Position numbers and translations under genes: made by a program
The notes under the pieces: model-generated
What the model was told of the DNA's origin: nothing
Databases searched by the model: none
The model's input: only the letters and a program-made list of their open reading frames with translations
DNA from: Fastidiosipila sp.
GTDB taxonomy: Bacteria > Bacillota > Clostridia > Saccharofermentanales > DTU023
Assembly (NCBI GenBank): GCA_012511175.1
Contig: JAAZGO010000024.1
Span: 1-64,000, forward strand
Direction: 5' to 3'
DNA length: 64,000 bases
Part shown: positions 1 to 64,000 of the stretch, in pieces
Layout of the letters: every line of letters starts with the position of its first letter
Position numbering within the stretch: position 1 is the stretch's first letter

Positions 1-1191
1 CCATCAGAGGAAACCATCGACGCAAGCGGATTATTCGTTATCCCGGGCTTGATCGATCCCCATGTGCATCTGGCCATGAGAAACCGGTTTGCGCAGAGTG
101 CTGATGATTTTGAATCGGGCAGCATTGCGGCTGCTTATGGCGGAGTCACCACCATCATCGATTTTCTCGACGAGGCCACTTCAGCCCTGGAAGTAAAACA
201 ACGCTTCGATGAGCGAATGAAAGTGGCTGTAAATGTGCATATAGACTTCACCTTGCATGCCGCCGTCAAAGATATCGCCGATGATCCGGAAAATATCGCT
301 TCCGCCGCTCTTGAACTGGGAATGCCCACCATCAAGCTCTATACCACCTACAAGGCAGATGGATCCTATTCATCACCGCGAACTGTGGAGGCCATGATTC
401 GCCGCTCCGCCAAGGGCGATCTTCTGATCCTCTGCCACAGTGAAAAGGATGACATGCTTGATCTTGTCAATCCGAATGTCTCGGATCATAGTCTGAACCG
501 GCCCCCCGAATCGGAGGTTGAACAGGTTCGGGAGATTGCCGGATGGGTCAGGCAGTACCGTGGCCGTGCCTACATCGTGCACACCAGTTGCGGAAGTACC
601 ATCCAGATGCTTAAGAATGAGTTCGCAGATATTCTGGGATCGAATCTTTTTATCGAGGGATGCCCGCAATATTTCCTGTTTAATGACAGCGTCTATCAGG
701 GGCCGGATGCTCCTCTTTATACGATGACACCCCCTATAAGACCCGTTAAGGAGCAGGAATTGCTGAATAAGTATTGGCGTGACATCGACTGCTTCGCCAC
801 CGATCATTGTCCCTTCCTAAAAAAATACAAGTTTAAACCCAGCCTGCAGGAAATTCCCATGGGATGCGGCGGCATTGAGCATTCCTTCAGCGTGCTCCAT
901 CCACTTTTCGGTGACGCTGTAATTGACCGCTTTACGGAAAATACCGCACGCCTGCACGGGCTCTACCCGCGTAAGGGCGTTTTGCGGGCTGGCAGCGACG
1001 CAGACATCACAATCTTCAGCAAGACCGCTCCCGCCAGGCGGATCGATCATTCCGCTGCCGATTATTCGATTTATGCAAATGTCCCCCGCGATGTTGAGAT
1101 TGTTTCTGTCATCTCCCGCGGTTCTTTTGTAATCAGGAATGGAGTCCACCAGCACCATCGGGGTCAGTATCTTGAAAGGAGGCTGTTATGA
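1..1191 (+). CDS. Dihydropyrimidinase / hydantoinase family amidohydrolase (5' end missing)
   Basis: Cyclic amidohydrolase that hydrolyses the ring amide of dihydropyrimidines or hydantoins in the cytoplasm. The reading frame is open from base 1, so the N-terminus lies outside the window; 396 residues are visible against about 460 for the family. The binuclear metal site is complete: HVH at visible residues 21-23 after PGLIDP, the lysine expected to be carboxylated in TIKLYTTYK (about 112), His in LILCHSE (146), His in YIVHTS (194) and Asp in CFATDHC (268). The stop overlaps the next start by four bases (ATGA), so the two amidohydrolases are translationally coupled. The true substrate could be dihydropyrimidine, hydantoin, N-methylhydantoin or a purine ring-opening product; sequence alone does not decide. 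Confidence 0.85.
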   Translation, partial: PSEETIDASGLFVIPGLIDPHVHLAMRNRFAQSADDFESGSIAAAYGGVTTIIDFLDEATSALEVKQRFDERMKVAVNVHIDFTLHAAVKDIADDPENIASAALELGMPTIKLYTTYKADGSYSSPRTVEAMIRRSAKGDLLILCHSEKDDMLDLVNPNVSDHSLNRPPESEVEQVREIAGWVRQYRGRAYIVHTSCGSTIQMLKNEFADILGSNLFIEGCPQYFLFNDSVYQGPDAPLYTMTPPIRPVKEQELLNKYWRDIDCFATDHCPFLKKYKFKPSLQEIPMGCGGIEHSFSVLHPLFGDAVIDRFTENTARLHGLYPRKGVLRAGSDADITIFSKTAPARRIDHSAADYSIYANVPRDVEIVSVISRGSFVIRNGVHQHHRGQYLERRLL

Positions 1192-2522
1192 AAGCATTAA
1201 AAGCGAGATGGCTTGTCATCTCTTCCGAGGAAGTGAGAGAGAATGCCGGATTCATTTTCCAAGATGACAAAATTGTCGGCATCCTGTCGAATTCCGAAAT
1301 TGAAGAAATGGAAATTGCCGGCGATCTCGGCGAAGTGATCGATGCCACGAAAGAAATTGTCTGCCCTGGCTTCATCAACTCGCATATGCACCAATATGGC
1401 TTGATATCCCATGGCATGATCCCGCGCTCAATGATTCGCAACTTCGATTCTTTCCTTGCGGATTATTGGTGGCCGGATATCGAGGACCAGCTCCGCAAGG
1501 AGGACTTGGTCGCGGGAACGTATGTCTCTGCCGCCGAATTGTTGCACTCAGGCTGTGTCGCTCTCTGTGATATTCTGGAAGCTCCCTTCATCGAAGAGGA
1601 TGCCTTGATCGCTCAGGGAGAGGCACTGGAATCAATTGGCATGCGTGCCGTTGTCTCATTGGAATCCTCTGAACGTGTCAGCTACGAGAACGGCCTCCGG
1701 GGCTTGCATATGAATCGCGATGCCGTACGTCATTTCAGGAACAGCGAGCTGGTTCGCGGCGCCATCTGCACCCATACAACATTCTCCTGCAGCGAAGCCT
1801 TTATCCGCCTGGCGAGCGATATAGCACTCACTGAGGGGGCCATGATGCAGTTTCATCTTTCTGAAAGCTCATATGAACCGGAAAGAATCATGCGCGAATA
1901 CGGCACCAAACCCGTCAAAATATATGAGAAAGCGGGCGCCCTGCATCCGACAACACTGGCATCCCAATGCGTCAAGGTCGATGAAGAGGAAATCTCCCTG
2001 ATGGCGAAATATGGAATCAAAGCGTCTCACATGCCCATCAGCAACTGCGAGGTCGGGGGCGGCATCGCGCCGATCCCCTCTCTCTTGGACGCGGGAATTG
2101 ATGTGGGTATCGGAACTGACGGGTTTGTCAATAATTTCTTTGAATTAATGCGGGCAACCTTCCTGATCCACAAAGCGAATCATGAACGAACCGATATTAT
2201 GCCCGCCTCCCTGGTTTTTAAGATGGCCACCGAAATGGGAGCCAAAGCGATGGGCCTGACCCGCTCCGGTTTGTTACGCGAAAACTTTGTACCTGATTTC
2301 GTTATCATCCGCGCTGCTTATCCAACCCCCGTGCTCCCCGCCAATATCTATGACCAGATTGTCGTTTACTCGGAGCCTGCCTATGTGCGCGACGTCTACA
2401 TCGGAGGACATGCGATCGTGAAAGAGGGCCGCATTACAAGTTTCGACGAGGCAGCAGCCAGAAGAAGGCTGATGGAACGAACCGAGCTGCTCTGGCACGA
2501 TCAGGGAAGACCCCGGTCTTAA
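1188..2522 (+). CDS. SsnA/TrzA-like amidohydrolase with an altered metal-ligand position
   Basis: A 444-residue member of the ATZ/TRZ/SsnA amidohydrolase group, whose enzymes usually deaminate or dechlorinate N-heterocycles with one metal ion. Visible motifs are SHMH (His 66 and 68), FHLSES (His 223, Glu 226), a SHMPISN segment with His 281, and GIGTDG with the catalytic Asp near 311. The segment where the family normally has AHCV, supplying a metal-binding His, reads LASQCV, so Gln or Ser replaces it. That may mean altered chemistry or a non-metal role. The gene is coupled to the dihydropyrimidinase by ATGA overlap. In Enterobacteria SsnA sits in purine/selenium-linked clusters with XdhD, YgeW and YgeY homologs, which also occur in this window. 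Family assignment is sure; substrate is unknown. Confidence 0.7.
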   Translation: MKALKARWLVISSEEVRENAGFIFQDDKIVGILSNSEIEEMEIAGDLGEVIDATKEIVCPGFINSHMHQYGLISHGMIPRSMIRNFDSFLADYWWPDIEDQLRKEDLVAGTYVSAAELLHSGCVALCDILEAPFIEEDALIAQGEALESIGMRAVVSLESSERVSYENGLRGLHMNRDAVRHFRNSELVRGAICTHTTFSCSEAFIRLASDIALTEGAMMQFHLSESSYEPERIMREYGTKPVKIYEKAGALHPTTLASQCVKVDEEEISLMAKYGIKASHMPISNCEVGGGIAPIPSLLDAGIDVGIGTDGFVNNFFELMRATFLIHKANHERTDIMPASLVFKMATEMGAKAMGLTRSGLLRENFVPDFVIIRAAYPTPVLPANIYDQIVVYSEPAYVRDVYIGGHAIVKEGRITSFDEAAARRRLMERTELLWHDQGRPRS

Positions 2523-2551
2523 ATAGATACTGATCCCTCGGGCACAAGAAA

Positions 2552-2592
2552 GCAGGGTGGCCGCTGTCAAAGCGGCCATCCTGCCTTTTTTC
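2552..2592 (+). terminator. Rho-independent terminator after the amidohydrolase pair
   Basis: A 14-bp stem (GCAGGGTGGCCGCT pairing with its near-perfect complement, one G-T pair) with a short loop is followed by CTTTTTT. It lies 30 bases past the amidohydrolase stop. It also lies 30 bases downstream of the E2 gene on the opposite strand, where the flank is only moderately T-rich, so it may work in both directions. Confidence 0.85.
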
Positions 2593-2620
2593 TAACTATT
2601 AAGCAAGTGATCCTGAAGAA

Positions 2621-3871
2621 TCAGAATTCCGGAAAATGCTGCAGTGTGTCCACGACCTGTTTTAGAAAACGCGCGGCCGGCCCCCCATTGATGATACGGT
2701 GATCGTAAGTGAGGCTTAAATACATAACCGGCGCAATCGTCATATTGCCCTGATTGACTACAATCTGTTCGCGCATTGCACCGACACCCAACAGCGCCCC
2801 CTCTGGCGGATTGAGCACGGGTGTGAAGTAGGTGACGCCCATATTCCCCATATTACTGACGGTTATCGATGCATCGCCCAGCTCCTCGTATTGCAGTGCG
2901 TTGTTCCTGGCGCGCTCCGTCAAATCGCGCAATGTCAGCGCAATCGTTCTCAGATCCATAAGGTTGGCATCACGAATCACCGGAACGATCAGGCTGTCGT
3001 CCGGTAAATCAACGGCAACACCGATTGAAATGCGGTTGGATATCCGCACTTGCTCCTCATCGATCAAGGTCGTCCGAATTCTGGGGTGATCCTCCAGAGC
3101 CATCGCTACCGCCTTGATTATGCACGCCGTATAGGTCAGTCTGACACCTTCCTCAGCGTATCGATCCTTGAGCTCACGATACACTGAAACAAGATTCGTC
3201 ATATCCGCTTCGGTTGCAATGGTGGTCTGGGCTGAACCAGTCATGCTGTCATGCATGGTCTGCGCAGTCTTCTTTTCAATCGAAGAGAGCTTCCTGACAT
3301 AATCTGTCCCTGATCCCGCAACAAATCCGGGCACTGGTGCGGGGGAAGGAACTGCAAGGTCTGCCTGAACTGCCCCATCCGAACGTGGTTTTCCGTGTTT
3401 CTTAAGATCGTCGACCGTAATCGCACCGAGGAGGCCCGTCCCTTTGATGTGGCCGTAGAGGAGATTCTGTTCTTCAGCCAGTTTCCTGGCCCTCGGCGTA
3501 ATGGCAACCTCGCCCGCAACTGAACTGGCCTGGGTCTCGGCTTCAGGCAGAAGCTCCTGCTCTGCTTCAGCTGCCGATCCATATTCCGGCATGGCTTCAG
3601 GAGTTCCGGATGATTCTGTCAAAGCCTCCTCAGCCGATTCCGTCATCAATGCAATCACTTCTCCACAAGGAACAGTGTCTCCTTCCTCAGCGAGGTACTT
3701 TCGCATGTAGCCATCTTCAGGACTGATGACCGAATTGGTTATTTTATCGGTTGACACTTCGGCCAGGATATCGCCTTTCGCCACTTTTTGTCCAACCTCG
3801 ACCAACCATTCGTCAATGGTTCCTTCTTCCATGGTGAGGCCAAATTTCGGCATTGTAATTTGAATGAGCAT
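2621..3871 (-). CDS. Dihydrolipoamide acyltransferase (E2) of a 2-oxoacid/acetoin dehydrogenase complex
   Basis: The 416-residue protein transfers the acyl group from E1 through a lipoyl arm to CoA. Domains in order: lipoyl domain (1-79) with lipoylation Lys 43 in VSTDKITN, an Ala/Glu-rich linker, the E3/E1-binding domain (about 123-158, from ITPRARKLA), a second linker, and the catalytic domain (about 190-416). The catalytic His 391 is present, but the usual DHRxxDG motif reads DHRIINGG, so the conserved Asp is Asn 395. Some acetoin-type E2 proteins vary here. The gene follows E1-beta by 20 bases. No E3 (lipoamide dehydrogenase) gene is next to it. The complex could act on pyruvate, acetoin or a branched 2-oxoacid. 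Confidence 0.9.
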   Translation of the reverse strand: MLIQITMPKFGLTMEEGTIDEWLVEVGQKVAKGDILAEVSTDKITNSVISPEDGYMRKYLAEEGDTVPCGEVIALMTESAEEALTESSGTPEAMPEYGSAAEAEQELLPEAETQASSVAGEVAITPRARKLAEEQNLLYGHIKGTGLLGAITVDDLKKHGKPRSDGAVQADLAVPSPAPVPGFVAGSGTDYVRKLSSIEKKTAQTMHDSMTGSAQTTIATEADMTNLVSVYRELKDRYAEEGVRLTYTACIIKAVAMALEDHPRIRTTLIDEEQVRISNRISIGVAVDLPDDSLIVPVIRDANLMDLRTIALTLRDLTERARNNALQYEELGDASITVSNMGNMGVTYFTPVLNPPEGALLGVGAMREQIVVNQGNMTIAPVMYLSLTYDHRIINGGPAARFLKQVVDTLQHFPEF

Positions 3872-3891
3872 CTATTAATCCCCCTTATGCC

Positions 3892-4872
3892 CTAGCCGTA
3901 ATGAACCAGGTCTCTGCAGGATGCCAGCAAATCATCCTTTTGCGGCATCACGCTGTCTTCCAGCACAGGAGCAAAGGGAACCGGCGTGTCTTTTGATGTT
4001 ACACGCTTGATCGGGGCGCTTAAGTATTCGAAAGCGTCTTCTGTCACCATTGCCGAAAATTCAGCTGCCCATCCACCGACTTTCGGACCTTCCTGAAGGA
4101 GAACAAGACGACTTGTCTTCGCAACCGAATTCAGCAGTGTTTCCTTGTCGTACGGGAAAATGGTGCGGGGATTGACGATCTCAACAGATATACCCTCTTG
4201 TTCCAGAGTCCGGGCCGCTTCATCAGCCATCTGAAGCATCGTCTGGGTGGCAACGACGGTCACATCGGTACCTTCGCGTTCAACAACCGCTTTATAAAGC
4301 GGTAATTCGTAATACTCTTCCGGGACTTCACCCTTGACATTGTAAAGTTTTTTGTGCTCCAGAAAGATGACCGGATTATTGGATTGAATGGCCGATGTCA
4401 GCAGGCCTTTGGCTTCATAAGGCGTGGAGGGACAGACGATCACCAGGCCGGGTGTGTTGAGGAACCAGGCTTCAACGTTGGCCGAATGGTGATACGCGCA
4501 CCGGATACCGGCGCCTTGCGGCATACGCAGTGTGAGCCCGCAAGATGTTTTGCCCTGAAACATATAACCCAGCTTGGCTGCATTGTTAACAATCTGATCA
4601 AAGGCAACCCCGGCAAAATCAGCAAACATCATTTCCGCGACCGGTTTAAGGCCACAGACAGCGGCCCCACATGACAGGCCAACGATCGCCGCTTCAGAAA
4701 GAGCCGTATCTTTCACGCGGTTGGGCCACTTTGCCCACAGACCCTGGGTGATACCGAAGTCGCCACCCATCTTCGCAACGTCTTCGCCTATGACAAATAC
4801 TCGTTCATCTTTTTCCATGACTTGATGCAGGGCTTCGTTGATGGCCATCCCATAAGAAAGCTTTCTAGCCAT
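3892..4872 (-). CDS. Thiamine-diphosphate-dependent dehydrogenase E1 component, beta subunit
   Basis: The 326-residue protein is the beta subunit of the E1 heterotetramer that decarboxylates a 2-oxoacid or cleaves acetoin using thiamine diphosphate. The N-terminal part has the typical GEDVAKMGGDFG and transketolase-like pyrimidine-binding segments; the C-terminal transketolase domain contains VVATQTMLQMA and EIVNPRTIFPYD. Its start lies inside the end of E1-alpha (8-base overlap), and it is followed closely by E2, giving an E1a-E1b-E2 operon. The length matches AcoB/PdhB/BkdB proteins. Confidence 0.92.
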   Translation of the reverse strand: MARKLSYGMAINEALHQVMEKDERVFVIGEDVAKMGGDFGITQGLWAKWPNRVKDTALSEAAIVGLSCGAAVCGLKPVAEMMFADFAGVAFDQIVNNAAKLGYMFQGKTSCGLTLRMPQGAGIRCAYHHSANVEAWFLNTPGLVIVCPSTPYEAKGLLTSAIQSNNPVIFLEHKKLYNVKGEVPEEYYELPLYKAVVEREGTDVTVVATQTMLQMADEAARTLEQEGISVEIVNPRTIFPYDKETLLNSVAKTSRLVLLQEGPKVGGWAAEFSAMVTEDAFEYLSAPIKRVTSKDTPVPFAPVLEDSVMPQKDDLLASCRDLVHYG

Positions 4873-5851
4873 TGTTTACCTCCACTTTTCTGTCCGCATA
4901 AACGTACTTCGTTGCCATTTCAAGATCAGGCTCAGGACTCTCCAACGAAAACTTCAACATTTCCATGACATGGTCTTTCTCCTCGTTTTCGATCTTCTCG
5001 AGCTCTTTCTCCGGCACTCCTTCACGTTCCAACAGAATATTCTTAAGCCGCATCAAAGGGCATTTTTTCCTCCATTCCTCAACTTCCTCGTCAGGGCGAT
5101 AAGCTGCAGGGTCACCGGCAAAGTGTCCCTGCCACCGATAAGTGACAAATTCCAGCAAAGTCGGTCCTTCCCCTTTTCTCGCCCTCTCCACCGCAGGCTC
5201 CATCGCAGATACAACGGCTTCGATATCGTTTCCGTCAACACGAAAACTGGGTACTCCGTAACCCTCGCCCCAGGTTTTCAATTCTTTTTGCGGGTGGACG
5301 TCATCCGTGTGCGTGGAAATCGCGTAGAAGTTATTCAGCAGGCAATAGACAATCGGCAAATTCCATGTCGCCGCCATATTCATGCTCTCATGACAGGTCC
5401 CTTCACCCAGGGTGCCATCACCAAAGAAGATGGCAGTCACATCATCCGTATTATTGTAAACAGAAGCAAATGCCGTCCCCAGCCCTGTGACCATGGTTGA
5501 ACCCTGGATGCCGTTGAATCCCATATTTCTGCATTCAAGATCATTGATATGCATTGAGCCGCCGCGCCCATGGTTGATTCCCGTATTTTTGCCAAATATC
5601 TCGGCCATCACAAGCTTCGGATCTGTCCCGCAGAGCGCGATGGCGCCGTGCCCCCGGTGATCGGGGAATTTATAGTCCGTTTTTTTCAGACAATCCACGA
5701 CCCCCGCCTGGCACGCTTCCTGCCCCGTGGATAAATGGACAAATCCGGGGATCGTCCCGTTCGCCGCATACTGCTCAATCACATTCTCGAATTGACGGAT
5801 CATGAACATGTCGCGATACAGTTTCAGTAATCTCTTTTTTGGTAGTTTCAT
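4865..5851 (-). CDS. Thiamine-diphosphate-dependent dehydrogenase E1 component, alpha subunit
   Basis: The 328-residue alpha subunit of the E1 enzyme. The thiamine-diphosphate motif is visible as GDG at residues 144-146 and NN at 173-174. GRGGSMHI near 96-102 and GFVHLSTGQEA near 36-46 are closest to acetoin dehydrogenase AcoA-type and PdhA-type sequences. It is the first gene of the E1a-E1b-E2 operon. Upstream on the same strand is a small hairpin with a CGAA/UUCG-type tetraloop at 5894-5909. Without E3 and without an obvious acetoin regulator the substrate remains open between acetoin and a 2-oxoacid. Confidence 0.9.
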   Translation of the reverse strand: MKLPKKRLLKLYRDMFMIRQFENVIEQYAANGTIPGFVHLSTGQEACQAGVVDCLKKTDYKFPDHRGHGAIALCGTDPKLVMAEIFGKNTGINHGRGGSMHINDLECRNMGFNGIQGSTMVTGLGTAFASVYNNTDDVTAIFFGDGTLGEGTCHESMNMAATWNLPIVYCLLNNFYAISTHTDDVHPQKELKTWGEGYGVPSFRVDGNDIEAVVSAMEPAVERARKGEGPTLLEFVTYRWQGHFAGDPAAYRPDEEVEEWRKKCPLMRLKNILLEREGVPEKELEKIENEEKDHVMEMLKFSLESPEPDLEMATKYVYADRKVEVNNG

Positions 5852-6153
5852 ATAAGCTCCTATATGTGATTGTATTCATGCCACAAGGCACCAAACAGCC
5901 GAAGCTGTTGCATCCAATGGTTCGATAAACTTTTGTGCACTGAACAGATCGGCATCAGCTCAAAACGGTACCCGCTCCTACTGGAAAGCGGACGCAAACC
6001 GCTCAGATCATGCTAGTAAATTTGAAGGAGGATGTCAAGCGTCCTGATCGCTGAAGAGCCGTGAACCGCAGAAGAAACGACCGACCCATCGGCACAACCC
6101 CGGCGCTTCCGGAAAGGCAATACCGGCAACTTCCATGTCCGCCTGCGCCACCT
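5852..6153. other. Non-coding gap upstream of the E1/E2 operon
   Basis: About 300 bases between the E1-alpha start and the lipoate ligase end. It holds a 6-bp hairpin with tetraloop (AACAGC CGAA GCTGTT, 5894-5909). I see no convincing promoter hexamer pair, terminator or gene. A short reading frame at 6061-6246 on the plus strand lacks any family resemblance. Confidence 0.5.
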
Positions 6154-7188
6154 TCATTCGCCCTGGTGCTTGTCTTCCCCCATAATTGTTCCGACAATCC
6201 CGTTCCGGGTGAGCCCTCCAAAATACAAGTCAAGACGACTCATTGAACCTGTGGTTGATTCCTCGAATTTCTTCAAGACTGCTTCCACGGATTCCCTGCT
6301 GTAAACAACACCAACCAGGGCGGATGCCACCTCATCCGAATCAAGCCATCCAAGGTAGTCGCCCTCAAAATGACAGTGTTCGATACGGGAATGGTGCACC
6401 AATAGTTTCACTGTTAATTCTCCCTTGTCAAAACGGCGGCTGTATGAAACATTGAATGAAGGATTTTTGCCGAAGGTCCATTCATCATTTCGGTATTTGC
6501 TTTCAGCCAATGCAAGGATTGCCCGCTTCTCCTTCTCGCTTGGTTCATATGGCAAATATGTCTCTGAATCCATAAAGGCATTCAGGAGGAGTTGTTTGAA
6601 CTCCAGGATGTCAAGGGATTGTGGCAAATGGTCTGCAATTCGGGTCACGCGTGATCTTACGGAAGGAACACCTTTTGAGACGATTTTTTCCTTATTGACC
6701 GTCAAAACCCGGACTAGGACACCCAGATCAGAAGAATAAAGCAAAGTACCGTGAAAGAGAACACGATCGCCAACGACGCGCGCCGCACTGCCTGAAATCT
6801 TTCTTCCTTCCACCAAGAGGTCATTACGGCCACTGATCTCCGCGTCGATACCAAGAGTTGCCAACGCGGTTTGCACCGGCTGCAAAAATTGATGAAAATC
6901 GAGGTGATCCAGATCCGTTTCCAGGCGGATAAAAGAATAACAAAGATTTCCCAGGTCATGGTACACTGCGCCGCCACCCGTAGTACGGCGAACCAGGTGA
7001 ATACTATGGGATCTCAAATAATCGTAATCAACCTCACTGTACGTGTTCTGAAAGGCGCCAACGACGACGGTTGGTTCATTTCGCCACAGCATGATAATGG
7101 GATCATCAAATGCGGCATGACGTAGATAATACTCTTCGTAAGCAAGATTGAGAGCCGGATCCGTCGTGTTGGTTTCGATAACAAACAT
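6154..7188 (-). CDS. lplA: Lipoate-protein ligase A
   Basis: The 344-residue enzyme activates free lipoate (or a similar acyl group) with ATP and attaches it to lipoyl domains such as that of the E2 protein encoded downstream. It has the diagnostic RRTTGGGAVYHDLGNL segment (about 67-82), the EGRKISGSAAR segment with the active-site Lys, and a C-terminal accessory domain, so the length is that of full LplA. I chose the ATG at 7188 (protein start MFVIETNTTDPALN, with AAGGGA just upstream) over a GTG at 7206 that would add six residues. The same lipoylation might serve a glycine-cleavage H protein, but none is in the window. Confidence 0.93.
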   Translation of the reverse strand: MFVIETNTTDPALNLAYEEYYLRHAAFDDPIIMLWRNEPTVVVGAFQNTYSEVDYDYLRSHSIHLVRRTTGGGAVYHDLGNLCYSFIRLETDLDHLDFHQFLQPVQTALATLGIDAEISGRNDLLVEGRKISGSAARVVGDRVLFHGTLLYSSDLGVLVRVLTVNKEKIVSKGVPSVRSRVTRIADHLPQSLDILEFKQLLLNAFMDSETYLPYEPSEKEKRAILALAESKYRNDEWTFGKNPSFNVSYSRRFDKGELTVKLLVHHSRIEHCHFEGDYLGWLDSDEVASALVGVVYSRESVEAVLKKFEESTTGSMSRLDLYFGGLTRNGIVGTIMGEDKHQGE

Positions 7189-7397
7189 AAATCCCTTATC
7201 AAGCACGCTTCTCTTATTCTTCCTCTACTTGAGCCGGAATATAATGCCTGCGGCCTGTCTTTCAATATATAATAAACCTCTGGGACACGAAAGCCAGCCC
7301 GCCCCGCTTGCGACAATTCGATAACTTATGGGTCTCAACTGTGCGAAAATGATGATCCCGCATGAAAGAAAAATTAATACGAAAAGAGGTTGCCTCC
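7189..7397. promoter_or_regulatory. Divergent region between lplA and mch1
   Basis: AT-rich spacer between genes reading away from each other. Two perfect TATAAT hexamers occur on the plus strand at 7240-7245 and 7268-7273, the first with a poor TTCTTC 17 bases upstream. Either could be the -10 box for mch1. I see no clear operator. Confidence 0.35.
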
Positions 7398-8357
7398 ATG
7401 CAACTAAGCAAACGAAGCGTTGAGTTGATCGAGAAAGATATCCTGCCCCGTGCAGAAGCGTTAGGCTGTGCGGTGACCACCCTCTCGTGTGGCGCGACAG
7501 TCATTGATATGGGAATTCACGTACCTGGAAGCTGGGAGGCGGGTCGTCTTTTTACTCAAGTGTCCTTGGGAGGGCTGGGAGAAGTCTCTTTCAGCCGGTT
7601 TTGCCAGGGGCAGGTCGACCTGCCGGCTGTCGCGGTTACCCTGCCGCATCCTCAGGAAGCCTGTCTGTCATCACAGTTTTCAAGTTGGAAAATCAAGCAA
7701 ACGGGAAGCTACCGCTTGTACGGTTTTGGGTCAGGACCTGCACGGGCCATTGCCCGGCAAGATGATGTCGCCAGGATGTGGCATTACCGCGACAGCTGGC
7801 ACGCCACGGCCCTGTGTGTACAAACAGCGGAAATGCCGGATAACGAAATTGCTTTGGAGGTTTCCAGGGCTTGCGATGTTGACCCCTCTCGCGTTTATCT
7901 TCTGGCGGCAACAACGGGCAGCCTGGTTGGCTGTATTCAGATTTGCGCCCGTATGCCTGAAGTGGCCCTCTGGGGGTTGGCTGTCAACGGCTTCCCGCTG
8001 GAAACCGTTCTTGGCTTTGATGGTTACGGGGTTGTCGCACCCTGTGCAAGGGATGAGCTTCTTGCAATGGACCGCGTCAATAATTCCATCTTTTATGGTT
8101 CGTACGCACGCCTGCTGGTTGACTGTGAAGATCATGCGATCGAGCGTATTCTGCCAATGATGTCCTTTGCTGACACGATCCACGCGGGAAAAACATTTGG
8201 CAAGTTATTTGAAGAAGCCAACTACAACATTTACAACATGGACTTGAGTGTCCATAAAGTGGCTGTGTGCGAACTGAATAACCTTCGAAGCGGCAGGTCA
8301 TTTCGCACAGGATCCTTCAATCCGGATATACTCTACGCTAGTTTTTATGGCCCCTAA
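7398..8357 (+). CDS. mch: Methenyltetrahydromethanopterin cyclohydrolase, divergent paralog 1
   Basis: Converts methenyl-H4MPT to 5-formyl-H4MPT in the H4MPT-linked C1 pathway. The 319-residue protein has the Mch hallmarks GATVIDMGIHVPGSWEAG, GLGEVSF, SSQFSSWK, GSGPARAIA and the AATTGSLVGCIQICAR segment that carries the Arg/Glu pair of the active site. I chose ATG 7398 rather than 7362 because it aligns with the other two paralogs and gives exactly the same length. By eye about 40% of residues match the other two copies, so it is the outlier. It lies closest to the fhc operon, on the opposite strand, and may be the housekeeping partner of FhcD. Known Mch enzymes are cytoplasmic. Confidence 0.9.
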   Translation: MQLSKRSVELIEKDILPRAEALGCAVTTLSCGATVIDMGIHVPGSWEAGRLFTQVSLGGLGEVSFSRFCQGQVDLPAVAVTLPHPQEACLSSQFSSWKIKQTGSYRLYGFGSGPARAIARQDDVARMWHYRDSWHATALCVQTAEMPDNEIALEVSRACDVDPSRVYLLAATTGSLVGCIQICARMPEVALWGLAVNGFPLETVLGFDGYGVVAPCARDELLAMDRVNNSIFYGSYARLLVDCEDHAIERILPMMSFADTIHAGKTFGKLFEEANYNIYNMDLSVHKVAVCELNNLRSGRSFRTGSFNPDILYASFYGP

Positions 8358-8401
8358 ACCGACCTCCGGCACTTCCCTCCTTCAGGAATGGGAGAAATGC
8401 C

Positions 8402-9619
8402 TTATTCGGCATGCTTGGACACATACAGCGGCAATGCTGCATAAAACTGTATCGCTTTCAAATACTCGTCAACCTGAACCCTGTCCCGGTTGGAGTGGCA
8501 AAAGGCCTCGTCTCCCGGACCGAAGCCGATCGAGGGGATTCCCAAACGGCCACAAAAATGGGTCGCATTCGTGCAAAAGGACCACTTGGTGATAACGGGT
8601 TCATTTGAAAACAGATCCCGAAAGGTTTCGACCCCTGCTTGTACCAATGGATGGTTTTCGGGCAGCACCCAGGATGGCAAATAATCAACCATCTCGATCT
8701 CGTAGCCTGAATAGGTCTTCACGTGCTCCGTATTGACCCGAATCTCGACTCCTTCAATGTCCTGATCCAAGCAACGGGCTTCCATCAGGAGATCTTCGAG
8801 CGATTCATTTGCAGCAGTACGGCGGTCACAAGTGATGATGACTTGACCGGGAATCGTGTTGAGTGATGGTGTCTTGCACTCAAGACATGTCACTTCGATG
8901 GAACCCTTCCCCAAAAAAGGATCCTCCGGAAAATCCTGATAGTCGTCAATCGCTTTGATAATCGGCAGTGCTTTGACAAGCGCATTGTCTCCGCGCCAGG
9001 CTGCCGATGCATGTGCCGCTTTTCCCGGAACCAGGAACTGAAGCAGGGCTCTGCCTTTATGGCCACGCATAATGCGTAGTCCGCTTGCTTCGGCAACCAG
9101 AACAAAATCCGGCTTTATATCGAAATTTTCCTTCAACATGGCTTCAACGCTGGCACCTGTGACGGCTTCCTCCGAGACTGAACCCGAGACCCAGAGCGTG
9201 ACATGATTGGCCAGACCAAGCTCCTTGACAATTCGCCCCGCCCAAGTGATGCCCATAAGGCAGCCCTTGTCGTCACAGGCGCCCCGCCCGTGAATAGCTC
9301 CGCCCGCAAGCTGTCCTGAGAGCGGCGGATATTCCCATTCTTTCTCATCACCGAGTGAAACAGTATCAATATGCGCATCGTAAAGAATGACGCGAGGTCC
9401 GTGTCCAACCCTGCCCAAAACATTCCCAACCGGGTCGATCCGAACTTCATCGTAACCGTAAGTTCTCATTTTGTCGGCCAGGAAGCGAACCGCTCTCCCC
9501 TCATTAAATGTGACACTCTCAATTGCAACAAGGCTCGAAAGATCCTGGACGATAACCTCCCGGTACACTTCAACCATCGCTCTGATACGGCTGATCTGTC
9601 CTGCGTCACTCCGCTCCAT
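8402..9619 (-). CDS. M20-family metallohydrolase, YgeY-like (copy 1)
   Basis: A 405-residue M20 amidohydrolase/peptidase of the YgeY group, which is found in purine/selenium-linked clusters and has no firmly settled substrate; relatives cleave N-acyl, carbamoyl or dipeptide bonds. Metal and catalytic residues are present: DAHIDTV (about 81-87), GRGACDDKG, the SEE general-base pair (about 150) and a C-terminal His in EAFCHSNRD (about 375). ATG 9619, preceded by GGGAGGGCAA, is preferred over a TTG at 9634, and then aligns with the second copy at 49257-50465, with which it shares most blocks. It follows the QueG-like gene by 24 bases, so the two are probably one operon. Confidence 0.85.
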   Translation of the reverse strand: MERSDAGQISRIRAMVEVYREVIVQDLSSLVAIESVTFNEGRAVRFLADKMRTYGYDEVRIDPVGNVLGRVGHGPRVILYDAHIDTVSLGDEKEWEYPPLSGQLAGGAIHGRGACDDKGCLMGITWAGRIVKELGLANHVTLWVSGSVSEEAVTGASVEAMLKENFDIKPDFVLVAEASGLRIMRGHKGRALLQFLVPGKAAHASAAWRGDNALVKALPIIKAIDDYQDFPEDPFLGKGSIEVTCLECKTPSLNTIPGQVIITCDRRTAANESLEDLLMEARCLDQDIEGVEIRVNTEHVKTYSGYEIEMVDYLPSWVLPENHPLVQAGVETFRDLFSNEPVITKWSFCTNATHFCGRLGIPSIGFGPGDEAFCHSNRDRVQVDEYLKAIQFYAALPLYVSKHAE

Positions 9620-9643
9620 TTGCCCTCCCGCCAAAACAAGTCT

Positions 9644-10798
9644 CTAGCCTTTGGACTCGATGGAATCGAGCGCCTGGCTAATCTCAAGACGTACGTCAGG
9701 GTCGCTTTCCTGATTTAATCGCGTCTCCAGCAATGCCTTCCCCTTGTCTGTTCCGATTTGTCCGATCGCCCAGGCCACATGGGACCGGATCATCGCGTCA
9801 TCATTGTCGAGCTCCCGGCCCAGATCATCAAGATAACGGGGATCATGGGTATTACCCAGAGCGACTGCCGCGTTGCGCTGAAAATAGCGTGGTTTCAGAT
9901 CAAAGTTGTAGCCGATGGGTTGAACGTATTTCTCGAAATAATCTTCTTCCATGTGCAGCATGCCCACAAGTGAAAACTCCTTTGATATCTTTTCAAGAAG
10001 CGGATCTTTCGGCAGCTCCATCCGCAATCGCTTGGCATTGCGCGGACACACTTCCTGACAAATATCGCAGCCGAAGACCGCCTCGCCCATTTGTTTTCTG
10101 ACCTGGTGAGGAATGCTGTCGGTCACGCCAAAACCGGTTTCGTCCTTCGCCATTGAGGTATTAAAATTGATGCAGAGACGCGGTACCAGCCGGAAAGGCG
10201 CGTACAGCGCCTGGGTTGGACAGGCATCGATACATGCAGTACAGCCGGGTGGACACTTGCAGGTTGTCTCATCGACGGGTGTATCGTAGTCGAGTTCACG
10301 GTCAACCACGAGGGCTGAAAGATAGATAAAGGACCCCGTTCCGTCCACAAAAGCGAAATTATTACGTCCTGTATTGGTTATGCCAGCGCGCATACCGAGC
10401 CTGCGTTCCGGAAGCATCAAGAACGGCGCAACCTGGATCCCCTTGGAGCGGATGAAGTCTTCAACGGATTGGAGCCGTAAACCCGCAATGCGCGGTGCAA
10501 AAGCGTTCATGGTACGTGATTGGTAAACACGGCCGACTTTGCCCAGCATATTCTCCGGAAAAGAGGTACGAAAATAATCATAGGCCATAACAATGATGGA
10601 CTTGGCCGGTGGCCACACCTCTTTCGGTCTGGCGGCAAGCAATGGCTGATACGGTCCTTCTGTATAAAAATCATAGAGATCCCCTCGTGAGAGAAGTTCT
10701 TGAATGTGATCTTCAAAATCGTCTGCCGGTGCGATTCCGACACGGCAGTATCCCTGATCCAGGGCAAATTGCTTTATTTGTTCTGCGAGCGTAACCAT
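9644..10798 (-). CDS. QueG-like (epoxyqueuosine reductase family) iron-sulfur protein with HEAT-like C-terminus
   Basis: The 384-residue protein matches the architecture of QueG: an N-terminal DUF1730-type domain, a double 4Fe-4S region (Cys 182, 186, 189, 193 in CPPGCTACIDACPTQAL, and CDICQEVCPRN at 244-253) and HEAT-like repeats from about 300 to the end. QueG reduces epoxyqueuosine in tRNA using cobalamin. Relatives of this fold act as other cobalamin/Fe-S reductases, and the CxxxCxxC spacing of the first cluster differs from the usual CxxC of QueG, so a role other than queuosine is possible. A strong ribosome binding site (GGAGGGCGCATA) precedes the ATG. It is upstream of the YgeY-like gene. 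Confidence 0.75.
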   Translation of the reverse strand: MVTLAEQIKQFALDQGYCRVGIAPADDFEDHIQELLSRGDLYDFYTEGPYQPLLAARPKEVWPPAKSIIVMAYDYFRTSFPENMLGKVGRVYQSRTMNAFAPRIAGLRLQSVEDFIRSKGIQVAPFLMLPERRLGMRAGITNTGRNNFAFVDGTGSFIYLSALVVDRELDYDTPVDETTCKCPPGCTACIDACPTQALYAPFRLVPRLCINFNTSMAKDETGFGVTDSIPHQVRKQMGEAVFGCDICQEVCPRNAKRLRMELPKDPLLEKISKEFSLVGMLHMEEDYFEKYVQPIGYNFDLKPRYFQRNAAVALGNTHDPRYLDDLGRELDNDDAMIRSHVAWAIGQIGTDKGKALLETRLNQESDPDVRLEISQALDSIESKG

Positions 10799-11306
10799 TA
10801 TGCGCCCTCCTTCTTTTTCATCTGGTAACCGGTTTCAGGTCACTTGTGACAGGTTGTCCTTTGGCAGCCATTGCTTCATGGAGCCTACACAAACCTGCAC
10901 AGGATCAGCCGGCTGCGGCCATGTTGGCCCGGTATGTTTTTTGTTTTTTATCGTAGCCCTGAAAATTCCGCTCGTAAGAGCGCCACGGAACTGGCGTGGC
11001 AGAATACAGTATAGCTGCCAGTCAGTTCATAGGAATTATCTGCCGGCGGAGCAGGATCGCCTGATCCGTTCAATTATGTCGGGCAAAACTCTTTCGCACG
11101 ATATAAGCACAGGGGGTGTATACCACGCGCCCGGTGTCTTTCAAAATACATGCAAATCCTTTCTTTGATTCAACTGCTTCCCCTCCGGAGACAAAAGAAT
11201 TCAACCATCAAAACTGAAATCCATTCTGCTCTTCTTAAATAAATATATCAAATCACAGGATTTTGCGTCCAATGAAATCGGGGAGTACCAGCTCTTGGCG
11301 TGCAGC
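10799..11306. other. Non-coding region between the QueG-like gene and the fhc operon end
   Basis: About 500 bases. It must hold the promoter of the QueG/YgeY pair (minus strand), but I find no good hexamer pair. A weak hairpin GCCACG...CGTGGC lies near 10981-11000. No terminator with a T-tract is seen after the last fhc-operon gene. A 122-codon plus-strand reading frame here resembles nothing and is probably chance. Confidence 0.45.
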
Positions 11307-12176
11307 TCAGTTTTCGCCTGTTTTCTTTAGCAGATACCGGGCAATTTCCAGAGGAATATCCACATCCGACACGAGAGATAATCCCCGCCATGCGGGGGAG
11401 CCGTTGACTTCACTCACATAATATGTTCCGTCCTTGGCCGGTAACAGATCAACTCCCGCCATCTCGGCACCAATAACGGAGGCAGCTTTCAGCGCTAAAC
11501 TTTTGATAGATGGAGACGGTCGGTAAGGAATGGGTTTACCTCCCAGTGCGCAATTGGCGCGCCACTCGACCCCAATCCGCCGCATCGCTGCGACCACTCT
11601 GCCTCCAAGGACAAAGACACGGATATCCTGTTGATCACACTGGATAAAACGTTGCAAATAGAGAACGGCACCATTGGAAACAAGCTCGCGAAATGACCGT
11701 TCAGCCGTTTCCTCATCGGTAAGCCGCAGCATCCCTTTTCCCCCTGATCCAAAAAGCGGTTTATAGACCACATCGCCGCCCAGGCTGTGAAAAGCTTCCA
11801 CGCCTTCGTCGACCCTTTCTGTAACGATGGTGGGTGGGACAGGTAAACCGTGTTCGGCTAGAAGCGACGAAGTATAGTACTTGTCGACTGTCTTTTCGAT
11901 CGTTTTAGGCGAGTTCAGAAATACAACCCCACGGCGCTCCAAGGCGTACAAAGCATCCATTCTGAAGATGATCTGTTCCAACGAACCACTTGGAATCGCA
12001 CGTAACACCGCACCATCACACCCATTGAACAGGTCCGGAAGATTCGGAGAGTGGGCATGGAGTGTCAGTTGATCGATCGGAATGAAGTTTGATACAGCTC
12101 CTAAACGGACGAACGCTGATAAAAGTTGTTTGGAGTGAAACCCTGGTTTTGACCCTGTGATGATAAATTTTTTCAC
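11307..12176 (-). CDS. RimK-like ATP-grasp ligase of the H4MPT/MFR cluster
   Basis: The 289-residue ATP-grasp protein resembles RimK/MptN-type glutamate ligases and the ATP-grasp protein (Orf17-type) found beside H4MPT genes in methylotrophic bacteria. Visible features: the ATP-binding Lys and Gly loop VYKPLFGSGGKGM (138-150), DIRVFVLGGRVVAAMRR (184-200) and the metal-binding SEVNGSP (255-261). It starts inside the fhcC stop (ATGA overlap), so it is the last gene of a tightly coupled operon. A likely job is adding glutamate or a similar group to H4MPT or methanofuran during cofactor synthesis; this is inference from neighbours. Confidence 0.8.
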   Translation of the reverse strand: MKKFIITGSKPGFHSKQLLSAFVRLGAVSNFIPIDQLTLHAHSPNLPDLFNGCDGAVLRAIPSGSLEQIIFRMDALYALERRGVVFLNSPKTIEKTVDKYYTSSLLAEHGLPVPPTIVTERVDEGVEAFHSLGGDVVYKPLFGSGGKGMLRLTDEETAERSFRELVSNGAVLYLQRFIQCDQQDIRVFVLGGRVVAAMRRIGVEWRANCALGGKPIPYRPSPSIKSLALKAASVIGAEMAGVDLLPAKDGTYYVSEVNGSPAWRGLSLVSDVDIPLEIARYLLKKTGEN

Positions 12177-12931
12177 TCAGTTTTCTCCGCGACAAAGATT
12201 TCAGCCTTGCAAAGTCCGCTTTTGGCACCACGATAACGCTGGAATAGCACGTGCTGCCATGAGGCGGGAAAAGGGAGATCTGCCTTTTCCATTTCCGAAA
12301 ACAGCAGCTGCAAAAACGATGAAGGAAGCTTCTCTGTCACATAGAAATCCTTCGAAATTTCTGTTTCACAGGGAAGGATCATGCTGCCGCGATCCATACC
12401 GGGGCCAATCCGGACGTGCGGGCTAAGTCTTTCTGTGACAACAACCGTTCCTCCCCGCATATCCCGTCCGATTGCAGGACCATCCATTTGCCTGACCAGA
12501 ACGAGTCCGCGGCGCATACGCCAACCTAATTCCCCACTTGCTTTCCCCTCAATCAGAACGACACCGTTCTGCATGTAATTGCAACAATCGCCCATGGCAT
12601 GACCTGAAACGCGAAGACATCCACCCTCCATGTCCCTCGCAAGCCCCGGCCCGACATCTCCCTGGATCCATAGATTTCCCTTCTTCAGGCCAGAGCCAAT
12701 CCCCATAGCACGTGAACAGTCCCCTTTGAAGACCAGCATGTTCTCCTCCCCGTGTTCGAACTGAATATCGAAAAGGCTGTCGCTGGACAGGAGCTCCCGT
12801 CCCATGCGAATACGGAGGCCAGTCAAGCTGGAACCGGAAAACGACTCTCCAAGCTGGTCGGCAACGGCTGAAAAGGGTGACAGATCCATCCACGTCCAGG
12901 GTGAATCCCTGAAAGTCAGTATGACCTTCAT
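12173..12931 (-). CDS. fhcC: Formyltransferase/hydrolase complex subunit C (FwdC/FhcC-like)
   Basis: The 252-residue protein is the right-handed beta-helix (GXGXG) subunit of the complex that moves formyl groups through methanofuran. Repeated turns can be read across residues 60-190: GDCSRAMGIGSGLKKG, GDVGPGLARDMEGG, GHAMGDCCNYMQNG, GKASGELGWRMRRG, GPAIGRDMRGG. In archaeal FwdC and glutamate synthase the same fold forms a channel or scaffold. It sits between fhcA (one base away) and the RimK-like gene (four-base overlap). The C-terminal tail (about 200-252) is longer than the repeat region needs and is unassigned. Confidence 0.88.
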   Translation of the reverse strand: MKVILTFRDSPWTWMDLSPFSAVADQLGESFSGSSLTGLRIRMGRELLSSDSLFDIQFEHGEENMLVFKGDCSRAMGIGSGLKKGNLWIQGDVGPGLARDMEGGCLRVSGHAMGDCCNYMQNGVVLIEGKASGELGWRMRRGLVLVRQMDGPAIGRDMRGGTVVVTERLSPHVRIGPGMDRGSMILPCETEISKDFYVTEKLPSSFLQLLFSEMEKADLPFPASWQHVLFQRYRGAKSGLCKAEIFVAEKTE

Positions 12932-12932
12932 A

Positions 12933-14459
12933 TCAGGCAGTCTCTCCTTTCCTCTTCAAAGTTCGCACCCCATTGTCGTCGAGGAATCGATCCGTCAAAA
13001 AGGTTTGATCAAAATCGATACTCATCCGGTGCAGAAGTTTTTTCTTGACAGATGCCCGGTCATAGTCGGGAAACGGTGTTCGCCAGATGGAGGCTGTTTG
13101 TTGCCAGCCAAGAGCAGGGTCAAGAGGCACGCCTTCCTTGATGACCTGGCGCGGTTCCCGGAACATTCGCCCGCGGTCAGGCAGGTCACGATAGATAACC
13201 AGATCGGCGTCCGCGCCAATCCCCAGCTGTCCCTTGTTGGCGAGACCAAGCGATGAAGCAGGGCCTGATCGCGTCAGTCTGGCAATTTCCGACAAGCTGA
13301 ACTCCCTTTGAATGCTTTTCAAGCAGGAGCGAGAGAGTGCCTTGCTGTTTAATTTCCCCGCCTCCGCATCACGGAATGCCTTATCCATCAGCAGCTGGAT
13401 CAAGTAGGGGTAAGCCCGGAATGATCCCCCGTTCGGATAGTCGGTCGTCAGCATGCATTGTTCCGGATTCCGGGTAAGCAGCAGAAGCTCAAGCCCGGCC
13501 AACCACTGGATCGAACCCATGTAAGAGCGCTTATATTCCAATGGGAGTGCGCTGAGCGTGCCGTCCTCCTCCCATTGTTGTTTCATCAGACCACTGCAGG
13601 CACGACGGCCACTCAGGTATTCCGCAAATCCAGCATCGGCCGTCACTACCTCTGCCGGACCGAAAACAACGGCACCGACATCCGATGTGAGCTGAGGATT
13701 ATCGTTAAGACAGCGCGCCAATTCCTGTGAAGCCGTGGTCAATCTGCCCTTATTGTCAGTTTTATAAGCGTAAAATTGTAAATGAGCCAGATGCAATCGG
13801 CGTCCCCGGGCCCGATTCACCGTATCCACAACCATCCGCCAGGCATCTCGTTGGCCGAGAAAAGGGTGATGCAGGTGAAGTGCGTGTGGCAGATCGAGGT
13901 ATTCGTTGGCGTCAATCAGGCGATCAATCATCTTCTCCGGGGAGAGTCTGTCGGACGTCATCCCTCCGCACGGGTTGATGCACTTTAGACCGTAAGCAGC
14001 GGATATGTCAAGCGTAAAAGAAAGATATTCCCGTAAAGCCGCATCTTCGCCTGTTTCAAGTAAAGCAAGAAGTGTTGGATTCTCGCCCAACCAGACAAGA
14101 TTCATCTTGTCCGGCCCCCCGCAGGCTCCTTCCAGAATCGCCTGCCGCGCGCTGAGGGCAGGCATAGCCGCGTTGACCACAGCGGTGTAGCCCAGAGCCA
14201 GATAGTCCTGGGAAATGGATTTTACACCCGGTACCACCTTCGATTGCGACTGCCGGACCAATTGAAGCGGATAGCCACAGACATGGCTGTGAATGTCGAC
14301 AGCTCCCGCCATTACGACATCCCCGGCTGCATCCAGTGTTTTGCCCTGGAACAAGGCCGGTTCTGGAATGATCTTCCCATCCCTGACCCAAAGGTCGGCC
14401 GACTCCCCCTGTTTCCCATTGACAGGATCGAACAGACGGGCGTTCATAATCTTCAGCAT
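12933..14459 (-). CDS. fhcA: Formyltransferase/hydrolase complex subunit A (FwdA/FhcA-like amidohydrolase)
   Basis: The 508-residue subunit carries the binuclear-metal hydrolase site that interconverts formyl-methanofuran with formate plus methanofuran. Metal ligands visible: VDIHSH (His 57 and 59), the Lys expected to be carboxylated in GLKCINPCGG (159), His in LHLHH (about 195-198), His in HLAHLQ (223, 226) and Asp 340 in LTTDYPNGG. In the archaeal and methylotroph enzymes this last motif is usually TTDHPN, so Tyr 341 replaces His. The length is a little short of typical FwdA (about 550-570). It overlaps fhcB by seven bases. The subunit should work with FhcB, FhcC and FhcD in the cytoplasm. 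Confidence 0.9.
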   Translation of the reverse strand: MLKIMNARLFDPVNGKQGESADLWVRDGKIIPEPALFQGKTLDAAGDVVMAGAVDIHSHVCGYPLQLVRQSQSKVVPGVKSISQDYLALGYTAVVNAAMPALSARQAILEGACGGPDKMNLVWLGENPTLLALLETGEDAALREYLSFTLDISAAYGLKCINPCGGMTSDRLSPEKMIDRLIDANEYLDLPHALHLHHPFLGQRDAWRMVVDTVNRARGRRLHLAHLQFYAYKTDNKGRLTTASQELARCLNDNPQLTSDVGAVVFGPAEVVTADAGFAEYLSGRRACSGLMKQQWEEDGTLSALPLEYKRSYMGSIQWLAGLELLLLTRNPEQCMLTTDYPNGGSFRAYPYLIQLLMDKAFRDAEAGKLNSKALSRSCLKSIQREFSLSEIARLTRSGPASSLGLANKGQLGIGADADLVIYRDLPDRGRMFREPRQVIKEGVPLDPALGWQQTASIWRTPFPDYDRASVKKKLLHRMSIDFDQTFLTDRFLDDNGVRTLKRKGETA

Positions 14460-15364
14460 GCTTTTACCTCGGACAGCAATCCTTTCAAAACATATCGTAT
14501 AGACGGGTAAGGTGATCCCATTTTCCCGTATTGCGTGAGAACCATGCCGTCGGGACGGAGGATGGTGTATTCCTCTTCGGCTTGGACCGCACTTTGGAGA
14601 CCGTCACAGGCATCCGGCGGACAAGCTGAAGGGCCTATGGCAATCAAAGGAATACCGTCCAAACGGGGGTCCACGCCACTTTCACCCAACCGTAAAACCA
14701 GATCCGTTACCTTGGCATCACATAAACTGACTACATCAAAACAACGGTCAGCGCGAGGTATGCCGCCTGACCAGACAGACGCTGCACCGCCTGCTTCTTC
14801 CAATGCAATTTCGTATGCACCCGCAGCATTGCGACCGAGAACATCCTGCCCGCTTTCCCATTGCATGGCCCCCGACAGTCTTCCCTGGTGGAGGAGCGGA
14901 TTCAGCCAATCGAAAAGTTCCGGAACAAGCACGGCTTGCCTGAAAACCAAGACCGGCTCGCACCGGCGCATAAGCTCGACTACATCCTCAAGTTCTGAAA
15001 TCCTGTCATTTCCAGGCGCCCTGCCCCGCAAAGAGGCATGGAGAGACGGCCAGACCTGGACTTCGGCCAGTGCATCGCAGCGAATGACAGGAATATCTGG
15101 TGAAAGAACTATTTCCGATGGCAAATCAGAGCTGCCCACGAAAATCACAGCCGGTGCACGGAGCATCGTGCCGACCGTGAGCGTCGAGCTCAGGCGCGGG
15201 GTAACAGAAATATAGGCACCAAGCGCTTCGGCCAATCGAAACGCAAGGCGCTGTTCTTCCAGCGATAACTCCCACAGACCGTATATTGCCGGTGCACGGG
15301 ACCGGCGCATGGCACCTGCAATCCTGGCCACCTTGCGATTTATCTGATCCCAATCAACAGGCAT
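14453..15364 (-). CDS. fhcB: Formyltransferase/hydrolase complex subunit B, lacking the redox motif (FhcB-like)
   Basis: A 303-residue protein related to the molybdo/tungstopterin subunit FwdB. Archaeal FwdB begins with a Cys-rich 4Fe-4S motif and has a Cys/Sec metal ligand; none of these is present here, and the protein starts directly at IAGAMRRSRAPAIYGLWEL. Bacterial FhcB proteins of methylotrophs have lost the same redox site, so this points to a hydrolytic, non-redox complex that releases formate. Recognisable blocks include PRLSSTLTVGTMLRAPAV, VIFVGSSDLPSE and PLIAIGPSACP. It overlaps the upstream ATP-grasp gene by 11 bases and fhcA by 7. It is shorter than most FhcB proteins. Confidence 0.8.
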   Translation of the reverse strand: MPVDWDQINRKVARIAGAMRRSRAPAIYGLWELSLEEQRLAFRLAEALGAYISVTPRLSSTLTVGTMLRAPAVIFVGSSDLPSEIVLSPDIPVIRCDALAEVQVWPSLHASLRGRAPGNDRISELEDVVELMRRCEPVLVFRQAVLVPELFDWLNPLLHQGRLSGAMQWESGQDVLGRNAAGAYEIALEEAGGAASVWSGGIPRADRCFDVVSLCDAKVTDLVLRLGESGVDPRLDGIPLIAIGPSACPPDACDGLQSAVQAEEEYTILRPDGMVLTQYGKMGSPYPSIRYVLKGLLSEVKAC

Positions 15365-16430
15365 GATTCTTCTCCAGTCGCTCGTAAAGCAAATCTGCTT
15401 TCACCAGCAAGGCATTCAGGCACGCGTCACGGGTGTCAGCTTCTGCGAAAACCGTACACAGGGGGTGCTGTGGCTTGATTATCTCGCCGGGCATCGGGAC
15501 ATCAGCCATTCCATCCTGTAACCATTCTAGCGAATTAGAAGGAACATGCACGCCCGAATCCGGAGCATAAAGCACTGCTTTGCCAACTGCTCCGACCGGC
15601 AGGTCAGTGACAGGCGGAAGCTGTCCTTCAATTTGGGCAATCGCGGGAAGAAATCCTGGAATTCTCTCAAGCAATTCGAATGAACCGCACCATCGCGGAT
15701 TGATCTCCAGCAGAAGCGGTTCGCAGTCCTCACCCATGATGAAATCAATGCCGTTCAGCCCAACCAGATGGTATTCCCGAGTTAGGCATCGCGCGATGGA
15801 AGTCAGACGGGCGAGCAGCTCCTCATTCCAGTCCCGAAGCAGAATATTTCCACAGTAGGCGTATCCTGGCACATGGAGAGTTTCGCTGATCTTCCGATCG
15901 AAGCCCAGTTGTTCTGTCACTCCCAAAAGCGTGACCTCACCCTCTGAGGCAAAGAAGCTGGCCGAAAAGGATTGGGCTTCTTGTTTTTCCTGTAAAATGG
16001 ATCCCCTGGGTATTTTTCCCCCTGTCCATGGGCGCACGCCGGTTCCGCCGTGCCGGGAAGGATTCTTCTCCAGAATCTGCACATGGTCGGGCAGTTCAGC
16101 GGCTGAAAACCAGGTAGGGGGGAACCCGATGCCCGCACAATCCAGAAAATCAAACCAAGCCCGGATATCAGCTAAGCGGCGGAGCGTGTCAGCTGAGTTG
16201 CCACTGATCTTCCCCGGGAATGATTCCACCAGCGCCTCGGCGTTTGAACCATAAAGCAACACATCGTAATGGGCTCGTTGCTGCAATGCTTCATTAAGCG
16301 AAATAACCGGAATGCCTCGTATCTTTAAATCAGCATCCCCGTACGCGTCCGCTGCGGTGACATGGTATCCTGCATCATGCAAAGAACAAGCCGGACTTCG
16401 CACTGACCAGCCGGCGACCAGCACCCTCAT
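15354..16430 (-). CDS. ATP-grasp protein of the H4MPT/MFR cluster (OrfY-like)
   Basis: A 358-residue ATP-grasp superfamily protein. The C-terminal half carries GLNGIDFIMGEDCEPLLLEINPRW, in which Asp, Glu and Asn bind the metal-ATP (split here: DFIMG then LLLEINPRWCGS), and the N-terminal part is a Rossmann-like pre-ATP-grasp domain (RVLVAGWSVRSPA). A protein of this type (OrfY) accompanies fhc genes in methylotrophic bacteria and is thought to serve cofactor synthesis; its substrate is not known to me. I chose ATG 16430, which overlaps the fhcD stop as ATGA, over a GTG at 16445. Position inside the operon, between fhcD and fhcB, supports a cofactor role. Confidence 0.75.
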   Translation of the reverse strand: MRVLVAGWSVRSPACSLHDAGYHVTAADAYGDADLKIRGIPVISLNEALQQRAHYDVLLYGSNAEALVESFPGKISGNSADTLRRLADIRAWFDFLDCAGIGFPPTWFSAAELPDHVQILEKNPSRHGGTGVRPWTGGKIPRGSILQEKQEAQSFSASFFASEGEVTLLGVTEQLGFDRKISETLHVPGYAYCGNILLRDWNEELLARLTSIARCLTREYHLVGLNGIDFIMGEDCEPLLLEINPRWCGSFELLERIPGFLPAIAQIEGQLPPVTDLPVGAVGKAVLYAPDSGVHVPSNSLEWLQDGMADVPMPGEIIKPQHPLCTVFAEADTRDACLNALLVKADLLYERLEKNHAC

Positions 16431-17305
16431 GAGAAGAGTTCCCACAAGGGAATGCGGACTTTTCCAAGGTTACCCCCATAATTGCCGGCTGTGATCCGGA
16501 CAATACCATCGATGGCAGCGGCTTCAATTCCAGCTTTCATCGCACGTCTGACATCGTTCTCGTGTTCACCGCAAAGGACAATTTCATAGCAGCAATTCAC
16601 TTCCGCCCCGATTTCTGAATCAGTCAAATAAGCTAATGACGGACAGAAGAGATGATTCGTCGAAGCACGAAGATTTTTATACCTGGATCCCACTTTGCTT
16701 CCCGAACGCACAATACCGCCAGGGAACGGCAAAATAACACGCCCGCTGGAGCGCATGGCGGCTACAGCGCATTCCGCAGCCTTCAAAGCAGCCTCGCGTG
16801 ACCGCCCCAGAAGAATCAAGTTGCCGTCGGTTGCATTTTCAAAAGATCCGAACGATTCTTCAACCAGGAATTCGCCGTCCATAACAGGGATACGCCAGAA
16901 CCTGCGGCCAAATAGCAACTTTGACATCTGGTGTCCATCTCCAAAGTAACGTAAGCTGCTTCCCACCTTAATGGGCTGGCCGCCCATGGTTCCGTTAAAG
17001 CATGCGGTCGTCGGACAGGTGAGCACACATTGGCCCACCCGAGCGATCGTCTGCTCTTCCAGCATCTGTCGTGTGAGAGACAAGATCACAATCGATACGC
17101 CGGGACGTCCATCCGGGCCCGCTTCGATTTCCGATTCAATATCCGCTTCACAACCACAGGCGACTACCGAAGTGGCGAAACCGGTTGCCTTCCTTCCGGC
17201 CTCCCTGGCCCACTCCAGGCTGTCTGCAGTAACCAGGAAACGCGTTCCCACCATATGGAAGCCTTCGGCAAACGTATTTTCAATCTCAACACCGTTAATC
17301 TTCAT
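16427..17305 (-). CDS. fhcD: Formylmethanofuran:H4MPT formyltransferase (Ftr/FhcD)
   Basis: Transfers the formyl group between 5-formyl-H4MPT and methanofuran; in bacteria it is part of the Fhc complex. The 292-residue protein shows Ftr signatures throughout: NTFAEGFHMVGTRFLVTA near the N-terminus, GRPGVSIVILSLTR, CVLTCPTTACFNG, RYFGDGHQ, RFWRIPVMDGEFLVEE and a C-terminal GIVRITAGNYGGNLGK. The length is close to the usual 296-300. It follows the amidohydrolase at 17349 by 43 bases and couples to the ATP-grasp gene by ATGA. This is the clearest single marker that the pathway is genuine H4MPT/MFR chemistry and not folate chemistry. Confidence 0.93.
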   Translation of the reverse strand: MKINGVEIENTFAEGFHMVGTRFLVTADSLEWAREAGRKATGFATSVVACGCEADIESEIEAGPDGRPGVSIVILSLTRQMLEEQTIARVGQCVLTCPTTACFNGTMGGQPIKVGSSLRYFGDGHQMSKLLFGRRFWRIPVMDGEFLVEESFGSFENATDGNLILLGRSREAALKAAECAVAAMRSSGRVILPFPGGIVRSGSKVGSRYKNLRASTNHLFCPSLAYLTDSEIGAEVNCCYEIVLCGEHENDVRRAMKAGIEAAAIDGIVRITAGNYGGNLGKVRIPLWELFS

Positions 17306-17348
17306 GATGCCCGTACCCCTGCCGGAAGAAAGGGCTCTGCCGCGTTAA

Positions 17349-18689
17349 TCAGTTGGTGTACAAACGACCATATGGGATCGTTCTCTGGCGATCTTCGGCC
17401 AGGGCAATAGCTTCCCCGACCAATTCCTCTTCGGAGACAGTCTGGATGACGCCATCCATCATGACTGGTTTCCCATCGATGATGACATTTCGAACATCCG
17501 AAGATTTGCCGCAATATACAATCTGTTGAATCACGTCGTGGACGGGTGCAAAATGGACAGCGCCGGTATCCATGATCACTATGTCGGCAAGCTTCCCTTC
17601 CTCCAGCACGCCTGCGTCCAGGCCCGCTATTTCGGCGGCATTTTCAGTAGCCATTTGGTATACCTGTTTGGCAGTCAGAGCTGCCGGGTCTTCATACTTC
17701 AATTTCTGCAGCATTGAGCCAAAACGCATCTCTTCGAACATATCAAGCAAATCATTTGAGGCCGCCCCGTCCGTGCTGAGACCGACATTGAGGCCGCGGT
17801 TCAGATAATCAACAATCGGGGCGATACCGCTGCCAAGTTTGCCATTGCTCTTGGGGTTGTAGCAGATGCTGACTGCACGTTCCGCAGCAAGTTCCCGCTC
17901 GTGTTCGGTAAAATGAACAGCATGCACGGCGCAGAACGGATAATCCAGGAAGCCCACTGAATCCAGATACTGCAAGGGTGTCAAGCCGGTATCCCGAAGC
18001 GACTCCTGAACCTCCCAGGCAGTCTCCGAAACGTGGCAGAAGGTTTTCAACCCATATGCCTCGCTTGTGTCACGAAGCCAAAGCAGGTAATCCGGCGTGC
18101 AGGTAAAAGGTGTGGAGGGTGCAATGGCGACCCGTTGCAAACCTTTGTTATGCCAGCGCTCAATCGTTGAAATAATTTCAGCCCTCATTGCTTCCGCGGA
18201 TGAAGTGAAGGCTTCGGGTACCCATTTGTCAACTGCCTGAATCGCTCCGGTACCACGTATTCCAATGCGTTCCCACATGGAAAAAAGATCATCCGAGAGG
18301 ACATCCATATCGACAAAAGCGGTGATTCCACTTTTCAGCATTTCAATGGCACCGAGACCGCCATAGAAAGAGCTCAAACGATGGTCGCCTGAGTGGGCAT
18401 CTTCGAGGATGACGCCAACAAAAGGAAAAGTAACTTCTTCACACCATTCCTTAATCTTCAAACGATCTTCCACGCCCTTGAGCATATTTTGGTACAAATG
18501 CGTGTGCAGGTTCACGAAACCGGGTGCAACGACCTTATCTGAACAATCAATCGTCAGGCATCCCTCTCCCGGTACCGGGATATCAGAACCGATCCGTCTG
18601 ATTCGATTGCCCTCGACCAAGAGATTGACATCCTGGACGACGCGATCTGAATCTTGCACCAAAAAAGCGATATTTTTAAGATAAATCAT
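17349..18689 (-). CDS. MTA/SAH-deaminase-like amidohydrolase (paralog A)
   Basis: A 446-residue ATZ/TRZ-type amidohydrolase. Deaminases of this group act on adenosine-like or guanine-like rings and on triazines. Metal and catalytic residues are all present: NLHTH (His 62, 64), FCHVSET (His 219, Glu 222), AVHAVHF (His 256) and LSTDGAASND (Asp 307). Asn-Pro-Lys-Ser-Asn near 278-282 and GSGIAP follow the family pattern. A paralog of identical length, roughly 55-60% alike by eye, lies at 32516-33856 beside mch3. Both therefore associate with H4MPT genes. The spacing of 43 bases to fhcD suggests a shared transcript. The substrate is unknown; a methylated or formyl-yielding heterocycle is an inference. 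Confidence 0.82.
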   Translation of the reverse strand: MIYLKNIAFLVQDSDRVVQDVNLLVEGNRIRRIGSDIPVPGEGCLTIDCSDKVVAPGFVNLHTHLYQNMLKGVEDRLKIKEWCEEVTFPFVGVILEDAHSGDHRLSSFYGGLGAIEMLKSGITAFVDMDVLSDDLFSMWERIGIRGTGAIQAVDKWVPEAFTSSAEAMRAEIISTIERWHNKGLQRVAIAPSTPFTCTPDYLLWLRDTSEAYGLKTFCHVSETAWEVQESLRDTGLTPLQYLDSVGFLDYPFCAVHAVHFTEHERELAAERAVSICYNPKSNGKLGSGIAPIVDYLNRGLNVGLSTDGAASNDLLDMFEEMRFGSMLQKLKYEDPAALTAKQVYQMATENAAEIAGLDAGVLEEGKLADIVIMDTGAVHFAPVHDVIQQIVYCGKSSDVRNVIIDGKPVMMDGVIQTVSEEELVGEAIALAEDRQRTIPYGRLYTN

Positions 18690-18708
18690 AATATCCTATC
18701 CATAATGG

Positions 18709-18738
18709 GCGGCAAAAGAGTTGGTTCTCTTTTGCCGC
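18709..18738. repeat. Perfect 12-bp inverted repeat between the ECF S component and the amidohydrolase
   Basis: GCGGCAAAAGAG, a six-base loop TTGGTT, then its exact complement. Neither side continues into a T-run, so it is not a standard intrinsic terminator. It could be an mRNA processing or stability element between S-component and amidohydrolase cistrons, or a dyad operator. Confidence 0.7.
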
Positions 18739-18789
18739 ATGACAAATTTGCTATTACCTCATGTGAGATAGATGATTCCAGCAAACCAC

Positions 18790-19557
18790 TCAATCCTCAT
18801 CCATTGCTTCATCCACAACCGGTTCATCCTGGCATTGATCCTGGGGACCCACATAGACACCTATTTTGGGTAATCCCTTTAGCAAGGGTACCCCGATAAT
18901 TGCTGCAATGGCTGCAAAAAGAACACGTTGCAGCGGGGTAACCAACAATAATGGTTGGAAGATTTCGGCGGGCAGTCCATAGAGCAAAATGGCAAAGAAG
19001 TTGCCAATTGGAAGTGAAGCTCCCATGAATCCTGCAAATGCGCAGATCCAAATCGCCATAAACTGAAGGCCAATATTCTTACCGATCAGCCATCTGCGGG
19101 CAAACAAACCGCCAATGATCATTGCAATTGCCGCCAGCCCGTACAATACCATATACAGGGGGAAGGCCTGTCCTGTCGCTGTGGACAGCCAGAGTACGAC
19201 GCCGCCTCCCGCAATAACCAGAGATAATGGCCAAAACTTTCCTCCACGGCTGACGAGACCTGCCGCCAAGGCACAAAACAAGTCGGTTACAAAGCTCGCA
19301 AGCCCCAAAAGAGCAGTGTGCGGAGCGATGAGTGATCCAATAAATGAACCGACCGAGGCCGTAGCAGCACCCGCGACGGGACCGAAGAATATCCCTGCCA
19401 ACGGCGCAAAAATGACACCCACTGAGAAAGACGAACCTGTCCCAATAATGGGGATCGTTGGCAACAGCGCGGAAGCTGCGTGCAAGGCAGCCCAAACAGC
19501 AACGATGGCGGGATGCGTATTACCCAATACCGTAAACTTCTTTTTGTTCTCGCTCAT
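18790..19557 (-). CDS. ECF transporter S component, paralog 1
   Basis: A 255-residue, very hydrophobic protein with about six membrane segments, matching the substrate-binding S component of energy-coupling-factor importers. The region PIIGTGSSFSVGVIFAPLAG, FFGPVAGAATASVGSFIG and SLIAPHT is the Gly/Ala-rich S-component type. The tail is acidic and hydrophilic. I chose ATG 19557, which aligns with the paralog at 19663-20424; by eye the two are about 70% identical. Both sit downstream of the A-A-T genes. The family is not one I can link to a named vitamin. Given the neighbours, a pterin, furan or heterocycle substrate is a guess. Confidence 0.75.
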   Translation of the reverse strand: MSENKKKFTVLGNTHPAIVAVWAALHAASALLPTIPIIGTGSSFSVGVIFAPLAGIFFGPVAGAATASVGSFIGSLIAPHTALLGLASFVTDLFCALAAGLVSRGGKFWPLSLVIAGGGVVLWLSTATGQAFPLYMVLYGLAAIAMIIGGLFARRWLIGKNIGLQFMAIWICAFAGFMGASLPIGNFFAILLYGLPAEIFQPLLLVTPLQRVLFAAIAAIIGVPLLKGLPKIGVYVGPQDQCQDEPVVDEAMDED

Positions 19558-19662
19558 ACTCAATTCTTTCTGATACCTCTCTGAATGCATGACCAAAGCC
19601 TAATGATTGAGACAGCAAAACTGACTGCCATCCCAACCATTAGGCTGAATCTGTTAACCTCT

Positions 19663-20424
19663 CTACGGTTCTTCGTCTTTTATTTCTTCTTCATCAAAAG
19701 CTGCTTCCTGCGGGCCGACATAAACACCAATTTTGGGCAAGCCAATCAGCAGCGGTGTGCCAATGATTGCAGCAACCAGGGAGAAAATGGCTCGCTCCGT
19801 GGGAGTCAACAAAAGCAGCGGTCTGAAAAGTTCCGCGGGCAGTCCATACATCAAAATTGCAAGGAAGTTGCCGGACGGCACAGACGCACCAAGCAGCGAC
19901 GCGAATGTGCATATCCAGATTGCCACGAACTGAAGAACGATATTCCTGCCAGTCAACCATTTGCGGGCAAATAAACCGCCAACGACCATGGCTAGCGCAG
20001 CAAGCGCATAGAGGACCATGTACAGAGGGAAAGCACGGCCGGTAGCCGTCGCCAACCAAAGTGCCGAGCCGCCGACAGCAAAGAGCAATGACAGAGGCCA
20101 CAACTTTCCACCACGGCTAACTAAACCTGCCACCAATGCGCAAAGCAGTTCCGGTATGAAGCTGATCAGACCGAAAGTTGCTGTGTGCGGAGCAATAAGG
20201 GATCCAATGAAAGAACCGACTGTCGCTGCCGCCGCACCTGCAATAGGTCCAAAGAAGATTCCTGCCAAAGGTGCAAATATCATCCCAACGGAAAAGGAGA
20301 ATCCTGTTCCGATAATGGGAATCGTCGGTAACAGCGCGGATGCAGCATGCAAGGCTGCCCATACGGCAATTACAGCCGGATGTGTGTTACCGAGTAATGA
20401 ATATTTCTTTTTCGTACCACTCAT
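19663..20424 (-). CDS. ECF transporter S component, paralog 2
   Basis: A 253-residue membrane protein nearly colinear with its neighbour at 18790. Shared landmarks include GNTHPAVIAVWAALHAASAL, PTIPIIGTG, PLAGIFFGP and GLPKIGVYVGPQ near the C-terminus. ATG 20424 has AGAGGAATAGT just upstream, a reasonable ribosome binding site. Tandem duplication of an S component served by one energizing module suggests two related ligands or two affinities. It starts about 300 bases after the ATPase gene, with structured DNA in between. Confidence 0.75.
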   Translation of the reverse strand: MSGTKKKYSLLGNTHPAVIAVWAALHAASALLPTIPIIGTGFSFSVGMIFAPLAGIFFGPIAGAAAATVGSFIGSLIAPHTATFGLISFIPELLCALVAGLVSRGGKLWPLSLLFAVGGSALWLATATGRAFPLYMVLYALAALAMVVGGLFARKWLTGRNIVLQFVAIWICTFASLLGASVPSGNFLAILMYGLPAELFRPLLLLTPTERAIFSLVAAIIGTPLLIGLPKIGVYVGPQEAAFDEEEIKDEEP

Positions 20425-20448
20425 ACTATTCCTCTTTCTACGATGCAA

Positions 20449-20740
20449 TGCATCAATCGCTCTACGGACATCCCGTTATAACCAACTGCGGACGCCCGCC
20501 TCCCAATCCGATCTGTCCCCGCCAGTCAAGAGCCGACGGGGGTGCCAACGAAATTGGTAAACATGTCACCGCCCGGTTCCTGATTAGTCCGCAACACAGG
20601 GGTGACTATTGAGTGCTGAACTTCCTCCCGGTCTGCCTCCTTTCCAGTGCCGAACGGCCATTCGGCACCAATTCTCTCTCTTCAGTTCCCCCAAAATTCA
20701 TCTGCTTGTCCCGCCGGTCTTGTAGCCGGCACAACTGTTC
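20449..20740 (-). other. Structured intercistronic region between ecfA and the S-component genes
   Basis: No gene is seen. Read on the minus strand it has an 8-bp hairpin with a 6-base loop (GTGCCGAA/TTCGGCAC, 20647-20668) and a GTCACC...GGTGAC pair enclosing about 30 bases that contain CCTG/CAGG. There is also a GCCGG/CCGGC stem near 20720. I cannot assign a known riboswitch class. It may be an RNA element that sets S-component expression separately from the A-A-T genes. Confidence 0.4.
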
Positions 20741-21565
20741 CTAGTAACTTTCAACCAAATAATCACATAACTGACCCACTGTTGTCGTTTGCGGCAAATT
20801 TTTCATTTTTGCCCGGAGACGGTTGGCCAGTTGAGTGATCTGAGGAGGCAAAATATTTGTCTTTGCAAGCTCCTCTTCCTTCACAAATACTTCTTCTGTC
20901 GCCATATCCAACATAAGCTCTGCTTCGCTCAGAACGATCGTTCTATCGGCATACTCAGCGACCAAGGGCATCTGGTGGGTCACGTAAATGATCGTACGTC
21001 CCTCTTCGTGAAGGCGCCTTGCAATATCCATGATCTGATAGCAGCCCCTGTAATCCTGACCGCTGGTCGGTTCGTCCAGGATCAAAATTGGAGGATTCAT
21101 GGCCAGAACGGATGCAATGACAACCTTGGCACGATCACCCTTGCTGAGTGCAGGAGGATATTCTTCAAATTTGTCTGACACTCCGACAGCTTCCGCTGCC
21201 TTATTAACCCGTTCGTCAGCTTCATCCGATGGTATCTTTGCATTCTTTAAGGCGTACAGGATTTCGTCCTTGACAGTCGACTCGAAAAGCTGGTTATCCG
21301 GATTTTGCAGCACGAAACCAATCTCGTGCGAAATCTCCGCAACAGACATGTCCTTGTTATCCTCGCCGTTAATAAAGACCTTCCCGCTCGTCGGGCGTAG
21401 CAGGCCTGTGATATTTTTCAGGAGGGTGGATTTTCCCGAACCGTTCTGTCCGATGATGGCAACAAATTCGCCGCGCTTGATGTCCAGGCTGACATCTTTC
21501 AGAGCCTCCACACCGCTGGCGTAGGTATATGACAGATGATCAATCTTCAGAACTGTTTCACTCAC
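20741..21565 (-). CDS. ECF transporter ATPase, subunit 1
   Basis: A 274-residue ABC ATPase of the ECF type. Walker A is GQNGSGKST, Walker B is ILILDEPTSGQD, and the switch His lies in IIYVTHQMP. The signature motif is LSKGDRAK instead of LSGGQ, a degenerate form seen in one half of heterodimeric ECF pairs. The C-terminal extension has PPQITQLANRLR, the Q-helix-type region that couples to the T component. The start overlaps the stop of the second ATPase by four bases (ATGA). Confidence 0.9.
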   Translation of the reverse strand: MSETVLKIDHLSYTYASGVEALKDVSLDIKRGEFVAIIGQNGSGKSTLLKNITGLLRPTSGKVFINGEDNKDMSVAEISHEIGFVLQNPDNQLFESTVKDEILYALKNAKIPSDEADERVNKAAEAVGVSDKFEEYPPALSKGDRAKVVIASVLAMNPPILILDEPTSGQDYRGCYQIMDIARRLHEEGRTIIYVTHQMPLVAEYADRTIVLSEAELMLDMATEEVFVKEEELAKTNILPPQITQLANRLRAKMKNLPQTTTVGQLCDYLVESY

Positions 21566-22431
21566 GAGAAGGTCTCCTTATTCTTAAACAACTGATAGAT
21601 AGCTTGTTCCGCTTCATCCAGTATGATGGGATGCCGTGACATAGGCAACCCTTTTTCGCTCATTCGTCTGGACAATTCCGACACCTGAGGCGGCCTGATC
21701 CAATTGTCCTTTAGCAGGTCGAACTGTTCGAAAATTACATGCGGTGAGTCAAAGGCGACAATACGGCCGTTATTAATCACGCAGATTTTGTCCGCGTACT
21801 CAGCGATTTCCTCGCTCTTGTGCGTCGCCATGACAATGGTCATGGAATGCATACCACGAATTTTGTAGATCACCTCAAATACTTCTCGTGTTCCAATCGG
21901 ATCCAATTGAGATGTCGGTTCATCGAGCACCAGTATTTCCGGCTGCATAACGAGCGCTGTGGCAATAATCAATCTTTGTTTTTGGCCGCCCGAAAGAGCC
22001 AGAGGTGAATCTTTGACACGATGCCACAGGCCCACAACGTTAAGAGCCCATTCAATACGTTCCTTGATTTCAGCAGCGGGAAGCTGCAGGTTCTCCGGAC
22101 CAAAGGCTGTTTCTTCCTCAATGCTGTGGGTAAATATCTGCGTCTCCGGGTCTTCCAGCACCACACCGACATGGCGCGACAATTCAGCAACTGTCGTTTC
22201 CTGCGTATCCAGTCCGGCAACTGTCACTTTCCCGCGCAGTGTTCCAGAAAGCGAGTGCGGAATAATCCCATTAATGCACTGGCAGAGAGTGGATTTACCT
22301 GAACCGTTTGCCCCCATCACCGCAATAAATTCACCCTGTTTAATCGATAGGTTAATTTTCCTTAGTACCCAGCGCTTTGTCCGGCTGTAGCAATAAGAAA
22401 CATCATCAAAGCAAATCATATCCTTCACCAC
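21562..22431 (-). CDS. ECF transporter ATPase, subunit 2
   Basis: A 289-residue ABC ATPase pairing with the neighbouring ATPase to energize the importer. It has Walker A GANGSGKST, a canonical signature LSGGQKQR, Walker B ILVLDEPTSQLD and a C-terminal PPQVSELSRRM stretch. GTG 22431, eight bases after GGAGGGGG, is a better start than a GTG at 22449, which has no upstream ribosome binding site. It follows the T component by about 20 bases. Confidence 0.9.
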   Translation of the reverse strand: MVKDMICFDDVSYCYSRTKRWVLRKINLSIKQGEFIAVMGANGSGKSTLCQCINGIIPHSLSGTLRGKVTVAGLDTQETTVAELSRHVGVVLEDPETQIFTHSIEEETAFGPENLQLPAAEIKERIEWALNVVGLWHRVKDSPLALSGGQKQRLIIATALVMQPEILVLDEPTSQLDPIGTREVFEVIYKIRGMHSMTIVMATHKSEEIAEYADKICVINNGRIVAFDSPHVIFEQFDLLKDNWIRPPQVSELSRRMSEKGLPMSRHPIILDEAEQAIYQLFKNKETFS

Positions 22432-22449
22432 AATTAATTCCCCCTCCAC

Positions 22450-23199
22450 TTAAAAATAGTAGTTGGCCGTAATAATTGCGGCGCAATATAGACACACCAG
22501 CAAAAGCGCGACCCAGTCTGTTGGTTTTGTACGGATCTCACTAACGTAAGTCTTCTTCTTAAATGCGCCGAATGCACGTGAATCCATGGCAATACCCATT
22601 TGCTGGGCACGACGCATCCCACCGATCACTAGAGGTGTGACGAGGGCGGGATAGGCCTTCGCTTTCACAATGACATTCTTGTGCTCAAAAGCGGTCATAC
22701 CGCGCATTTTCTGTGCTTCCTGGATCGACCGGATCTCGCTTTGAAACATTGGGACCATATTCATGGTAGTTGTCATAATGTAAGCTGCCTTGTATGGCAA
22801 TCCCATCCTTGTCATTCCAAGGGCGAGACGATTCAAGGGCGTTGTCATTGTAAGCATGGGCATCAACAGGATCAGAGAACAGAGCCGAATACCCAGAACG
22901 ATTCCGTAAATCAAGCCGTTAAGCTTAAAAATTCCCAGAAGATTGCGTTCCGCATCAGGGTAAAAGATCATTTGCAGCACAATGATGAATACGATAAGAA
23001 AGGACAAAAATTTCAGGTACCCCGTCAGGTATTTCCCCGGAAGCCGGGCAGCAAACCACAGGGCCAAAAAAGTCACGAGAAATGCGATTACCAAATAAAG
23101 GTTGGTGACCATAAATACAGTCACAGTCAGCATCAAAACACTGAGTAATTTGATTCTCGGATCCATTCTCGTCAAGAAACTCTCTTTTGCTTCGGTCAT
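22450..23199 (-). CDS. ecfT: ECF transporter T component (transmembrane scaffold)
   Basis: A 249-residue membrane protein with about five to six hydrophobic segments. It has an N-terminal RMDPRIKLLSVL and two Ala-Arg-Gly-like coupling motifs typical of EcfT (SIQEAQKMRGMTA and GIAMDSRAFGAF), which sit on the helices that touch the two ATPases. ATG 23199 with GGAG nine bases upstream is preferred over a TTG at 23205. It is the first gene of the ECF-fhc block, downstream of tandem promoters and a structured leader. Confidence 0.9.
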   Translation of the reverse strand: MTEAKESFLTRMDPRIKLLSVLMLTVTVFMVTNLYLVIAFLVTFLALWFAARLPGKYLTGYLKFLSFLIVFIIVLQMIFYPDAERNLLGIFKLNGLIYGIVLGIRLCSLILLMPMLTMTTPLNRLALGMTRMGLPYKAAYIMTTTMNMVPMFQSEIRSIQEAQKMRGMTAFEHKNVIVKAKAYPALVTPLVIGGMRRAQQMGIAMDSRAFGAFKKKTYVSEIRTKPTDWVALLLVCLYCAAIITANYYF

Positions 23200-23267
23200 T
23201 GACAAATTCTCCTCATTTCTCTTGTGCCATAATCACCGATCATGCTCCCTGCTATCCAAGACGGCAA

Positions 23268-23361
23268 GCAACCTACACCGGCAAACAGCTGTCCACGCGA
23301 CAGCGATCCCAAACGAGTCCCCCAACTGGCTGACGGTGCATATTGCCCTGAAATAGGTTGC
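23268..23361 (-). ncRNA. Candidate structured leader RNA (riboswitch-like) upstream of ecfT
   Basis: Within the transcript leader of the ECF operon an 8-bp perfect closing stem (GCAACCTA 23268-23275 with TAGGTTGC 23354-23361) encloses a second 5-bp pair (CACCG 23276-23280 with CGGTG 23334-23338). Inside is a 6-bp hairpin, GCTGTC/GACAGC at 23288-23304 with a five-base loop. The nested layout and location between promoter (23401-23428) and ecfT start suggest a ligand-sensing or attenuating RNA. It does not match the B12, TPP, FMN, THF, purine or preQ1 consensus sequences I can recall. Confidence 0.45.
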
Positions 23362-23400
23362 AATTACGATCAGTCTGGCGGGATGTTTCGCTGGGACTTT

Positions 23401-23428
23401 ATCTTATAAGTTTGATCGTGCGTGTCAA
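23401..23428 (-). promoter_or_regulatory. Sigma-A promoter P1 for the ECF-fhc block
   Basis: On the minus strand TTGACA (23423-23428) is followed after 16 bases by TAAGAT (23401-23406). The predicted start lies near 23394, leaving a leader of about 195 bases before ecfT that contains the structured element. Confidence 0.6.
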
Positions 23429-23683
23429 TAAAAAGGAATGCGTACCAGGCCCCAGGTCAATCGGAAAACAAGGTTTGACTGACTTTCGCAGACAATATGC
23501 CATCTGCACGCACCTCCCCAAAGAGCAATACCATCCTGACTTCGCGAGTGACAAGTTCGGGGGTTGCTTCTCACTTCCAGAATATCGCTTAGTCACATTA
23601 ATACCTGATAAACTACACTGCGCCCGACCCATGCCTGTCCGTTAAATCTTATCAATAAACGGAGCTTATGACTGATAATTGTT

Positions 23684-23705
23684 GCATTTATACTGCAGTA
23701 AATGC
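23684..23705. repeat. Inverted repeat just downstream of promoter P2
   Basis: GCATTTA, eight central bases TACTGCAG, then TAAATGC. It lies about 15-35 bases downstream of the predicted start from the P2 promoter on the minus strand, where a dyad could act as an operator. Confidence 0.5.
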
Positions 23706-23725
23706 ATTTAAAAGTTACTTCGGTC

Positions 23726-23754
23726 ATACTAGACCATCACCGTGTAATTGTCAA
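23726..23754 (-). promoter_or_regulatory. Strong sigma-A promoter P2 upstream of ecfT
   Basis: Perfect TTGACA (23749-23754), 17-base spacer, TAGTAT (23726-23731) on the minus strand. It would give a leader of more than 500 bases to ecfT, or an independent small RNA. No credible gene is seen between it and P1. The rest of 23206-24026 is non-coding. Confidence 0.6.
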
Positions 23755-24026
23755 CGAATCTTCCGCATAGGACAAGATCAAAATGATAAAGCTCCTCAAT
23801 TTGAACGCATATTCAGGAAATATCCAGACACTTTTACCAATTTTTTACGGACGACCCAAAATCCATTGCAACCATAAAGAAACGCCGGTCAGGAGAAACA
23901 TTCCAAACAATGACGATGAGCCACGGTCCGGCTGCCCCGGTCATCCACCGCATTACAGGCGCAACAAAGGGCAGTGCACCTGTGCAACCATCTTCGGAAG
24001 TCCTGCTGAAATTTCTGAAATTTTAT

Positions 24027-26339
24027 TCAAGTGATGTCATTCTTCCCGCCGATTTTTCTCAGGACCGTCTCAGGATGAATCGGCAGCTCATCGAACTCAC
24101 AATCGAGCGCATTGGATATGGCGTTCGCGATGGCCGGTGCAACCGGTACTGTTGAACACTCGCCGACACTTTTTGCTCCAAATGGGCCGCTTTCCTCTGG
24201 TTGGCCGACCGTAAGAATCCGAATCGGAGGCATCTGTGTCGCTGTCGGCATACGATATTTTCGCAAGGTGCTGTTCCTGCTTCTCCCTGTTTGGGGATCC
24301 ACGTCGAGTGTCTCAGATAAGGCATAACCGAGTCCCATCTGAATGGCACCTTCAATCTGGCCTTCCAAGCCCATTGGATTGATTTCACGCCCCAGGTCGT
24401 GAACCGCCAAATAATCTATCACGCGGCAATGGCCTGTTCTTGTATCGACCTCCACTTCGCAAAAATGGGCTGCATATGACAAGGCCAAAGCGTTCGAGGC
24501 GAAGGTCTTGGCATGGCAAATATCGGTTTCATGATGATCATGTGCGTATTGCGCCACTTGTGCCAGTGTGACCCTTTGCCCCTCATCCTCCCTGGACACG
24601 ACCGAACTCTCTTTCAGGATCAGTTGTTGAACGTCCAGCTCCAGCATTTCGGAGGCATAGAGCAATACCTCCTCCTTTACGGCTTCAGCCGCCTTAATGG
24701 CTGCCTGCCCGCAGACAAAGGTACCGCGACTTGAATAATCACCAAGATCCCAAAGTGTCACGTCCGTGTCGGCCTGGATGGCTTCAATTTCGTCCAAAGA
24801 CAAGCCCAGAATTTCAGCAACAAATTGTGCTTGAACCGATACAACGCCGTTTCCCATATCGCTGGCGCCTGTCAGCATATGAACGGTTCCATCTTCATTC
24901 ATCTTTAATATGACACCATTCGTGTCGGGCATGATGCCAAAAAGACCGTTGCCATGGACGGCCACAGCCATGCCGATGCCGCGGCGCACGGTTTCATGTT
25001 TGTTTCTTCTATCCGCTTCTTGTTTTTCCCATCTGGCTTTCCAATCAAAGGTTTCCGCCCCCATGGTCACACAGTCGGTAGGGCGCGCCTCCCCATGGGA
25101 TTGTCCATCCCTCGCATCCACTGACGACGGCGTAACCAGGTTCTTGAGTTGCAGATCGATCACGGAAATGCCAAGTTTTTTGGCTATGGTGTTCATTTGA
25201 CGTTGTTGAGCGAAACAACGCTGTGGCGACCCATATCCCCTCATGGCACCGCCAACCGGGCTGTTTGTGTAAACGGGAAGCGCGCGGAAACGGATATGGG
25301 GTGTACAGTAATTTTTAAAAACTTTCCCTCCAAGCGCCCATACCACACTCATGGCTCCCGCGGCATAGGCACCTGCGTTAGAAATAAGGTCAAGTTCGTG
25401 ACCGACGATCATCCCATCCTTGTTCACTCCGGTAGTGGCTGTCAAATACATTTCGTGCCTGGTCCGGGTCGAGGGTATCATTTCGCTCCGTTTGAACACA
25501 AGCCTGACTGGTCTGCCGGTGGCGATCGCCAGCGCCATGACGACAGGCTCAAGTACAGCGTCAATCTTCCCTCCAAAACCGCCACCCATGGCAGGGCTGG
25601 CCACCCGGACACGGCTCATGGGAAGATTGAAGATTCGGCAAAGGTTTTTTCGAACACCGAACACATCCTGGGTTGGCGTATAGACGGTTACCTTGCCCCG
25701 GGCATCCGGTACCGCCAATGCAGCATGAGGTTCGATGGCTCCGTGATGGATCGGTGGTACATGATAGGTATTTGTGAACACATAGTCGGCTTCAGCAAAG
25801 GCTTTATCGGGGTTTCCGGCCTGCATTATGACTTCCTGCAACAGGTTGCCGTCAGGATGAATGGCGACAGCCTCCGGTTCAGAAGCCTGGCGCGGATCTG
25901 TGTAGAATGGCAAATCCTCGTAGGTGACCTTGATCAAACGGACAGCCTGTTCGGCAATCTTCTCCGAATCGGCCGCCACGGCTGCCACGCGATCCCCGAC
26001 ATAACGGACCTTGTCATCGAAAACCCGCTGATCATGGAATATATTGATATCCTCACCACATGGATTGAACCGCACTGCCGGCGTATTCTTGTGGGTCACA
26101 ACAGCACGCACGCCTGGAAGTTTTTCAGCCTCAGACGTATCGATATCAACGATCCGCGCATGAGGTTTGGGGCTGAACAGGACTTTCGCATGCAGCATGC
26201 GGGCAACTGTCATGTCTCCCACGTATTGCAATTCGCCTTTGACCTTGAGTACCGCATCGCGAATCGGGAATGATTGCCCGATTTTGCTATCATTTCCGGA
26301 TGTATAAGTTGTTAATTGAGATGAATGTTCACTATCCAT
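24027..26339 (-). CDS. Xanthine dehydrogenase family molybdenum-binding subunit (orphan)
   Basis: A 770-residue molybdenum hydroxylase large subunit that inserts oxygen from water into C-H bonds of purines or other heterocycles. Visible motifs: GGGFGGK in the molybdopterin-binding region, the aldehyde-oxidase-type N-terminal domain up to about residue 130, and GPFGAKSVGE near 718-727 with the catalytic Glu. ATG 26339, preceded by GGGAG six bases upstream, is preferred over a start at 26399. Such subunits need 2Fe-2S and FAD partners, normally encoded adjacently; neither is present here, so they must lie elsewhere. In purine degraders the role would be hypoxanthine/xanthine or related ring oxidation. 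Confidence 0.88.
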   Translation of the reverse strand: MDSEHSSQLTTYTSGNDSKIGQSFPIRDAVLKVKGELQYVGDMTVARMLHAKVLFSPKPHARIVDIDTSEAEKLPGVRAVVTHKNTPAVRFNPCGEDINIFHDQRVFDDKVRYVGDRVAAVAADSEKIAEQAVRLIKVTYEDLPFYTDPRQASEPEAVAIHPDGNLLQEVIMQAGNPDKAFAEADYVFTNTYHVPPIHHGAIEPHAALAVPDARGKVTVYTPTQDVFGVRKNLCRIFNLPMSRVRVASPAMGGGFGGKIDAVLEPVVMALAIATGRPVRLVFKRSEMIPSTRTRHEMYLTATTGVNKDGMIVGHELDLISNAGAYAAGAMSVVWALGGKVFKNYCTPHIRFRALPVYTNSPVGGAMRGYGSPQRCFAQQRQMNTIAKKLGISVIDLQLKNLVTPSSVDARDGQSHGEARPTDCVTMGAETFDWKARWEKQEADRRNKHETVRRGIGMAVAVHGNGLFGIMPDTNGVILKMNEDGTVHMLTGASDMGNGVVSVQAQFVAEILGLSLDEIEAIQADTDVTLWDLGDYSSRGTFVCGQAAIKAAEAVKEEVLLYASEMLELDVQQLILKESSVVSREDEGQRVTLAQVAQYAHDHHETDICHAKTFASNALALSYAAHFCEVEVDTRTGHCRVIDYLAVHDLGREINPMGLEGQIEGAIQMGLGYALSETLDVDPQTGRSRNSTLRKYRMPTATQMPPIRILTVGQPEESGPFGAKSVGECSTVPVAPAIANAISNALDCEFDELPIHPETVLRKIGGKNDIT

Positions 26340-26363
26340 GTTTAGCTCCCTTTCGCTCAGATG

Positions 26364-26393
26364 AGTATAACAAAGGCCCGTAAGGGGTAGCAA
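26364..26393 (-). promoter_or_regulatory. Promoter of the XdhA-like gene
   Basis: TTGCTA (26388-26393), 18 bases, TATACT (26364-26369) on the minus strand. The predicted start is near 26357, about 18 bases before the ATG with the GGGAG ribosome binding site between them. Confidence 0.5.
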
Positions 26394-26399
26394 CTCCAT

Positions 26400-27090
26400 A
26401 TCGTGATGGCGTCAATCTGATATGCCGGCATCCTGCATTGAAATAATTGGCAGCAATGGCGCCGGAACAAAGTTCGTCATGAAACAGACCCGGTCTTCGA
26501 GCTTACTTCAGACCGCTGCCCGCAGTATCTTCATGCGCACTTGCTCCAACTCCGGCACACCTGCCGTATTTTGAATTGAGATTTTTGTGCGCGAAAAATA
26601 TTGGCCCCGTATCGGCGATCAATAAAAACATGTGTTGCTGGTCTGATTGCCTCAAATGCCATGGGGTGTCCGTGCAGCTCTCGTCTTGGCTCCTCGTTTG
26701 TAACGATATTGTTTGGAGGATGTTTTGCATGTAACGTGGCATCGACTCAGACAAGGCACCCGGAAAGCAGCTCCCTTGAATGATGTCAACAATGCGGGGC
26801 TTGCCTTCGTGTCAAGAATTTGCGCGGCAAGCGGTAGATCTTCCCATTCGGGAGATTGATCAAGAATATGAGCAGCAAACTGATTATTGTTCTGTTTCAA
26901 GGTGTCCGTAAGAAAGCCTGGCAGGAACTGGTTGACGGATCAACCTTCACCCACACTAAACCCGTTAAACGTAATCGTCATAATTTGATTTTATTCAAGA
27001 ATGAGTGCTAGACTTGCCCTGTTTATAAATAGAAAGGTGCGGCTGACCGGATATACATCAGATCGCACTGAACGAAAAGGAGAACAATAT
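26400..27090. other. Divergent non-coding region between the XdhA-like gene and mch2
   Basis: About 690 bases without a convincing gene. It contains a 10-bp palindrome ATGCCGGCAT (26422-26431) and an inverted repeat GGTTGA CGGA TCAACC (26930-26945). A weak plus-strand hexamer pair, TTGATT (26985-26990) and TAGACT (27009-27014) with 18 bases between, may drive mch2. Reading frames of 60-83 codons here look like chance. Confidence 0.45.
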
Positions 27091-28050
27091 ATGTTTAGTG
27101 TCAATCAAAGAGCAGTTCAAATCGTCAAGGAAAAAATCATCCCGAACGCCGAAATGCTGCAGTGTGAAGTTCATCAGCTGAAAAATGGCGCGACCGTCAT
27201 CGACATGGGTCTTTTTGCACGGGGGGGGTACATGGCCGGCAAGCTGTTTGTTGAGGCAACCATCGGAGACATGGGACATGTCGATTTTGGGCGCTTCACC
27301 CTTGGAGCAATCGATCTGCCCTCCATTGACGTCTACATCGACCTGCCTCAGACAGCTACCCTTTCGTCGCAGTTTTCCGGTTGGGACCTCAGCGCAGGTT
27401 ATGAAAAAGGAACGCTGATGCCGATCGGCTCAGGCCCGGCGCGCGCTATCTATAAAAATGATCTGGGTTCAATTGACTGGACCTATAAGGATATTCATCA
27501 CGAAACAGTCTTTGCGGCACAAACAACTGATATGCCAAACGAGGCAATGGCAGAAGATGTCGCAAAAAAATGCGGCTTGAAGCCCGAAAACGTTTACATT
27601 CTGGCGGCAACTACGGGTAGTCTGGCTGGTTCGATACAGGTCTGCTCGCGCTCAGTGGAAGCCTCCATGTTCTGCATGCTGCAAAAAGGATTTCCCCTCG
27701 AAGCAGTAATCAGTGGAATGGGAATATGTCCCATCGCGCCGCCAACCAAGGATGAGCTCAGTGCGATGGACAGAGTGAACACAGCCTTGATGTACGGCTG
27801 CACCGTCCGCTATCTTGTCGACTGTGAGGATGATGAAATAGAAGCCTTTTTGAAGGTGGCACCTTTTAATATCTCACCGAGATTTGGCGAACATTTTATC
27901 GATCTCTTTGAAGAGGGCGATCGAAATTTTGTTGAAGTCGATGCCAGCATCCATACCGTAGCCTGTTACGAAATAACCAACTTCAAAACGGGCAAGACAT
28001 TTAGGGCGGGAGAACTCCGTGAGGACATGCTGGCAAGATCCTTCTTCTAG
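27091..28050 (+). CDS. mch: Methenyltetrahydromethanopterin cyclohydrolase, paralog 2
   Basis: A 319-residue Mch converting methenyl-H4MPT to 5-formyl-H4MPT. Motifs: GATVIDMG (33-40), FVEATIGDMGHVDFG, SSQFSGW, GSGPARA (113-119) and ATTGSLAGSIQVCSRSVE (173-190) with the active-site Arg 187 and Glu 190. ATG 27091 has AAGGAG eight bases upstream; an in-frame ATG at 27001 has none. By eye about 80% identical to the copy at 35142-36101, so these two are recent duplicates or exchanged copies. It heads a plus-strand run of amine-dehydrogenase genes, which suggests the C1 unit comes from oxidation by that complex. Confidence 0.93.
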   Translation: MFSVNQRAVQIVKEKIIPNAEMLQCEVHQLKNGATVIDMGLFARGGYMAGKLFVEATIGDMGHVDFGRFTLGAIDLPSIDVYIDLPQTATLSSQFSGWDLSAGYEKGTLMPIGSGPARAIYKNDLGSIDWTYKDIHHETVFAAQTTDMPNEAMAEDVAKKCGLKPENVYILAATTGSLAGSIQVCSRSVEASMFCMLQKGFPLEAVISGMGICPIAPPTKDELSAMDRVNTALMYGCTVRYLVDCEDDEIEAFLKVAPFNISPRFGEHFIDLFEEGDRNFVEVDASIHTVACYEITNFKTGKTFRAGELREDMLARSFF

Positions 28051-28167
28051 TCAACCGTTTGCACCAGCTTTCCGGAGGGAGAAAAAAACGGATTTCATTT
28101 ATTAAACGGTGGTCATCATGGACAGATGCATTGCGGAAAGGAAGAGGAGCTGGAGGCGGGCCGAAAG

Positions 28168-29331
28168 ATGAAAACAGAAGGGGTATATGATGTTGCAATA
28201 ATTGGAGGTGGGGTTTGCGGATCTGCTATCGCTTACAATCTGGCAAAAGCGGGAGTCAAGGTCGCATTATTGGAAAAAGGGGGGATTTGTTCAGGGACCA
28301 CCGGAACAAATCCCGGTTTTTGTGTACTCACCTATCGGGAAGATCCCATAGTCATGGAAATGGCTCTGCGGCAGCGACTGGAATGGAATGCACTGGCAGA
28401 AGATCTTAAAATCGATCTGGAATATGTTGAGACGGGGGGGCTGATACCGATCAGCAATCACCGTGAACTGGATGTGCTTGATCATGTGGCCGGTAACTGC
28501 CGTCAATGGGGGCTGAAGGAAGTTGCGCTTGTGACACCTGAACGGGCTGTTCAACAGGAGAGAGCCCTCGATCCCTCTCAAATCATCGGGGCGCTCTATT
28601 GCCCTTGGGAAGGAAAAATTAATCCCTTCAACCTGACCATCGGCATGGCAAACATGGCCCGGCAACTGGGAGCAGAAATTTTTATCGAGGACGAAGTCAT
28701 CGCAATGGAAGTCAACGGCCATGAGGTGAAAGCTTTAGAAACCTCACAACGGAAAATCAAGGCCGATTTGTTCGTATGTGCTGCAGGAGCGTGGACTGCT
28801 GATGTCGCGGCTCAGGCAGGCGTGGACCTTCCGGTTTTATACGAGCGTGGCGAGGCCATGGTTAGCATCCCACTCCCTCCCCTAATTCGCGGAATGGTCA
28901 CGGACGGACAACTTTTCGCTGTTGGTGAGAATCCACCTGACAGGGTAATTGGGGCATGTTTGGGGCAAACTGTCACCGGGAACATTGTCATTGCCCAGGC
29001 GACCACCGATGTTGACAACTACGATTGTTCTTCGACGCTTGATGGTCCCAGGGAAGTCGCCCAACGTGTATTGAAACTCTTCCCCAAGCTTGACGACTTG
29101 GAAATTCTGAGAATGTGGGGAGGGATCATTGCCTACACCCCGGACCGTGCCCCCTTGTTCGGCTTTCCTGAAAACCGGAAAAATTTGCTTGCGGTGGTCG
29201 GGTTCCACAGTGCGATCGGAATTGCACCCGTTCTCGGCAAGATGGTTTCCGATATCTTCTCCACAGGCTCAGCCGCTTATGATGTGTCCGCTTATTCACC
29301 TCTTCGCTTCAGGTCCGCGGAAATACGATGA
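28168..29331 (+). CDS. FAD-dependent amine oxidoreductase, DadA/HcnC-like catalytic subunit
   Basis: A 387-residue flavoprotein of the DAO family with an N-terminal FAD-binding IIGGGVCGSAIAYNL and a C-terminal GFHSAIGIAPVLGKM. Relatives include HcnC of glycine-oxidizing cyanide synthase, D-hydroxyproline dehydrogenase and sarcosine/opine oxidases. ATG 28168 is chosen because the Rossmann motif then begins about ten residues in; an upstream ATG at 28126 is possible. It follows mch2 by about 120 bases. The next three genes encode the other subunits of this heteromeric type. Two other DAO paralogs occur at 33940 and 42786. Substrate is likely an amino or N-methylamino acid. Confidence 0.85.
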   Translation: MKTEGVYDVAIIGGGVCGSAIAYNLAKAGVKVALLEKGGICSGTTGTNPGFCVLTYREDPIVMEMALRQRLEWNALAEDLKIDLEYVETGGLIPISNHRELDVLDHVAGNCRQWGLKEVALVTPERAVQQERALDPSQIIGALYCPWEGKINPFNLTIGMANMARQLGAEIFIEDEVIAMEVNGHEVKALETSQRKIKADLFVCAAGAWTADVAAQAGVDLPVLYERGEAMVSIPLPPLIRGMVTDGQLFAVGENPPDRVIGACLGQTVTGNIVIAQATTDVDNYDCSSTLDGPREVAQRVLKLFPKLDDLEILRMWGGIIAYTPDRAPLFGFPENRKNLLAVVGFHSAIGIAPVLGKMVSDIFSTGSAAYDVSAYSPLRFRSAEIR

Positions 29332-29429
29332 CAGAACGGGCCCGGAAAAATTTTCATTGAAATCCGGACGTTGCAGAAGAGGATAAACCGATCGTCCTGA
29401 CTGGACTTGAAAGGTAAGGGAGCAAAATT

Positions 29430-29786
29430 ATGGAAAACCGTTATGTGAAGGAACATCCGATCTTGGCTTGGGAATTCGATGAACAGCTGACCATCTATTT
29501 TGAGGACAAGCCTCTGGTGGGGTGGAAAGGTCAGACAATTGGCGCGATCTTGTTGGCCCACGGGATCCGCTACTACCGTGAAACACAGCGGCTTCACGAA
29601 CCCCGCGGCATTTTCTGTGGAATCGGCCAGTGTTCAGACTGCTATATGATCGTTGATGGTCAGCCGAATGTGAAAGTCTGTACAAAGCTTGCCTGTGACA
29701 ACATGCATGTGCAGCGTCAGATTGGAACTGCTCAGGCAATGCTGAGACCAGACAAATCGGTTTCCGGAGAGGATGAAACAGAATGA
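29430..29786 (+). CDS. 2Fe-2S small subunit of HcnABC-type amine dehydrogenase
   Basis: A 118-residue plant-type ferredoxin-fold subunit (HcnA/gamma type). Cluster ligands are visible in GIFCGIGQCSDC and a later VKVCTKLAC. It carries electrons between the flavoprotein subunits. A ribosome binding site AAGGGAGCAAAATT precedes the ATG, and the stop overlaps the start of the next gene by four bases (ATGA). Confidence 0.85.
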   Translation: MENRYVKEHPILAWEFDEQLTIYFEDKPLVGWKGQTIGAILLAHGIRYYRETQRLHEPRGIFCGIGQCSDCYMIVDGQPNVKVCTKLACDNMHVQRQIGTAQAMLRPDKSVSGEDETE

Positions 29787-30928
29787 AAACCTACGATGCC
29801 GTTGTAATCGGAGCTGGGCCGGCGGGACTTGGGGCAGCCATTGAAATTGCCAAAGCTGGCGGCACGACTCTCTTGATTGATGAAAATGAACGCCCCGGGG
29901 GCCAGCTTTTTAAGCAAATCCATAAATTCTTTGGCTCAAAAGAGCACTACGCGGGAACCCGCGGTTACGAAATAGGGCAAATGCTTTTGCGCGAAGCAGA
30001 AGAGGCACGTGTCGACATTCGCCTCAACACGCGGGTGTGGGGCATTTTCCCCGATCGTACGGTGGTCGCGACCGACGACAATAAAAGTTTTTCATGTCGT
30101 GGAAGAACAATTATTCTGGCGACCGGCGCCAGCGAAAATGCACTGTCTTTCCCCGGTTCAACTCTTCCGGGCGTCATGACCGCGGGAGCGGCGCAAACAG
30201 TAGCCAACCTCTACCATGTACTGCCGGGGAAGAGAATCCTCATGGTGGGCAGCGGCAACGTTGGCGTTATTGTGGCTTACCAGCTGCTGCAAGCCGGTGC
30301 CCGTATTGAAGCAGTAATTGATGTGACTGACCAGGTGACCGGTTACGAAGTACACGCGCGCAAGATCAAACGCGCGGGTGTTCCGGTTTTGCTCCGTACA
30401 ACCATTAAGGAAGCTTGGGGCAACAAGGAAGTGGAAGGCGCGATTTTGCACCGGGTCGATGATCGCTTCAAACCCATTCCAGGTACGGAATGGCGAATCC
30501 AGGCGGACACCATCTGCCTCGCAGTCGGTTTAACCCCCCGACTCGAGCTCGCTGCGATTTCCGGCTGTGCATCAGCTTACAATCCCATTTTAGGTGGTAT
30601 GCTGCCAATTCACACAAGCACCATGCAGACGCTCCAGGAGGGGATCTTCGTCGCCGGCGATCTGGCTGGTATTGAAGAAGCAAGCACAGCTCTTGATGAA
30701 GGAAGGGTGGCCGGTCTGCAGGCGGCACTGGATTTGGGGCTTGGGGAAACCGACACCTTGGAAGACTTGCTAAGGCAGGGTCAAGAACGACTAACCTCGC
30801 TTCGACAAGGTCCTTTTGGCGAACAAAGGCAGCTTGCGAAGGAATGCATCTGGCAGCTGGCCGGACAAGACAGCCACAAACCAGCATCCACAATCATCAA
30901 AGGCGGTGGAAAGGAGAGAGAGGCATGA
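29783..30928 (+). CDS. NAD/FAD oxidoreductase subunit of HcnABC-type amine dehydrogenase
   Basis: A 381-residue pyridine-nucleotide-disulfide type flavoprotein (HcnB/alpha). It has an N-terminal FAD motif VVIGAGPAGLGAAIEIAKAG, a central second dinucleotide motif ILMVGSGNVGVIVAYQL near residue 155, and a GIFVAGDLAGI motif late in the protein. In HcnB proteins the C-terminus usually carries the BFD-like Cys domain; here that domain is split off as the next gene. ATGA overlaps on both sides couple it to its neighbours. Confidence 0.87.
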   Translation: MKTYDAVVIGAGPAGLGAAIEIAKAGGTTLLIDENERPGGQLFKQIHKFFGSKEHYAGTRGYEIGQMLLREAEEARVDIRLNTRVWGIFPDRTVVATDDNKSFSCRGRTIILATGASENALSFPGSTLPGVMTAGAAQTVANLYHVLPGKRILMVGSGNVGVIVAYQLLQAGARIEAVIDVTDQVTGYEVHARKIKRAGVPVLLRTTIKEAWGNKEVEGAILHRVDDRFKPIPGTEWRIQADTICLAVGLTPRLELAAISGCASAYNPILGGMLPIHTSTMQTLQEGIFVAGDLAGIEEASTALDEGRVAGLQAALDLGLGETDTLEDLLRQGQERLTSLRQGPFGEQRQLAKECIWQLAGQDSHKPASTIIKGGGKEREA

Positions 30929-31203
30929 GCAAGTCAGTCATTATCTGCCGCTGCGAAGACGTAACCGAAGAGGAGGTCATCCAGGCAATCGAGCAGGGTG
31001 CCCGGAGCCTTGAGGATGTTAAGAAAATTACGCGTGCCGGTATGGGGTACTGCCAGGGAAAGACATGCAGGCGCCAAATTGCGCGATTGCTGGCAGAACA
31101 GACCGGTTGTCCGATTGAACAGTTTTTGCCAGGAAGTTTTCGTATGCCCGCAGGACCGATCAGATTGGAGTTGCTTGCGGGGACGGAGGAAATGGAAGAA
31201 TGA
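30925..31203 (+). CDS. BFD-like (2Fe-2S)-binding subunit, split from the HcnB-type protein
   Basis: A 92-residue protein whose N-terminus, VIICRCEDVTEEEV, and later GYCQGKTCRRQIA supply the four Cys of a bacterioferredoxin-ferredoxin (Fer2_BFD) domain. This is normally the C-terminal domain of the alpha subunit. It starts within the stop of the preceding gene (ATGA), as expected for a split subunit. Confidence 0.85.
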   Translation: MSKSVIICRCEDVTEEEVIQAIEQGARSLEDVKKITRAGMGYCQGKTCRRQIARLLAEQTGCPIEQFLPGSFRMPAGPIRLELLAGTEEMEE

Positions 31204-31252
31204 GCCTTCAGCTGCACCCACCTCGTAAAGGGAATAAATCTGGAGATAGAAT

Positions 31253-31663
31253 ATGCGTAAAGTTTTAATTGATTGCAGGCAGGAAATTCCTTGCGATCCT
31301 TGTCAATTTTCTTGCCGCTACGGTGCCATAACCCTTGATTCACTGACAGCGATCCCTCAGGTTGATGAATCTTTGTGCATCGGCTGTTCGCTCTGCGTTG
31401 CCGCTTGCCCCGGACAGGCATGTTTTGTGGTCGATGATGAATACAGTGATACATTGGCAAGCGTCGACCTGCCATATGAATACCTTCCCTACCCAGCTGT
31501 CGGTGAAAGCTGGCTGGCGGTAAATAATGACGGGGAGGTCCTGTGCACAGGCGAGATCCTGCGCGTAATTCATCCGCCGTCATTTCATAACACCGCAGTA
31601 ATCACGGTGGCTGTTCCCAAACAATATGCCTATACGGTCCGAGGCCTGCGGCGCCGTGAATAG
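31253..31663 (+). CDS. Ferredoxin-like 4Fe-4S protein of the amine dehydrogenase operon
   Basis: A 136-residue protein with an atypical first Cys group CDPCQFSC (14-21) and a canonical 4Fe-4S motif CIGCSLCVAACP (about 42-53). The C-terminal 80 residues are not Cys-rich and resemble small domains of ferredoxins linked to D-hydroxyproline/opine dehydrogenase operons. It would accept electrons from the complex in an anaerobe, replacing a quinone. It ends the mch2 operon and is followed by hairpins shared with the converging gene. Confidence 0.75.
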   Translation: MRKVLIDCRQEIPCDPCQFSCRYGAITLDSLTAIPQVDESLCIGCSLCVAACPGQACFVVDDEYSDTLASVDLPYEYLPYPAVGESWLAVNNDGEVLCTGEILRVIHPPSFHNTAVITVAVPKQYAYTVRGLRRRE

Positions 31664-31665
31664 CC

Positions 31666-31731
31666 ATCGCACGGTCCCGTGTGCGATACTCCCGGCCTGG
31701 CTTTTCCCGGATTAAGACCGCTTTAGCGGTC
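31666..31731. terminator. Convergent hairpins between the ferredoxin gene and the FMN reductase gene
   Basis: Two stems without clear T-tracts: ATCGCAC/GTGCGAT (31666-31687) and GACCGC TTTA GCGGTC (31716-31731), the latter overlapping the minus-strand stop codon at 31730. They sit where transcripts from both strands meet, so termination is a fair guess. Confidence 0.4.
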
Positions 31732-32431
31732 AATCCTCATGGGAAAAGAAGAGGCGGCGCTCTTCGTCGTAGTCTTCTTCGTCGAGAAATCCTGCGATCT
31801 GGGCTTCCGTCAATTGCGGCAAAGCATCCCGGCCGGCCTGCAGAAGCTTTGCCATTACGGCAACTCTGCGGGCCATGACTGATACCGTACGCATCCCAAG
31901 CTTGTCTTCCCTGGCACCTTCTTCCTTGCGGTCCTTGGACCAAATACCGCCGCCGCTATAAGCGAATATGCTGCCCCCTGCCAAACACATACCGTGACTC
32001 ATCAGCGCGCGGTTCATGATGCCAAGCGCTTCTTCAATGCCGCCGTTTCGTGCACCGCTGACCGCGATCGCACCACCGACCTGGGTTGCAAATGAACGCG
32101 CTGTCAATTTCCCAAGCGGCCGTAAACGGCTTAAAAATGCACTCATGAGTGGCGAAATCCCCATATCATAGACAGGGGAAGCAAGAATGACTCCCTGTGA
32201 TTTGGGAAGCAGCTCGTAAAATACCTGCATCGCATCATCGAAAACCGGGCAATGAAACAAATCCTTGCATCGGTCGCAATGGATGCAAGGGGAGAGTTTT
32301 CCCTGACGCAGTTCATGGAAACTGGTCGTTACCCCCGGCACTTCTTCCGCGTACTCGAGGGCCCGTAACAGTGCATAGGCAGTCGCGCCTTGGCGGGGAC
32401 TGCTGTGAATTCCAACGATATGACAACTCAT
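31730..32431 (-). CDS. NADPH-dependent FMN reductase / iron-sulfur flavoprotein-like
   Basis: A 233-residue flavodoxin-like reductase. The N-terminus VGIHSSPRQGATAYALL is the FMN phosphate loop, CIHCDRCKDLFHC (about 50-62) has the close-set Cys of iron-sulfur flavoproteins, and ILASPVYDMGIS is a typical FMN site. ATG 32431, with GGAG nine bases upstream, is preferred over 32455. It is the last gene of the mch3 run on the minus strand. It may recycle flavin or reduce an intermediate; partner and substrate are unknown. Confidence 0.75.
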   Translation of the reverse strand: MSCHIVGIHSSPRQGATAYALLRALEYAEEVPGVTTSFHELRQGKLSPCIHCDRCKDLFHCPVFDDAMQVFYELLPKSQGVILASPVYDMGISPLMSAFLSRLRPLGKLTARSFATQVGGAIAVSGARNGGIEEALGIMNRALMSHGMCLAGGSIFAYSGGGIWSKDRKEEGAREDKLGMRTVSVMARRVAVMAKLLQAGRDALPQLTEAQIAGFLDEEDYDEERRLFFSHED

Positions 32432-32515
32432 CTGTCTTTTTCTCCGGCTCATCATTATTTCGTCTATCGCACATCCCAGTCATTGGGCATCTTCTGATCA
32501 CGATTGCTGCTGGTG

Positions 32516-33856
32516 TTAAAATTCAGCTACGAGCGCTTCGCCTGTCAGTGACTCCTGTTTTTCCAACGCCAGCTCAAACCCTTGTCGGACGAGAGCCGGT
32601 TCGTCGACTGTCAGGATGCGCGTATCTTTCATTAGAAATCTTCCGTTCACCATAACATCCCGCACATCACATGATTTCCCGCAATAAACGATTTGTTGCA
32701 CCACGTCATGTAGCGGACCGAAATGAACCTGTCCGGGATCAATGATCACCAGATCGGCCAACTTGCCAGATCGGAGAATACCTGCATTCAAGCCGAGAAT
32801 CTCTGCCGGGGTTTCCGTCGCCATGCGAAAAACATCCTGTGCGGATATGACAGAGGGATCCTCGTAACGCAACTTTTGCAGCATCAGTCCAACACGCATG
32901 TCTTCAAAAAGGTCAAGCAAATCGTTTGACGCTGCCCCGTCGGTGGAAACAGCCACCTTGAGGCCAAGACGCAGGTAATCAACGATCGGGGCAATTCCGC
33001 TGCCAAGCTTGCCGTTGCTCTTCGGATTGTAGCAAATTGATACACCGCGGGATTGCGCAATACGATGCTCTTCCTCAGTAAAGTGAATGGCATGGATGGC
33101 ACAAACCGGTGCTTTCAGAAATTGGATGGATTCCAAATATTCAAGCGGTGTCATACCGGTGGAACGCAGTGAATCTTCAACTTCCCATTTTGTCTCTGAA
33201 ACGTGGATGAACAAAGGCATATTTTTTTCAACAGCCAGGTCGCGAAGCCAAAGGAGAAACTCTTTAGTGCAGGCAAAGGGGGTTGACGGCGCGATGGCTA
33301 CACGGAGTAAATCCTTGCGGTCCCACAGGTCAACCGTGCGGAGAATCCGTTCCTTTCTTACATCGTCCGGTACCATGAGCGGTTCTGGCACCCACCGGTT
33401 GACTGCTTGTATGGCGCCGACTCCGCGGGTGCCAAGATCATGCCAAGCTTGAAAGACACTGTCAGACAAAATATCCATGTCAACAAAGGTGGTAATGCCA
33501 GCGTGAAGCATCTCCATTGCACCCAGAATTGCGTAGGCATAGCTCATCCGGTAATCGCCGTCTCTTTCGCTGGCATGAATGATGGAACTGAATGGAAAAG
33601 TCACTTCTTCACACCAAGGTTTCAGTGTCAGCGTGTCACCCCAGCCCTTCAGCACACTTTGATAAAGATGGGTATGAAGATTGATGAGACCCGGCATCAC
33701 AATCCTGCCCTGGCAATCGATCACTTCATCGGCGCTTTTCTCCGGAATCCCCCCGTCAATGGCAGTAATCTGAGATCCATGCACCAACAGATCCATACCG
33801 CACCTTACCGTCTCCGCATCCTGGATCAGATGCCCGATATTTTTAAGTAAAATCAC
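32516..33856 (-). CDS. MTA/SAH-deaminase-like amidohydrolase (paralog B)
   Basis: A 446-residue ATZ/TRZ-type amidohydrolase, the same length as paralog A at 17349-18689 and alike throughout. It has NLHTH, FIHVSET, AIHAIHF and VSTDGAASND, so the single-metal deaminase site is intact. I chose GTG 33856, nine bases after AAGGAGG, because the protein then begins MILLKNIGHL and aligns with MIYLKNIAFL of paralog A; a TTG at 33862 is too close to the ribosome binding site. It lies between a flavin reductase and a DAO-like flavoprotein in the mch3 run, which supports deamination followed by oxidation of the same compound. Confidence 0.83.
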   Translation of the reverse strand: MILLKNIGHLIQDAETVRCGMDLLVHGSQITAIDGGIPEKSADEVIDCQGRIVMPGLINLHTHLYQSVLKGWGDTLTLKPWCEEVTFPFSSIIHASERDGDYRMSYAYAILGAMEMLHAGITTFVDMDILSDSVFQAWHDLGTRGVGAIQAVNRWVPEPLMVPDDVRKERILRTVDLWDRKDLLRVAIAPSTPFACTKEFLLWLRDLAVEKNMPLFIHVSETKWEVEDSLRSTGMTPLEYLESIQFLKAPVCAIHAIHFTEEEHRIAQSRGVSICYNPKSNGKLGSGIAPIVDYLRLGLKVAVSTDGAASNDLLDLFEDMRVGLMLQKLRYEDPSVISAQDVFRMATETPAEILGLNAGILRSGKLADLVIIDPGQVHFGPLHDVVQQIVYCGKSCDVRDVMVNGRFLMKDTRILTVDEPALVRQGFELALEKQESLTGEALVAEF

Positions 33857-33939
33857 TGACAAATACCTCCTTGTCTCAATCGTGGCTGAAGGCCGTCACC
33901 CGCCATCCGCTAATCGGAAGGCATTGGATTGACGCGTCT

Positions 33940-35040
33940 TCATTTCAGACATTTCAAAATATCTTCAGCAGCCATTTTCCCCACGGCAGGAGCCGTTGAA
34001 AAAGCTCCTTTGAATCCTGCGACAGTGAAGAAATTTGCGACTTTTCCATCAAGACCGTAGCATGGTTTCCCGTCGTCTGTATAGGGTGTGACGCACGCCC
34101 ACGTCCTGACAGCTTCAAGACCCGCCAGATCCGGGAAATACCGAATGGCATTTGCTGTCATCCGGGAAATCCCTTCCAATGTCACATCGCGGCTGTCTGG
34201 TTCGCTCGGTTCAGTGGCTTGAGCAAGCAGCACGGTTCCATCCTTCGACTGAATCAGTGCAAGTCCGATGTGACAGGCGGGAGGTTCAACTGCAGCATCG
34301 GGGAATAAAAATCCACCGCCAACCACCGGCCCCCGGATAAGAGGCTCGATGGATTGGGTCACCAGGGCCGATCCCCGGTGGTGCTTCAGCGGAATTGCGA
34401 CATCTGCCAAGGCAGCTACTTGCTTTGCCCAACCGCCTGCCGCGTTGATCACGAAATCTGCTTCCAGTTCGCCCTGGGTCGTTTCAACCCTGACAATCCG
34501 TGAGTGGTTTTTCTTGAATCCCGTCACCCGGGTACGGGTCATCACCTGTACCCCCTGCTGCCTCGCCCTGTCAAGAAAGGCAAGGGTTACCTTAAGCGGA
34601 TTTAATTTTCCTTCGATCGGGCAGTAAAGAAACCCCTTTATGAAATCCGCACAAAGATTTGGCTCCTGCTCATTGACGCGGTCACCTTGCAGGAATTCAG
34701 CCTGCACACCCAGCGCATTCAGCCGTTCGAGAAGTCCGGGCACCTTATGAACTTGATCGTCATGAAGTAAAACAACGCCACCCCCCGACTGCTCGTATTC
34801 GACATCAACCTCGGACTGCATTTCCTTGTACAGTCGAAGAGATTCCATGGCAAGCGGCATATGCCAGTCCTGTGTCCGGTCAAGGATGGAGAGCTGCCCC
34901 AGATTGGCACCTGAAGCACCTGAAGCAAGGTCATATTGCTCGATGATTGCAATGGGACTGTCGGTCTGCTGGGATAAGTAATAAGAAACAGCTGCACCGA
35001 GCACCCCGCTCCCGATGACAACAATTCTTCGGTTCTTCAT
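33940..35040 (-). CDS. FAD-dependent amine oxidoreductase, DAO family (paralog 2)
   Basis: A 366-residue flavoprotein beginning RRIVVIGSGVLGAAVSYYL. It shares with the protein at 42786 the landmarks SGASGxNLGxLS, DWHxPLAxESL and a C-terminal NFFxxAGFKGAF, so the two are paralogs; relatives are glycine/sarcosine oxidases and D-amino acid dehydrogenases. ATG 35040 has AGGAG six bases upstream and puts the FAD motif at the N-terminus. It follows mch3 by about 100 bases. No dedicated small electron-transfer subunit is beside it. Confidence 0.83.
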   Translation of the reverse strand: MKNRRIVVIGSGVLGAAVSYYLSQQTDSPIAIIEQYDLASGASGANLGQLSILDRTQDWHMPLAMESLRLYKEMQSEVDVEYEQSGGGVVLLHDDQVHKVPGLLERLNALGVQAEFLQGDRVNEQEPNLCADFIKGFLYCPIEGKLNPLKVTLAFLDRARQQGVQVMTRTRVTGFKKNHSRIVRVETTQGELEADFVINAAGGWAKQVAALADVAIPLKHHRGSALVTQSIEPLIRGPVVGGGFLFPDAAVEPPACHIGLALIQSKDGTVLLAQATEPSEPDSRDVTLEGISRMTANAIRYFPDLAGLEAVRTWACVTPYTDDGKPCYGLDGKVANFFTVAGFKGAFSTAPAVGKMAAEDILKCLK

Positions 35041-35141
35041 CAGTGACTCCTGTAGGAGGGGATGCCGGCCGTCCATTCTGCGATGAAACGGCCGCACATC
35101 CCCTTGAATCCGTAAAGAGAGGTATACGGAACAGCGAGTGA

Positions 35142-36101
35142 TTAGAAAAAGGATCTCGCCAACATATCTTCACGCAACTGACCCGCCTTGAATGTACGAC
35201 CGGTCTTGAAGTTGGTGATTTCGTAGTAGGCTACGGTATGAATACTCTTATCTACCAGATGGAAATCTCTTTGACCTTCCTCAAACAGGTCATTAAAATG
35301 CTCACCGAAACGGGGTGAAACGCTGAAGGGTGCGATTTCGAGGAATGATTCAATGTCACTGTCTTCGCAGTCCACAAGATAACGCACCGTGCAGCCGTAC
35401 ATCAAAGCTGTATTCACTCTGTCCATGGCGTCAAATTCATCCCGGGTCGGGGGAGGGATCGGGCTGGTGCCCATGCCGCTGATTACCGATTCGAGCGGAA
35501 ACTCCTTTTTGAACATACAGAACATGGAAGCTTCCACCGAACGGGAGCAAACCTGAATCGCACCGGCCAAGCTGCCCGTCGTCGCCGCCAGAATGTAGAC
35601 ATTCTCGGGACTCAAGCCACACTTCTTGGCAACATCCTCGGCCATGGCTTCATCCGGCAATACGGTTGTTTGCGCGGCAAGCACTGTTTCGTGATGAATG
35701 TCCTGATAACGCCACCCCTGCGCGCCAAAATCAATTTTCGCGATGGCACGGGCAGGCCCCGATCCAATTGGAATAATCGAACCTCTTTCAAAATCTTCAC
35801 CCAGTTCCCAGCCCGAGAACTGGGAGGAGAGGGTTGCCGTCTGAGGGAGATCAATATAGACATCAATGGAGGGAAGGTCAATCTCGCCGAGCTTGAAGCG
35901 CCCGAAGTCAACATGGCCCATGTCACCGATTGTTGCCTCCACGAATAATTTTCCTGCCAGATACCCGCCCCGCGCATGAATGCCCATATCAATGACGGTC
36001 GCGCCGTTTTTCAGTTGATGGACTTCACACTGCAACATTTCTGCGTTCGGGATGATTTTTTCCTTAACAATTCTCACTGCTTCCTGATTAACACTAAACA
36101 T
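35142..36101 (-). CDS. mch: Methenyltetrahydromethanopterin cyclohydrolase, paralog 3
   Basis: A 319-residue Mch, by eye about 80% identical to paralog 2 at 27091-28050. GATVIDMGIHARGGYLAG, FVEATIGDMGHVDFG, GSGPARAIA and AATTGSLAGAIQVCSRSVE are all present, with the active-site Arg and Glu kept. The ATG is preceded by GAAGGAGCACCT. It is first in a minus-strand run with a DAO flavoprotein, an amidohydrolase and a flavin reductase, and lies downstream of a BMP-type ABC transporter. Three copies in 29 kb is unusual, as known methylotrophs and methanogens usually have one. Confidence 0.93.
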   Translation of the reverse strand: MFSVNQEAVRIVKEKIIPNAEMLQCEVHQLKNGATVIDMGIHARGGYLAGKLFVEATIGDMGHVDFGRFKLGEIDLPSIDVYIDLPQTATLSSQFSGWELGEDFERGSIIPIGSGPARAIAKIDFGAQGWRYQDIHHETVLAAQTTVLPDEAMAEDVAKKCGLSPENVYILAATTGSLAGAIQVCSRSVEASMFCMFKKEFPLESVISGMGTSPIPPPTRDEFDAMDRVNTALMYGCTVRYLVDCEDSDIESFLEIAPFSVSPRFGEHFNDLFEEGQRDFHLVDKSIHTVAYYEITNFKTGRTFKAGQLREDMLARSFF

Positions 36102-36283
36102 AGGTGCTCCTTCTTAATTCAAGCTTTCATTTATAACTGTCTTTTCTCTATTACCCTTCCTGCTTGTCTGTCACATCCGGCTCATCAGCCTATCACCTCC
36201 CTTTTCGACCCGGTTCGTCAAAAGACAACTCCATCGTTTCTCTCGTTCGATTATCGCACAGGCCGCTGCCTGGGTAAAAGTTC

Positions 36284-37213
36284 TTACCTGTTCTTAAAAT
36301 ATGGTTTGCCGAGGGCGGCAGGACCATGGCTTCGCTGTTTGCCGCTGCTGACCAATGCCAGTATCGCCATCACATAGGGCAGCATCAGGGCAAGGTGGCT
36401 TGAGACTCCAAGATTTAGAACCTGAACCTGATTCGAGATCGCGGAGGCAAGGCCAAAAAGCAGCGAACCGAGGAATACGCCCCGCGGTCGCAGCCGGCCA
36501 AGGCACAGCGCAGCAATCGCAATCCAGCCCCGGCCGTCCGTCATCCCCTCGGCGAAACGGCCGACCTGCGTAAGCGTCAGATAGGCACCTCCAAGGGCAG
36601 GTAGAATACAGGAGATAATAATGGCCGTGTAACGGTACCTAAACACGTTAATCCCCGCACTTTGAGCGGCGGCGGGATTTTCCCCGACGGAGCGCAAGCC
36701 CAAGCCCCGCCTGGTGCGATTAAGGAACCATGCGTAAAAGATGTAGAAAACAATAACAAGATAGACCAACACGTTCTGACCAAACAGCATACCGCCGATC
36801 ACGGGGATTCTTTTCAAAAATCCCGACGGAATATCGCCCATGACACTCGGCAAGCGCGGTCTGACCGCCTTGTCCATGTTGAGCAAACGCTGTCCGAAGC
36901 TTGTAATTCCCAACAGCAACGTGTTGAACCCCAGCCCGAGAACCATTTGGCTGACACCGAAACGCATGATAATAAAACTGAGAAGCAAGCCGAACACCAG
37001 GCCGCACAGAACAGCGCCTATAACACCTACCAGAAGACTGCCGGTCGTCAAGGCAAAGAAATAGCCAAAAAAGGCGCCCCCCAGCATCATTCCCTCCAAG
37101 GCAAAATTATAAACACCACTATGTTGCGCCACCATGCCACCCAGGGCAGCAAACATGTAAGGGGTGGACATGCGCACGGCCATGCTCAGCGTGGTATTAA
37201 GTAACGAAATCAT
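36284..37213 (-). CDS. BMP-type (nucleoside-like) ABC transporter permease 2
   Basis: A 309-residue membrane protein of the branched-chain/ribose permease superfamily in the NupQ/YufQ position. It has about eight hydrophobic segments; AALGGMVAQHSGVYNFALEGMML is the characteristic N-terminal block (read as two parts) and GLRSVGENPAAAQSAGINV is the coupling loop. Its start lies 17 bases inside the end of permease 1. The system imports purine nucleosides in characterised relatives; here a heterocycle or its riboside would fit. Confidence 0.87.
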   Translation of the reverse strand: MISLLNTTLSMAVRMSTPYMFAALGGMVAQHSGVYNFALEGMMLGGAFFGYFFALTTGSLLVGVIGAVLCGLVFGLLLSFIIMRFGVSQMVLGLGFNTLLLGITSFGQRLLNMDKAVRPRLPSVMGDIPSGFLKRIPVIGGMLFGQNVLVYLVIVFYIFYAWFLNRTRRGLGLRSVGENPAAAQSAGINVFRYRYTAIIISCILPALGGAYLTLTQVGRFAEGMTDGRGWIAIAALCLGRLRPRGVFLGSLLFGLASAISNQVQVLNLGVSSHLALMLPYVMAILALVSSGKQRSHGPAALGKPYFKNR

Positions 37214-38288
37214 GCATTATTCTCCTTGTAGCCACTTTACTGTTGATCTTGTCGACGAAATATTTACTGGTAATCACAGTTACGATCACGGTGCCTTGCA
37301 TAATGAAAAGAATAGGTGTCGGAACGCCAACGCCGCGCTGCATACTGGCCGTTCCCGTGCGTAGCGCGGCAAACAGAAGTGTCGTGAGGAAAATTCCGAC
37401 AGGATTATACTGACCCATAACAGCGATTCCTATCCCGTCAAAACCAAACCCGGCTGTGAGACCTTCCATCATCTTGTGCTGATTGCCCATCAACTCCAGC
37501 GAACCTCCGAGTCCGCCCAGAGCTCCGCTGATAAGGATGACAGCAATCAGTGCACGCCGTTGCCTCACTCCCGCGTAAAGTGCTGCTTTTTCGTTGGCGC
37601 CGGAAAGCCGCATTTCAAAGCCAAGGGTCGTTCGGCTTTGCAAAAACCAGATGAGAACCAGGGCGGCGATCGCAACAAATACCCCTAAGTGCAACCTCGA
37701 ACCGTGAAGTATGACGGGGAGCCTGGCCGTAGACGGTATAAGAGGAGTCTGCTCCATATTGCTTTCAGGATTTTTAAGTGGTCCATGCAACAGCAAGGAA
37801 AGCAGAAACTGCATCACATAGTTCAGCATCATGGTCGTAAGTAGTTCATTGGCGTTGAAATAGATGCGCAGAAGGCCGGCAATGGAAGCCCAGACGGCAC
37901 CGCCCAGCAATCCTACAAGCAGGGTCAGCCCGATGGCTATGCCCGACGGCACAGATCCCATCCTCAATGCCACGAGCACTGCACACAGGGCACCCGCGCC
38001 GAACTGCCCCTCGGCTCCAATATTCATGAAACCGGATTTCATTGCAATCGAAAAAGCCAGGGCGCTGCAAAGCAGCGGCGTAAACTTATTGATCGTCTCC
38101 CCAAAACCGTAAACATTACCGAACGCACCGGCAAGAAAGTGGCGATAAGCATCACCGGGATTGATTCCCATCAGCGCGATAATTACGCCCCCGATCACAG
38201 CAGCAAGGAGTATTGCGAAAAAGGCGATGCCACCGGTAATAATCAAATTGCTCCGCTTTTGCAGGCTCGTCTTAAGCGTCAGATTCAT
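37197..38288 (-). CDS. BMP-type (nucleoside-like) ABC transporter permease 1
   Basis: A 363-residue membrane protein of the same superfamily in the NupP/YufP position, with about ten hydrophobic segments. FMNIGAEGQFGAGAL and LRIYFNANELLTTMMLNYV are family hallmarks. The coupling loop MRLSGANEKAALYAGV lies near residue 231. It forms a heterodimer with the permease encoded downstream. A long perfect hairpin separates it from the binding-protein gene. Confidence 0.87.
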   Translation of the reverse strand: MNLTLKTSLQKRSNLIITGGIAFFAILLAAVIGGVIIALMGINPGDAYRHFLAGAFGNVYGFGETINKFTPLLCSALAFSIAMKSGFMNIGAEGQFGAGALCAVLVALRMGSVPSGIAIGLTLLVGLLGGAVWASIAGLLRIYFNANELLTTMMLNYVMQFLLSLLLHGPLKNPESNMEQTPLIPSTARLPVILHGSRLHLGVFVAIAALVLIWFLQSRTTLGFEMRLSGANEKAALYAGVRQRRALIAVILISGALGGLGGSLELMGNQHKMMEGLTAGFGFDGIGIAVMGQYNPVGIFLTTLLFAALRTGTASMQRGVGVPTPILFIMQGTVIVTVITSKYFVDKINSKVATRRIMHDFVT

Positions 38289-38313
38289 CAGTAGTTCTCC
38301 TACCTACAGGCAA

Positions 38314-38342
38314 GCCCGGCCGGTAACACCTACCGGCCGGGC
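38314..38342. repeat. 12-bp perfect hairpin between the binding-protein and permease genes
   Basis: GCCCGGCCGGTA, loop ACACC, then its exact complement. There is no T-run. Hairpins at this place often protect the upstream binding-protein message and lower read-through into the permeases; that role is inferred from position. Confidence 0.65.
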
Positions 38343-38364
38343 ACCGTTCAAAAGCATCGTGCGT

Positions 38365-39441
38365 TTATGAATACAAGTCATCTTTCACGATCTTCCCGGC
38401 AATGATGTCAGCCCTGATCTGGTCAATCTTTTCAAAGACTGCCGGATCAACCTTATCTTTGATGTCGGGGTTGATTATGAAGTCCTCAATTCCTTCTTTG
38501 AGTCCCATCACCATCACTTCGGTGGAGGGCGCCAATGTTCCTTCAACATAGCCATCAATGATGACACGCAACATGTCGCTCGGCTGCAGCATGGCACTTC
38601 CGATGACGTAGTCAGGTGACCAGTCATTACGATTGACGATGGCACTGACAGCGAAAATTCCATTTTCAATGCAGTAATCCATGACTGTTTCATTGGTGTC
38701 GCCAGAATTGCAGAAGATGACGTCACATCCCTGGTCAACCAGGCTGATCGCCATCTCCTTGCCAATCGCCAAGTCACTGAAACTGCCCGTGGCAACGTGA
38801 ATGAGTTCGACGTCGGGATCGTGGGCCCTGGCGCCGCTTCCCCAAGCAGCAACCATGAGTAATGCCGAATCGGAGTCGGTCGAGAAGGTGATCAGGCCGA
38901 TCTTTTTCGATTCGGTCACACCCCCGGCCATGACGCCCGCCAGGTAGATGTGTTGCCAGTTATCGCCTGTTATGGCGTACATGTTACCCGTTTCAGCGGC
39001 AACATAACCATTGATGCAACCGAAGGTTACGTCGGGGAACTCGGTTGCGATAACCGCCATTTCCTCTGCATGATACTGCTCATTTGAAATGACAAATTCG
39101 TATCCGCTCGCTGCGTAGTTACGCAGGACATCAGCCACCTCAGTTCCTTTGACATCTTCCTGGTAGCTTAACTCGAAACCGTGCTTGGCCGCCAGTTCAT
39201 TGACGGCCGCAAAGCCATTCTCATTCCATCCGCCGTCGGTCAGGGAGCTTTCACAAATCCATGCCATTTTTCTCAGCGGTGGCGCCTCCGTTGGTTTTGC
39301 AGTCTCTACCTTGCCCGGTTCTGTTGGTCCCTCCGAAGGCGGTTCGGTGGGCGTTTCCGTCGGACCGGGGCCGCAACCGACCAGCAGTGCCATCACAACA
39401 AGTATGGCGAAGACAATGCTCAGCGTTTTCTTTAATCTCAT
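38365..39441 (-). CDS. BMP-family lipoprotein, substrate-binding protein of the ABC transporter
   Basis: A 358-residue lipoprotein. The signal peptide ends in the lipobox LLVGC (Cys 23), followed by a Thr/Pro/Glu-rich linker and the PnrA-like binding domain from about residue 57. LTDGGWNENGFAAVNEL, ASGYEFVISNEQ and AGVMAGGVTESKKIGLI match the family, whose members bind purine nucleosides. It is anchored outside the membrane and delivers substrate to the two permeases. It lies one base after the ATPase stop. Confidence 0.88.
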   Translation of the reverse strand: MRLKKTLSIVFAILVVMALLVGCGPGPTETPTEPPSEGPTEPGKVETAKPTEAPPLRKMAWICESSLTDGGWNENGFAAVNELAAKHGFELSYQEDVKGTEVADVLRNYAASGYEFVISNEQYHAEEMAVIATEFPDVTFGCINGYVAAETGNMYAITGDNWQHIYLAGVMAGGVTESKKIGLITFSTDSDSALLMVAAWGSGARAHDPDVELIHVATGSFSDLAIGKEMAISLVDQGCDVIFCNSGDTNETVMDYCIENGIFAVSAIVNRNDWSPDYVIGSAMLQPSDMLRVIIDGYVEGTLAPSTEVMVMGLKEGIEDFIINPDIKDKVDPAVFEKIDQIRADIIAGKIVKDDLYS

Positions 39442-39442
39442 G

Positions 39443-40987
39443 TCAGACTCCTTTCATCTCTCCATTTTGTATTTCAGGTCGTATTCCGGTCATCATCAGG
39501 CCGATATCCGATACCGGTGTGGTGACTGGATCGACTTCATCCATAATCTGTCCCTTGTACAGGACAAGCAGGCGGTCAGATAGATTTCTTACTTCCTCCA
39601 GATCGGTCGAAATCAAGAGAATGGCTGCTCCGCGGTCACGTTCTTCGATAATCTTGTCGAACACGAAGGAACACGCACCGATATCCAGGCCCCAGGTAGG
39701 TTGTACGATCAGAAGGATGTCAGGTTCTTTCAACATCTCGCGTGCAAGAATCAGTTTTTGCTGATTCCCCCCCGAGAGATTCCTGGCCGGAATTGTCGTT
39801 CCCGGTGCCTTAATTCGAAAATCGTCAATATAACCCTTCGTCTTGCTCCTCATCTTGCCAAGGTTTAAAATGCCTCTTTTTGAACAGGGCGGCTGGTAAT
39901 ACTCTGTCAGGGTCGCATTTTCAAAAAGCTTGAAATCAAGAACCAAACCTTCTCCCCGGCGATCCGCAGGTATGTAGGCAAGTCCAAGGTTGTGTCTGGA
40001 ACGGGCTCCGTCGCGCGTTACATCTTTGCCGTTGATCCGGATGGAACCCTCCTGAGGAGACGCAACGCCCGAGATGATCCGGGCAAGCTCGCTTTGACCA
40101 TTGCCATCAACGCCTGCAATGCCGACAATTTCACCACTTCGTACGCTGAAACTAATTCCTCTTAAACTGCTGGAGTGCGTGTCGCCTTCCGCCTTCACAT
40201 TGTCAATTTCGATGCGGACATCGCCCGGCGTACGGGGTGCTTTGACACAGGTCAGACAAACTTCACGGCCAACCATCAGGGAAGTCAGTACCGCCGGTGA
40301 GCATTCGTCGCGGTCAAGTGTCGCGATCAACTCACCGTCGCGCAAAACGGAGATCCGGTCAGAGATACTCATCACCTCGTCCATCTTATGGCTGATGAAC
40401 AAGATGGTGCACCCCTCTTCCTTGAGTTTTCTGAGGGTAACAAAAAGATCCTCACTCTCCTGTGGTGTCAGAACCGATGTCGGTTCATCCAGCACAAGGA
40501 GACGGGACCCCCGGTAAATTGCCTTCATGATCTCCACTTTTTGCTGGACACCAATCGGCAAGTCCATTACCCGCTTGTCGGGGTAAATCTCCATATGAAG
40601 GCGGGAGGCCACCTCCTGTATGTCTTCAATGATTTTTTCGACCGGCAGTGTAATGGATTTTTTCATATCCTGCCCCAAGGCCATGTTTTCCCAAACGGTA
40701 AAATTGGGTATCAACATGAAATGCTGGTGGATCATACCGATTCCCAAATCCATTGCATCATTGGGAGACAGGATCTCAACCGGTTCCCCATCAAGGACTA
40801 TTTGTCCTTCATCTGCCCGATAGAGGCCGTAAAGAATGTTCATCAAGGTTGATTTGCCTGCACCATTCTCGCCCAAAAGGGTGTGAATTTCTCCCCGGCG
40901 TATATCCAAATTGATATTCTTGTTCGCGATCACATTTGGAAAATACTTCGTGATATTTTCAAACCTCAAAATGACATCGTGTTCCAA
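39443..40987 (-). CDS. Nucleoside-type ABC transporter ATPase (two ABC domains)
   Basis: A 514-residue protein with two fused ATPase domains. The first has GENGAGKST, an altered signature LPIGVQQK and LLVLDEPTSVLTPQE; the second has GVDGNGQSE in place of Walker A, signature LSGGNQQK and LLIVQPTWGLD. This asymmetry is normal for sugar/nucleoside importers such as NupO, RbsA and YufO. It is the first gene of the ATPase-binding protein-permease-permease operon, and mch3 follows after about 180 bases. Confidence 0.9.
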   Translation of the reverse strand: MEHDVILRFENITKYFPNVIANKNINLDIRRGEIHTLLGENGAGKSTLMNILYGLYRADEGQIVLDGEPVEILSPNDAMDLGIGMIHQHFMLIPNFTVWENMALGQDMKKSITLPVEKIIEDIQEVASRLHMEIYPDKRVMDLPIGVQQKVEIMKAIYRGSRLLVLDEPTSVLTPQESEDLFVTLRKLKEEGCTILFISHKMDEVMSISDRISVLRDGELIATLDRDECSPAVLTSLMVGREVCLTCVKAPRTPGDVRIEIDNVKAEGDTHSSSLRGISFSVRSGEIVGIAGVDGNGQSELARIISGVASPQEGSIRINGKDVTRDGARSRHNLGLAYIPADRRGEGLVLDFKLFENATLTEYYQPPCSKRGILNLGKMRSKTKGYIDDFRIKAPGTTIPARNLSGGNQQKLILAREMLKEPDILLIVQPTWGLDIGACSFVFDKIIEERDRGAAILLISTDLEEVRNLSDRLLVLYKGQIMDEVDPVTTPVSDIGLMMTGIRPEIQNGEMKGV

Positions 40988-41014
40988 TTTTCACCTCGAT
41001 TTGTGCTGAAATAA

Positions 41015-41037
41015 CCGGCTTCTGAATGTGAAGCCGG
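41015..41037. repeat. Hairpin in the leader of the BMP transporter operon
   Basis: CCGGCTTC, loop TGAATGT, then GAAGCCGG, a perfect 8-bp stem about 30 bases upstream of the ATPase start on the minus strand. No T-run follows. The rest of 40988-41440 shows no gene and no riboswitch consensus that I recognise, including no purine-riboswitch core. Confidence 0.5.
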
Positions 41038-41305
41038 CCATCTGTCGTACCCATAAGAGATCCGCCGGCGCAGGTGAAAACCATTTGTTATCGCCGGACC
41101 GCCCTTGCCTCCTTGTGATTATGCCTGTTTTCGTGAGTGGATTTGGTCTGATGAAGGAATACCCGCTGGAATACTCCACGCATCCTGGGACGTCGCAATT
41201 GATTAAGATAGTTTCTGCAATTTTCAGGCTTATCGTCCTCATCACTATCCCAGGCACATTTGCCTTCTGCTACACGCGAATGGACACCTGCTGAACATTA
41301 TGGCT

Positions 41306-41334
41306 ATTCTGCCGTTTTTTGGGCAATGTGTCAA
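41306..41334 (-). promoter_or_regulatory. Promoter of the BMP transporter operon
   Basis: TTGACA (41329-41334), 17 bases, CAGAAT (41306-41311) on the minus strand. The predicted transcript would have a leader of about 310 bases before the ATPase start. Confidence 0.5.
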
Positions 41335-41440
41335 ATACGGTTTAAATCTGAAAAGAGATATCATGACAAACAACGGGTTCCATTGCATCCGGCGCCGAAT
41401 CCGTATTTCATAGGCCCCGCCCTCGATGCAGCTGTTTGTG

Positions 41441-42577
41441 TTAATCCGCGTACTTAAAGTTCACACTTTTCACAAAGGGAGGTGCAACGACCTTGAAAGG
41501 TACTCCTCGATTTCTTATCATGACCCGTACCTCTTCTTCCAACCCTACCGAATCCGCTTTGACCAATGCCAATGCGATCCCCTTTCGAAGCGTTGGGGAA
41601 AACCCGCCCGAAGTAATGAATCCGACTTCAAAGCCGCTGACGAAGACAGGATAACCTTCACGGGGGATCTCTCTTTCTTCACCAAGCAGGGCAATCAGTT
41701 CACGGGTTGTGTTCGCTTTCATTTTATTCCTGCCCCGAAATTCATGGTCAAAATCAACGGCAAAACTCATGCCGCCTTCAAGGGGGTTAATCTCCGCGGA
41801 AAGTTCATGTCCATACAGGGGAAGGCCTGCTTCGAGGCGAAGTATATCCCGCGCACCCAGTCCACAGGGAACGACGCCTTTTTTCAGGAGTTCATCCCAT
41901 ATCGTTGCGGCCACTTCAGCGGGGCAAAATACCTCATAGCCTCTTTCGCCTGTGTACCCTGTGCGGGAAATCATCATATTTCGCTTATGGCCGGGCACTT
42001 CCACTTGGATATGGTGAAAGACTTCAAGCGCTCTCAGGGCTTCACTGCCCTTCTCCCCAAGTCCCAAGGGCTCTGCCATGCTCAACATCACGGATAGGCT
42101 TTCAGGGCCCTGCACAGCAATCAGGGCATAGTGATCCGTCTCATCCAGTACCTCAATGCTATGTTCACGCTCCGGATAACGTTCTTTATACATCTCCATG
42201 CTTTCGGCAATATGAACCAAATCTTTTTCCTTGTTGGCTGCGTTGACGATCAACAGATAGCTTTCAGGTGCTATCGTATAGACCAGGCAGTCATCCACAA
42301 CACCTCCCTCGTCATTGCAGATAATCGCATAGCTAATCAGATCCGGATCCCCTTTTGCAACCTCATGACTCAGAAGCCAGTTGAGAAATCCGCCGCTCCC
42401 CCTGCCCCGGATAAGTACTTCGCCCATGTGTGAAACATCGAACATGCCTACCTTTCCGCGTACAGCCAAGACTTCTTCAATGATTCCTTCATACTGAAGT
42501 GGCATCTCCCATCCAGCGTAATCAGTCATTCGCGCCTTGAGGGCATAATGACGGTCATTCAAAGGGGTTTTGTTCAT
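41441..42577 (-). CDS. gcvT: GcvT-like aminomethyltransferase (orphan T-protein)
   Basis: A 378-residue protein of the glycine-cleavage T-protein family, which moves a methylene group to a tetrahydropterin. It has GGVVDDCLVY with the catalytic-type Asp, SRTGYTGERGYEVF and GLGARDILRLEAGLPLYG, all typical of true GcvT. No glycine-cleavage P or H protein is in the window. ATG 42577 has GGAGGA six bases upstream; 42583 would leave no spacing. It is divergent from a DAO-like flavoprotein, the partner expected in sarcosine or dimethylglycine demethylation. Whether the acceptor is folate or H4MPT cannot be read from sequence. Confidence 0.87.
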   Translation of the reverse strand: MNKTPLNDRHYALKARMTDYAGWEMPLQYEGIIEEVLAVRGKVGMFDVSHMGEVLIRGRGSGGFLNWLLSHEVAKGDPDLISYAIICNDEGGVVDDCLVYTIAPESYLLIVNAANKEKDLVHIAESMEMYKERYPEREHSIEVLDETDHYALIAVQGPESLSVMLSMAEPLGLGEKGSEALRALEVFHHIQVEVPGHKRNMMISRTGYTGERGYEVFCPAEVAATIWDELLKKGVVPCGLGARDILRLEAGLPLYGHELSAEINPLEGGMSFAVDFDHEFRGRNKMKANTTRELIALLGEEREIPREGYPVFVSGFEVGFITSGGFSPTLRKGIALALVKADSVGLEEEVRVMIRNRGVPFKVVAPPFVKSVNFKYAD

Positions 42578-42785
42578 GATCATTCCTCCTCATCCTTGGT
42601 TATTCATACCAAATATGTGACCAAGCATTCATTGTATTTATAGCAAATCACCGCAAAACCGACAAGTGACCACCCTCTTTTCACTGGCCCCGTCAATTAC
42701 TTGATTGCCGCGGTTTGCGAGGAGCGATTCTTGATGTCTATAATGACTTGAGCCTGGTCCACGCCAGGTATTGGGGAAGCGAAAA

Positions 42786-43931
42786 ATGAAGTCGGATATC
42801 GTGGTGATCGGTGGCGGTATTCTGGGTGCCACAGCTGCCTGGTCGCTTTCAAAAGAAGGCCACCGAGTTGTGATCCTGGAAAAAGGCGATCTGGTGTCAG
42901 GTGCCTCCGGGGGCAATTTGGGAAAACTCTCGGTCATGGAAAGGCAGGAAGACTGGCATATTCCGTTGGCACTGGAATCACTGGAACAATACGAGGAACT
43001 GAATAAGAGCACTGACATCGAATACTGCAACTGCGGGGGTACCATGCTGCTCCAATCACCGGCACTCTTCCTTGCTGCGCAGCAAATGAAAGAAGCGATG
43101 GATCGGGCGGGGGTGCCTTTGGAATTTTCTAAGGGGGAGTCAGCGCTGAGACATGAACCGAATTTGAACCTGCAAAGCATCTATGCCACGGTATTTTGTC
43201 CTTTGGAGAGTGTTCTTAACCCCATGCGCGCAACCTTGGCCTTTCTTGAACTTGCCAAGCAGCATGGGGCAACGGTACACACACATGCCAAAGTGGAAGG
43301 CTTTGAGATGTCCGGAAATACCATTCGCACTGTTAGGTCAACGGCCGGCTGTTTTCCTGCCGATGTCGTTGTGAACGCAGCTGGATCCTGGGCTGGTCCA
43401 TTGTGCAGGAAGCTGGACATTCATATTCCGGTTGGGCATCACCGGGCAATGGCCTGTGTGACTGAGCCAATCGCTCCCTGTATCAGGACGGCGGTCCTGG
43501 ACGGAAGTTTCTTGTCGCCGTCGACTGTTGCCGGAGACGTTTGCAGGATTACGATCGGAGTCGCACAGACTGCGCACGGCAGTCTGGTCATATCACGCGC
43601 CGCGGAGGAAGCAGACCTGGAAAACAAAGATGTATCTCTCGAGGGTTTGCGTAGGATGATACAGAATTTTCTACACTATTTCCCTTCACTTCATGCCATC
43701 GAAATCGTCCGGGCGTGGGCATGCGTGACCCCCCAGACTCTCGATGACCTGCCCGTATTTGGTTTCAGTGAGAAAGTACCCAATTTTTTTATTATTGCCG
43801 GGTTCAAAGGTGCATTTGGCACAGCCCCCGCCATTGGAAGAAAGGTTGCCCGAGCCATTGGAGACGGGTTGATCTGGGAAGGAGGCCTTTTTTCCCCGGA
43901 TCGCCTGCGGGCCAATTCGCCAATCAGCTGA
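42786..43931 (+). CDS. FAD-dependent amine oxidoreductase, DAO family (paralog 3)
   Basis: A 381-residue flavoprotein starting SDIVVIGGGILGATAAWSL. It is a paralog of the protein at 33940-35040 (shared SGASGGNLGKLSVMERQEDWH and a C-terminal AGFKGAFGTAPAIGRKVA). ATG 42786 follows GGGGAAGCGAAAA; a TTG at 42771 is less likely. It reads away from gcvT across about 200 bases, so both may respond to one signal. Likely substrates are N-methyl or simple amino acids such as sarcosine, glycine or D-amino acids. Confidence 0.83.
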   Translation: MKSDIVVIGGGILGATAAWSLSKEGHRVVILEKGDLVSGASGGNLGKLSVMERQEDWHIPLALESLEQYEELNKSTDIEYCNCGGTMLLQSPALFLAAQQMKEAMDRAGVPLEFSKGESALRHEPNLNLQSIYATVFCPLESVLNPMRATLAFLELAKQHGATVHTHAKVEGFEMSGNTIRTVRSTAGCFPADVVVNAAGSWAGPLCRKLDIHIPVGHHRAMACVTEPIAPCIRTAVLDGSFLSPSTVAGDVCRITIGVAQTAHGSLVISRAAEEADLENKDVSLEGLRRMIQNFLHYFPSLHAIEIVRAWACVTPQTLDDLPVFGFSEKVPNFFIIAGFKGAFGTAPAIGRKVARAIGDGLIWEGGLFSPDRLRANSPIS

Positions 43932-43947
43932 TCTCACGACGTGAGAT
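43931..43947. repeat. 17-base palindrome overlapping the flavoprotein stop codon
   Basis: ATCTCACG, one central base, CGTGAGAT. The first base is the last base of the TGA stop. No T-run follows, so it is either a weak transcript end or a protein-binding dyad. Confidence 0.5.
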
Positions 43948-44096
43948 GACGAGGCAGGAAATGTATGGTTGCCGCCGATACCGATAATCTCTCCGGAAAC
44001 TGTTTTGACGAGCACCTTGACCCGCCTGTGATCCAGCCCTCGTTTTTCCACCTTTTCAATGAATCACCTCACCGGTCATAGGCATATTTCCGGTTC

Positions 44097-44125
44097 TTGC
44101 ACCTCCGTGTGGTGTGGTATATACT
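44097..44125 (+). promoter_or_regulatory. Sigma-A promoter of the ubiX-ubiD operon
   Basis: TTGCAC (44097-44102), 17 bases, TATACT (44120-44125). The start would lie near 44132, leaving a leader of about 175 bases before ubiX, which contains a terminator-like structure. Confidence 0.6.
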
Positions 44126-44206
44126 GACGGCGTGGCGCGGTGATCCCGGCTGCGTGGGTTGCGGTTCCTCGGGCAAATCGGAAAATGGTTGCCACTTACC
44201 AGTTAT

Positions 44207-44260
44207 AGGGAGTTTGTTGAACCTTTCACAAAGGTTAAGCGCAACTCCCTTTTGTCTTTT
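44207..44260 (+). terminator. Terminator-like structure in the ubiX leader (attenuator candidate)
   Basis: An 8-bp outer stem AGGGAGTT (44207-44214) with AACTCCCT (44243-44250) encloses a 7-bp hairpin AACCTTT CAC AAAGGTT (44220-44236), followed by TTTTGTCTTTT. It lies between the promoter at 44097 and the ubiX start at 44308, so it would stop transcription within the leader unless overridden. It could also end the upstream flavoprotein transcript. Confidence 0.55.
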
Positions 44261-44307
44261 AATCGGGACTTTGCCTGGCCGGCTGCCACCTTCACGAAAG
44301 GATCGAT

Positions 44308-44982
44308 ATGGGACTTTACGTTATCGGTATTACTGGAGCATCGGGAACAGTCTATGCAAAGTCGCTGTTACTCGAACTCCTCTGCATGAACCACAACATT
44401 GACTTGATCATCTCAAGGGCTGGTTTGATTGTCGCCAATGAAGAGCTGGGCTGGCAAATACCTGAAAGCGAGGCTCAGGCATCGGTTTATTTCAGGGATC
44501 TTTTTCATGACCTTGCCGAGAAGGATAAAGGGCTGGTTGGACGAAAGCTGGGCAGAATCAACTATTATCATGACGATCATATCGCTGCACCTCCGGCCAG
44601 CGGCTCTTACCTGTCGGATGGAATGATTATCGTACCATGCTCCATGGGTGCTGCATCAGCTGTCGCGTCCGCCAGATCCGCAACCCTCTTGGAGAGAGCG
44701 GCGGACGTTGCGTTGAAGGAACATCGCCGGCTGGTCATCATTCCCCGCGAATCTCCAATGAGTGCCATCCACTTGAGAAATCTTCTGACTTTGGCACAAC
44801 TGGGCGTGCATGTCGTGCCGGCTTGCCCTTCCTTTTACCAGCAGCCCCGGTCACTTGACGATATGGTTGAGTATTTCACCTTGCGGACACTTGACCAAGT
44901 TGGAATTCATCAGGAGTCTGATCAGCGGTGGTCCCAGGCACAATCACCTGACAGGAAAGGATTCGAAAATGACGAAAATTAA
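44308..44982 (+). CDS. ubiX: UbiX-like flavin prenyltransferase
   Basis: A 224-residue protein that makes prenylated FMN, the cofactor required by UbiD decarboxylases. Motifs: GITGASGT (7-14), IVPCSMGAASAVASARS, LLERAADVALKEHRRLVIIPRES and SAIHLRNLLTLAQLG. The C-terminus is longer than in short UbiX proteins by about 25 hydrophilic residues. ATG 44308 has AAAGGATCGAT upstream. Its end overlaps the ubiD start by 14 bases, which marks the pair as a coupled unit. Confidence 0.92.
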   Translation: MGLYVIGITGASGTVYAKSLLLELLCMNHNIDLIISRAGLIVANEELGWQIPESEAQASVYFRDLFHDLAEKDKGLVGRKLGRINYYHDDHIAAPPASGSYLSDGMIIVPCSMGAASAVASARSATLLERAADVALKEHRRLVIIPRESPMSAIHLRNLLTLAQLGVHVVPACPSFYQQPRSLDDMVEYFTLRTLDQVGIHQESDQRWSQAQSPDRKGFENDEN

Positions 44983-46306
44983 TGATCTGCGGACTTTTAT
45001 TGAAGTATTGCAGCAAAACAACCGGATCGCCTTTATTGAAAAGGAAGTTGACTGGGATTCTGAGCTGGGGTCCGTATTGTCAACCCTGGAGCGATCGGGG
45101 GGGCGGGCCGGCTATTTTAAGCAGGTTAAGGGCAGCACCTTTCCAGTCGCAGGGGGTCTGCTGTCCTCCATGCAAAATGCAGCTCTGGCGCTTGGCTGCG
45201 AAGTTGACGAAATAACAGACTTTATTGAAGATCGTCTTACAAAACCTATCGCACCACTTCAAGTTGCAGAAGCTCCCTGCCAGGAGAATATCCTGACCGG
45301 TGACCAAATCGACCTGTTTTCATTGCCCATCCCGCGTCACGCACCGGGGGACGGGGGACGCTTCATCACGGGAGGTGTTATCTTTTCCAAGCGGCTTCGT
45401 GAGCCCTCCCGCCAGAACCTGTCATTCCAGCGTATGCATATCAAGGAGCGGGATAAGACCGGCATTATGATCAATGAGTGGCGGCACCTGCGCGATTTCT
45501 TGGACGAGGCCCAGGCGATGGGGCAAAAGCTTCCTATTTCAGTTGTTTGCGGGGCCGACCCGGTCGTTTACATTGCAGCAGGACTGCGATCCGATCTGGA
45601 CGAAGTCTCTCTTGCGGGCGCACTGCGCGGTGAAGCAGTTAAAGTAGTCAAGGGTATCACCAACGATATTCTGGTGCCTGCGCTGGCCGAGTTTGTCATT
45701 GAAGGCGAAATTGACCCGGACCGCCTCGAAATGGAAGGCCCCTTGGGCGAGTTTACGGGGCATTACAGCGAGCCATGGAACAGTCCCGTCTTTCAGGTAA
45801 CCGCCATCACGCACCGCAACGACGCCATCTACCAGACCATCAACGGCGGTTCTTTTGAACACATCAACCTGGGTAATTCCCTCCCGCGGGAACCCTTGCT
45901 CCACCAATTTACTTCTTATGTCAGTTCCGGCGTACTCGATGTCCATATACCAGCTTATGGCTGTGGCTTTCTGGTAATCGTCAAGATCAGGAAAAAGAAT
46001 CCCGGCGAACCCAAGAACGTAGCCTTGGCTGCCATGACGACCTATGTCAACATTAAAAATGTCATCATTGTTGACGAAGATATCGATATATACGACTCTT
46101 CTGACGTGTTGTGGGCCCTGTCAACCAGGGTCAAAAGTGATGAGGATATATTCTATGTGCCAAATGCCCAGGGGCACGAACTCGATCCTTCGTCGGACAA
46201 GCGGGGTGTGCAAACCAAGATGGGAATAGATGCTACCCGCGATACCGGGAGCCGTTGGCATGAACGCGTCATCTATCCGCAATTGGACCTTGCTGATTAC
46301 CTCTGA
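44969..46306 (+). CDS. ubiD: UbiD-family prenyl-FMN-dependent decarboxylase
   Basis: A 445-residue reversible (de)carboxylase using the UbiX product. EMEGPLGEFTGHY (from about residue 254) contains the conserved Glu residues of the E-R-E triad region; NLSFQRMHI supplies the Arg region. The family acts on aromatic, heteroaromatic and unsaturated acids. ATG 44969 is inside the ubiX end. Aldehyde dehydrogenase and Fe-alcohol dehydrogenase genes follow on the same strand, but the substrate cannot be named; a heterocyclic carboxylate would fit the rest of the window. Confidence 0.9.
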   Translation: MTKINDLRTFIEVLQQNNRIAFIEKEVDWDSELGSVLSTLERSGGRAGYFKQVKGSTFPVAGGLLSSMQNAALALGCEVDEITDFIEDRLTKPIAPLQVAEAPCQENILTGDQIDLFSLPIPRHAPGDGGRFITGGVIFSKRLREPSRQNLSFQRMHIKERDKTGIMINEWRHLRDFLDEAQAMGQKLPISVVCGADPVVYIAAGLRSDLDEVSLAGALRGEAVKVVKGITNDILVPALAEFVIEGEIDPDRLEMEGPLGEFTGHYSEPWNSPVFQVTAITHRNDAIYQTINGGSFEHINLGNSLPREPLLHQFTSYVSSGVLDVHIPAYGCGFLVIVKIRKKNPGEPKNVALAAMTTYVNIKNVIIVDEDIDIYDSSDVLWALSTRVKSDEDIFYVPNAQGHELDPSSDKRGVQTKMGIDATRDTGSRWHERVIYPQLDLADYL

Positions 46307-46433
46307 ACCGTGAGTTCATGACAAGGTCAGGTGCCCGCCTCTCCCGGAAGGATTCGGGAGAACGCATATCACATAAATAACAGGAAACTACGATCATGAG
46401 ATCGACAAAAAGGAAAGGAACGTAGGAGTTAGC

Positions 46434-47897
46434 ATGAGTTATGTCATCGGAGAATTTAAGAACTATGTAAAGGGAGTCTGGACGGATCCCGCGGACGGGC
46501 AGTTTCGTGAACAATTCACGACCATCGACGGAACGGCTGTTTCGAAATGTGCGCATTCGGGCAATTCTGACGTTGATGTCGCTGTAGCGGCCGCCAGAGA
46601 AGCGTTCGAGCTCGCAGATTGGAAAGAAAATCCGAGAAAGCGATCCAAGGCGCTGCAACACTGGGCAGATCGAATGCGCGAAAATGTTAAGGAATTGGCA
46701 ACTTTGCTCAGCTGGCAGGTTGGGAAACCCTACAAAGAGTCTTTCGGCGAAATGATGGGTGCGATCGGCTACATGGAATACTATGCCTCGGCAGCCCGCA
46801 CAATCTACGGCTCCAATATGTCGGTTGATGATGTGACCTTGTCCATCATGCTCCGTGAGCCCGTGGGTGTTATCGGTGTCATCGTTCCCTGGAACTATCC
46901 CATCACCCTCCTCATGCGCGATATGGCCCCCGCACTGGCAGCCGGCAATACGTGTGTCGTCAAACCTGCCGGACAAACTGCGGGCATCACCATGCGGGTC
47001 ATCGCCTTGCTGGATCAAGTCGAAGAATTTCCTCCTGGAGTGGTCAATGCTGTTTCGGGTCCCGGTTCGATCGTCGGCGATGTGCTGACCGGCCACCCTG
47101 ATGTTGACATGATCAACTTTACAGGCAGTGTCGATGTCGGCAAAACAATTATGCGTGCATGTTCCTCAACCATGAAAAAGGTTTCACTCGAACTTGGCGG
47201 GAAGTCAGCGAGCATCATTTTCTCCGACGCGGATCTTGAGAAGGCGCTACCCTACGCCTTGACCAGCATTTTCACCAATGCGGGGCAGTTGTGTACGTCA
47301 GCGTCGCGTATTCTCGTTGAAGAATCAATCGCAGAGGACTTTATCGCTCAACTGAAATCCGCGGTCGAGCAAATGCAGGTTGGCGATCCCTTTGATGCGG
47401 CAACTGCTATGGGGGCCATGAATACACCGCAGCAAATGGACACCGTCCTCAAATACATCGAGCTGGGAAAAACGCAAGGCACCCTATTAACCGGGGGCCA
47501 CCGGCTTGTGGGCAATGGACTTGAAAAGGGGTGCTTTATTGCACCAACTGTATTCGTTGACCTGCCACAGGATTCCCCCCTCATTCAGGAGGAAATCTTT
47601 GGTCCTGTACTCTGCGTCAATACATTCAAAACCGAGGAGGAAGCTGTTGAAATGGCAAATGGAACTGTCTTCGGCCTCGCTTCCGGTGTATGGACTCAGG
47701 ATATCAATAAAGCTGTCCGGGTCGGTAAAAAAATGAGGGCTGGAACATGCTGGATTAATTGTTACAATCGCTTGTTCAATGAGTGTGAAACGGGCGGGTA
47801 TAAGCAGAGCGGTCTTGACCGAGCAGGTGGCATCGAGGGAATCAAAAAGTTTACTGAGGTAAAACATCTCTGCATCGACTACAAGGAAAACCACTAA
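46434..47897 (+). CDS. NAD(P)-dependent aldehyde dehydrogenase, betaine-aldehyde-like
   Basis: A 487-residue aldehyde dehydrogenase oxidising an aldehyde to the acid. VIVPWNYPI is the cofactor-binding Asn segment, LELGGKSA holds the general-base Glu, and NAGQLCTSASR holds the nucleophilic Cys 287. The sequence is of the betaine-aldehyde/aminobutyraldehyde type. GGAGTTAGC lies just before the ATG. It follows ubiD by about 130 bases and precedes an iron alcohol dehydrogenase. Confidence 0.9.
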   Translation: MSYVIGEFKNYVKGVWTDPADGQFREQFTTIDGTAVSKCAHSGNSDVDVAVAAAREAFELADWKENPRKRSKALQHWADRMRENVKELATLLSWQVGKPYKESFGEMMGAIGYMEYYASAARTIYGSNMSVDDVTLSIMLREPVGVIGVIVPWNYPITLLMRDMAPALAAGNTCVVKPAGQTAGITMRVIALLDQVEEFPPGVVNAVSGPGSIVGDVLTGHPDVDMINFTGSVDVGKTIMRACSSTMKKVSLELGGKSASIIFSDADLEKALPYALTSIFTNAGQLCTSASRILVEESIAEDFIAQLKSAVEQMQVGDPFDAATAMGAMNTPQQMDTVLKYIELGKTQGTLLTGGHRLVGNGLEKGCFIAPTVFVDLPQDSPLIQEEIFGPVLCVNTFKTEEEAVEMANGTVFGLASGVWTQDINKAVRVGKKMRAGTCWINCYNRLFNECETGGYKQSGLDRAGGIEGIKKFTEVKHLCIDYKENH

Positions 47898-47981
47898 TCA
47901 GTCCTGCAACAAAGCTGCTTCAGATAGCTGAAGTGCGAACACAAATCGTTAAATTATGGAAAGGTTTCGAATAATTGAAAA

Positions 47982-49136
47982 ATGAACAGATTTTTACTTC
48001 CAACTGAGATGATATGGGGACAGGGTGCAGTTGCTGAATTGTCCCGGTTTGTTAAAGAAAAACAGAAGGTCATGATCGTCACCGACGCCTCCCTGGTCAA
48101 ACTCGGTGCAGCTGAAAAAGTAAGCAGTGTGATCAAGGATCTCAATGCCGAAGTCACCGTGTTTGATGCAATTCCGCAGAACCCGCACGCACCCGATGTT
48201 TACCATTGCCTGGATCAGGTCAAGGAAAGCGGAGCCCATCTCCTGGTTGCTTTAGGAGGAGGCAGTCCGATGGATGTTGCCAAGGTTGTTGCCATGATGG
48301 CGACAGATGGCGGCAAATTGGAAGACTACCAATGGAACTTCCGGCAGGCAACCGTCGCTCCCTTGCCCTACATTGCCATTCCTACCACGGCGGGAACGGG
48401 CTCCGAGGCTACGAAAACGGCTGTTATTGTGGATCGCGACACCAAAAAGGGCTTCGGGGGAGACGCCTTGTTTGCCAAGGCAGCTTTGTTGGATCCGGAA
48501 ATGACGGTCAGCCTCCCCGCACACCTCACAGCGACAACTGGCGCTGACGCACTGACTCACGCCATTGAGGCGTACGTTGGCAGGGGGCATCACCCCTGGA
48601 CCGATGCCATGGCTTTGGAGGCCATTACCTTGCTCGCCGAGTATTTGCCACTGGCCTACGCGGATGGTCATGATTTGCTTGCACGCGAAAAGGTGGCCTT
48701 GGCGGCAGCCATGGCTGGCTTGGCGATGGATCAAAGCGGCCTGGGAATCGTTCACTCCGTGAGCGGGCCGATTGCCAGCCACTATGACGTACCTCACGGT
48801 CTTTCCAACGCCGTCTTATTGGTAGAAGGCATGAAATACAATTTGCAGACAGTACCTGCCCGCTTTGCACGCGTCGCCAGGGCAATGGGGGTGGACACGA
48901 CGTCCATGAGTGACCATGAAGCTGCTGAAGCCGCTGTTGATGCCGTTGACAGGATGTTCCAGAATATGAAGGTTCCGGGTGACCTCAGTGATTACTTTGA
49001 GCAATATGGAGCAAAAGAAGAGGACATCCCGAAATTTGCTGAAGAAGCATGTGCCATGTTCCTGATGCGAAACAATCCCAGGACACCTGTTCCGGAAGAA
49101 ATGGAAGTCATCATCAGAAAAGCGCTTGGCTGTTGA
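47982..49136 (+). CDS. Iron-containing (type III) alcohol dehydrogenase
   Basis: A 384-residue NAD-linked alcohol dehydrogenase. LVALGGGSPMDVAK binds the cofactor, and the metal ligands lie in GADALTHAIEAYVG, GIVHSVSG and SHYDVPHG. The ribosome binding site is weak. It probably interconverts the alcohol and the aldehyde handled by the preceding dehydrogenase. A bidirectional terminator follows. Confidence 0.9.
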   Translation: MNRFLLPTEMIWGQGAVAELSRFVKEKQKVMIVTDASLVKLGAAEKVSSVIKDLNAEVTVFDAIPQNPHAPDVYHCLDQVKESGAHLLVALGGGSPMDVAKVVAMMATDGGKLEDYQWNFRQATVAPLPYIAIPTTAGTGSEATKTAVIVDRDTKKGFGGDALFAKAALLDPEMTVSLPAHLTATTGADALTHAIEAYVGRGHHPWTDAMALEAITLLAEYLPLAYADGHDLLAREKVALAAAMAGLAMDQSGLGIVHSVSGPIASHYDVPHGLSNAVLLVEGMKYNLQTVPARFARVARAMGVDTTSMSDHEAAEAAVDAVDRMFQNMKVPGDLSDYFEQYGAKEEDIPKFAEEACAMFLMRNNPRTPVPEEMEVIIRKALGC

Positions 49137-49171
49137 TACTGCCCGCGGCCAGCTTCAACCTGATGACAACA

Positions 49172-49212
49172 AAAGCCCGCCGGTGCCTTTTACGGTACCG
49201 GCGGGCTTTCTG
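49172..49212. terminator. Bidirectional rho-independent terminator
   Basis: A 16-bp stem (AAAGCCCGCCGGTGCC with its complement, one G-T pair) and a 6-base loop TTTTAC. T-rich flanks on both strands end the Fe-alcohol dehydrogenase gene (plus) and the YgeY-like gene (minus). Confidence 0.9.
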
Positions 49213-49256
49213 TTTCATCTTGCATGGATAGGTGGAGGTCTGTAATACCTCGATAA

Positions 49257-50465
49257 TTAGTCTTTTTTGGGCACGAACAGGGGCAGGGCAGCGTAGAATT
49301 GAATCGCCTTGATCAGCTCATCGACTCTCACCTGATCTTCACTTGAATGGCAGTACGCCTCCTCTCCAGGACCAAAGCCCAGGGCGGGGATGCCTTCACG
49401 GCCACAAAGATGCGTTGCATTCGTGCTGAAGTCCCACTTGGTTATTTCAGGGGCCTTTCCGAATAGACCTTCATAGGCCTTGGCTCCGGCCTGGACCAAT
49501 TCGTGCTCTTCATCCAAGACCCATGAGGGGAAGTAATCAAGAGCCGTAATCTCATAACCGGAATAGGTAACAACTTGCTCCGTTGCGATTTCAGGTTTTA
49601 CACCTTCAATACCCTGGGAGAAGGCCCGTGCCTCTTCCAGGAGATCCTCGGCAGTTTCGCCGCACGAAATCCGGCGGTCGCAGGTTATGATGACTTCGCC
49701 AGGGATGGTGTTCATCGAGGGTGTTTTACACTCAACATGAGTCACCTCGATGGTACCTTTACCCAGGAAAGGGTCTTCCCTGAAATCGTCAAACTCGTCA
49801 ATTGCCTTGATGATCGGCAGTGATTTAATCAGCGCGTTTTCACCGCGCCAGGCTGCTGATGCATGCGCGGCTTTCCCCGGCACGCTGATGCGGATCAAGG
49901 CGCGCCCCTTATGTCCCCGCATCAGGCGCAGGTTGCTGGACTCGGCAACCAGTACGTAATCGGGCTGTATATCGGGTGATTCCTCCATCATCGCTTTGAC
50001 ACAGGCGCCTTCAACATCCTCTTCCGCCACTGATCCGGAGACCCAAAGGGTGAAATCTTTATCCAGCCCCAGCTCTTTCAGCGTCTTGCCGGCCCAGGTA
50101 ATGCCCATTAAACAGCCCTTGTCATCAACAGCGCCGCGACCGTGAATGACACCGTCTTCGAGATGGCCCGACAGGGGAGGGAATTTCCAGGCAGCGGGGT
50201 CACCTGTTTCGACCGTGTCTATGTGGGCGTCATATAGAAGGACTGTTTTACCCTGTCCAACCCGCCCCAGCACGTTCCCAACCTTATCGATCCGCACTTC
50301 ATCAAATCCATAAGTACGCATTTTATCGGCAAGAAAAGCGACCGCCTCTCCTTCGTTGTATGTCAAGCTTTCGATTGCAATGAAATCCTGTAAATCTTTC
50401 GTAATCTGATCTTGATTGCCTTCGATGCAGTTCTTGATCTTTTCCAAAACTTCTGTTTTCTCCAT
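49257..50465 (-). CDS. M20-family metallohydrolase, YgeY-like (copy 2)
   Basis: A 402-residue M20 amidohydrolase with DAHIDTV, GRGAVDDKG, the GSVAEEDVEG general-base region and a C-terminal EAYCHSSED. It is strongly alike to the copy at 8402-9619. YgeY-type proteins are found beside YgeW carbamoyltransferases, and here a YgeW-like gene is divergent from it across 400 bases. Its own substrate is uncharacterised; a carbamoyl or N-acyl amino acid is plausible. Confidence 0.87.
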   Translation of the reverse strand: MEKTEVLEKIKNCIEGNQDQITKDLQDFIAIESLTYNEGEAVAFLADKMRTYGFDEVRIDKVGNVLGRVGQGKTVLLYDAHIDTVETGDPAAWKFPPLSGHLEDGVIHGRGAVDDKGCLMGITWAGKTLKELGLDKDFTLWVSGSVAEEDVEGACVKAMMEESPDIQPDYVLVAESSNLRLMRGHKGRALIRISVPGKAAHASAAWRGENALIKSLPIIKAIDEFDDFREDPFLGKGTIEVTHVECKTPSMNTIPGEVIITCDRRISCGETAEDLLEEARAFSQGIEGVKPEIATEQVVTYSGYEITALDYFPSWVLDEEHELVQAGAKAYEGLFGKAPEITKWDFSTNATHLCGREGIPALGFGPGEEAYCHSSEDQVRVDELIKAIQFYAALPLFVPKKD

Positions 50466-50534
50466 ATTCGGGATCCTCTCTTCATCGATATTTTTTCGCG
50501 TTTGCGACAGTCGCCAGAATGGCCAAGCGAGTCC

Positions 50535-50563
50535 ACTCTAGCATAGGATCAAGTTGCTGACAA
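50535..50563 (-). promoter_or_regulatory. Promoter of the ygeY-like gene
   Basis: TTGTCA (50558-50563), 17 bases, TAGAGT (50535-50540) on the minus strand, about 70 bases upstream of the start codon. Confidence 0.5.
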
Positions 50564-50763
50564 GAAAGCGATCTACCTGGCAAGTAATGCCTGCGAAATA
50601 GACATCGCCGTTTCATGACCCGCTTCCAATTGAGCGGTCGCCGACCGGTGAAGCAGAAAAGGCAACTGGACGCAGAGTCAGATTGTCCATGGATTCAGCC
50701 GGTATTTATTGAGAAGGCTGTGAATTATGTTCCAAGACTCAATTTGCTTGGCAATTCGGCTGG

Positions 50764-50792
50764 TTGACAGTTTGCTGCTTCATTCCTATACT
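50764..50792 (+). promoter_or_regulatory. Strong promoter of the ygeW-like gene
   Basis: Perfect TTGACA (50764-50769), 17 bases, TATACT (50787-50792). The predicted start is near 50799, about 67 bases before the ATG. Confidence 0.7.
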
Positions 50793-50865
50793 AGCTGTGA
50801 CAAATTCAGAAAGACAATTCACCGTCAGAAAATCTGTCAAATTTTAGAAAATTGGGGGTATTACT

Positions 50866-51861
50866 ATGCGAACTGGAATGATCGGAAAACACCTTATCGC
50901 GGCACAAGATTGGACAGACGAAGAGCTGAACACCTTGCTGGACGTGGCAAAAGAACTGAAGATGCGTTATGCACTGGATATGCCGACAGATATACTCAAG
51001 AACAAAACTTTATTTTTATTGTTTTTTGAAGAATCCACCCGTACCCGTAACGCATTTGAATGCGGAATGACGCAACTGGGTGGTCATATGAACTATCTTA
51101 CCCCCGCGGGAACTCAGGTTGATCACGGTGAAACGCCAAAAGATACCATTGAAGTCCTGGCACGCATGGGCCATGGGATCGCAATCAGGAATTCATACGT
51201 CGACGGGCACAAATGGATGAGAGCAGTTGCGGAGCACTCCAAGATACCTGTCATGAATGCCCAGTGTGATATCTGGCATCCGACCCAGGAACTCGCCGAC
51301 ATCATGACAATCAAGGAAAAGTTCAACAATGAATTGCGCGGGCGGAAATTCGTAATTTCCTGGACATGTGCCGGCAACTATATGCGTCCTCTTTCCATGC
51401 CTAACTCGCTGGTCACACTGATGCCTCGCTTCGGTCTTGACGTGACACTGGCTCACCCGAAAGGATTCGAGCTTGAAGATGAAATTATGGAAATTGCGCG
51501 TAAGAATGCGGAAGCGCATAATGTCAAACTTGAAGTTGTCTATGACATGGAGGAAGCCTTCAAGGATGCTCACGTTATTTATGCCAAAGGCTGGGGCCCG
51601 ATCACAACTGTTGGAGACGATGCCGTCCGTGGCGTCCAGATGATCAACGAACACCCCGAATGGTTTGTCGACCAAAGGAAAATGGACCTTGGCGCGAAAG
51701 ATGCCATTTACATGCATTGTATGCCCGCTGACCGTGACGTGGAAGTAACAAGTGAGGTCATGGACGGACCGCAGTCCGTTCTCTACGATGAAGCCGAAAA
51801 CCGCCTGCATACGATTAAAGCGCTTATGGCGCTGACCATGGGCAATACAACCCGCAGGTGA
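50866..51861 (+). CDS. ygeW: YgeW-like knotted carbamoyltransferase
   Basis: A 331-residue aspartate/ornithine carbamoyltransferase superfamily protein. The carbamoyl-phosphate motif STRTR is at 57-61, HPTQELAD follows the second binding block, and HCMPADRD lies near the C-terminus. The divergent second-substrate region fits the YgeW/ureidoglycine-type group and not true ornithine enzymes. In purine-degrading anaerobes such enzymes are thought to release carbamoyl phosphate, giving ATP through a carbamate kinase; no kinase is in this window. Confidence 0.85.
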   Translation: MRTGMIGKHLIAAQDWTDEELNTLLDVAKELKMRYALDMPTDILKNKTLFLLFFEESTRTRNAFECGMTQLGGHMNYLTPAGTQVDHGETPKDTIEVLARMGHGIAIRNSYVDGHKWMRAVAEHSKIPVMNAQCDIWHPTQELADIMTIKEKFNNELRGRKFVISWTCAGNYMRPLSMPNSLVTLMPRFGLDVTLAHPKGFELEDEIMEIARKNAEAHNVKLEVVYDMEEAFKDAHVIYAKGWGPITTVGDDAVRGVQMINEHPEWFVDQRKMDLGAKDAIYMHCMPADRDVEVTSEVMDGPQSVLYDEAENRLHTIKALMALTMGNTTRR

Positions 51862-51914
51862 TCCGGATACCGCTTAGCGGTTGAACACATCGATTCGATC
51901 CATAAACGAAATTG

Positions 51915-51941
51915 GCAAGACCGGCAGATCGCCGGTCTTGC
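51915..51941. terminator. Hairpin downstream of the ygeW-like gene
   Basis: An 11-bp perfect stem GCAAGACCGGC/GCCGGTCTTGC with a 5-base loop AGATC, preceded by a smaller ACCGC TTA GCGGT hairpin at 51869-51881. No T-run, so termination strength is uncertain. Confidence 0.5.
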
Positions 51942-52102
51942 TGCCTCAAGGAGCAATCTTCGGGGCTGGCGGGAACCGCTCTTCATTAGAGGTTTTGATA
52001 CTTGGAACTTATCTTCGTGCATCGTCTGCACGTCACGACACATATGAAAAGCCGGAACCAGCCATCAATTTTTCAAGGTTCACCGTCCGTTCCACAGGTA
52101 AA

Positions 52103-53347
52103 TCAAAATGCTACAGAAGTGATTCGCTTGCTGGTCGCGACGATCCGTCCATTCTTGATCACGGCCAGCCGCGTCGCCTGATCCCGGAAGGCAGAGGCGA
52201 TATCCGAAGCATCAAGAAGAACCAGATCCGCCCGCTTGCCAACCGCAAGACCGTAGTCATCAAGCCGCATGGCCCGGGCTGCGTGGATGGTGCCCATCCG
52301 GTGAATGACCTGCAATTCCGAATCTGACAGCATCTGTGCCACCTGACCGGTCAAGAGGCCCTCTTCGAGCATATCGGCGTTGCCGATGGGCCGGAAGGGA
52401 TCGCGTACGTTATCGGATGCATAGGCGATATTGACTCCGGCTTCCAGGAATTCCTTGATCCTTGTTACACCGCGCGGTATCGGCTGACGGTCCGCCCTTG
52501 CCATCAGGTAGAGATTGCAGGATGGGAGGGTAATGATATGAAGGCGCGCTTCTTTTGCCATGGCGATGGCTTCAGCGGCAAGCCCGTCATCGACACGGCA
52601 GAGCGCTGTGACATGGCCACAGGAGACACGTCCCTCATACTTGTTTTCCAGCGTCAGGCGGGCCGTTTCCAGGAAGGTATCGATGTTGGGGTTATCATGT
52701 TCGTCAATATGGAAATCTACATCAAGGTCATTCTTTACGGCAATTCTGAACAACTCCCGCGTAAATCCTATCCGCTCGTCATAGAAATGAGGCGCCCCCC
52801 CGATCGCATTGATCAACCGATTTCTTGCCATCCTGTCCAGCATATCGAAGTGTTCCTGCTGTTCATCAAGTCTGCCGTGAAATACCGGAAATGCTGTAAT
52901 TTGAATCTCGATGTATGGCTGCATTTCATCCCGGAGCTCATTCATGGCTTCGACACTTCGCCAGCCATTGACAGCATCGACACTGACGTGGGTCCGAATG
53001 CTTGTCGTTCCGGCAACAACAGCCTTGCGCAAGCTCCTCCGTGCCCGTTTCTTAATGTCAGCTGCCAGCTCTTCAGGTGTGAGGTTTCTTAAATATTCGG
53101 AGTAATTCTGTATGGCCTGTGCCAAGGTAGTTGATTCACCCGCCGGCATGACGCCGGTTGTGTCAAGATGCGTGTGGCTGTCTATGAAGCCAGGGGACAG
53201 AAGCGACCCGTTCGCGTCAATGGAATCCTTTGATTCAATGATCGGTCCGGGTCGGCGGATCTCAACGATTTTGCCCTCTGTGATCAGTACATCCAACAAA
53301 CCGCTGTTATTGGGCAGCTGCGCCTGGTAAATGGCCAAGTCAATCAT
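52103..53347 (-). CDS. Cytosine/creatinine-deaminase-like amidohydrolase
   Basis: A 414-residue CodA-type amidohydrolase. Metal and catalytic residues: DSHTHLD, FHIDEHDNP with the catalytic Glu, SCGHVTAL and ASDNVRDPF with the conserved Asp. LPSCNLYLMARADRQPIPRG is typical of the cytosine deaminase group. Members deaminate cytosine, creatinine or isocytosine-like rings. It stands alone on the minus strand between ygeW and a dehydrogenase. Creatinine as substrate would link it to the hydantoinase and sarcosine-type oxidases elsewhere in the window, but that is inference. Confidence 0.85.
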   Translation of the reverse strand: MIDLAIYQAQLPNNSGLLDVLITEGKIVEIRRPGPIIESKDSIDANGSLLSPGFIDSHTHLDTTGVMPAGESTTLAQAIQNYSEYLRNLTPEELAADIKKRARRSLRKAVVAGTTSIRTHVSVDAVNGWRSVEAMNELRDEMQPYIEIQITAFPVFHGRLDEQQEHFDMLDRMARNRLINAIGGAPHFYDERIGFTRELFRIAVKNDLDVDFHIDEHDNPNIDTFLETARLTLENKYEGRVSCGHVTALCRVDDGLAAEAIAMAKEARLHIITLPSCNLYLMARADRQPIPRGVTRIKEFLEAGVNIAYASDNVRDPFRPIGNADMLEEGLLTGQVAQMLSDSELQVIHRMGTIHAARAMRLDDYGLAVGKRADLVLLDASDIASAFRDQATRLAVIKNGRIVATSKRITSVAF

Positions 53348-53571
53348 CTTATCAAAACTCTCCTATTCCCTTTCATGTACCGGCACCTTAAGCCTTCGAA
53401 TTTCTTCACTGGCCGGATGTCATTCAAGTCCTGATCTGTCACGATACTTTTGGTTTCCATAGTAGCGCAGTCTCTACCTTCGTGCACCCCGCACACAATT
53501 TTTGACCGTACGGATGCCGGCCTCAACAATCCGTAATGCCTGACACCTGGCCCCTGTCCCTGTTGAGCAAA

Positions 53572-53600
53572 TTGAAGCAGGTTAGATTATCGACTATACT
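53572..53600 (+). promoter_or_regulatory. Promoter of the Zn-dehydrogenase gene
   Basis: TTGAAG (53572-53577), 17 bases, TATACT (53595-53600). The start is predicted near 53607, about 43 bases before the ATG. The remainder of the gap 53348-53649 shows nothing recognisable. Confidence 0.5.
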
Positions 53601-53649
53601 GTTTTTGTATGGAAAATCTTGAATTGTTCGTCAGGAAAGCAGGTAAATA

Positions 53650-54699
53650 ATGATTCCAAAAACAATGAAAGCAGTTGTGGTCATTGCGCCCGAAAAGGTT
53701 GAAGTCAAGGAAGTATCCACCCCGGTTCCGGTTGAAGGCGAAGTGCTTGTGCGCATCGATAATTGTCTGATTTGCACATGGGAACAACGTATCTTTTCCG
53801 GATCCGGGGCCGATTTACCGTTTATCCCGGGCCATGAGGTGTCAGGGGTAGTTGCCGCGGTTCCCAAAGAGACGATCGCGAATGTGACTCCCGGTCAAAA
53901 GTGTGTTGTTAAAACATATGACAGCTGTGGAAGTTGTGAGTTTTGTTTTCGTGGACTCAACAATCTTTGCAGCGGTCAATCAAAAAAACGCACCTTTGAT
54001 GGGATTGCCGGTACGGGGGGGATGGCACGCTATATTGCCATTGCAGCTGACCGTATCTACCCTCTGCCCGTCGAATCAATAGACCTTGAGCTGGCCGCTT
54101 TTGCAGAACCTCTCGCCTGTTGTCTGCACAGCATCGAACAGGCTGATGTTTCCTTCGGTGAAGACGTCGTCGTGGTAGGTGCCGGCGTGATGGGCCAATT
54201 GCTTGCCATTCTGGCCAGATTGAGGGGAGCGCGTGTTATTGTGGTGGAGATAGACAAGGCCCGGCGTGAACTGGCAATGAAGATGGGTGCACACGAATCC
54301 ATTGATCCCTCATCCACCGACTGGCAAGCGGAACTTTCGCGCTTAACCAGCGGACGGGGCCCCCATGTTGTACAGTTCACCATCAACAATCTGGCTATGG
54401 CCAGTCAATACATCAAAGCGCTCGCGCCAGCCGGCAGGCTCGTTTATTATGGCTCTTTTCGACCAAGTGAAGACGTACCATTCAATCCGAATGACATTCA
54501 TTACACCGAGAAAGTCATCACCGGCTCCTACAGCCCCACGGTAAGATCATTCTGGCAGGCCTCCCAAATGCTTGGACATGGCCTGGTCGACGTAAAGCCT
54601 TTCTTGACAGAGTGCTTCGACATGAACGAAGCACAGAGAGCATTTGAACGTGCAATGAGCACTGAAACGCTGCGGGTCCTCATACGGTTGTCGGACTGA
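53650..54699 (+). CDS. Zinc-dependent alcohol dehydrogenase (sorbitol/threonine dehydrogenase type)
   Basis: A 349-residue medium-chain dehydrogenase. Catalytic zinc ligands are Cys 42, His 62 and Glu 63 (PGHE), with EPLACCLH later. The structural zinc site is Cys 93, 96, 99 and 107 (CGSCEFC ... C). VVVVGAGVMGQLLAIL binds NAD. It converges on the aldolase gene and lies beside the kinase/ABC cassette, so a polyol or sugar-alcohol substrate is plausible. Confidence 0.88.
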   Translation: MIPKTMKAVVVIAPEKVEVKEVSTPVPVEGEVLVRIDNCLICTWEQRIFSGSGADLPFIPGHEVSGVVAAVPKETIANVTPGQKCVVKTYDSCGSCEFCFRGLNNLCSGQSKKRTFDGIAGTGGMARYIAIAADRIYPLPVESIDLELAAFAEPLACCLHSIEQADVSFGEDVVVVGAGVMGQLLAILARLRGARVIVVEIDKARRELAMKMGAHESIDPSSTDWQAELSRLTSGRGPHVVQFTINNLAMASQYIKALAPAGRLVYYGSFRPSEDVPFNPNDIHYTEKVITGSYSPTVRSFWQASQMLGHGLVDVKPFLTECFDMNEAQRAFERAMSTETLRVLIRLSD

Positions 54700-54736
54700 G
54701 CCGGGAAGATCTTAACGGGAAATATTCTGTTCATTG

Positions 54737-54760
54737 AAAAGGGGCGTTTTCGCCCCTTTC
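54737..54760. terminator. Bidirectional terminator between the Zn-dehydrogenase and aldolase genes
   Basis: AAAGGGGCG, loop TTTT, CGCCCCTTT. It sits between converging genes, and the A/T arms give T-runs at the end of the stem on both strands. Confidence 0.8.
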
Positions 54761-54795
54761 ATACTTCTCTGACCTGATCAGTTGGCAACAAGCCG

Positions 54796-55572
54796 TCAAA
54801 GGCCGCGAACTGCCTCTTCCGCTTTCGCATTCCCGTGCACCAGCTCAACCAGGGCCCTGACAACTGCTTCAGGATCCTCGTGGTTCCACACATTTCTGCC
54901 GATAGCCACACCTGCGGCACCGACTGACAGAGCGTCCTCAATGCAGGCAAAAAGACTCGTCAGATCATTGGCAGCGGGTCCCCCCAGCACAACAACCGGC
55001 TGGTAGGCGGCATCAATCACTTGTCTGAACTGTTCCCTGTCTCCGGCGAAGGTGGTCTTGATGATATTGGCGCCATACTCACACCCCACTCTTGCTGCCA
55101 AACGTACATTTTCAGGTGTATGGGGGACAAGTTTGTCAAAACCTCCCGGTAACATTTCAGCCATAACCGGCACGCCCCAAACCCTGGCTTGGCGCACAGC
55201 CTCCGCAACATTCTTCATGCAATCCTGCTCACTGGGTGTGCCGGGGAAACCGTTAAGAACCACTGCATCAGCGCCGAGTCTGAGCGCATCTTCGACCGAA
55301 TATAGAAGACGGGGATGCCCCGTTGCTTCCGAGGGCAAGGCTGAATACCCGCCGTCTATGCGTAAAATGACACCAATGTCGCCGAGAACATGGGCAAATC
55401 GGGAAGCAATCCCATAGGTAAGCAGAACAGCATCTGCGCCCCCTGCAACTATTTTCCTGAGTTTCTCCTCTGCATCATCAAGTGCAGGATTGACATTTAA
55501 TCCAAGCCCGTGATCCATGGCAATAATAACTGTTTTGCCATTTGCGCGAAAAATCCTTCTCAAACGTTTCAT
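54796..55572 (-). CDS. Class I aldolase of the FbaB/LsrF (DeoC-like) family
   Basis: A 258-residue TIM-barrel aldolase. AMDHG (Asp 20) and the Schiff-base Lys 172 in GANIIKTTF are visible, as is GGPAAND in the phosphate-binding region. Relatives cleave fructose bisphosphate, autoinducer-type ketose phosphates or make aminodideoxyhept-ulosonate. Its position 280 bases downstream of a Pot-type ABC transporter and near an FGGY kinase points to cleavage of a phosphorylated ketose. Confidence 0.85.
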   Translation of the reverse strand: MKRLRRIFRANGKTVIIAMDHGLGLNVNPALDDAEEKLRKIVAGGADAVLLTYGIASRFAHVLGDIGVILRIDGGYSALPSEATGHPRLLYSVEDALRLGADAVVLNGFPGTPSEQDCMKNVAEAVRQARVWGVPVMAEMLPGGFDKLVPHTPENVRLAARVGCEYGANIIKTTFAGDREQFRQVIDAAYQPVVVLGGPAANDLTSLFACIEDALSVGAAGVAIGRNVWNHEDPEAVVRALVELVHGNAKAEEAVRGL

Positions 55573-55851
55573 TGATCCTCCTTCGTGTCCTGATGTTCGC
55601 CGGAAGCGTGGAATACCAGCGGTCTGTTACCATTCGTCCCATGAATCCACGCGGGACAGCGAACCCGAATCATACCTTACCGGATTCTTCGGGTTTGTTC
55701 ACCGTCTTTTTCTCTCCGATCATCCGGTGCATTTCCCTCCTGCCTCGTGCATTGTTTGCCTTTGCTTCAGCTTCTGTTTTGGAAATAATGCGGCTTAACC
55801 GAAAAACCTCTCGTTCGGCCGATCATCTTGCCCCGTGCAAAGCCATGGGCC

Positions 55852-56913
55852 TCACAGAAGGATACCATACTGCTTATCCCAGTGAATGAAGACCTCGTCT
55901 CCTTTTTGGTAAGGCTTGGATTGTCCGTACACCAGTGTCTTGAAAACAATAGAATCTGACACCCGGACTTGATAGTCCGTCATTTCGCCAAGGAAAATGA
56001 CCTCTTCGACGGTTCCTTTCAGAACATTGTGACCGGAGGGAATCTGGTCATCATTGTCGGCAAGCTTCAGATACTCAGGCCTCAATCCGAGTGAGTAGTC
56101 CCCTGCCTCAAGCTCCGATTTTTGACCTTGAATCAATACGATATTCCCATCCTCCAGCGTGCAGCAACGTTTGACCGGATCATAACGGGCGACAAAGAAG
56201 TTTGATTTTCCAATAAAATCCGCAACAAAACGATTGACCGGATGATGATAAATTCCACGAGGCGTGTCAACCTGTTCGATGATGCCGGCATTCATGACCG
56301 CGATCCGATCTGCCATGGTCAGCGCTTCCTCCTGGTCGTGGGTGACAAAGATGGACGTTATGCCTACACGCTTCTGAATGCTGCGGATCTGAGAGCGGGT
56401 TTCCACGCGCAATTTCGCATCCAAATTACTCAGTGGTTCGTCAAGCAGCAGGACCTTCGGCTCCATAACCAGGGCTCTTCCAAGGGCAACGCGTTGCTGC
56501 TGACCACCGGATAACTGCCGGATCGCCCGATTTTCGAGTCCTTCCAAATCGACAATTTGGAGCATATCCCGTACGCGGCTGCGAATCTCTTCCGAGGGCA
56601 ACTTTCGAATTCGAAGGCCGAAGGCTATGTTCTCAAACACGTTCAAATGAGGAAAGAGCGCATAACTCTGGAACACGAGAGAGGTGGGTCTTCTCTCAGG
56701 TGGCTGGCGTGTGACATCGCGTCCATCCATGATAATCTTTCCCGCGTCCGGTACAAGAAAACCGGAAAGCAGCCGGAGAAGAGTCGTCTTTCCGCAACCC
56801 GAGGGTCCTAAAAGGCAAAGCATTTCGCCGTCTTCAATCTGCAAACTTACGTGATCGACGGCGCGTACCGTTGCAAATGACTTGCACAGATCTGAAATTT
56901 CTACCATTGACAT
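55852..56913 (-). CDS. PotA-like ABC transporter ATPase
   Basis: A 353-residue ATPase with GPSGCGKTT, signature LSGGQQQR, Walker B VLLLDEPLSNLDAK and switch FVTHDQEEA. The C-terminal 110 residues form a TOBE-type regulatory domain. It belongs to the polyamine/iron/thiamine-type importer group. It follows the fused permease gene by 16 bases. Confidence 0.9.
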   Translation of the reverse strand: MSMVEISDLCKSFATVRAVDHVSLQIEDGEMLCLLGPSGCGKTTLLRLLSGFLVPDAGKIIMDGRDVTRQPPERRPTSLVFQSYALFPHLNVFENIAFGLRIRKLPSEEIRSRVRDMLQIVDLEGLENRAIRQLSGGQQQRVALGRALVMEPKVLLLDEPLSNLDAKLRVETRSQIRSIQKRVGITSIFVTHDQEEALTMADRIAVMNAGIIEQVDTPRGIYHHPVNRFVADFIGKSNFFVARYDPVKRCCTLEDGNIVLIQGQKSELEAGDYSLGLRPEYLKLADNDDQIPSGHNVLKGTVEEVIFLGEMTDYQVRVSDSIVFKTLVYGQSKPYQKGDEVFIHWDKQYGILL

Positions 56914-56929
56914 TGCGATTATCCCTCAA

Positions 56930-58780
56930 TCAGATTTGAAACTTGTTGATACCCACCGTCCGGTCGATGATGAAAAGAACCACCATGGACAGCGTGACCA
57001 GCAGACAGGAAATTGCCGTTACCGTCTGATCAAGCCCATATTCCAACTGGGCAAAAATCCGCACAGGTAAGGTAATGTTGCCCCCTCTGACGATAAAGCG
57101 GCTGATCGTCGTCTCGTCCATAGAAACAATGAAGGCAAAGAGGCCCGCGACAACGATGCCCGGCTTTATGATCGGAAAAGTGATTTTCCGAAATGTGTAG
57201 AACTGGCTGGCACCAAGGTCGCGAGCCGCTTCTTCCAGCGATAGGTCAAAACCGACCAATGATGAAAGAACCATACGGATCACATATGCGGTTGCTAACA
57301 TGATGTGGGCCAAAAGAAGCGATTTATTGTCACCAACCCAGCCGAGTATGATGCTGAATCGAAGCAAGGCAATCCCGACAATTACGGCTGGCAGCGTAAG
57401 AGGTGAGAGGAAAAAGGTTTTCAGCAAATCAACACTTCTGAACTTGAAACGTGTCAGGCCAAGCGCGGCCAATATCCCAATGATCAAGGACACCGCTGTG
57501 CAAAACACAGCGACCTTGATGCTCAGCCAAAATGACAGGGCATACTCCGTTTTGAGAAAAACACTTTTAATCCATTGAAAAGAATAGCTTGACGGCGGGA
57601 AGGTAATAAACATCTTGTCGCCGGAAAATGCTGATATCACCACGATAATGAGTGGCAAAACAATAAAGAACAAGACAAAAACGACAAAACCGATACCTGC
57701 CGCACGACTTAAGACAGCCAAGACCCGCTGCCGCTTGAGCATGAATGCGGAGGCAAGTCGCGTCCGATCCCGCTTGAAGCGCCGTGCCACGCCGGCATAC
57801 AGGTCATAGAAAGCATCTTTGATCCGGCGGATCATCCTGTACCAGACTGAATTGAAATCCGCCTCACGGAATGAACCCGAACGATCGCTCATTCTTTCAA
57901 TTCGCGAAGTCATACGGTTATAGACAGTGATCAGTATCAAGCTGAATAACAACAGCACCATCGCAGCAACCGCTGCAAAGGGAAAGTCAAGAATGGTCAT
58001 TGACTGCTGGTAAATCAGCATGGTAATCGTCATGACCTTGCCACCACCCATCAACCGCGGCGTGACAAATGACGAAAAACTCAAAAGGAAAACAAACAGA
58101 CTGCCCGCCACGATGCCGGGCATACTCAGGGGAAATATCACTTTGAAAAAGGAAGTAAGGCGGGAACAACCGAGATCACGCGCAGCTTCCTCAAGGTCGT
58201 AATCAACATTATCGAGGACGCTTTTAACCGACAAAACCAAATAAGGCATAAATACTTGAGTTAAGCCGAGTACAATACCAAGCTCAGTGCCCACGAACTT
58301 TACCCGGCCCAAGCCAAGCGACGCGATAAAATTGTTAACCGGACCGCTGCTTGCGAAAATAATCATAAGACCAAGCGTTCTTGCTGTAACGTTCGTGATC
58401 AAAGGGGTCAAAATCAAGGCAAGCAAGAGGTTCTTGACTCGATTGCTCCTGGTGCGTGACATAACCATGGCCACAGGGTAGCCAAGAACCAAAGAAAGAA
58501 CCGACGTGTAGATAGCGATCCGAAATGTTCGCAACAACACTTTCAAGTAGTATGGTTCAAACATTTTGGCAAAATTGTCGAAGGTCAGAACTGTCGTATC
58601 GATCAAGCCGGTTCCGGGTACACCTTTGTAAAGACTGATCGTAAATAAGAGGACTAGTGGCAGGAAAAATCCGACAGCGATAAGGAGCATCGCCGGTGAT
58701 AAAAAGAATGCTTTTCCAACGAGTTGCTTTTTGTCAATTTTCAGTCGACCGCTACCGGATGGCAAAAGCTTGCGGTTCAT
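56930..58780 (-). CDS. Fused PotB-PotC-type ABC transporter permease
   Basis: A 616-residue protein with two complete permease domains. Each has about six hydrophobic segments and one EAA coupling loop (LEEAARDLGCS in the first half, LEEAARDLGAS in the second). A hydrophilic linker of about 90 residues joins them near the middle. These two permeases are normally separate genes. ATG 58780 is preceded by GGGGG; an upstream start at 58828 would add a Cys-containing stretch without homology. It serves the binding protein encoded upstream. Confidence 0.88.
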   Translation of the reverse strand: MNRKLLPSGSGRLKIDKKQLVGKAFFLSPAMLLIAVGFFLPLVLLFTISLYKGVPGTGLIDTTVLTFDNFAKMFEPYYLKVLLRTFRIAIYTSVLSLVLGYPVAMVMSRTRSNRVKNLLLALILTPLITNVTARTLGLMIIFASSGPVNNFIASLGLGRVKFVGTELGIVLGLTQVFMPYLVLSVKSVLDNVDYDLEEAARDLGCSRLTSFFKVIFPLSMPGIVAGSLFVFLLSFSSFVTPRLMGGGKVMTITMLIYQQSMTILDFPFAAVAAMVLLLFSLILITVYNRMTSRIERMSDRSGSFREADFNSVWYRMIRRIKDAFYDLYAGVARRFKRDRTRLASAFMLKRQRVLAVLSRAAGIGFVVFVLFFIVLPLIIVVISAFSGDKMFITFPPSSYSFQWIKSVFLKTEYALSFWLSIKVAVFCTAVSLIIGILAALGLTRFKFRSVDLLKTFFLSPLTLPAVIVGIALLRFSIILGWVGDNKSLLLAHIMLATAYVIRMVLSSLVGFDLSLEEAARDLGASQFYTFRKITFPIIKPGIVVAGLFAFIVSMDETTISRFIVRGGNITLPVRIFAQLEYGLDQTVTAISCLLVTLSMVVLFIIDRTVGINKFQI

Positions 58781-58855
58781 ACACAAATACCCCCACAAAC
58801 AACATTCGGGTTGCGGGAGAGTTTTCACTCTCCCGCTTTTTCCGTCGGATTGACT

Positions 58856-59965
58856 TTAGTCAACAATTTGCGTGTTCCAAAGTTCCGCCCACTCTGACTG
58901 CTTTTCAGAAATCAACTCATTGTCGGGTACGATCAGTTTTTTGACCTGGTCAAGTCCATAAAGCACTTTGCCCGCCAATTCGTCATCGAGAACAACTGTT
59001 GAGCTGGTTGGTCCGTAAAACAGACGTTCGGCATAAGCTTCCTGAACTTCCTGGCCGAGGTGAATGTTAATCCAAATCTCCGCCAGGTCAGTGTTTTTTG
59101 CATTCTTGGGGATGGTCGCACAGTTCATGGACAAGATCCCGCCTTCCTCCGGTACGACAAAATCAACGCTGCCTCCAGCCTCTTTGTAAGTGACGACATA
59201 ACCGTCAATTTGCGGACATAAGACCACATCACCTGTTTCAAAGGCAAGGTTCAGTTCATCAATTCCAGACGCAAACATCGGAATTGGTTTCAATTCAGCG
59301 ATCGCATCAATACCCGGCTGAATGTTGTTTTCATCGCCGCCATGCAAGCGCGCCGCCATGATCAAGAAAGCTGTCCCCTGAGTGCCAGGGAAAACGAATG
59401 GTGCCACACGGCCCCTGTATGCCTCGTCCCAGCAGACCATCCAGCTCGACGGAGCTTTCTGGAATTCTTTCGTGCTGTACATCAAGCCGACCGACATAAA
59501 TGATACACCGTAGCCTCCGGATTTTTGTGCAGGTTCATACAGATTATTGAACTCAGGAACTCCGTCCGGATTAGGAGGCTGGATAACTTCCGCCTTATCT
59601 GCAGCTTCAGCCTGAGCCATACTGAGGTAGACCACATCCATGGAAGGATTGTCCAGCTCCGCATACAGCAATGCATTTCGATCTGAGGACCCGCCAAGTA
59701 TCAACTCAACTGTCGCACCGGTCTCCTCCTCAAATCGGGGAATGATCAGTTCACGCGCAATATCTTCCTGTGTACTTCCCCAGATTCCAACAACAAGTGT
59801 ACGGCCTTCGCCGATTTTACCTGCCGGTTCCGTTTTCGCGGTGGTTTCAACTCCGTTCGCCGGAGTGGTCTTGGGTGTTGTCTCTTCAGGTGTGCCTGGC
59901 GCGCAAGCTGTGGCCACCAGAAGCAGCACGAGCAGCGACGCGACGATTACAATCAATTTCTTCAT
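58856..59965 (-). CDS. PotD-like lipoprotein, substrate-binding protein
   Basis: A 369-residue periplasmic-type binding protein. The signal peptide ends at LLVATAC (Cys 21), followed by a Thr/Pro-rich linker and a PotD/thiamine/iron-type binding domain starting near GRTLVVGIWG. ATG 59965 has AGGAGG eight bases upstream. It lies between the FGGY kinase and the fused permease genes. The ligand class cannot be told. Confidence 0.87.
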   Translation of the reverse strand: MKKLIVIVASLLVLLLVATACAPGTPEETTPKTTPANGVETTAKTEPAGKIGEGRTLVVGIWGSTQEDIARELIIPRFEEETGATVELILGGSSDRNALLYAELDNPSMDVVYLSMAQAEAADKAEVIQPPNPDGVPEFNNLYEPAQKSGGYGVSFMSVGLMYSTKEFQKAPSSWMVCWDEAYRGRVAPFVFPGTQGTAFLIMAARLHGGDENNIQPGIDAIAELKPIPMFASGIDELNLAFETGDVVLCPQIDGYVVTYKEAGGSVDFVVPEEGGILSMNCATIPKNAKNTDLAEIWINIHLGQEVQEAYAERLFYGPTSSTVVLDDELAGKVLYGLDQVKKLIVPDNELISEKQSEWAELWNTQIVD

Positions 59966-60016
59966 CACAAGTTCCTCCTTTTGTTGCACCTTTCTATTTT
60001 ATGCGCTCACATCTTC

Positions 60017-61621
60017 TTAGCTGTGTGCGCAGACGTACATTTCCTCAAAAGTTTCGCGGAGCTTCCCATAAAGAGCTTTGTAGGAAGAAAACAACAAGTC
60101 ATACTCCGGTTTTACTTTCAGCTCGGGTTCAAAGACAGTCTGTGGTTGAATGAAGGTATCAAAATCAGATTTTTTGTATATTCCGCTTCCGATCGCTGCA
60201 ATCAGGGCTGCGCCAAATGCGGAGGCATCCAGTTCAATCATGCGCTCGTAACGGATTCCGCTGATATTTGCCTTGATCTGGAGCCATTTGTCATTTCGAT
60301 TGGCTCCCCCGACGGCACGGACACAACGGATTCCCTGCCCCATACTCTCGAGGGTTTGCCTGATTGCAAAGCCCACTCCCTGATACATGGCCTGCAGCAT
60401 GGTGTCAGCCCTGGTTTGCAAGTCAATACCCACAAACACCCCCCGGGCTTTTTCATCCCAAATAGGGCTTCGCTCGCCGGCGAGGTAGGGCAGAAATATC
60501 AAACAGGCAGGTCGGTCGGCCTGAATGGATTCTGTCAAAGTGAACAGGTCTGAATCAGCGAAACACTCCTGGAACCATTTGTAACAAGCGCCTCCCGATG
60601 AAATCGCTTCGATACGGATGGACGAGTCAGGCAATACGTGAAGGCTGCTGCTCATATCAACGGGTACAGGTCTCGATATGCAGGTTGAGGTACCTGACCC
60701 CTCGACAACGACGCCTTCGCGAAAACCCCCTGCACCCACGCTTTCACAAAAAGCGTCAATCCCTCCCGGGTAGACAGGGATATTGTCAGGGAGGCCGCAG
60801 GTACGGGAAAACTCCGTATGGGTCGTTCCAATGGCTTGCCACGGTTTAAAAACCTCCGGCATCACATCAAGTGGAACGCCTGTCGCGCCTCCATCCCAAT
60901 TGTTATGGACGCGATTGTAGTAATGAATGGTGGAAGCCGTCGACAGATCAATCGATCGTTTGCCGCAAAGCAAAAACGCGACATAGGATTTGGGGTCAAG
61001 AGCTGAGATCCCGGGAACGAATAAACCGGGATGATTGCGCCAGAACCAAAGCAATTTCGCTTCCATGCTTGTCCCGTCTTTCGCAAAGCCCGGCCAGGAG
61101 TCCCGCAACTCACTTGCTTCCTTAAGTGCCCTTCTGTCCTGCCACGTCACGATGGGAGTCAGGGGTTGACCGCTTTTGTCAACAAAGAGAAGACTGGGCC
61201 CGTGCCCGCACATCCCGATACCCGCGATCGTGGCTGGATCAAGGCCACTCTCCTCAAACAACTGATCCAGGGCGCGGTGAACCGTTATGGCAACCATTTG
61301 CGGGTCATGTTCAAAGGGCGAGGTTTTGGGGTAGTACTCACGCGCCTTGTAACGCCGATCCCCCGCAAAAGCAAGCACCTTGACGCTGCTGGTCCCGATG
61401 TCGATACCCAGAAAACGATCCTCGAAGCTTGCCCGGCTGTCCGTTCGTTTGCTTCGGCTTCTGATAATGGCCAAATTTTCAATCCGCTTATAAGCAGACA
61501 AGGCGTGATCCATATACCCTTTCAGATATTCCTTGTCATGCGCTGACAGCATTTTGATCTTTTCTTCTATTGGTGCGTTTTTAATTTCCTGGACTGAAGG
61601 CATGTGGAACCCGAACCTCAT
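60017..61621 (-). CDS. FGGY-family carbohydrate kinase with N-terminal extension
   Basis: A 534-residue kinase of the xylulokinase/glycerol kinase type that phosphorylates a sugar or polyol. The ATP-binding start FLGIDIGTSSVKVLAF is at about residue 70, so about 67 residues of helical, charged sequence precede the usual start. The C-terminal AVGGANRNDKWLQI and ASAFGAALIAA belong to the second FGGY domain. It is first in a run with the Pot-type transporter. Its promoter overlaps a palindromic operator. Confidence 0.87.
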   Translation of the reverse strand: MRFGFHMPSVQEIKNAPIEEKIKMLSAHDKEYLKGYMDHALSAYKRIENLAIIRSRSKRTDSRASFEDRFLGIDIGTSSVKVLAFAGDRRYKAREYYPKTSPFEHDPQMVAITVHRALDQLFEESGLDPATIAGIGMCGHGPSLLFVDKSGQPLTPIVTWQDRRALKEASELRDSWPGFAKDGTSMEAKLLWFWRNHPGLFVPGISALDPKSYVAFLLCGKRSIDLSTASTIHYYNRVHNNWDGGATGVPLDVMPEVFKPWQAIGTTHTEFSRTCGLPDNIPVYPGGIDAFCESVGAGGFREGVVVEGSGTSTCISRPVPVDMSSSLHVLPDSSIRIEAISSGGACYKWFQECFADSDLFTLTESIQADRPACLIFLPYLAGERSPIWDEKARGVFVGIDLQTRADTMLQAMYQGVGFAIRQTLESMGQGIRCVRAVGGANRNDKWLQIKANISGIRYERMIELDASAFGAALIAAIGSGIYKKSDFDTFIQPQTVFEPELKVKPEYDLLFSSYKALYGKLRETFEEMYVCAHS

Positions 61622-61649
61622 ATAATCAGTTAGAGAAGGTGCTGCAATG

Positions 61650-61675
61650 AGCAGTACTGCTGTATGATCATACAG
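61650..61675. promoter_or_regulatory. Tandem perfect palindromes between the kinase and regulator genes
   Basis: AGCAGTACTGCT (61650-61661) and CTGTATGATCATACAG (61660-61675) are both perfect palindromes. The second covers the -10 box of the minus-strand kinase promoter. They are probable operators, most likely for the adjacent XRE-type regulator. Confidence 0.75.
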
Positions 61676-61695
61676 GGTTCAGTGAAAATAGTCAA
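61667..61695 (-). promoter_or_regulatory. Promoter of the kinase-ABC transporter operon
   Basis: TTGACT (61690-61695), 17 bases, TATGAT (61667-61672) on the minus strand, with the start predicted near 61660 inside the palindrome. Confidence 0.7.
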
Positions 61696-61719
61696 GCAAT
61701 ATGTATCTAGTGAAATATT

Positions 61720-61748
61720 TTGAACTGAGTGAAAAAGTATGGTATGTT
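61720..61748 (+). promoter_or_regulatory. Promoter of the XRE-type regulator gene
   Basis: TTGAAC (61720-61725), 17 bases, TATGTT (61743-61748). The predicted start is close to the GGAGG ribosome binding site, so the leader would be very short. Confidence 0.35.
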
Positions 61749-61767
61749 GAAATTGGAGGTGGTCGGT

Positions 61768-62100
61768 ATGTTACATGACAGACTTGGGACACTCATCAAC
61801 ATCCTGGGAATCAAAAAAGGGGATTTCGCTGAGCGGATTGGTTTCTCTCAGTCCTACATCTCCATGATTCTCCGGCAAAAGAAGAAAAACCCCAGCCAAC
61901 GCTTTTACGACTCCATCGCCTTTGCCTTTCAGGTCAATCTTGACTGGCTGCAATACGGTGTCGGCAATATGTTCTTGTTACCCGAGGCACATATGACTCC
62001 GACGGATCAGGATTTGCTGCAAAAATTCAAATCACTCCCACGATCAGAACAAAGGACTATCCTGGAAAAAATCGACGCTATGCTGATTCATAATTTTTGA
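61768..62100 (+). CDS. XRE/Cro-type helix-turn-helix regulator
   Basis: A 110-residue DNA-binding protein. The helix-turn-helix lies in GDFAERIGFSQSYISMILRQ (about 19-38). A C-terminal segment of about 30 residues (DLLQKFKSLPRSEQRTI) may dimerize or bind a partner. ATG 61768 with GGAGG eight bases upstream is preferred to an in-frame ATG at 61729. It is divergent from the kinase operon and the obvious candidate to bind the palindromes between them. No ligand-binding domain is present. Confidence 0.82.
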   Translation: MLHDRLGTLINILGIKKGDFAERIGFSQSYISMILRQKKKNPSQRFYDSIAFAFQVNLDWLQYGVGNMFLLPEAHMTPTDQDLLQKFKSLPRSEQRTILEKIDAMLIHNF

Positions 62101-62197
62101 CTGGCGAGAAATACGATGAATTTTCCTATGAGTCAATTACTGAAAGAATCACAAACCAGGAGGCCTGGTGCACATGCAACATCAGTGGCCAACAACA

Positions 62198-62920
62198 TCA
62201 ACTTCCAACTGCCTGGCCGCCCAGATAGGCTTTCTTGACTGCTTCGTTGTCGATCAAATCATGTGTGCTGCCTTCCATCGTGATTCTGCCTGTTTCCAAT
62301 ACGTAGCCCCTCGAGGCCAGCGTCAACGCGATCTTGGCGTTTTGCTCAACCAGCAATACGGTCACCCCTTCCGAGTTAATTTCACGGATCAAGCGGAAGA
62401 CCTCACTGACTAAAAGCGGTGACAAGCCCATGGACGGTTCATCGAGGAGGAGCATTTTTGGTTTGCTCATAAGGGCACGGCCAATGGCCAGCATCTGCTG
62501 CTCACCACCAGACAGTGTTCCTGCAGTCTGGTTCCGCCTCTCTTTCAGGCGCGGCAAAAGTGTGAGCACACGTTCGTAATCCATTTTCCAGTTATCTTTT
62601 CTGGAATAGGCCCCCATTTCAAGATTTTCGGAAACGGACATGCGGGCGAAGACACGTCGCCCCTCAGGTACTTGGGCAAGGCCCAGATTTGGGATTTTTT
62701 CTGCCCTGGTCTGCGTGATATCTCTTCCGCAAAAAACAATTGAACCTGACCGCGGTCGTATCAGACCCGAAATGGTGTGGAGGATGGTTGTTTTTCCGGC
62801 ACCGTTGGCGCCGATTAAGCTGACAATCTCACCCTCTTCAACTTTGAAGGAAACATTTTTCACAGCCTGAATGGCGTCGTAGTAGATAGAAAGCTCACGG
62901 ACTTCAAGCATAATCGCCAT
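62198..62920 (-). CDS. livF: Branched-chain amino acid type ABC transporter ATPase LivF
   Basis: A 240-residue ATPase with GANGAGKTT, signature LSGGEQQM and MLLLDEPSMGLSP, all typical of LivF. The ATG overlaps the livG end by 17 bases. Liv-type systems also carry urea, amides or aromatic acids, so the ligand is open. Confidence 0.9.
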   Translation of the reverse strand: MAIMLEVRELSIYYDAIQAVKNVSFKVEEGEIVSLIGANGAGKTTILHTISGLIRPRSGSIVFCGRDITQTRAEKIPNLGLAQVPEGRRVFARMSVSENLEMGAYSRKDNWKMDYERVLTLLPRLKERRNQTAGTLSGGEQQMLAIGRALMSKPKMLLLDEPSMGLSPLLVSEVFRLIREINSEGVTVLLVEQNAKIALTLASRGYVLETGRITMEGSTHDLIDNEAVKKAYLGGQAVGS

Positions 62921-63689
62921 TCAACTCCCCTCCCAGATAAGCCTCAATAACTTTTGGGTCATTTTGGATTGTTTCGCTGGTCCCCCGAGAGATAATCCGG
63001 CCGTAGTCCAGAACAAAAATATACTCACAAAGATCCATAACCACGTTCATATCATGTTCGATCAAAAGAACGGACACAGACAGTTTGTTGCGGATCATGC
63101 GGATCATGTCTTTCAGTTCCTCTGTTTCTGCCGGGTTCATGCCGGCGGCAGGTTCATCAAGCAAAAGAATTTTTGGGCGTGAGGCAAGCGCGCGGGCGAT
63201 TTCCAGCTTTCTTTGCTGACCATAGGGCAGCTGGTTGGCGAGCAAGTCGGTGCTGCCGGACAACCCCATCATATCGATCAGCTCGTCAGCGCGTTGGGAG
63301 GCTGAACGCTCATCACGACGGTAGCCTCTGCCGCGGATGATCCCGGATATCAGCGGGTATCTGAAATGATGGCTCATGGCCGCCTTGATATTTTCAGATA
63401 CGGTCAGTTCTTTGAAGAGCCGGATATTCTGAAAGGTGCGGGCCACTCCCATGCGGCAGCGCTGGTAGGTTTTTTTACGCAGCAAACTTTTGTTTTCCAG
63501 ATAGATATCCCCACGGTCGGGCAAGTATACACCGGTCAGCAGGTTGAACACTGTTGTTTTGCCAGCGCCATTGGGACCGATGAGACCCACGATTTGACCT
63601 TGTTTCACGTAGAAAGACACCCCCTCGACAGCCTGGATGCCGCCAAAGTGGATGGTAAGGTCCTCGACATGCAGTGCAATCGGTTTCAC
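62904..63689 (-). CDS. livG: Branched-chain amino acid type ABC transporter ATPase LivG
   Basis: A 261-residue ATPase with GPNGAGKTT, LPYGQQRKLEIARAL and ILLLDEPAAGMNPAE, the LivG form. VARTFQNIRLFKELTV is the family Q-loop region. The start overlaps the permease stop by four bases. Confidence 0.9.
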   Translation of the reverse strand: MKPIALHVEDLTIHFGGIQAVEGVSFYVKQGQIVGLIGPNGAGKTTVFNLLTGVYLPDRGDIYLENKSLLRKKTYQRCRMGVARTFQNIRLFKELTVSENIKAAMSHHFRYPLISGIIRGRGYRRDERSASQRADELIDMMGLSGSTDLLANQLPYGQQRKLEIARALASRPKILLLDEPAAGMNPAETEELKDMIRMIRNKLSVSVLLIEHDMNVVMDLCEYIFVLDYGRIISRGTSETIQNDPKVIEAYLGGELNGDYA

Positions 63690-64000
63690 GGGGCTCCTCC
63701 CTTTTGCTTTTTCCTGGAGAACAGATCAACAAAGGGTATCAGACGCATCTCCGACCGCCCAAGCAGACCTTTGGGGCGAAACAACATTACAACAATCAAA
63801 AGAGTGCTGTAAATCAGCATACGGTATTGATCGAAGTTGTTGAAAAAACCTGTCATCAGGTTCGGAAGTATATTCGACAGAAGCTTCCCAAGGCTTCGGA
63901 GGAGCTCCGGAAGGGCTGTAAGAAAAGTTGCGCTGATAACCGCTCCCGTGATCGACCCCATGCCACCCAGCACGACCATCATGAGGATTTCGACTGACCG
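63686..64000 (-). CDS. livM: Branched-chain amino acid type ABC permease LivM, C-terminal part
   Basis: Only the last 104 residues are inside the window; the gene continues past base 64000. MVVLGGMGSITGAVISATFL and a final hydrophobic LLIVVMLFRPKGLLG are the characteristic LivM end. It is coupled to livG by ATGA overlap. Confidence 0.87.
   Translation of the reverse strand, partial: RSVEILMMVVLGGMGSITGAVISATFLTALPELLRSLGKLLSNILPNLMTGFFNNFDQYRMLIYSTLLIVVMLFRPKGLLGRSEMRLIPFVDLFSRKKQKGGAP

Follow-up and report, generated by a model that had tools for sequence, protein, structure and literature searches.

Among the closest described systems is the Fhc complex of Methylorubrum extorquens (PDB 6s6y), a four-subunit enzyme accompanied by MyfA/OrfY and MyfB/Orf5, whose roles as methylofuran (MYFR) glutamate ligases have been described (PMC8141765). 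In the phylum of the organism studied here, H4MPT/fhc clusters, such as those of the sampled genomes G478, G602, G451 and G573, contain a homologous Grasp3-FhcB-FhcA-(Ftr)-FhcC-RimK block. Outside methanogens and methylotrophs, H4MPT/methanofuran enzymes also occur, and their role there has been called enigmatic (PMC5020050). Two further systems bear on the comparison: the haloarchaeal Mch homologue HVO_2573, presumed to work without methanopterin (PMC8305020), and the reductive uric acid pathway, which comprises XdhD, YgfK/UacX, SsnA, HyuA, YgeY and YgeW and, as described, has no Mch, Ftr or Fhc (PMC12507026).

We analyzed a stretch of 64,000 nucleotides from the genome of Fastidiosipila sp., an anaerobic bacterium (hereafter the window), which carries an fhc operon. 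In methane-cycling microbes, this set of enzymes serves to give off C1 units as formate. The operon resembles the M. extorquens system in its four subunits, in the metal-site residues of FhcA and in the two methylofuran glutamate ligases encoded alongside. However, MptG, canonical Mch and MfnB are absent, FhcB is shortened, and an importer and a deaminase are linked to the operon instead of H4MPT synthesis genes. We propose, with about an even chance of being right, that this is a genuine Fhc unit which brings along its own methylofuran glutamate ligases and is no longer tied to H4MPT. It would release formate as the last step in the breakdown of an N-heterocycle, probably of the purine type.

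Organization of the fhc operon

The six genes of the unit lie at 17305-11307 on the minus strand, in the following order of transcription:

16427..17305, minus: Ftr/FhcD, formyltransferase subunit (PF01913 and PF02741 above cut-off)
15354..16445, minus: ATP-grasp_3 protein, MyfA/OrfY-like methylofuran glutamate ligase (PF02655, E 1.7e-11)
14453..15364, minus: FhcB, shortened (TIGR03129, E 3e-5; hhalign to nine FhcB rows)
12933..14459, minus: FhcA, formyl-methylofuran hydrolase subunit (6s6y_A, E 3e-75; metal-site residues kept)
12173..12931, minus: FhcC, GXGXG beta-helix subunit (TIGR03122, E 8e-25; 6s6y_C, E 9e-15)
11307..12176, minus: RimK/MptN-like ATP-grasp protein, MyfB/Orf5-like methylofuran polyglutamate ligase (NF040720 MptN, E 2e-62)

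All six open reading frames are intact, and adjacent ones overlap by 4-19 bp, except for FhcA and FhcC, which are 1 bp apart. The end-to-end arrangement of FhcD, FhcB, FhcA and FhcC homologs with two ATP-grasp genes reported in the initial annotation is thus confirmed at the same coordinates, with nearly all of the genes overlapping. The unit extends further than first described: upstream, on the same strand, it takes in a COG0402 amidohydrolase gene and all parts of an ECF importer, as far as 23205.

In composition, the fhc stretch looks foreign to the genome: its tetranucleotide usage gives an r of 0.50, as compared with 0.71-0.73 for the far half of the contig against other contigs of the genome. 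We considered mis-binning of the contig and rejected it: the far half fits the genome's own contigs, and the value of the fhc stretch fits horizontal acquisition. Within the sample of the host's class, the fhc set is present in just one genome.

The Fhc subunits and the methylofuran ligases

Both Pfam lobes of Ftr are matched (E 1.8e-52 and 5.8e-52), TIGR03119 scores above its cut-off, the PDB chain 6s6y_D is matched at E 2e-79, and the protein retains 35 of the 37 columns that do not vary among 20 canonical Ftr rows. It groups with bacterial Ftr on a long terminal branch, and its nearest relatives are the two Ftr proteins of the MptG-less genome G416 (58-59%). FhcA scores 369 bits against TIGR03121, slightly below the cut-off of 393, and retains 75 of 94 canonical-invariant columns as well as the metal-site residues H57, H59, K159, H195, H197, H223, H226 and D340. 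The departures at K64, H106 and H108, common to the window and G416, were considered as a changed carrier site; this idea was dropped, as the M. extorquens FhcA also differs at K64 and H106. The matches of FhcC to TIGR03122 and 6s6y_C fall under the curated cut-offs. For FhcB, TIGR03129 is the sole HMM match, and a profile-profile comparison with nine FhcB rows aligned 284 columns (hhalign, 96.7%, E 3.5e-10). It lacks about 88 N-terminal columns, which hold the Cys motif, and its predicted structure has a mean pLDDT of 36.

All four proteins belong with the authentic subunits rather than with unrelated amidohydrolases. Judging from the drift at several Ftr, FhcA and FhcC positions and the truncation of FhcB, the complex may function poorly or in a modified form.

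Both ATP-grasp proteins match the methylofuran glutamate ligases MyfA and MyfB. In the H4MPT-type clusters, a homologue of the ATP-grasp_3 protein occupies the same place beside FhcB, and the RimK-like protein shows 47-52% identity to its positional counterpart in several of them. Identities to G478, G602 and G451 are 47-58% for Ftr and RimK, with RimK down to 41% in G573. Since both ligases sit in the operon, the methanofuran half of the pathway looks retained. The genome lacks MfnB, a requirement of the known route to the furan, as do the MptG-bearing G478 and G602.

H4MPT synthesis genes and Mch homologues

MptG (beta-RFAP synthase) is the signature gene of H4MPT synthesis. No MptG was found in the 97.7%-complete genome, even at E 10, in a search for which Xanthobacter and the Planctomycetaceae ring served as positive controls. 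In 11 Ftr-bearing genomes of the same phylum, by contrast with this locus, MptG lies close to or beside fhc. G478 also has MptA/FolE2, CitG and FolB, and the same-phylum clusters place a canonical Mch between FhcC and RimK, with no COG0402 gene nearby. The MptA/FolE2-CitG-FolB genes, which form part of the H4MPT cluster in locus L056, are not adjacent to the operon here. FolD is encoded in the genome.

The genome contains five Mch homologues, three of them in the window:

7362..8357, plus: Mch-like protein 1 (PF02289, E 2.6e-84; within the Mch-like clade)
27001..28050, plus: Mch-like protein 2 (PF02289, E 6e-97; Mch-like clade)
35142..36101, minus: Mch-like protein 3 (PF02289, E 5e-96; Mch-like clade)

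Four of the five belong to a clade of 25 sequences that a 100/100 branch separates from every canonical Mch, and the fifth, on contig C6, has a long branch and is too divergent to place. G464 and G494 were left out of the Mch-like set, as both fall with canonical Mch in the tree. The clade occurs in 14 sampled genomes that lack canonical Mch, none of which has MptG. All five homologues keep the equivalents of R183 and E186 (A. fulgidus numbering), which we take to be the catalytic residues of canonical Mch. HVO_2573 differs from this set in that it is a single presumed folate C1 enzyme, neither amplified nor described in importer/deaminase operons, and a literature search limited to open-licence papers yielded no description of Mch paralogues in operons of this kind.

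With MptG missing, the MptA/FolE2-CitG-FolB genes not beside the operon and the Mch homologues in a separate clade, the H4MPT C1 branch put forward in the initial annotation is not supported, in contrast to the fhcDBAC set and its N-heterocycle setting. As far as the signature gene goes, this is the outcome that the initial annotation had itself named as refuting.

Catabolic neighbourhood

The fhc operon and the Mch-like genes are surrounded by the following genes:

8402..9634, minus: YgeY-type M20 hydrolase (TIGR03526, 367 bits, above the 321.5 cut-off)
17349..18689, minus: COG0402 (TRZ/ATZ type) amidohydrolase/deaminase, upstream of Ftr (PF01979, E 1e-63; MTA/SAH-deaminase type PDB chains)
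18790..20448, minus: two paralogous ECF substrate-binding (S) components (weak PF12822/PF07155 matches)
20741..23205, minus: two ATPases and the T component of the ECF transporter (PF00005 twice, PF02361)
24027..26399, minus: xanthine dehydrogenase-type molybdenum subunit (NF043082 XdhA, 647 bits, cut-off 780)
28126..30928, plus: DAO amine oxidoreductase and sarcosine-oxidase-alpha-like FAD/NAD subunit (PF01266, E 7e-59; PF07992)
31730..40987, minus: FMN reductase, COG0402 amidohydrolase, DAO, Mch-like protein 3 and BMP/PnrA-type ABC importer

The window also encodes GcvT, two YgeY proteins above cut-off, and one hydantoinase-like and one SsnA-like protein, both of them below-cut-off homologues. 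On contig C32, an XDH and a PreA/UacX-like reductase, also below-cut-off homologues, lie beside Mch. The genome resembles parts of the reductive uric acid pathway in having XDH-type, PreA/UacX-like, SsnA-like, hydantoinase-like, YgeY and carbamoyltransferase homologues, although several are under the family cut-offs and they are spread over two contigs.

The operons of the Mch homologues contain purine-type importers, COG0402 deaminases, amine oxidases, xanthine dehydrogenases and YgeY/HyuA/PreA-like enzymes, and all five copies have an operon for an importer, a deaminase or a dehydrogenase close by. These contents support the earlier view of the surroundings as N-heterocycle catabolism. The operons of MchC and MchD hold no C1 genes, but rather SDR and 2-oxoacid-dehydrogenase-like complexes, and FolB (PF02152, E 3.5e-32) is found in the MchE operons. 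Some Mch-like and Ftr-like genes have pterin-binding PF00809 genes beside them, and RibD_C-like neighbours occur as well. The PF00809 and FolB neighbours are as compatible with pterins, whether as carrier or as substrate, as they are with purines.

The linkage recurs in other genomes. Ftr adjoins a COG0402 gene, or is one or two genes away from it, in 9 of 9 cases in MptG-less carriers and in 0 of 17 H4MPT-type loci. In G621, a 93% identical COG0402 copy lies beside Ftr; G416 has the COG0402-Ftr linkage too, with a 65% identical DAO beside Ftr. A collinear ECF-COG0402-Ftr stretch, 84-86% identical, is present in another assembly. Mch-like genes recur beside BMP/ECF importers, COG0402, DAO and FMN reductase, and less often beside XDH. 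Relatives of the ECF S components adjoin Mch-like genes in G416, G473 and G526, related ECF sets lie beside Mch-like genes also in genomes without canonical Ftr, and the Ftr loci of relatives have BMP importers in place of ECF.

Possible function of the Fhc unit

From gene content and homology, we infer the heterocycle, the formyl donor and the enzymatic activities as follows. An ECF or BMP importer would take up the heterocycle, which a COG0402 enzyme would deaminate and xanthine dehydrogenase-, DAO- and PreA-type enzymes would bring to the appropriate redox state. Hydrolysis of a cyclic amidine (N=CH-N) by a Mch-like cyclohydrolase would then leave behind an N-formyl group. Ftr would transfer the formyl group to the methylofuran carried by the complex, and FhcA would hydrolyze the formyl-methylofuran to formate. 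The formyl donor could be a ring-opened formamidopyrimidine, folate or salvaged H4MPT. The truncated FhcB and drifted subunit positions, the missing MfnB, the pterin-related neighbours, the foreign composition of the fhc stretch and its presence in a single genome of the class sample speak against this reading. In a more specific version, which we put forward tentatively and regard as somewhat unlikely, the heterocycle itself replaces H4MPT: the Mch-like enzymes would cleave a reduced purine-type ring on its amidine (C8) side, Ftr would remove the formyl group of the resulting N-formyl compound, and Fhc with methylofuran would free formate. This would be a new anaerobic route of purine ring cleavage derived from C1 enzymes, with a Mch-like family of ring-opening hydrolases across Bacillota-like anaerobes.

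An unlikely alternative is C1 oxidation on folate, with Mch-like proteins and Ftr having switched from H4MPT to tetrahydrofolate. DAO and GcvT, both encoded in the window, would load N-methyl-derived C1 units onto folate, and these Mch-like proteins and Ftr would pass to methylofuran for release as formate by Fhc. The presumed folate-using Mch of haloarchaea lacking methanopterin synthesis (PMC8305020), the PF00809 genes and the retained R183/E186 equivalents agree with such a switch. However, the genome already has FolD, five Mch copies, each in such a catabolic setting, are unexpected for one C1 pathway, and the MchC/D operons are devoid of C1 genes. ECF systems usually carry vitamins, and the complete importer with two S components on the fhc strand, like the conservation of Ftr, would suit the pathway of the initial annotation with an H4MPT or precursor salvaged from methanogens, or with a non-homologous MptG. 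We consider this quite improbable, given that the Mch homologues are non-canonical and amplified, that a COG0402 gene separates the ECF genes from Ftr, and that the ECF sets and Ftr each occur without the other in relatives.

Another reading is that the Mch-like and Ftr-like genes serve to break down pteridines, such as biopterin or folate-type pterins, instead of purines. Pterins can be substrates of COG0402 and XDH family enzymes. FolB and the PF00809 and RibD_C-like neighbours are in keeping with this, and a hydroxyketone side chain could be the target of SDR and 2-oxoacid-dehydrogenase-like E1/E2. Nevertheless, the YgeY, hydantoinase-like and PreA/UacX-like genes indicate purine or hydantoin chemistry, a sizeable pterin source would be needed, and pterin breakdown is expected to yield no formyl group; we find pteridine breakdown very unlikely. 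Least credible, with hardly any weight in our estimate, is the idea that the locus is what remains of an H4MPT cluster gained by horizontal transfer, now in decay and without function: the atypical composition, the long Ftr branch and the truncated FhcB are met by six intact overlapping frames with catalytic residues retained, and by the collinear stretch conserved in another assembly.

As for the earlier idea that the locus disposes of C1 units from N-heterocycle breakdown, the catabolic linkage stands, while H4MPT as the carrier is not supported. Given the importers and ring-cleaving enzymes around the fhc genes, the enzyme set has probably been put to a new use, the breakdown of compounds with nitrogen-containing rings, for example purines. 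The presence of Mch or Ftr genes in the genome of an anaerobe should accordingly not be counted as evidence for an H4MPT C1 pathway. The large, consistent set of genomes with Mch and Ftr homologues free of H4MPT synthesis and embedded in heterocycle catabolism offers named genes and testable substrates.

A formyl transfer and hydrolysis unit

The initial annotation proposed a complete fhcDBAC set with two ATP-grasp genes, and this set is indeed present:

17305-11307, minus strand: six ORFs, encoding Ftr, ATP-grasp_3, FhcB, FhcA, FhcC and a RimK/MptN-like ATP-grasp

The ORF junctions overlap by 4-19 bp, except for a 1 bp gap between FhcA and FhcC, and a chance origin of the arrangement is negligible. 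Family models and PDB comparison identify Ftr and FhcA unmistakably; the FhcC match is clear though below the cut-off. The FhcB ORF is short, lacks the N-terminal Cys region and gives a weak HMM match, and its profile comparison with nine FhcB proteins yielded 96.7% (E 3.5e-10, 284 columns). FhcA retains H57, H59, K159, H195, H197, H223, H226 and D340, and Ftr retains 35 of the 37 columns invariant among 20 canonical sequences. Judged by sequence, the unit for formyl transfer and hydrolysis looks complete and conserved.

In methylotrophs, two enzymes add glutamates to methylofuran: OrfY/MyfA, which shares partial similarity with MfnD, and Orf5/MyfB, which has 33% identity to MptN (PMC8141765). 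Both window ATP-grasp genes have homologues at matching places in the H4MPT-type clusters (those of MptG-bearing relatives) of the same phylum, and the window RimK is 47-52% identical to its counterparts in several of them. Given this homology and these positions, the operon probably encodes the complex together with the two ligases of its own furan coenzyme, and methylofuran would be made in the host. MfnB was not found in the host genome; it is likewise missing from the MptG-bearing genomes G478 and G602, so its absence permits no inference on methylofuran.

Absence of MptG and a separate Mch-like clade

The operon had been assigned to an H4MPT branch, a claim that neither the MptG search nor the Mch tree upheld. 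The model of MptG, the signature gene for H4MPT synthesis, found no match in the host genome (97.7% complete) even at E 10, while the Xanthobacter and Planctomycetaceae MAG controls were positive. MptG exceeded the cut-off in 11 of 18 other Ftr-matching genomes of the phylum, always sharing a contig with fhc and lying near it. The canonical G478 cluster (L056) contains FolE2/MptA, CitG-like and FolB genes, with canonical Mch between FhcC and RimK, whereas none of these adjoins the window operon. The host genome encodes FolD. The G478 cluster also encodes a DUF2193 protein (E 1.8e-251). The FolD C-terminal model gives only a weak match in G478, where H4MPT may have replaced folate.

The host genome encodes five Mch homologues, three in the window and two elsewhere, on contigs C32 and C6. 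Four fall within a 25-sequence clade (support 100/100), and two trees separate this Mch-like clade from archaeal, Xanthobacter and H4MPT-cluster Mch. The C6 copy, also present in the congener G298, is too divergent for placement. The host homologues retain the equivalents of R183 and E186, which we take to be catalytic from the A. fulgidus structure work. Among 14 sampled genomes with the Mch-like clade and without canonical Mch (G000, the host; G416, G388, G492, G473, G620, G356, G439, G502, G452, G525, G526, G550 and G701; G439 and G502 placed solely from BLAST and synteny), none had MptG over the cut-off. G573 carries both Mch types and MptG. Two genomes, G464 and G494 (L152, L153), have a single canonical-type Mch and lack both MptG and Ftr.

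Gene neighbourhoods and origin

Mch-like genes lie in neighbourhoods that recur across families of the phylum:

Group A: DAO, COG0402, ECF or BMP importer, Amidohydro_2, PF00809
Group B: FMN reductase, BMP importer, XDH or AOR
Groups C/D: GntR, SDR, Mch, E1 alpha, E1 beta, E2, Mch (some with FMN reductase)
Group E: Mch, FMN reductase, FolB, BMP importer, COG0402

The neighbourhood of the C32 Mch-like gene includes a BMP importer, subunits of XDH and a PreA/UacX-like reductase. The GntR-to-Mch-like operon is conserved in several families (L155:6110-13137, L157, L147-L149, L087/L088, L091); FMN reductase closes it in the L147-L149 genomes, and in G401 (L158) it is degraded, with internal stops. 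The FolB-like dihydroneopterin aldolase gene of Mch-like/BMP importer operons (L095, L146, L150, L151) is distant from other folate genes.

The window also contains hydantoinase-like and SsnA-like genes and the following:

8402-9634: YgeY protein, over the family cut-off
49257-50465: YgeY protein, over the family cut-off
44308-49136: consecutive UbiX-like flavoprotein, UbiD-type decarboxylase, aldehyde dehydrogenase and Fe-type alcohol dehydrogenase genes

The YgeY pair and the hydantoinase-like and SsnA-like genes recall components of the reductive urate pathway (PMC12507026).

In MptG-less carriers, Ftr adjoins a COG0402 (TRZ/ATZ-type amidohydrolase/deaminase) gene or lies one or two genes away in 9/9 cases (window, one; G416, three; G621, one; the divergent Ftr of G388, G492, G473 and G620), against 0/17 H4MPT-type Ftr loci inspected, a contrast given without a p-value because the loci are non-independent lineages. 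The G416 order is BMP-type protein, COG0402, DAO (65% to the window DAO), Ftr, ATP-grasp, FhcB, FhcA. The ECF-COG0402-Ftr stretch of G621 is collinear with the window (84-86% DNA identity), with the contig edge inside Ftr; this small contig may be contamination. ECF S components occur as tandem paralogues, two in the window (18790-20448) and three in G621 (L167:1562-4102). The divergent Ftr family (L068:9377-10252, L098:10732-11616, L093:10507-11433, L035, L037) is 24-27% identical to the window Ftr and forms a 100/100 clade; its operons include COG0402 and MDR dehydrogenase genes and, on longer stretches, ECF importer, FGGY kinase and DeoC/LacD aldolase genes.

A single genome in the class sample of 291 carries Ftr, and Mch homologues occur in 1 of 13 congeners searched. 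Tetranucleotide usage of the fhc stretch correlates less well with the host's other contigs (r 0.50) than does that of the far half of the contig (r 0.71-0.73). Rarity and deviating usage together fit horizontal acquisition of the fhc stretch.

Possible roles

H4MPT/methanofuran genes have already been reported in Firmicutes, their role in non-methylotrophs being called enigmatic (PMC5020050), and Mch without methanopterin has been proposed for haloarchaea (PMC8305020). Our search of the open-licence literature turned up no description of the Mch-like clade or of Ftr/fhc units linked to a deaminase and importer.

Besides N-heterocycle breakdown with formate release, the main reading, several rivals may account for such a unit in a genome without MptG. 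Folate may be the formyl carrier; H4MPT may instead be imported. The catabolism concerned may be that of pteridines rather than purines, or the fhc unit may be in decay.

What we observe is a formyl transfer and hydrolysis unit with coenzyme ligases, the absence of MptG, and this genomic setting. The formyl donor to the unit may be a ring-opened heterocycle. The chemical case is that methenyl-H4MPT, a cyclic amidine (N=CH-N), parallels the imidazole side of a dearomatised purine, and that N5-formyl-H4MPT belongs to the 5-formamidopyrimidines. The fhc unit would release formate in the course of N-heterocycle breakdown.
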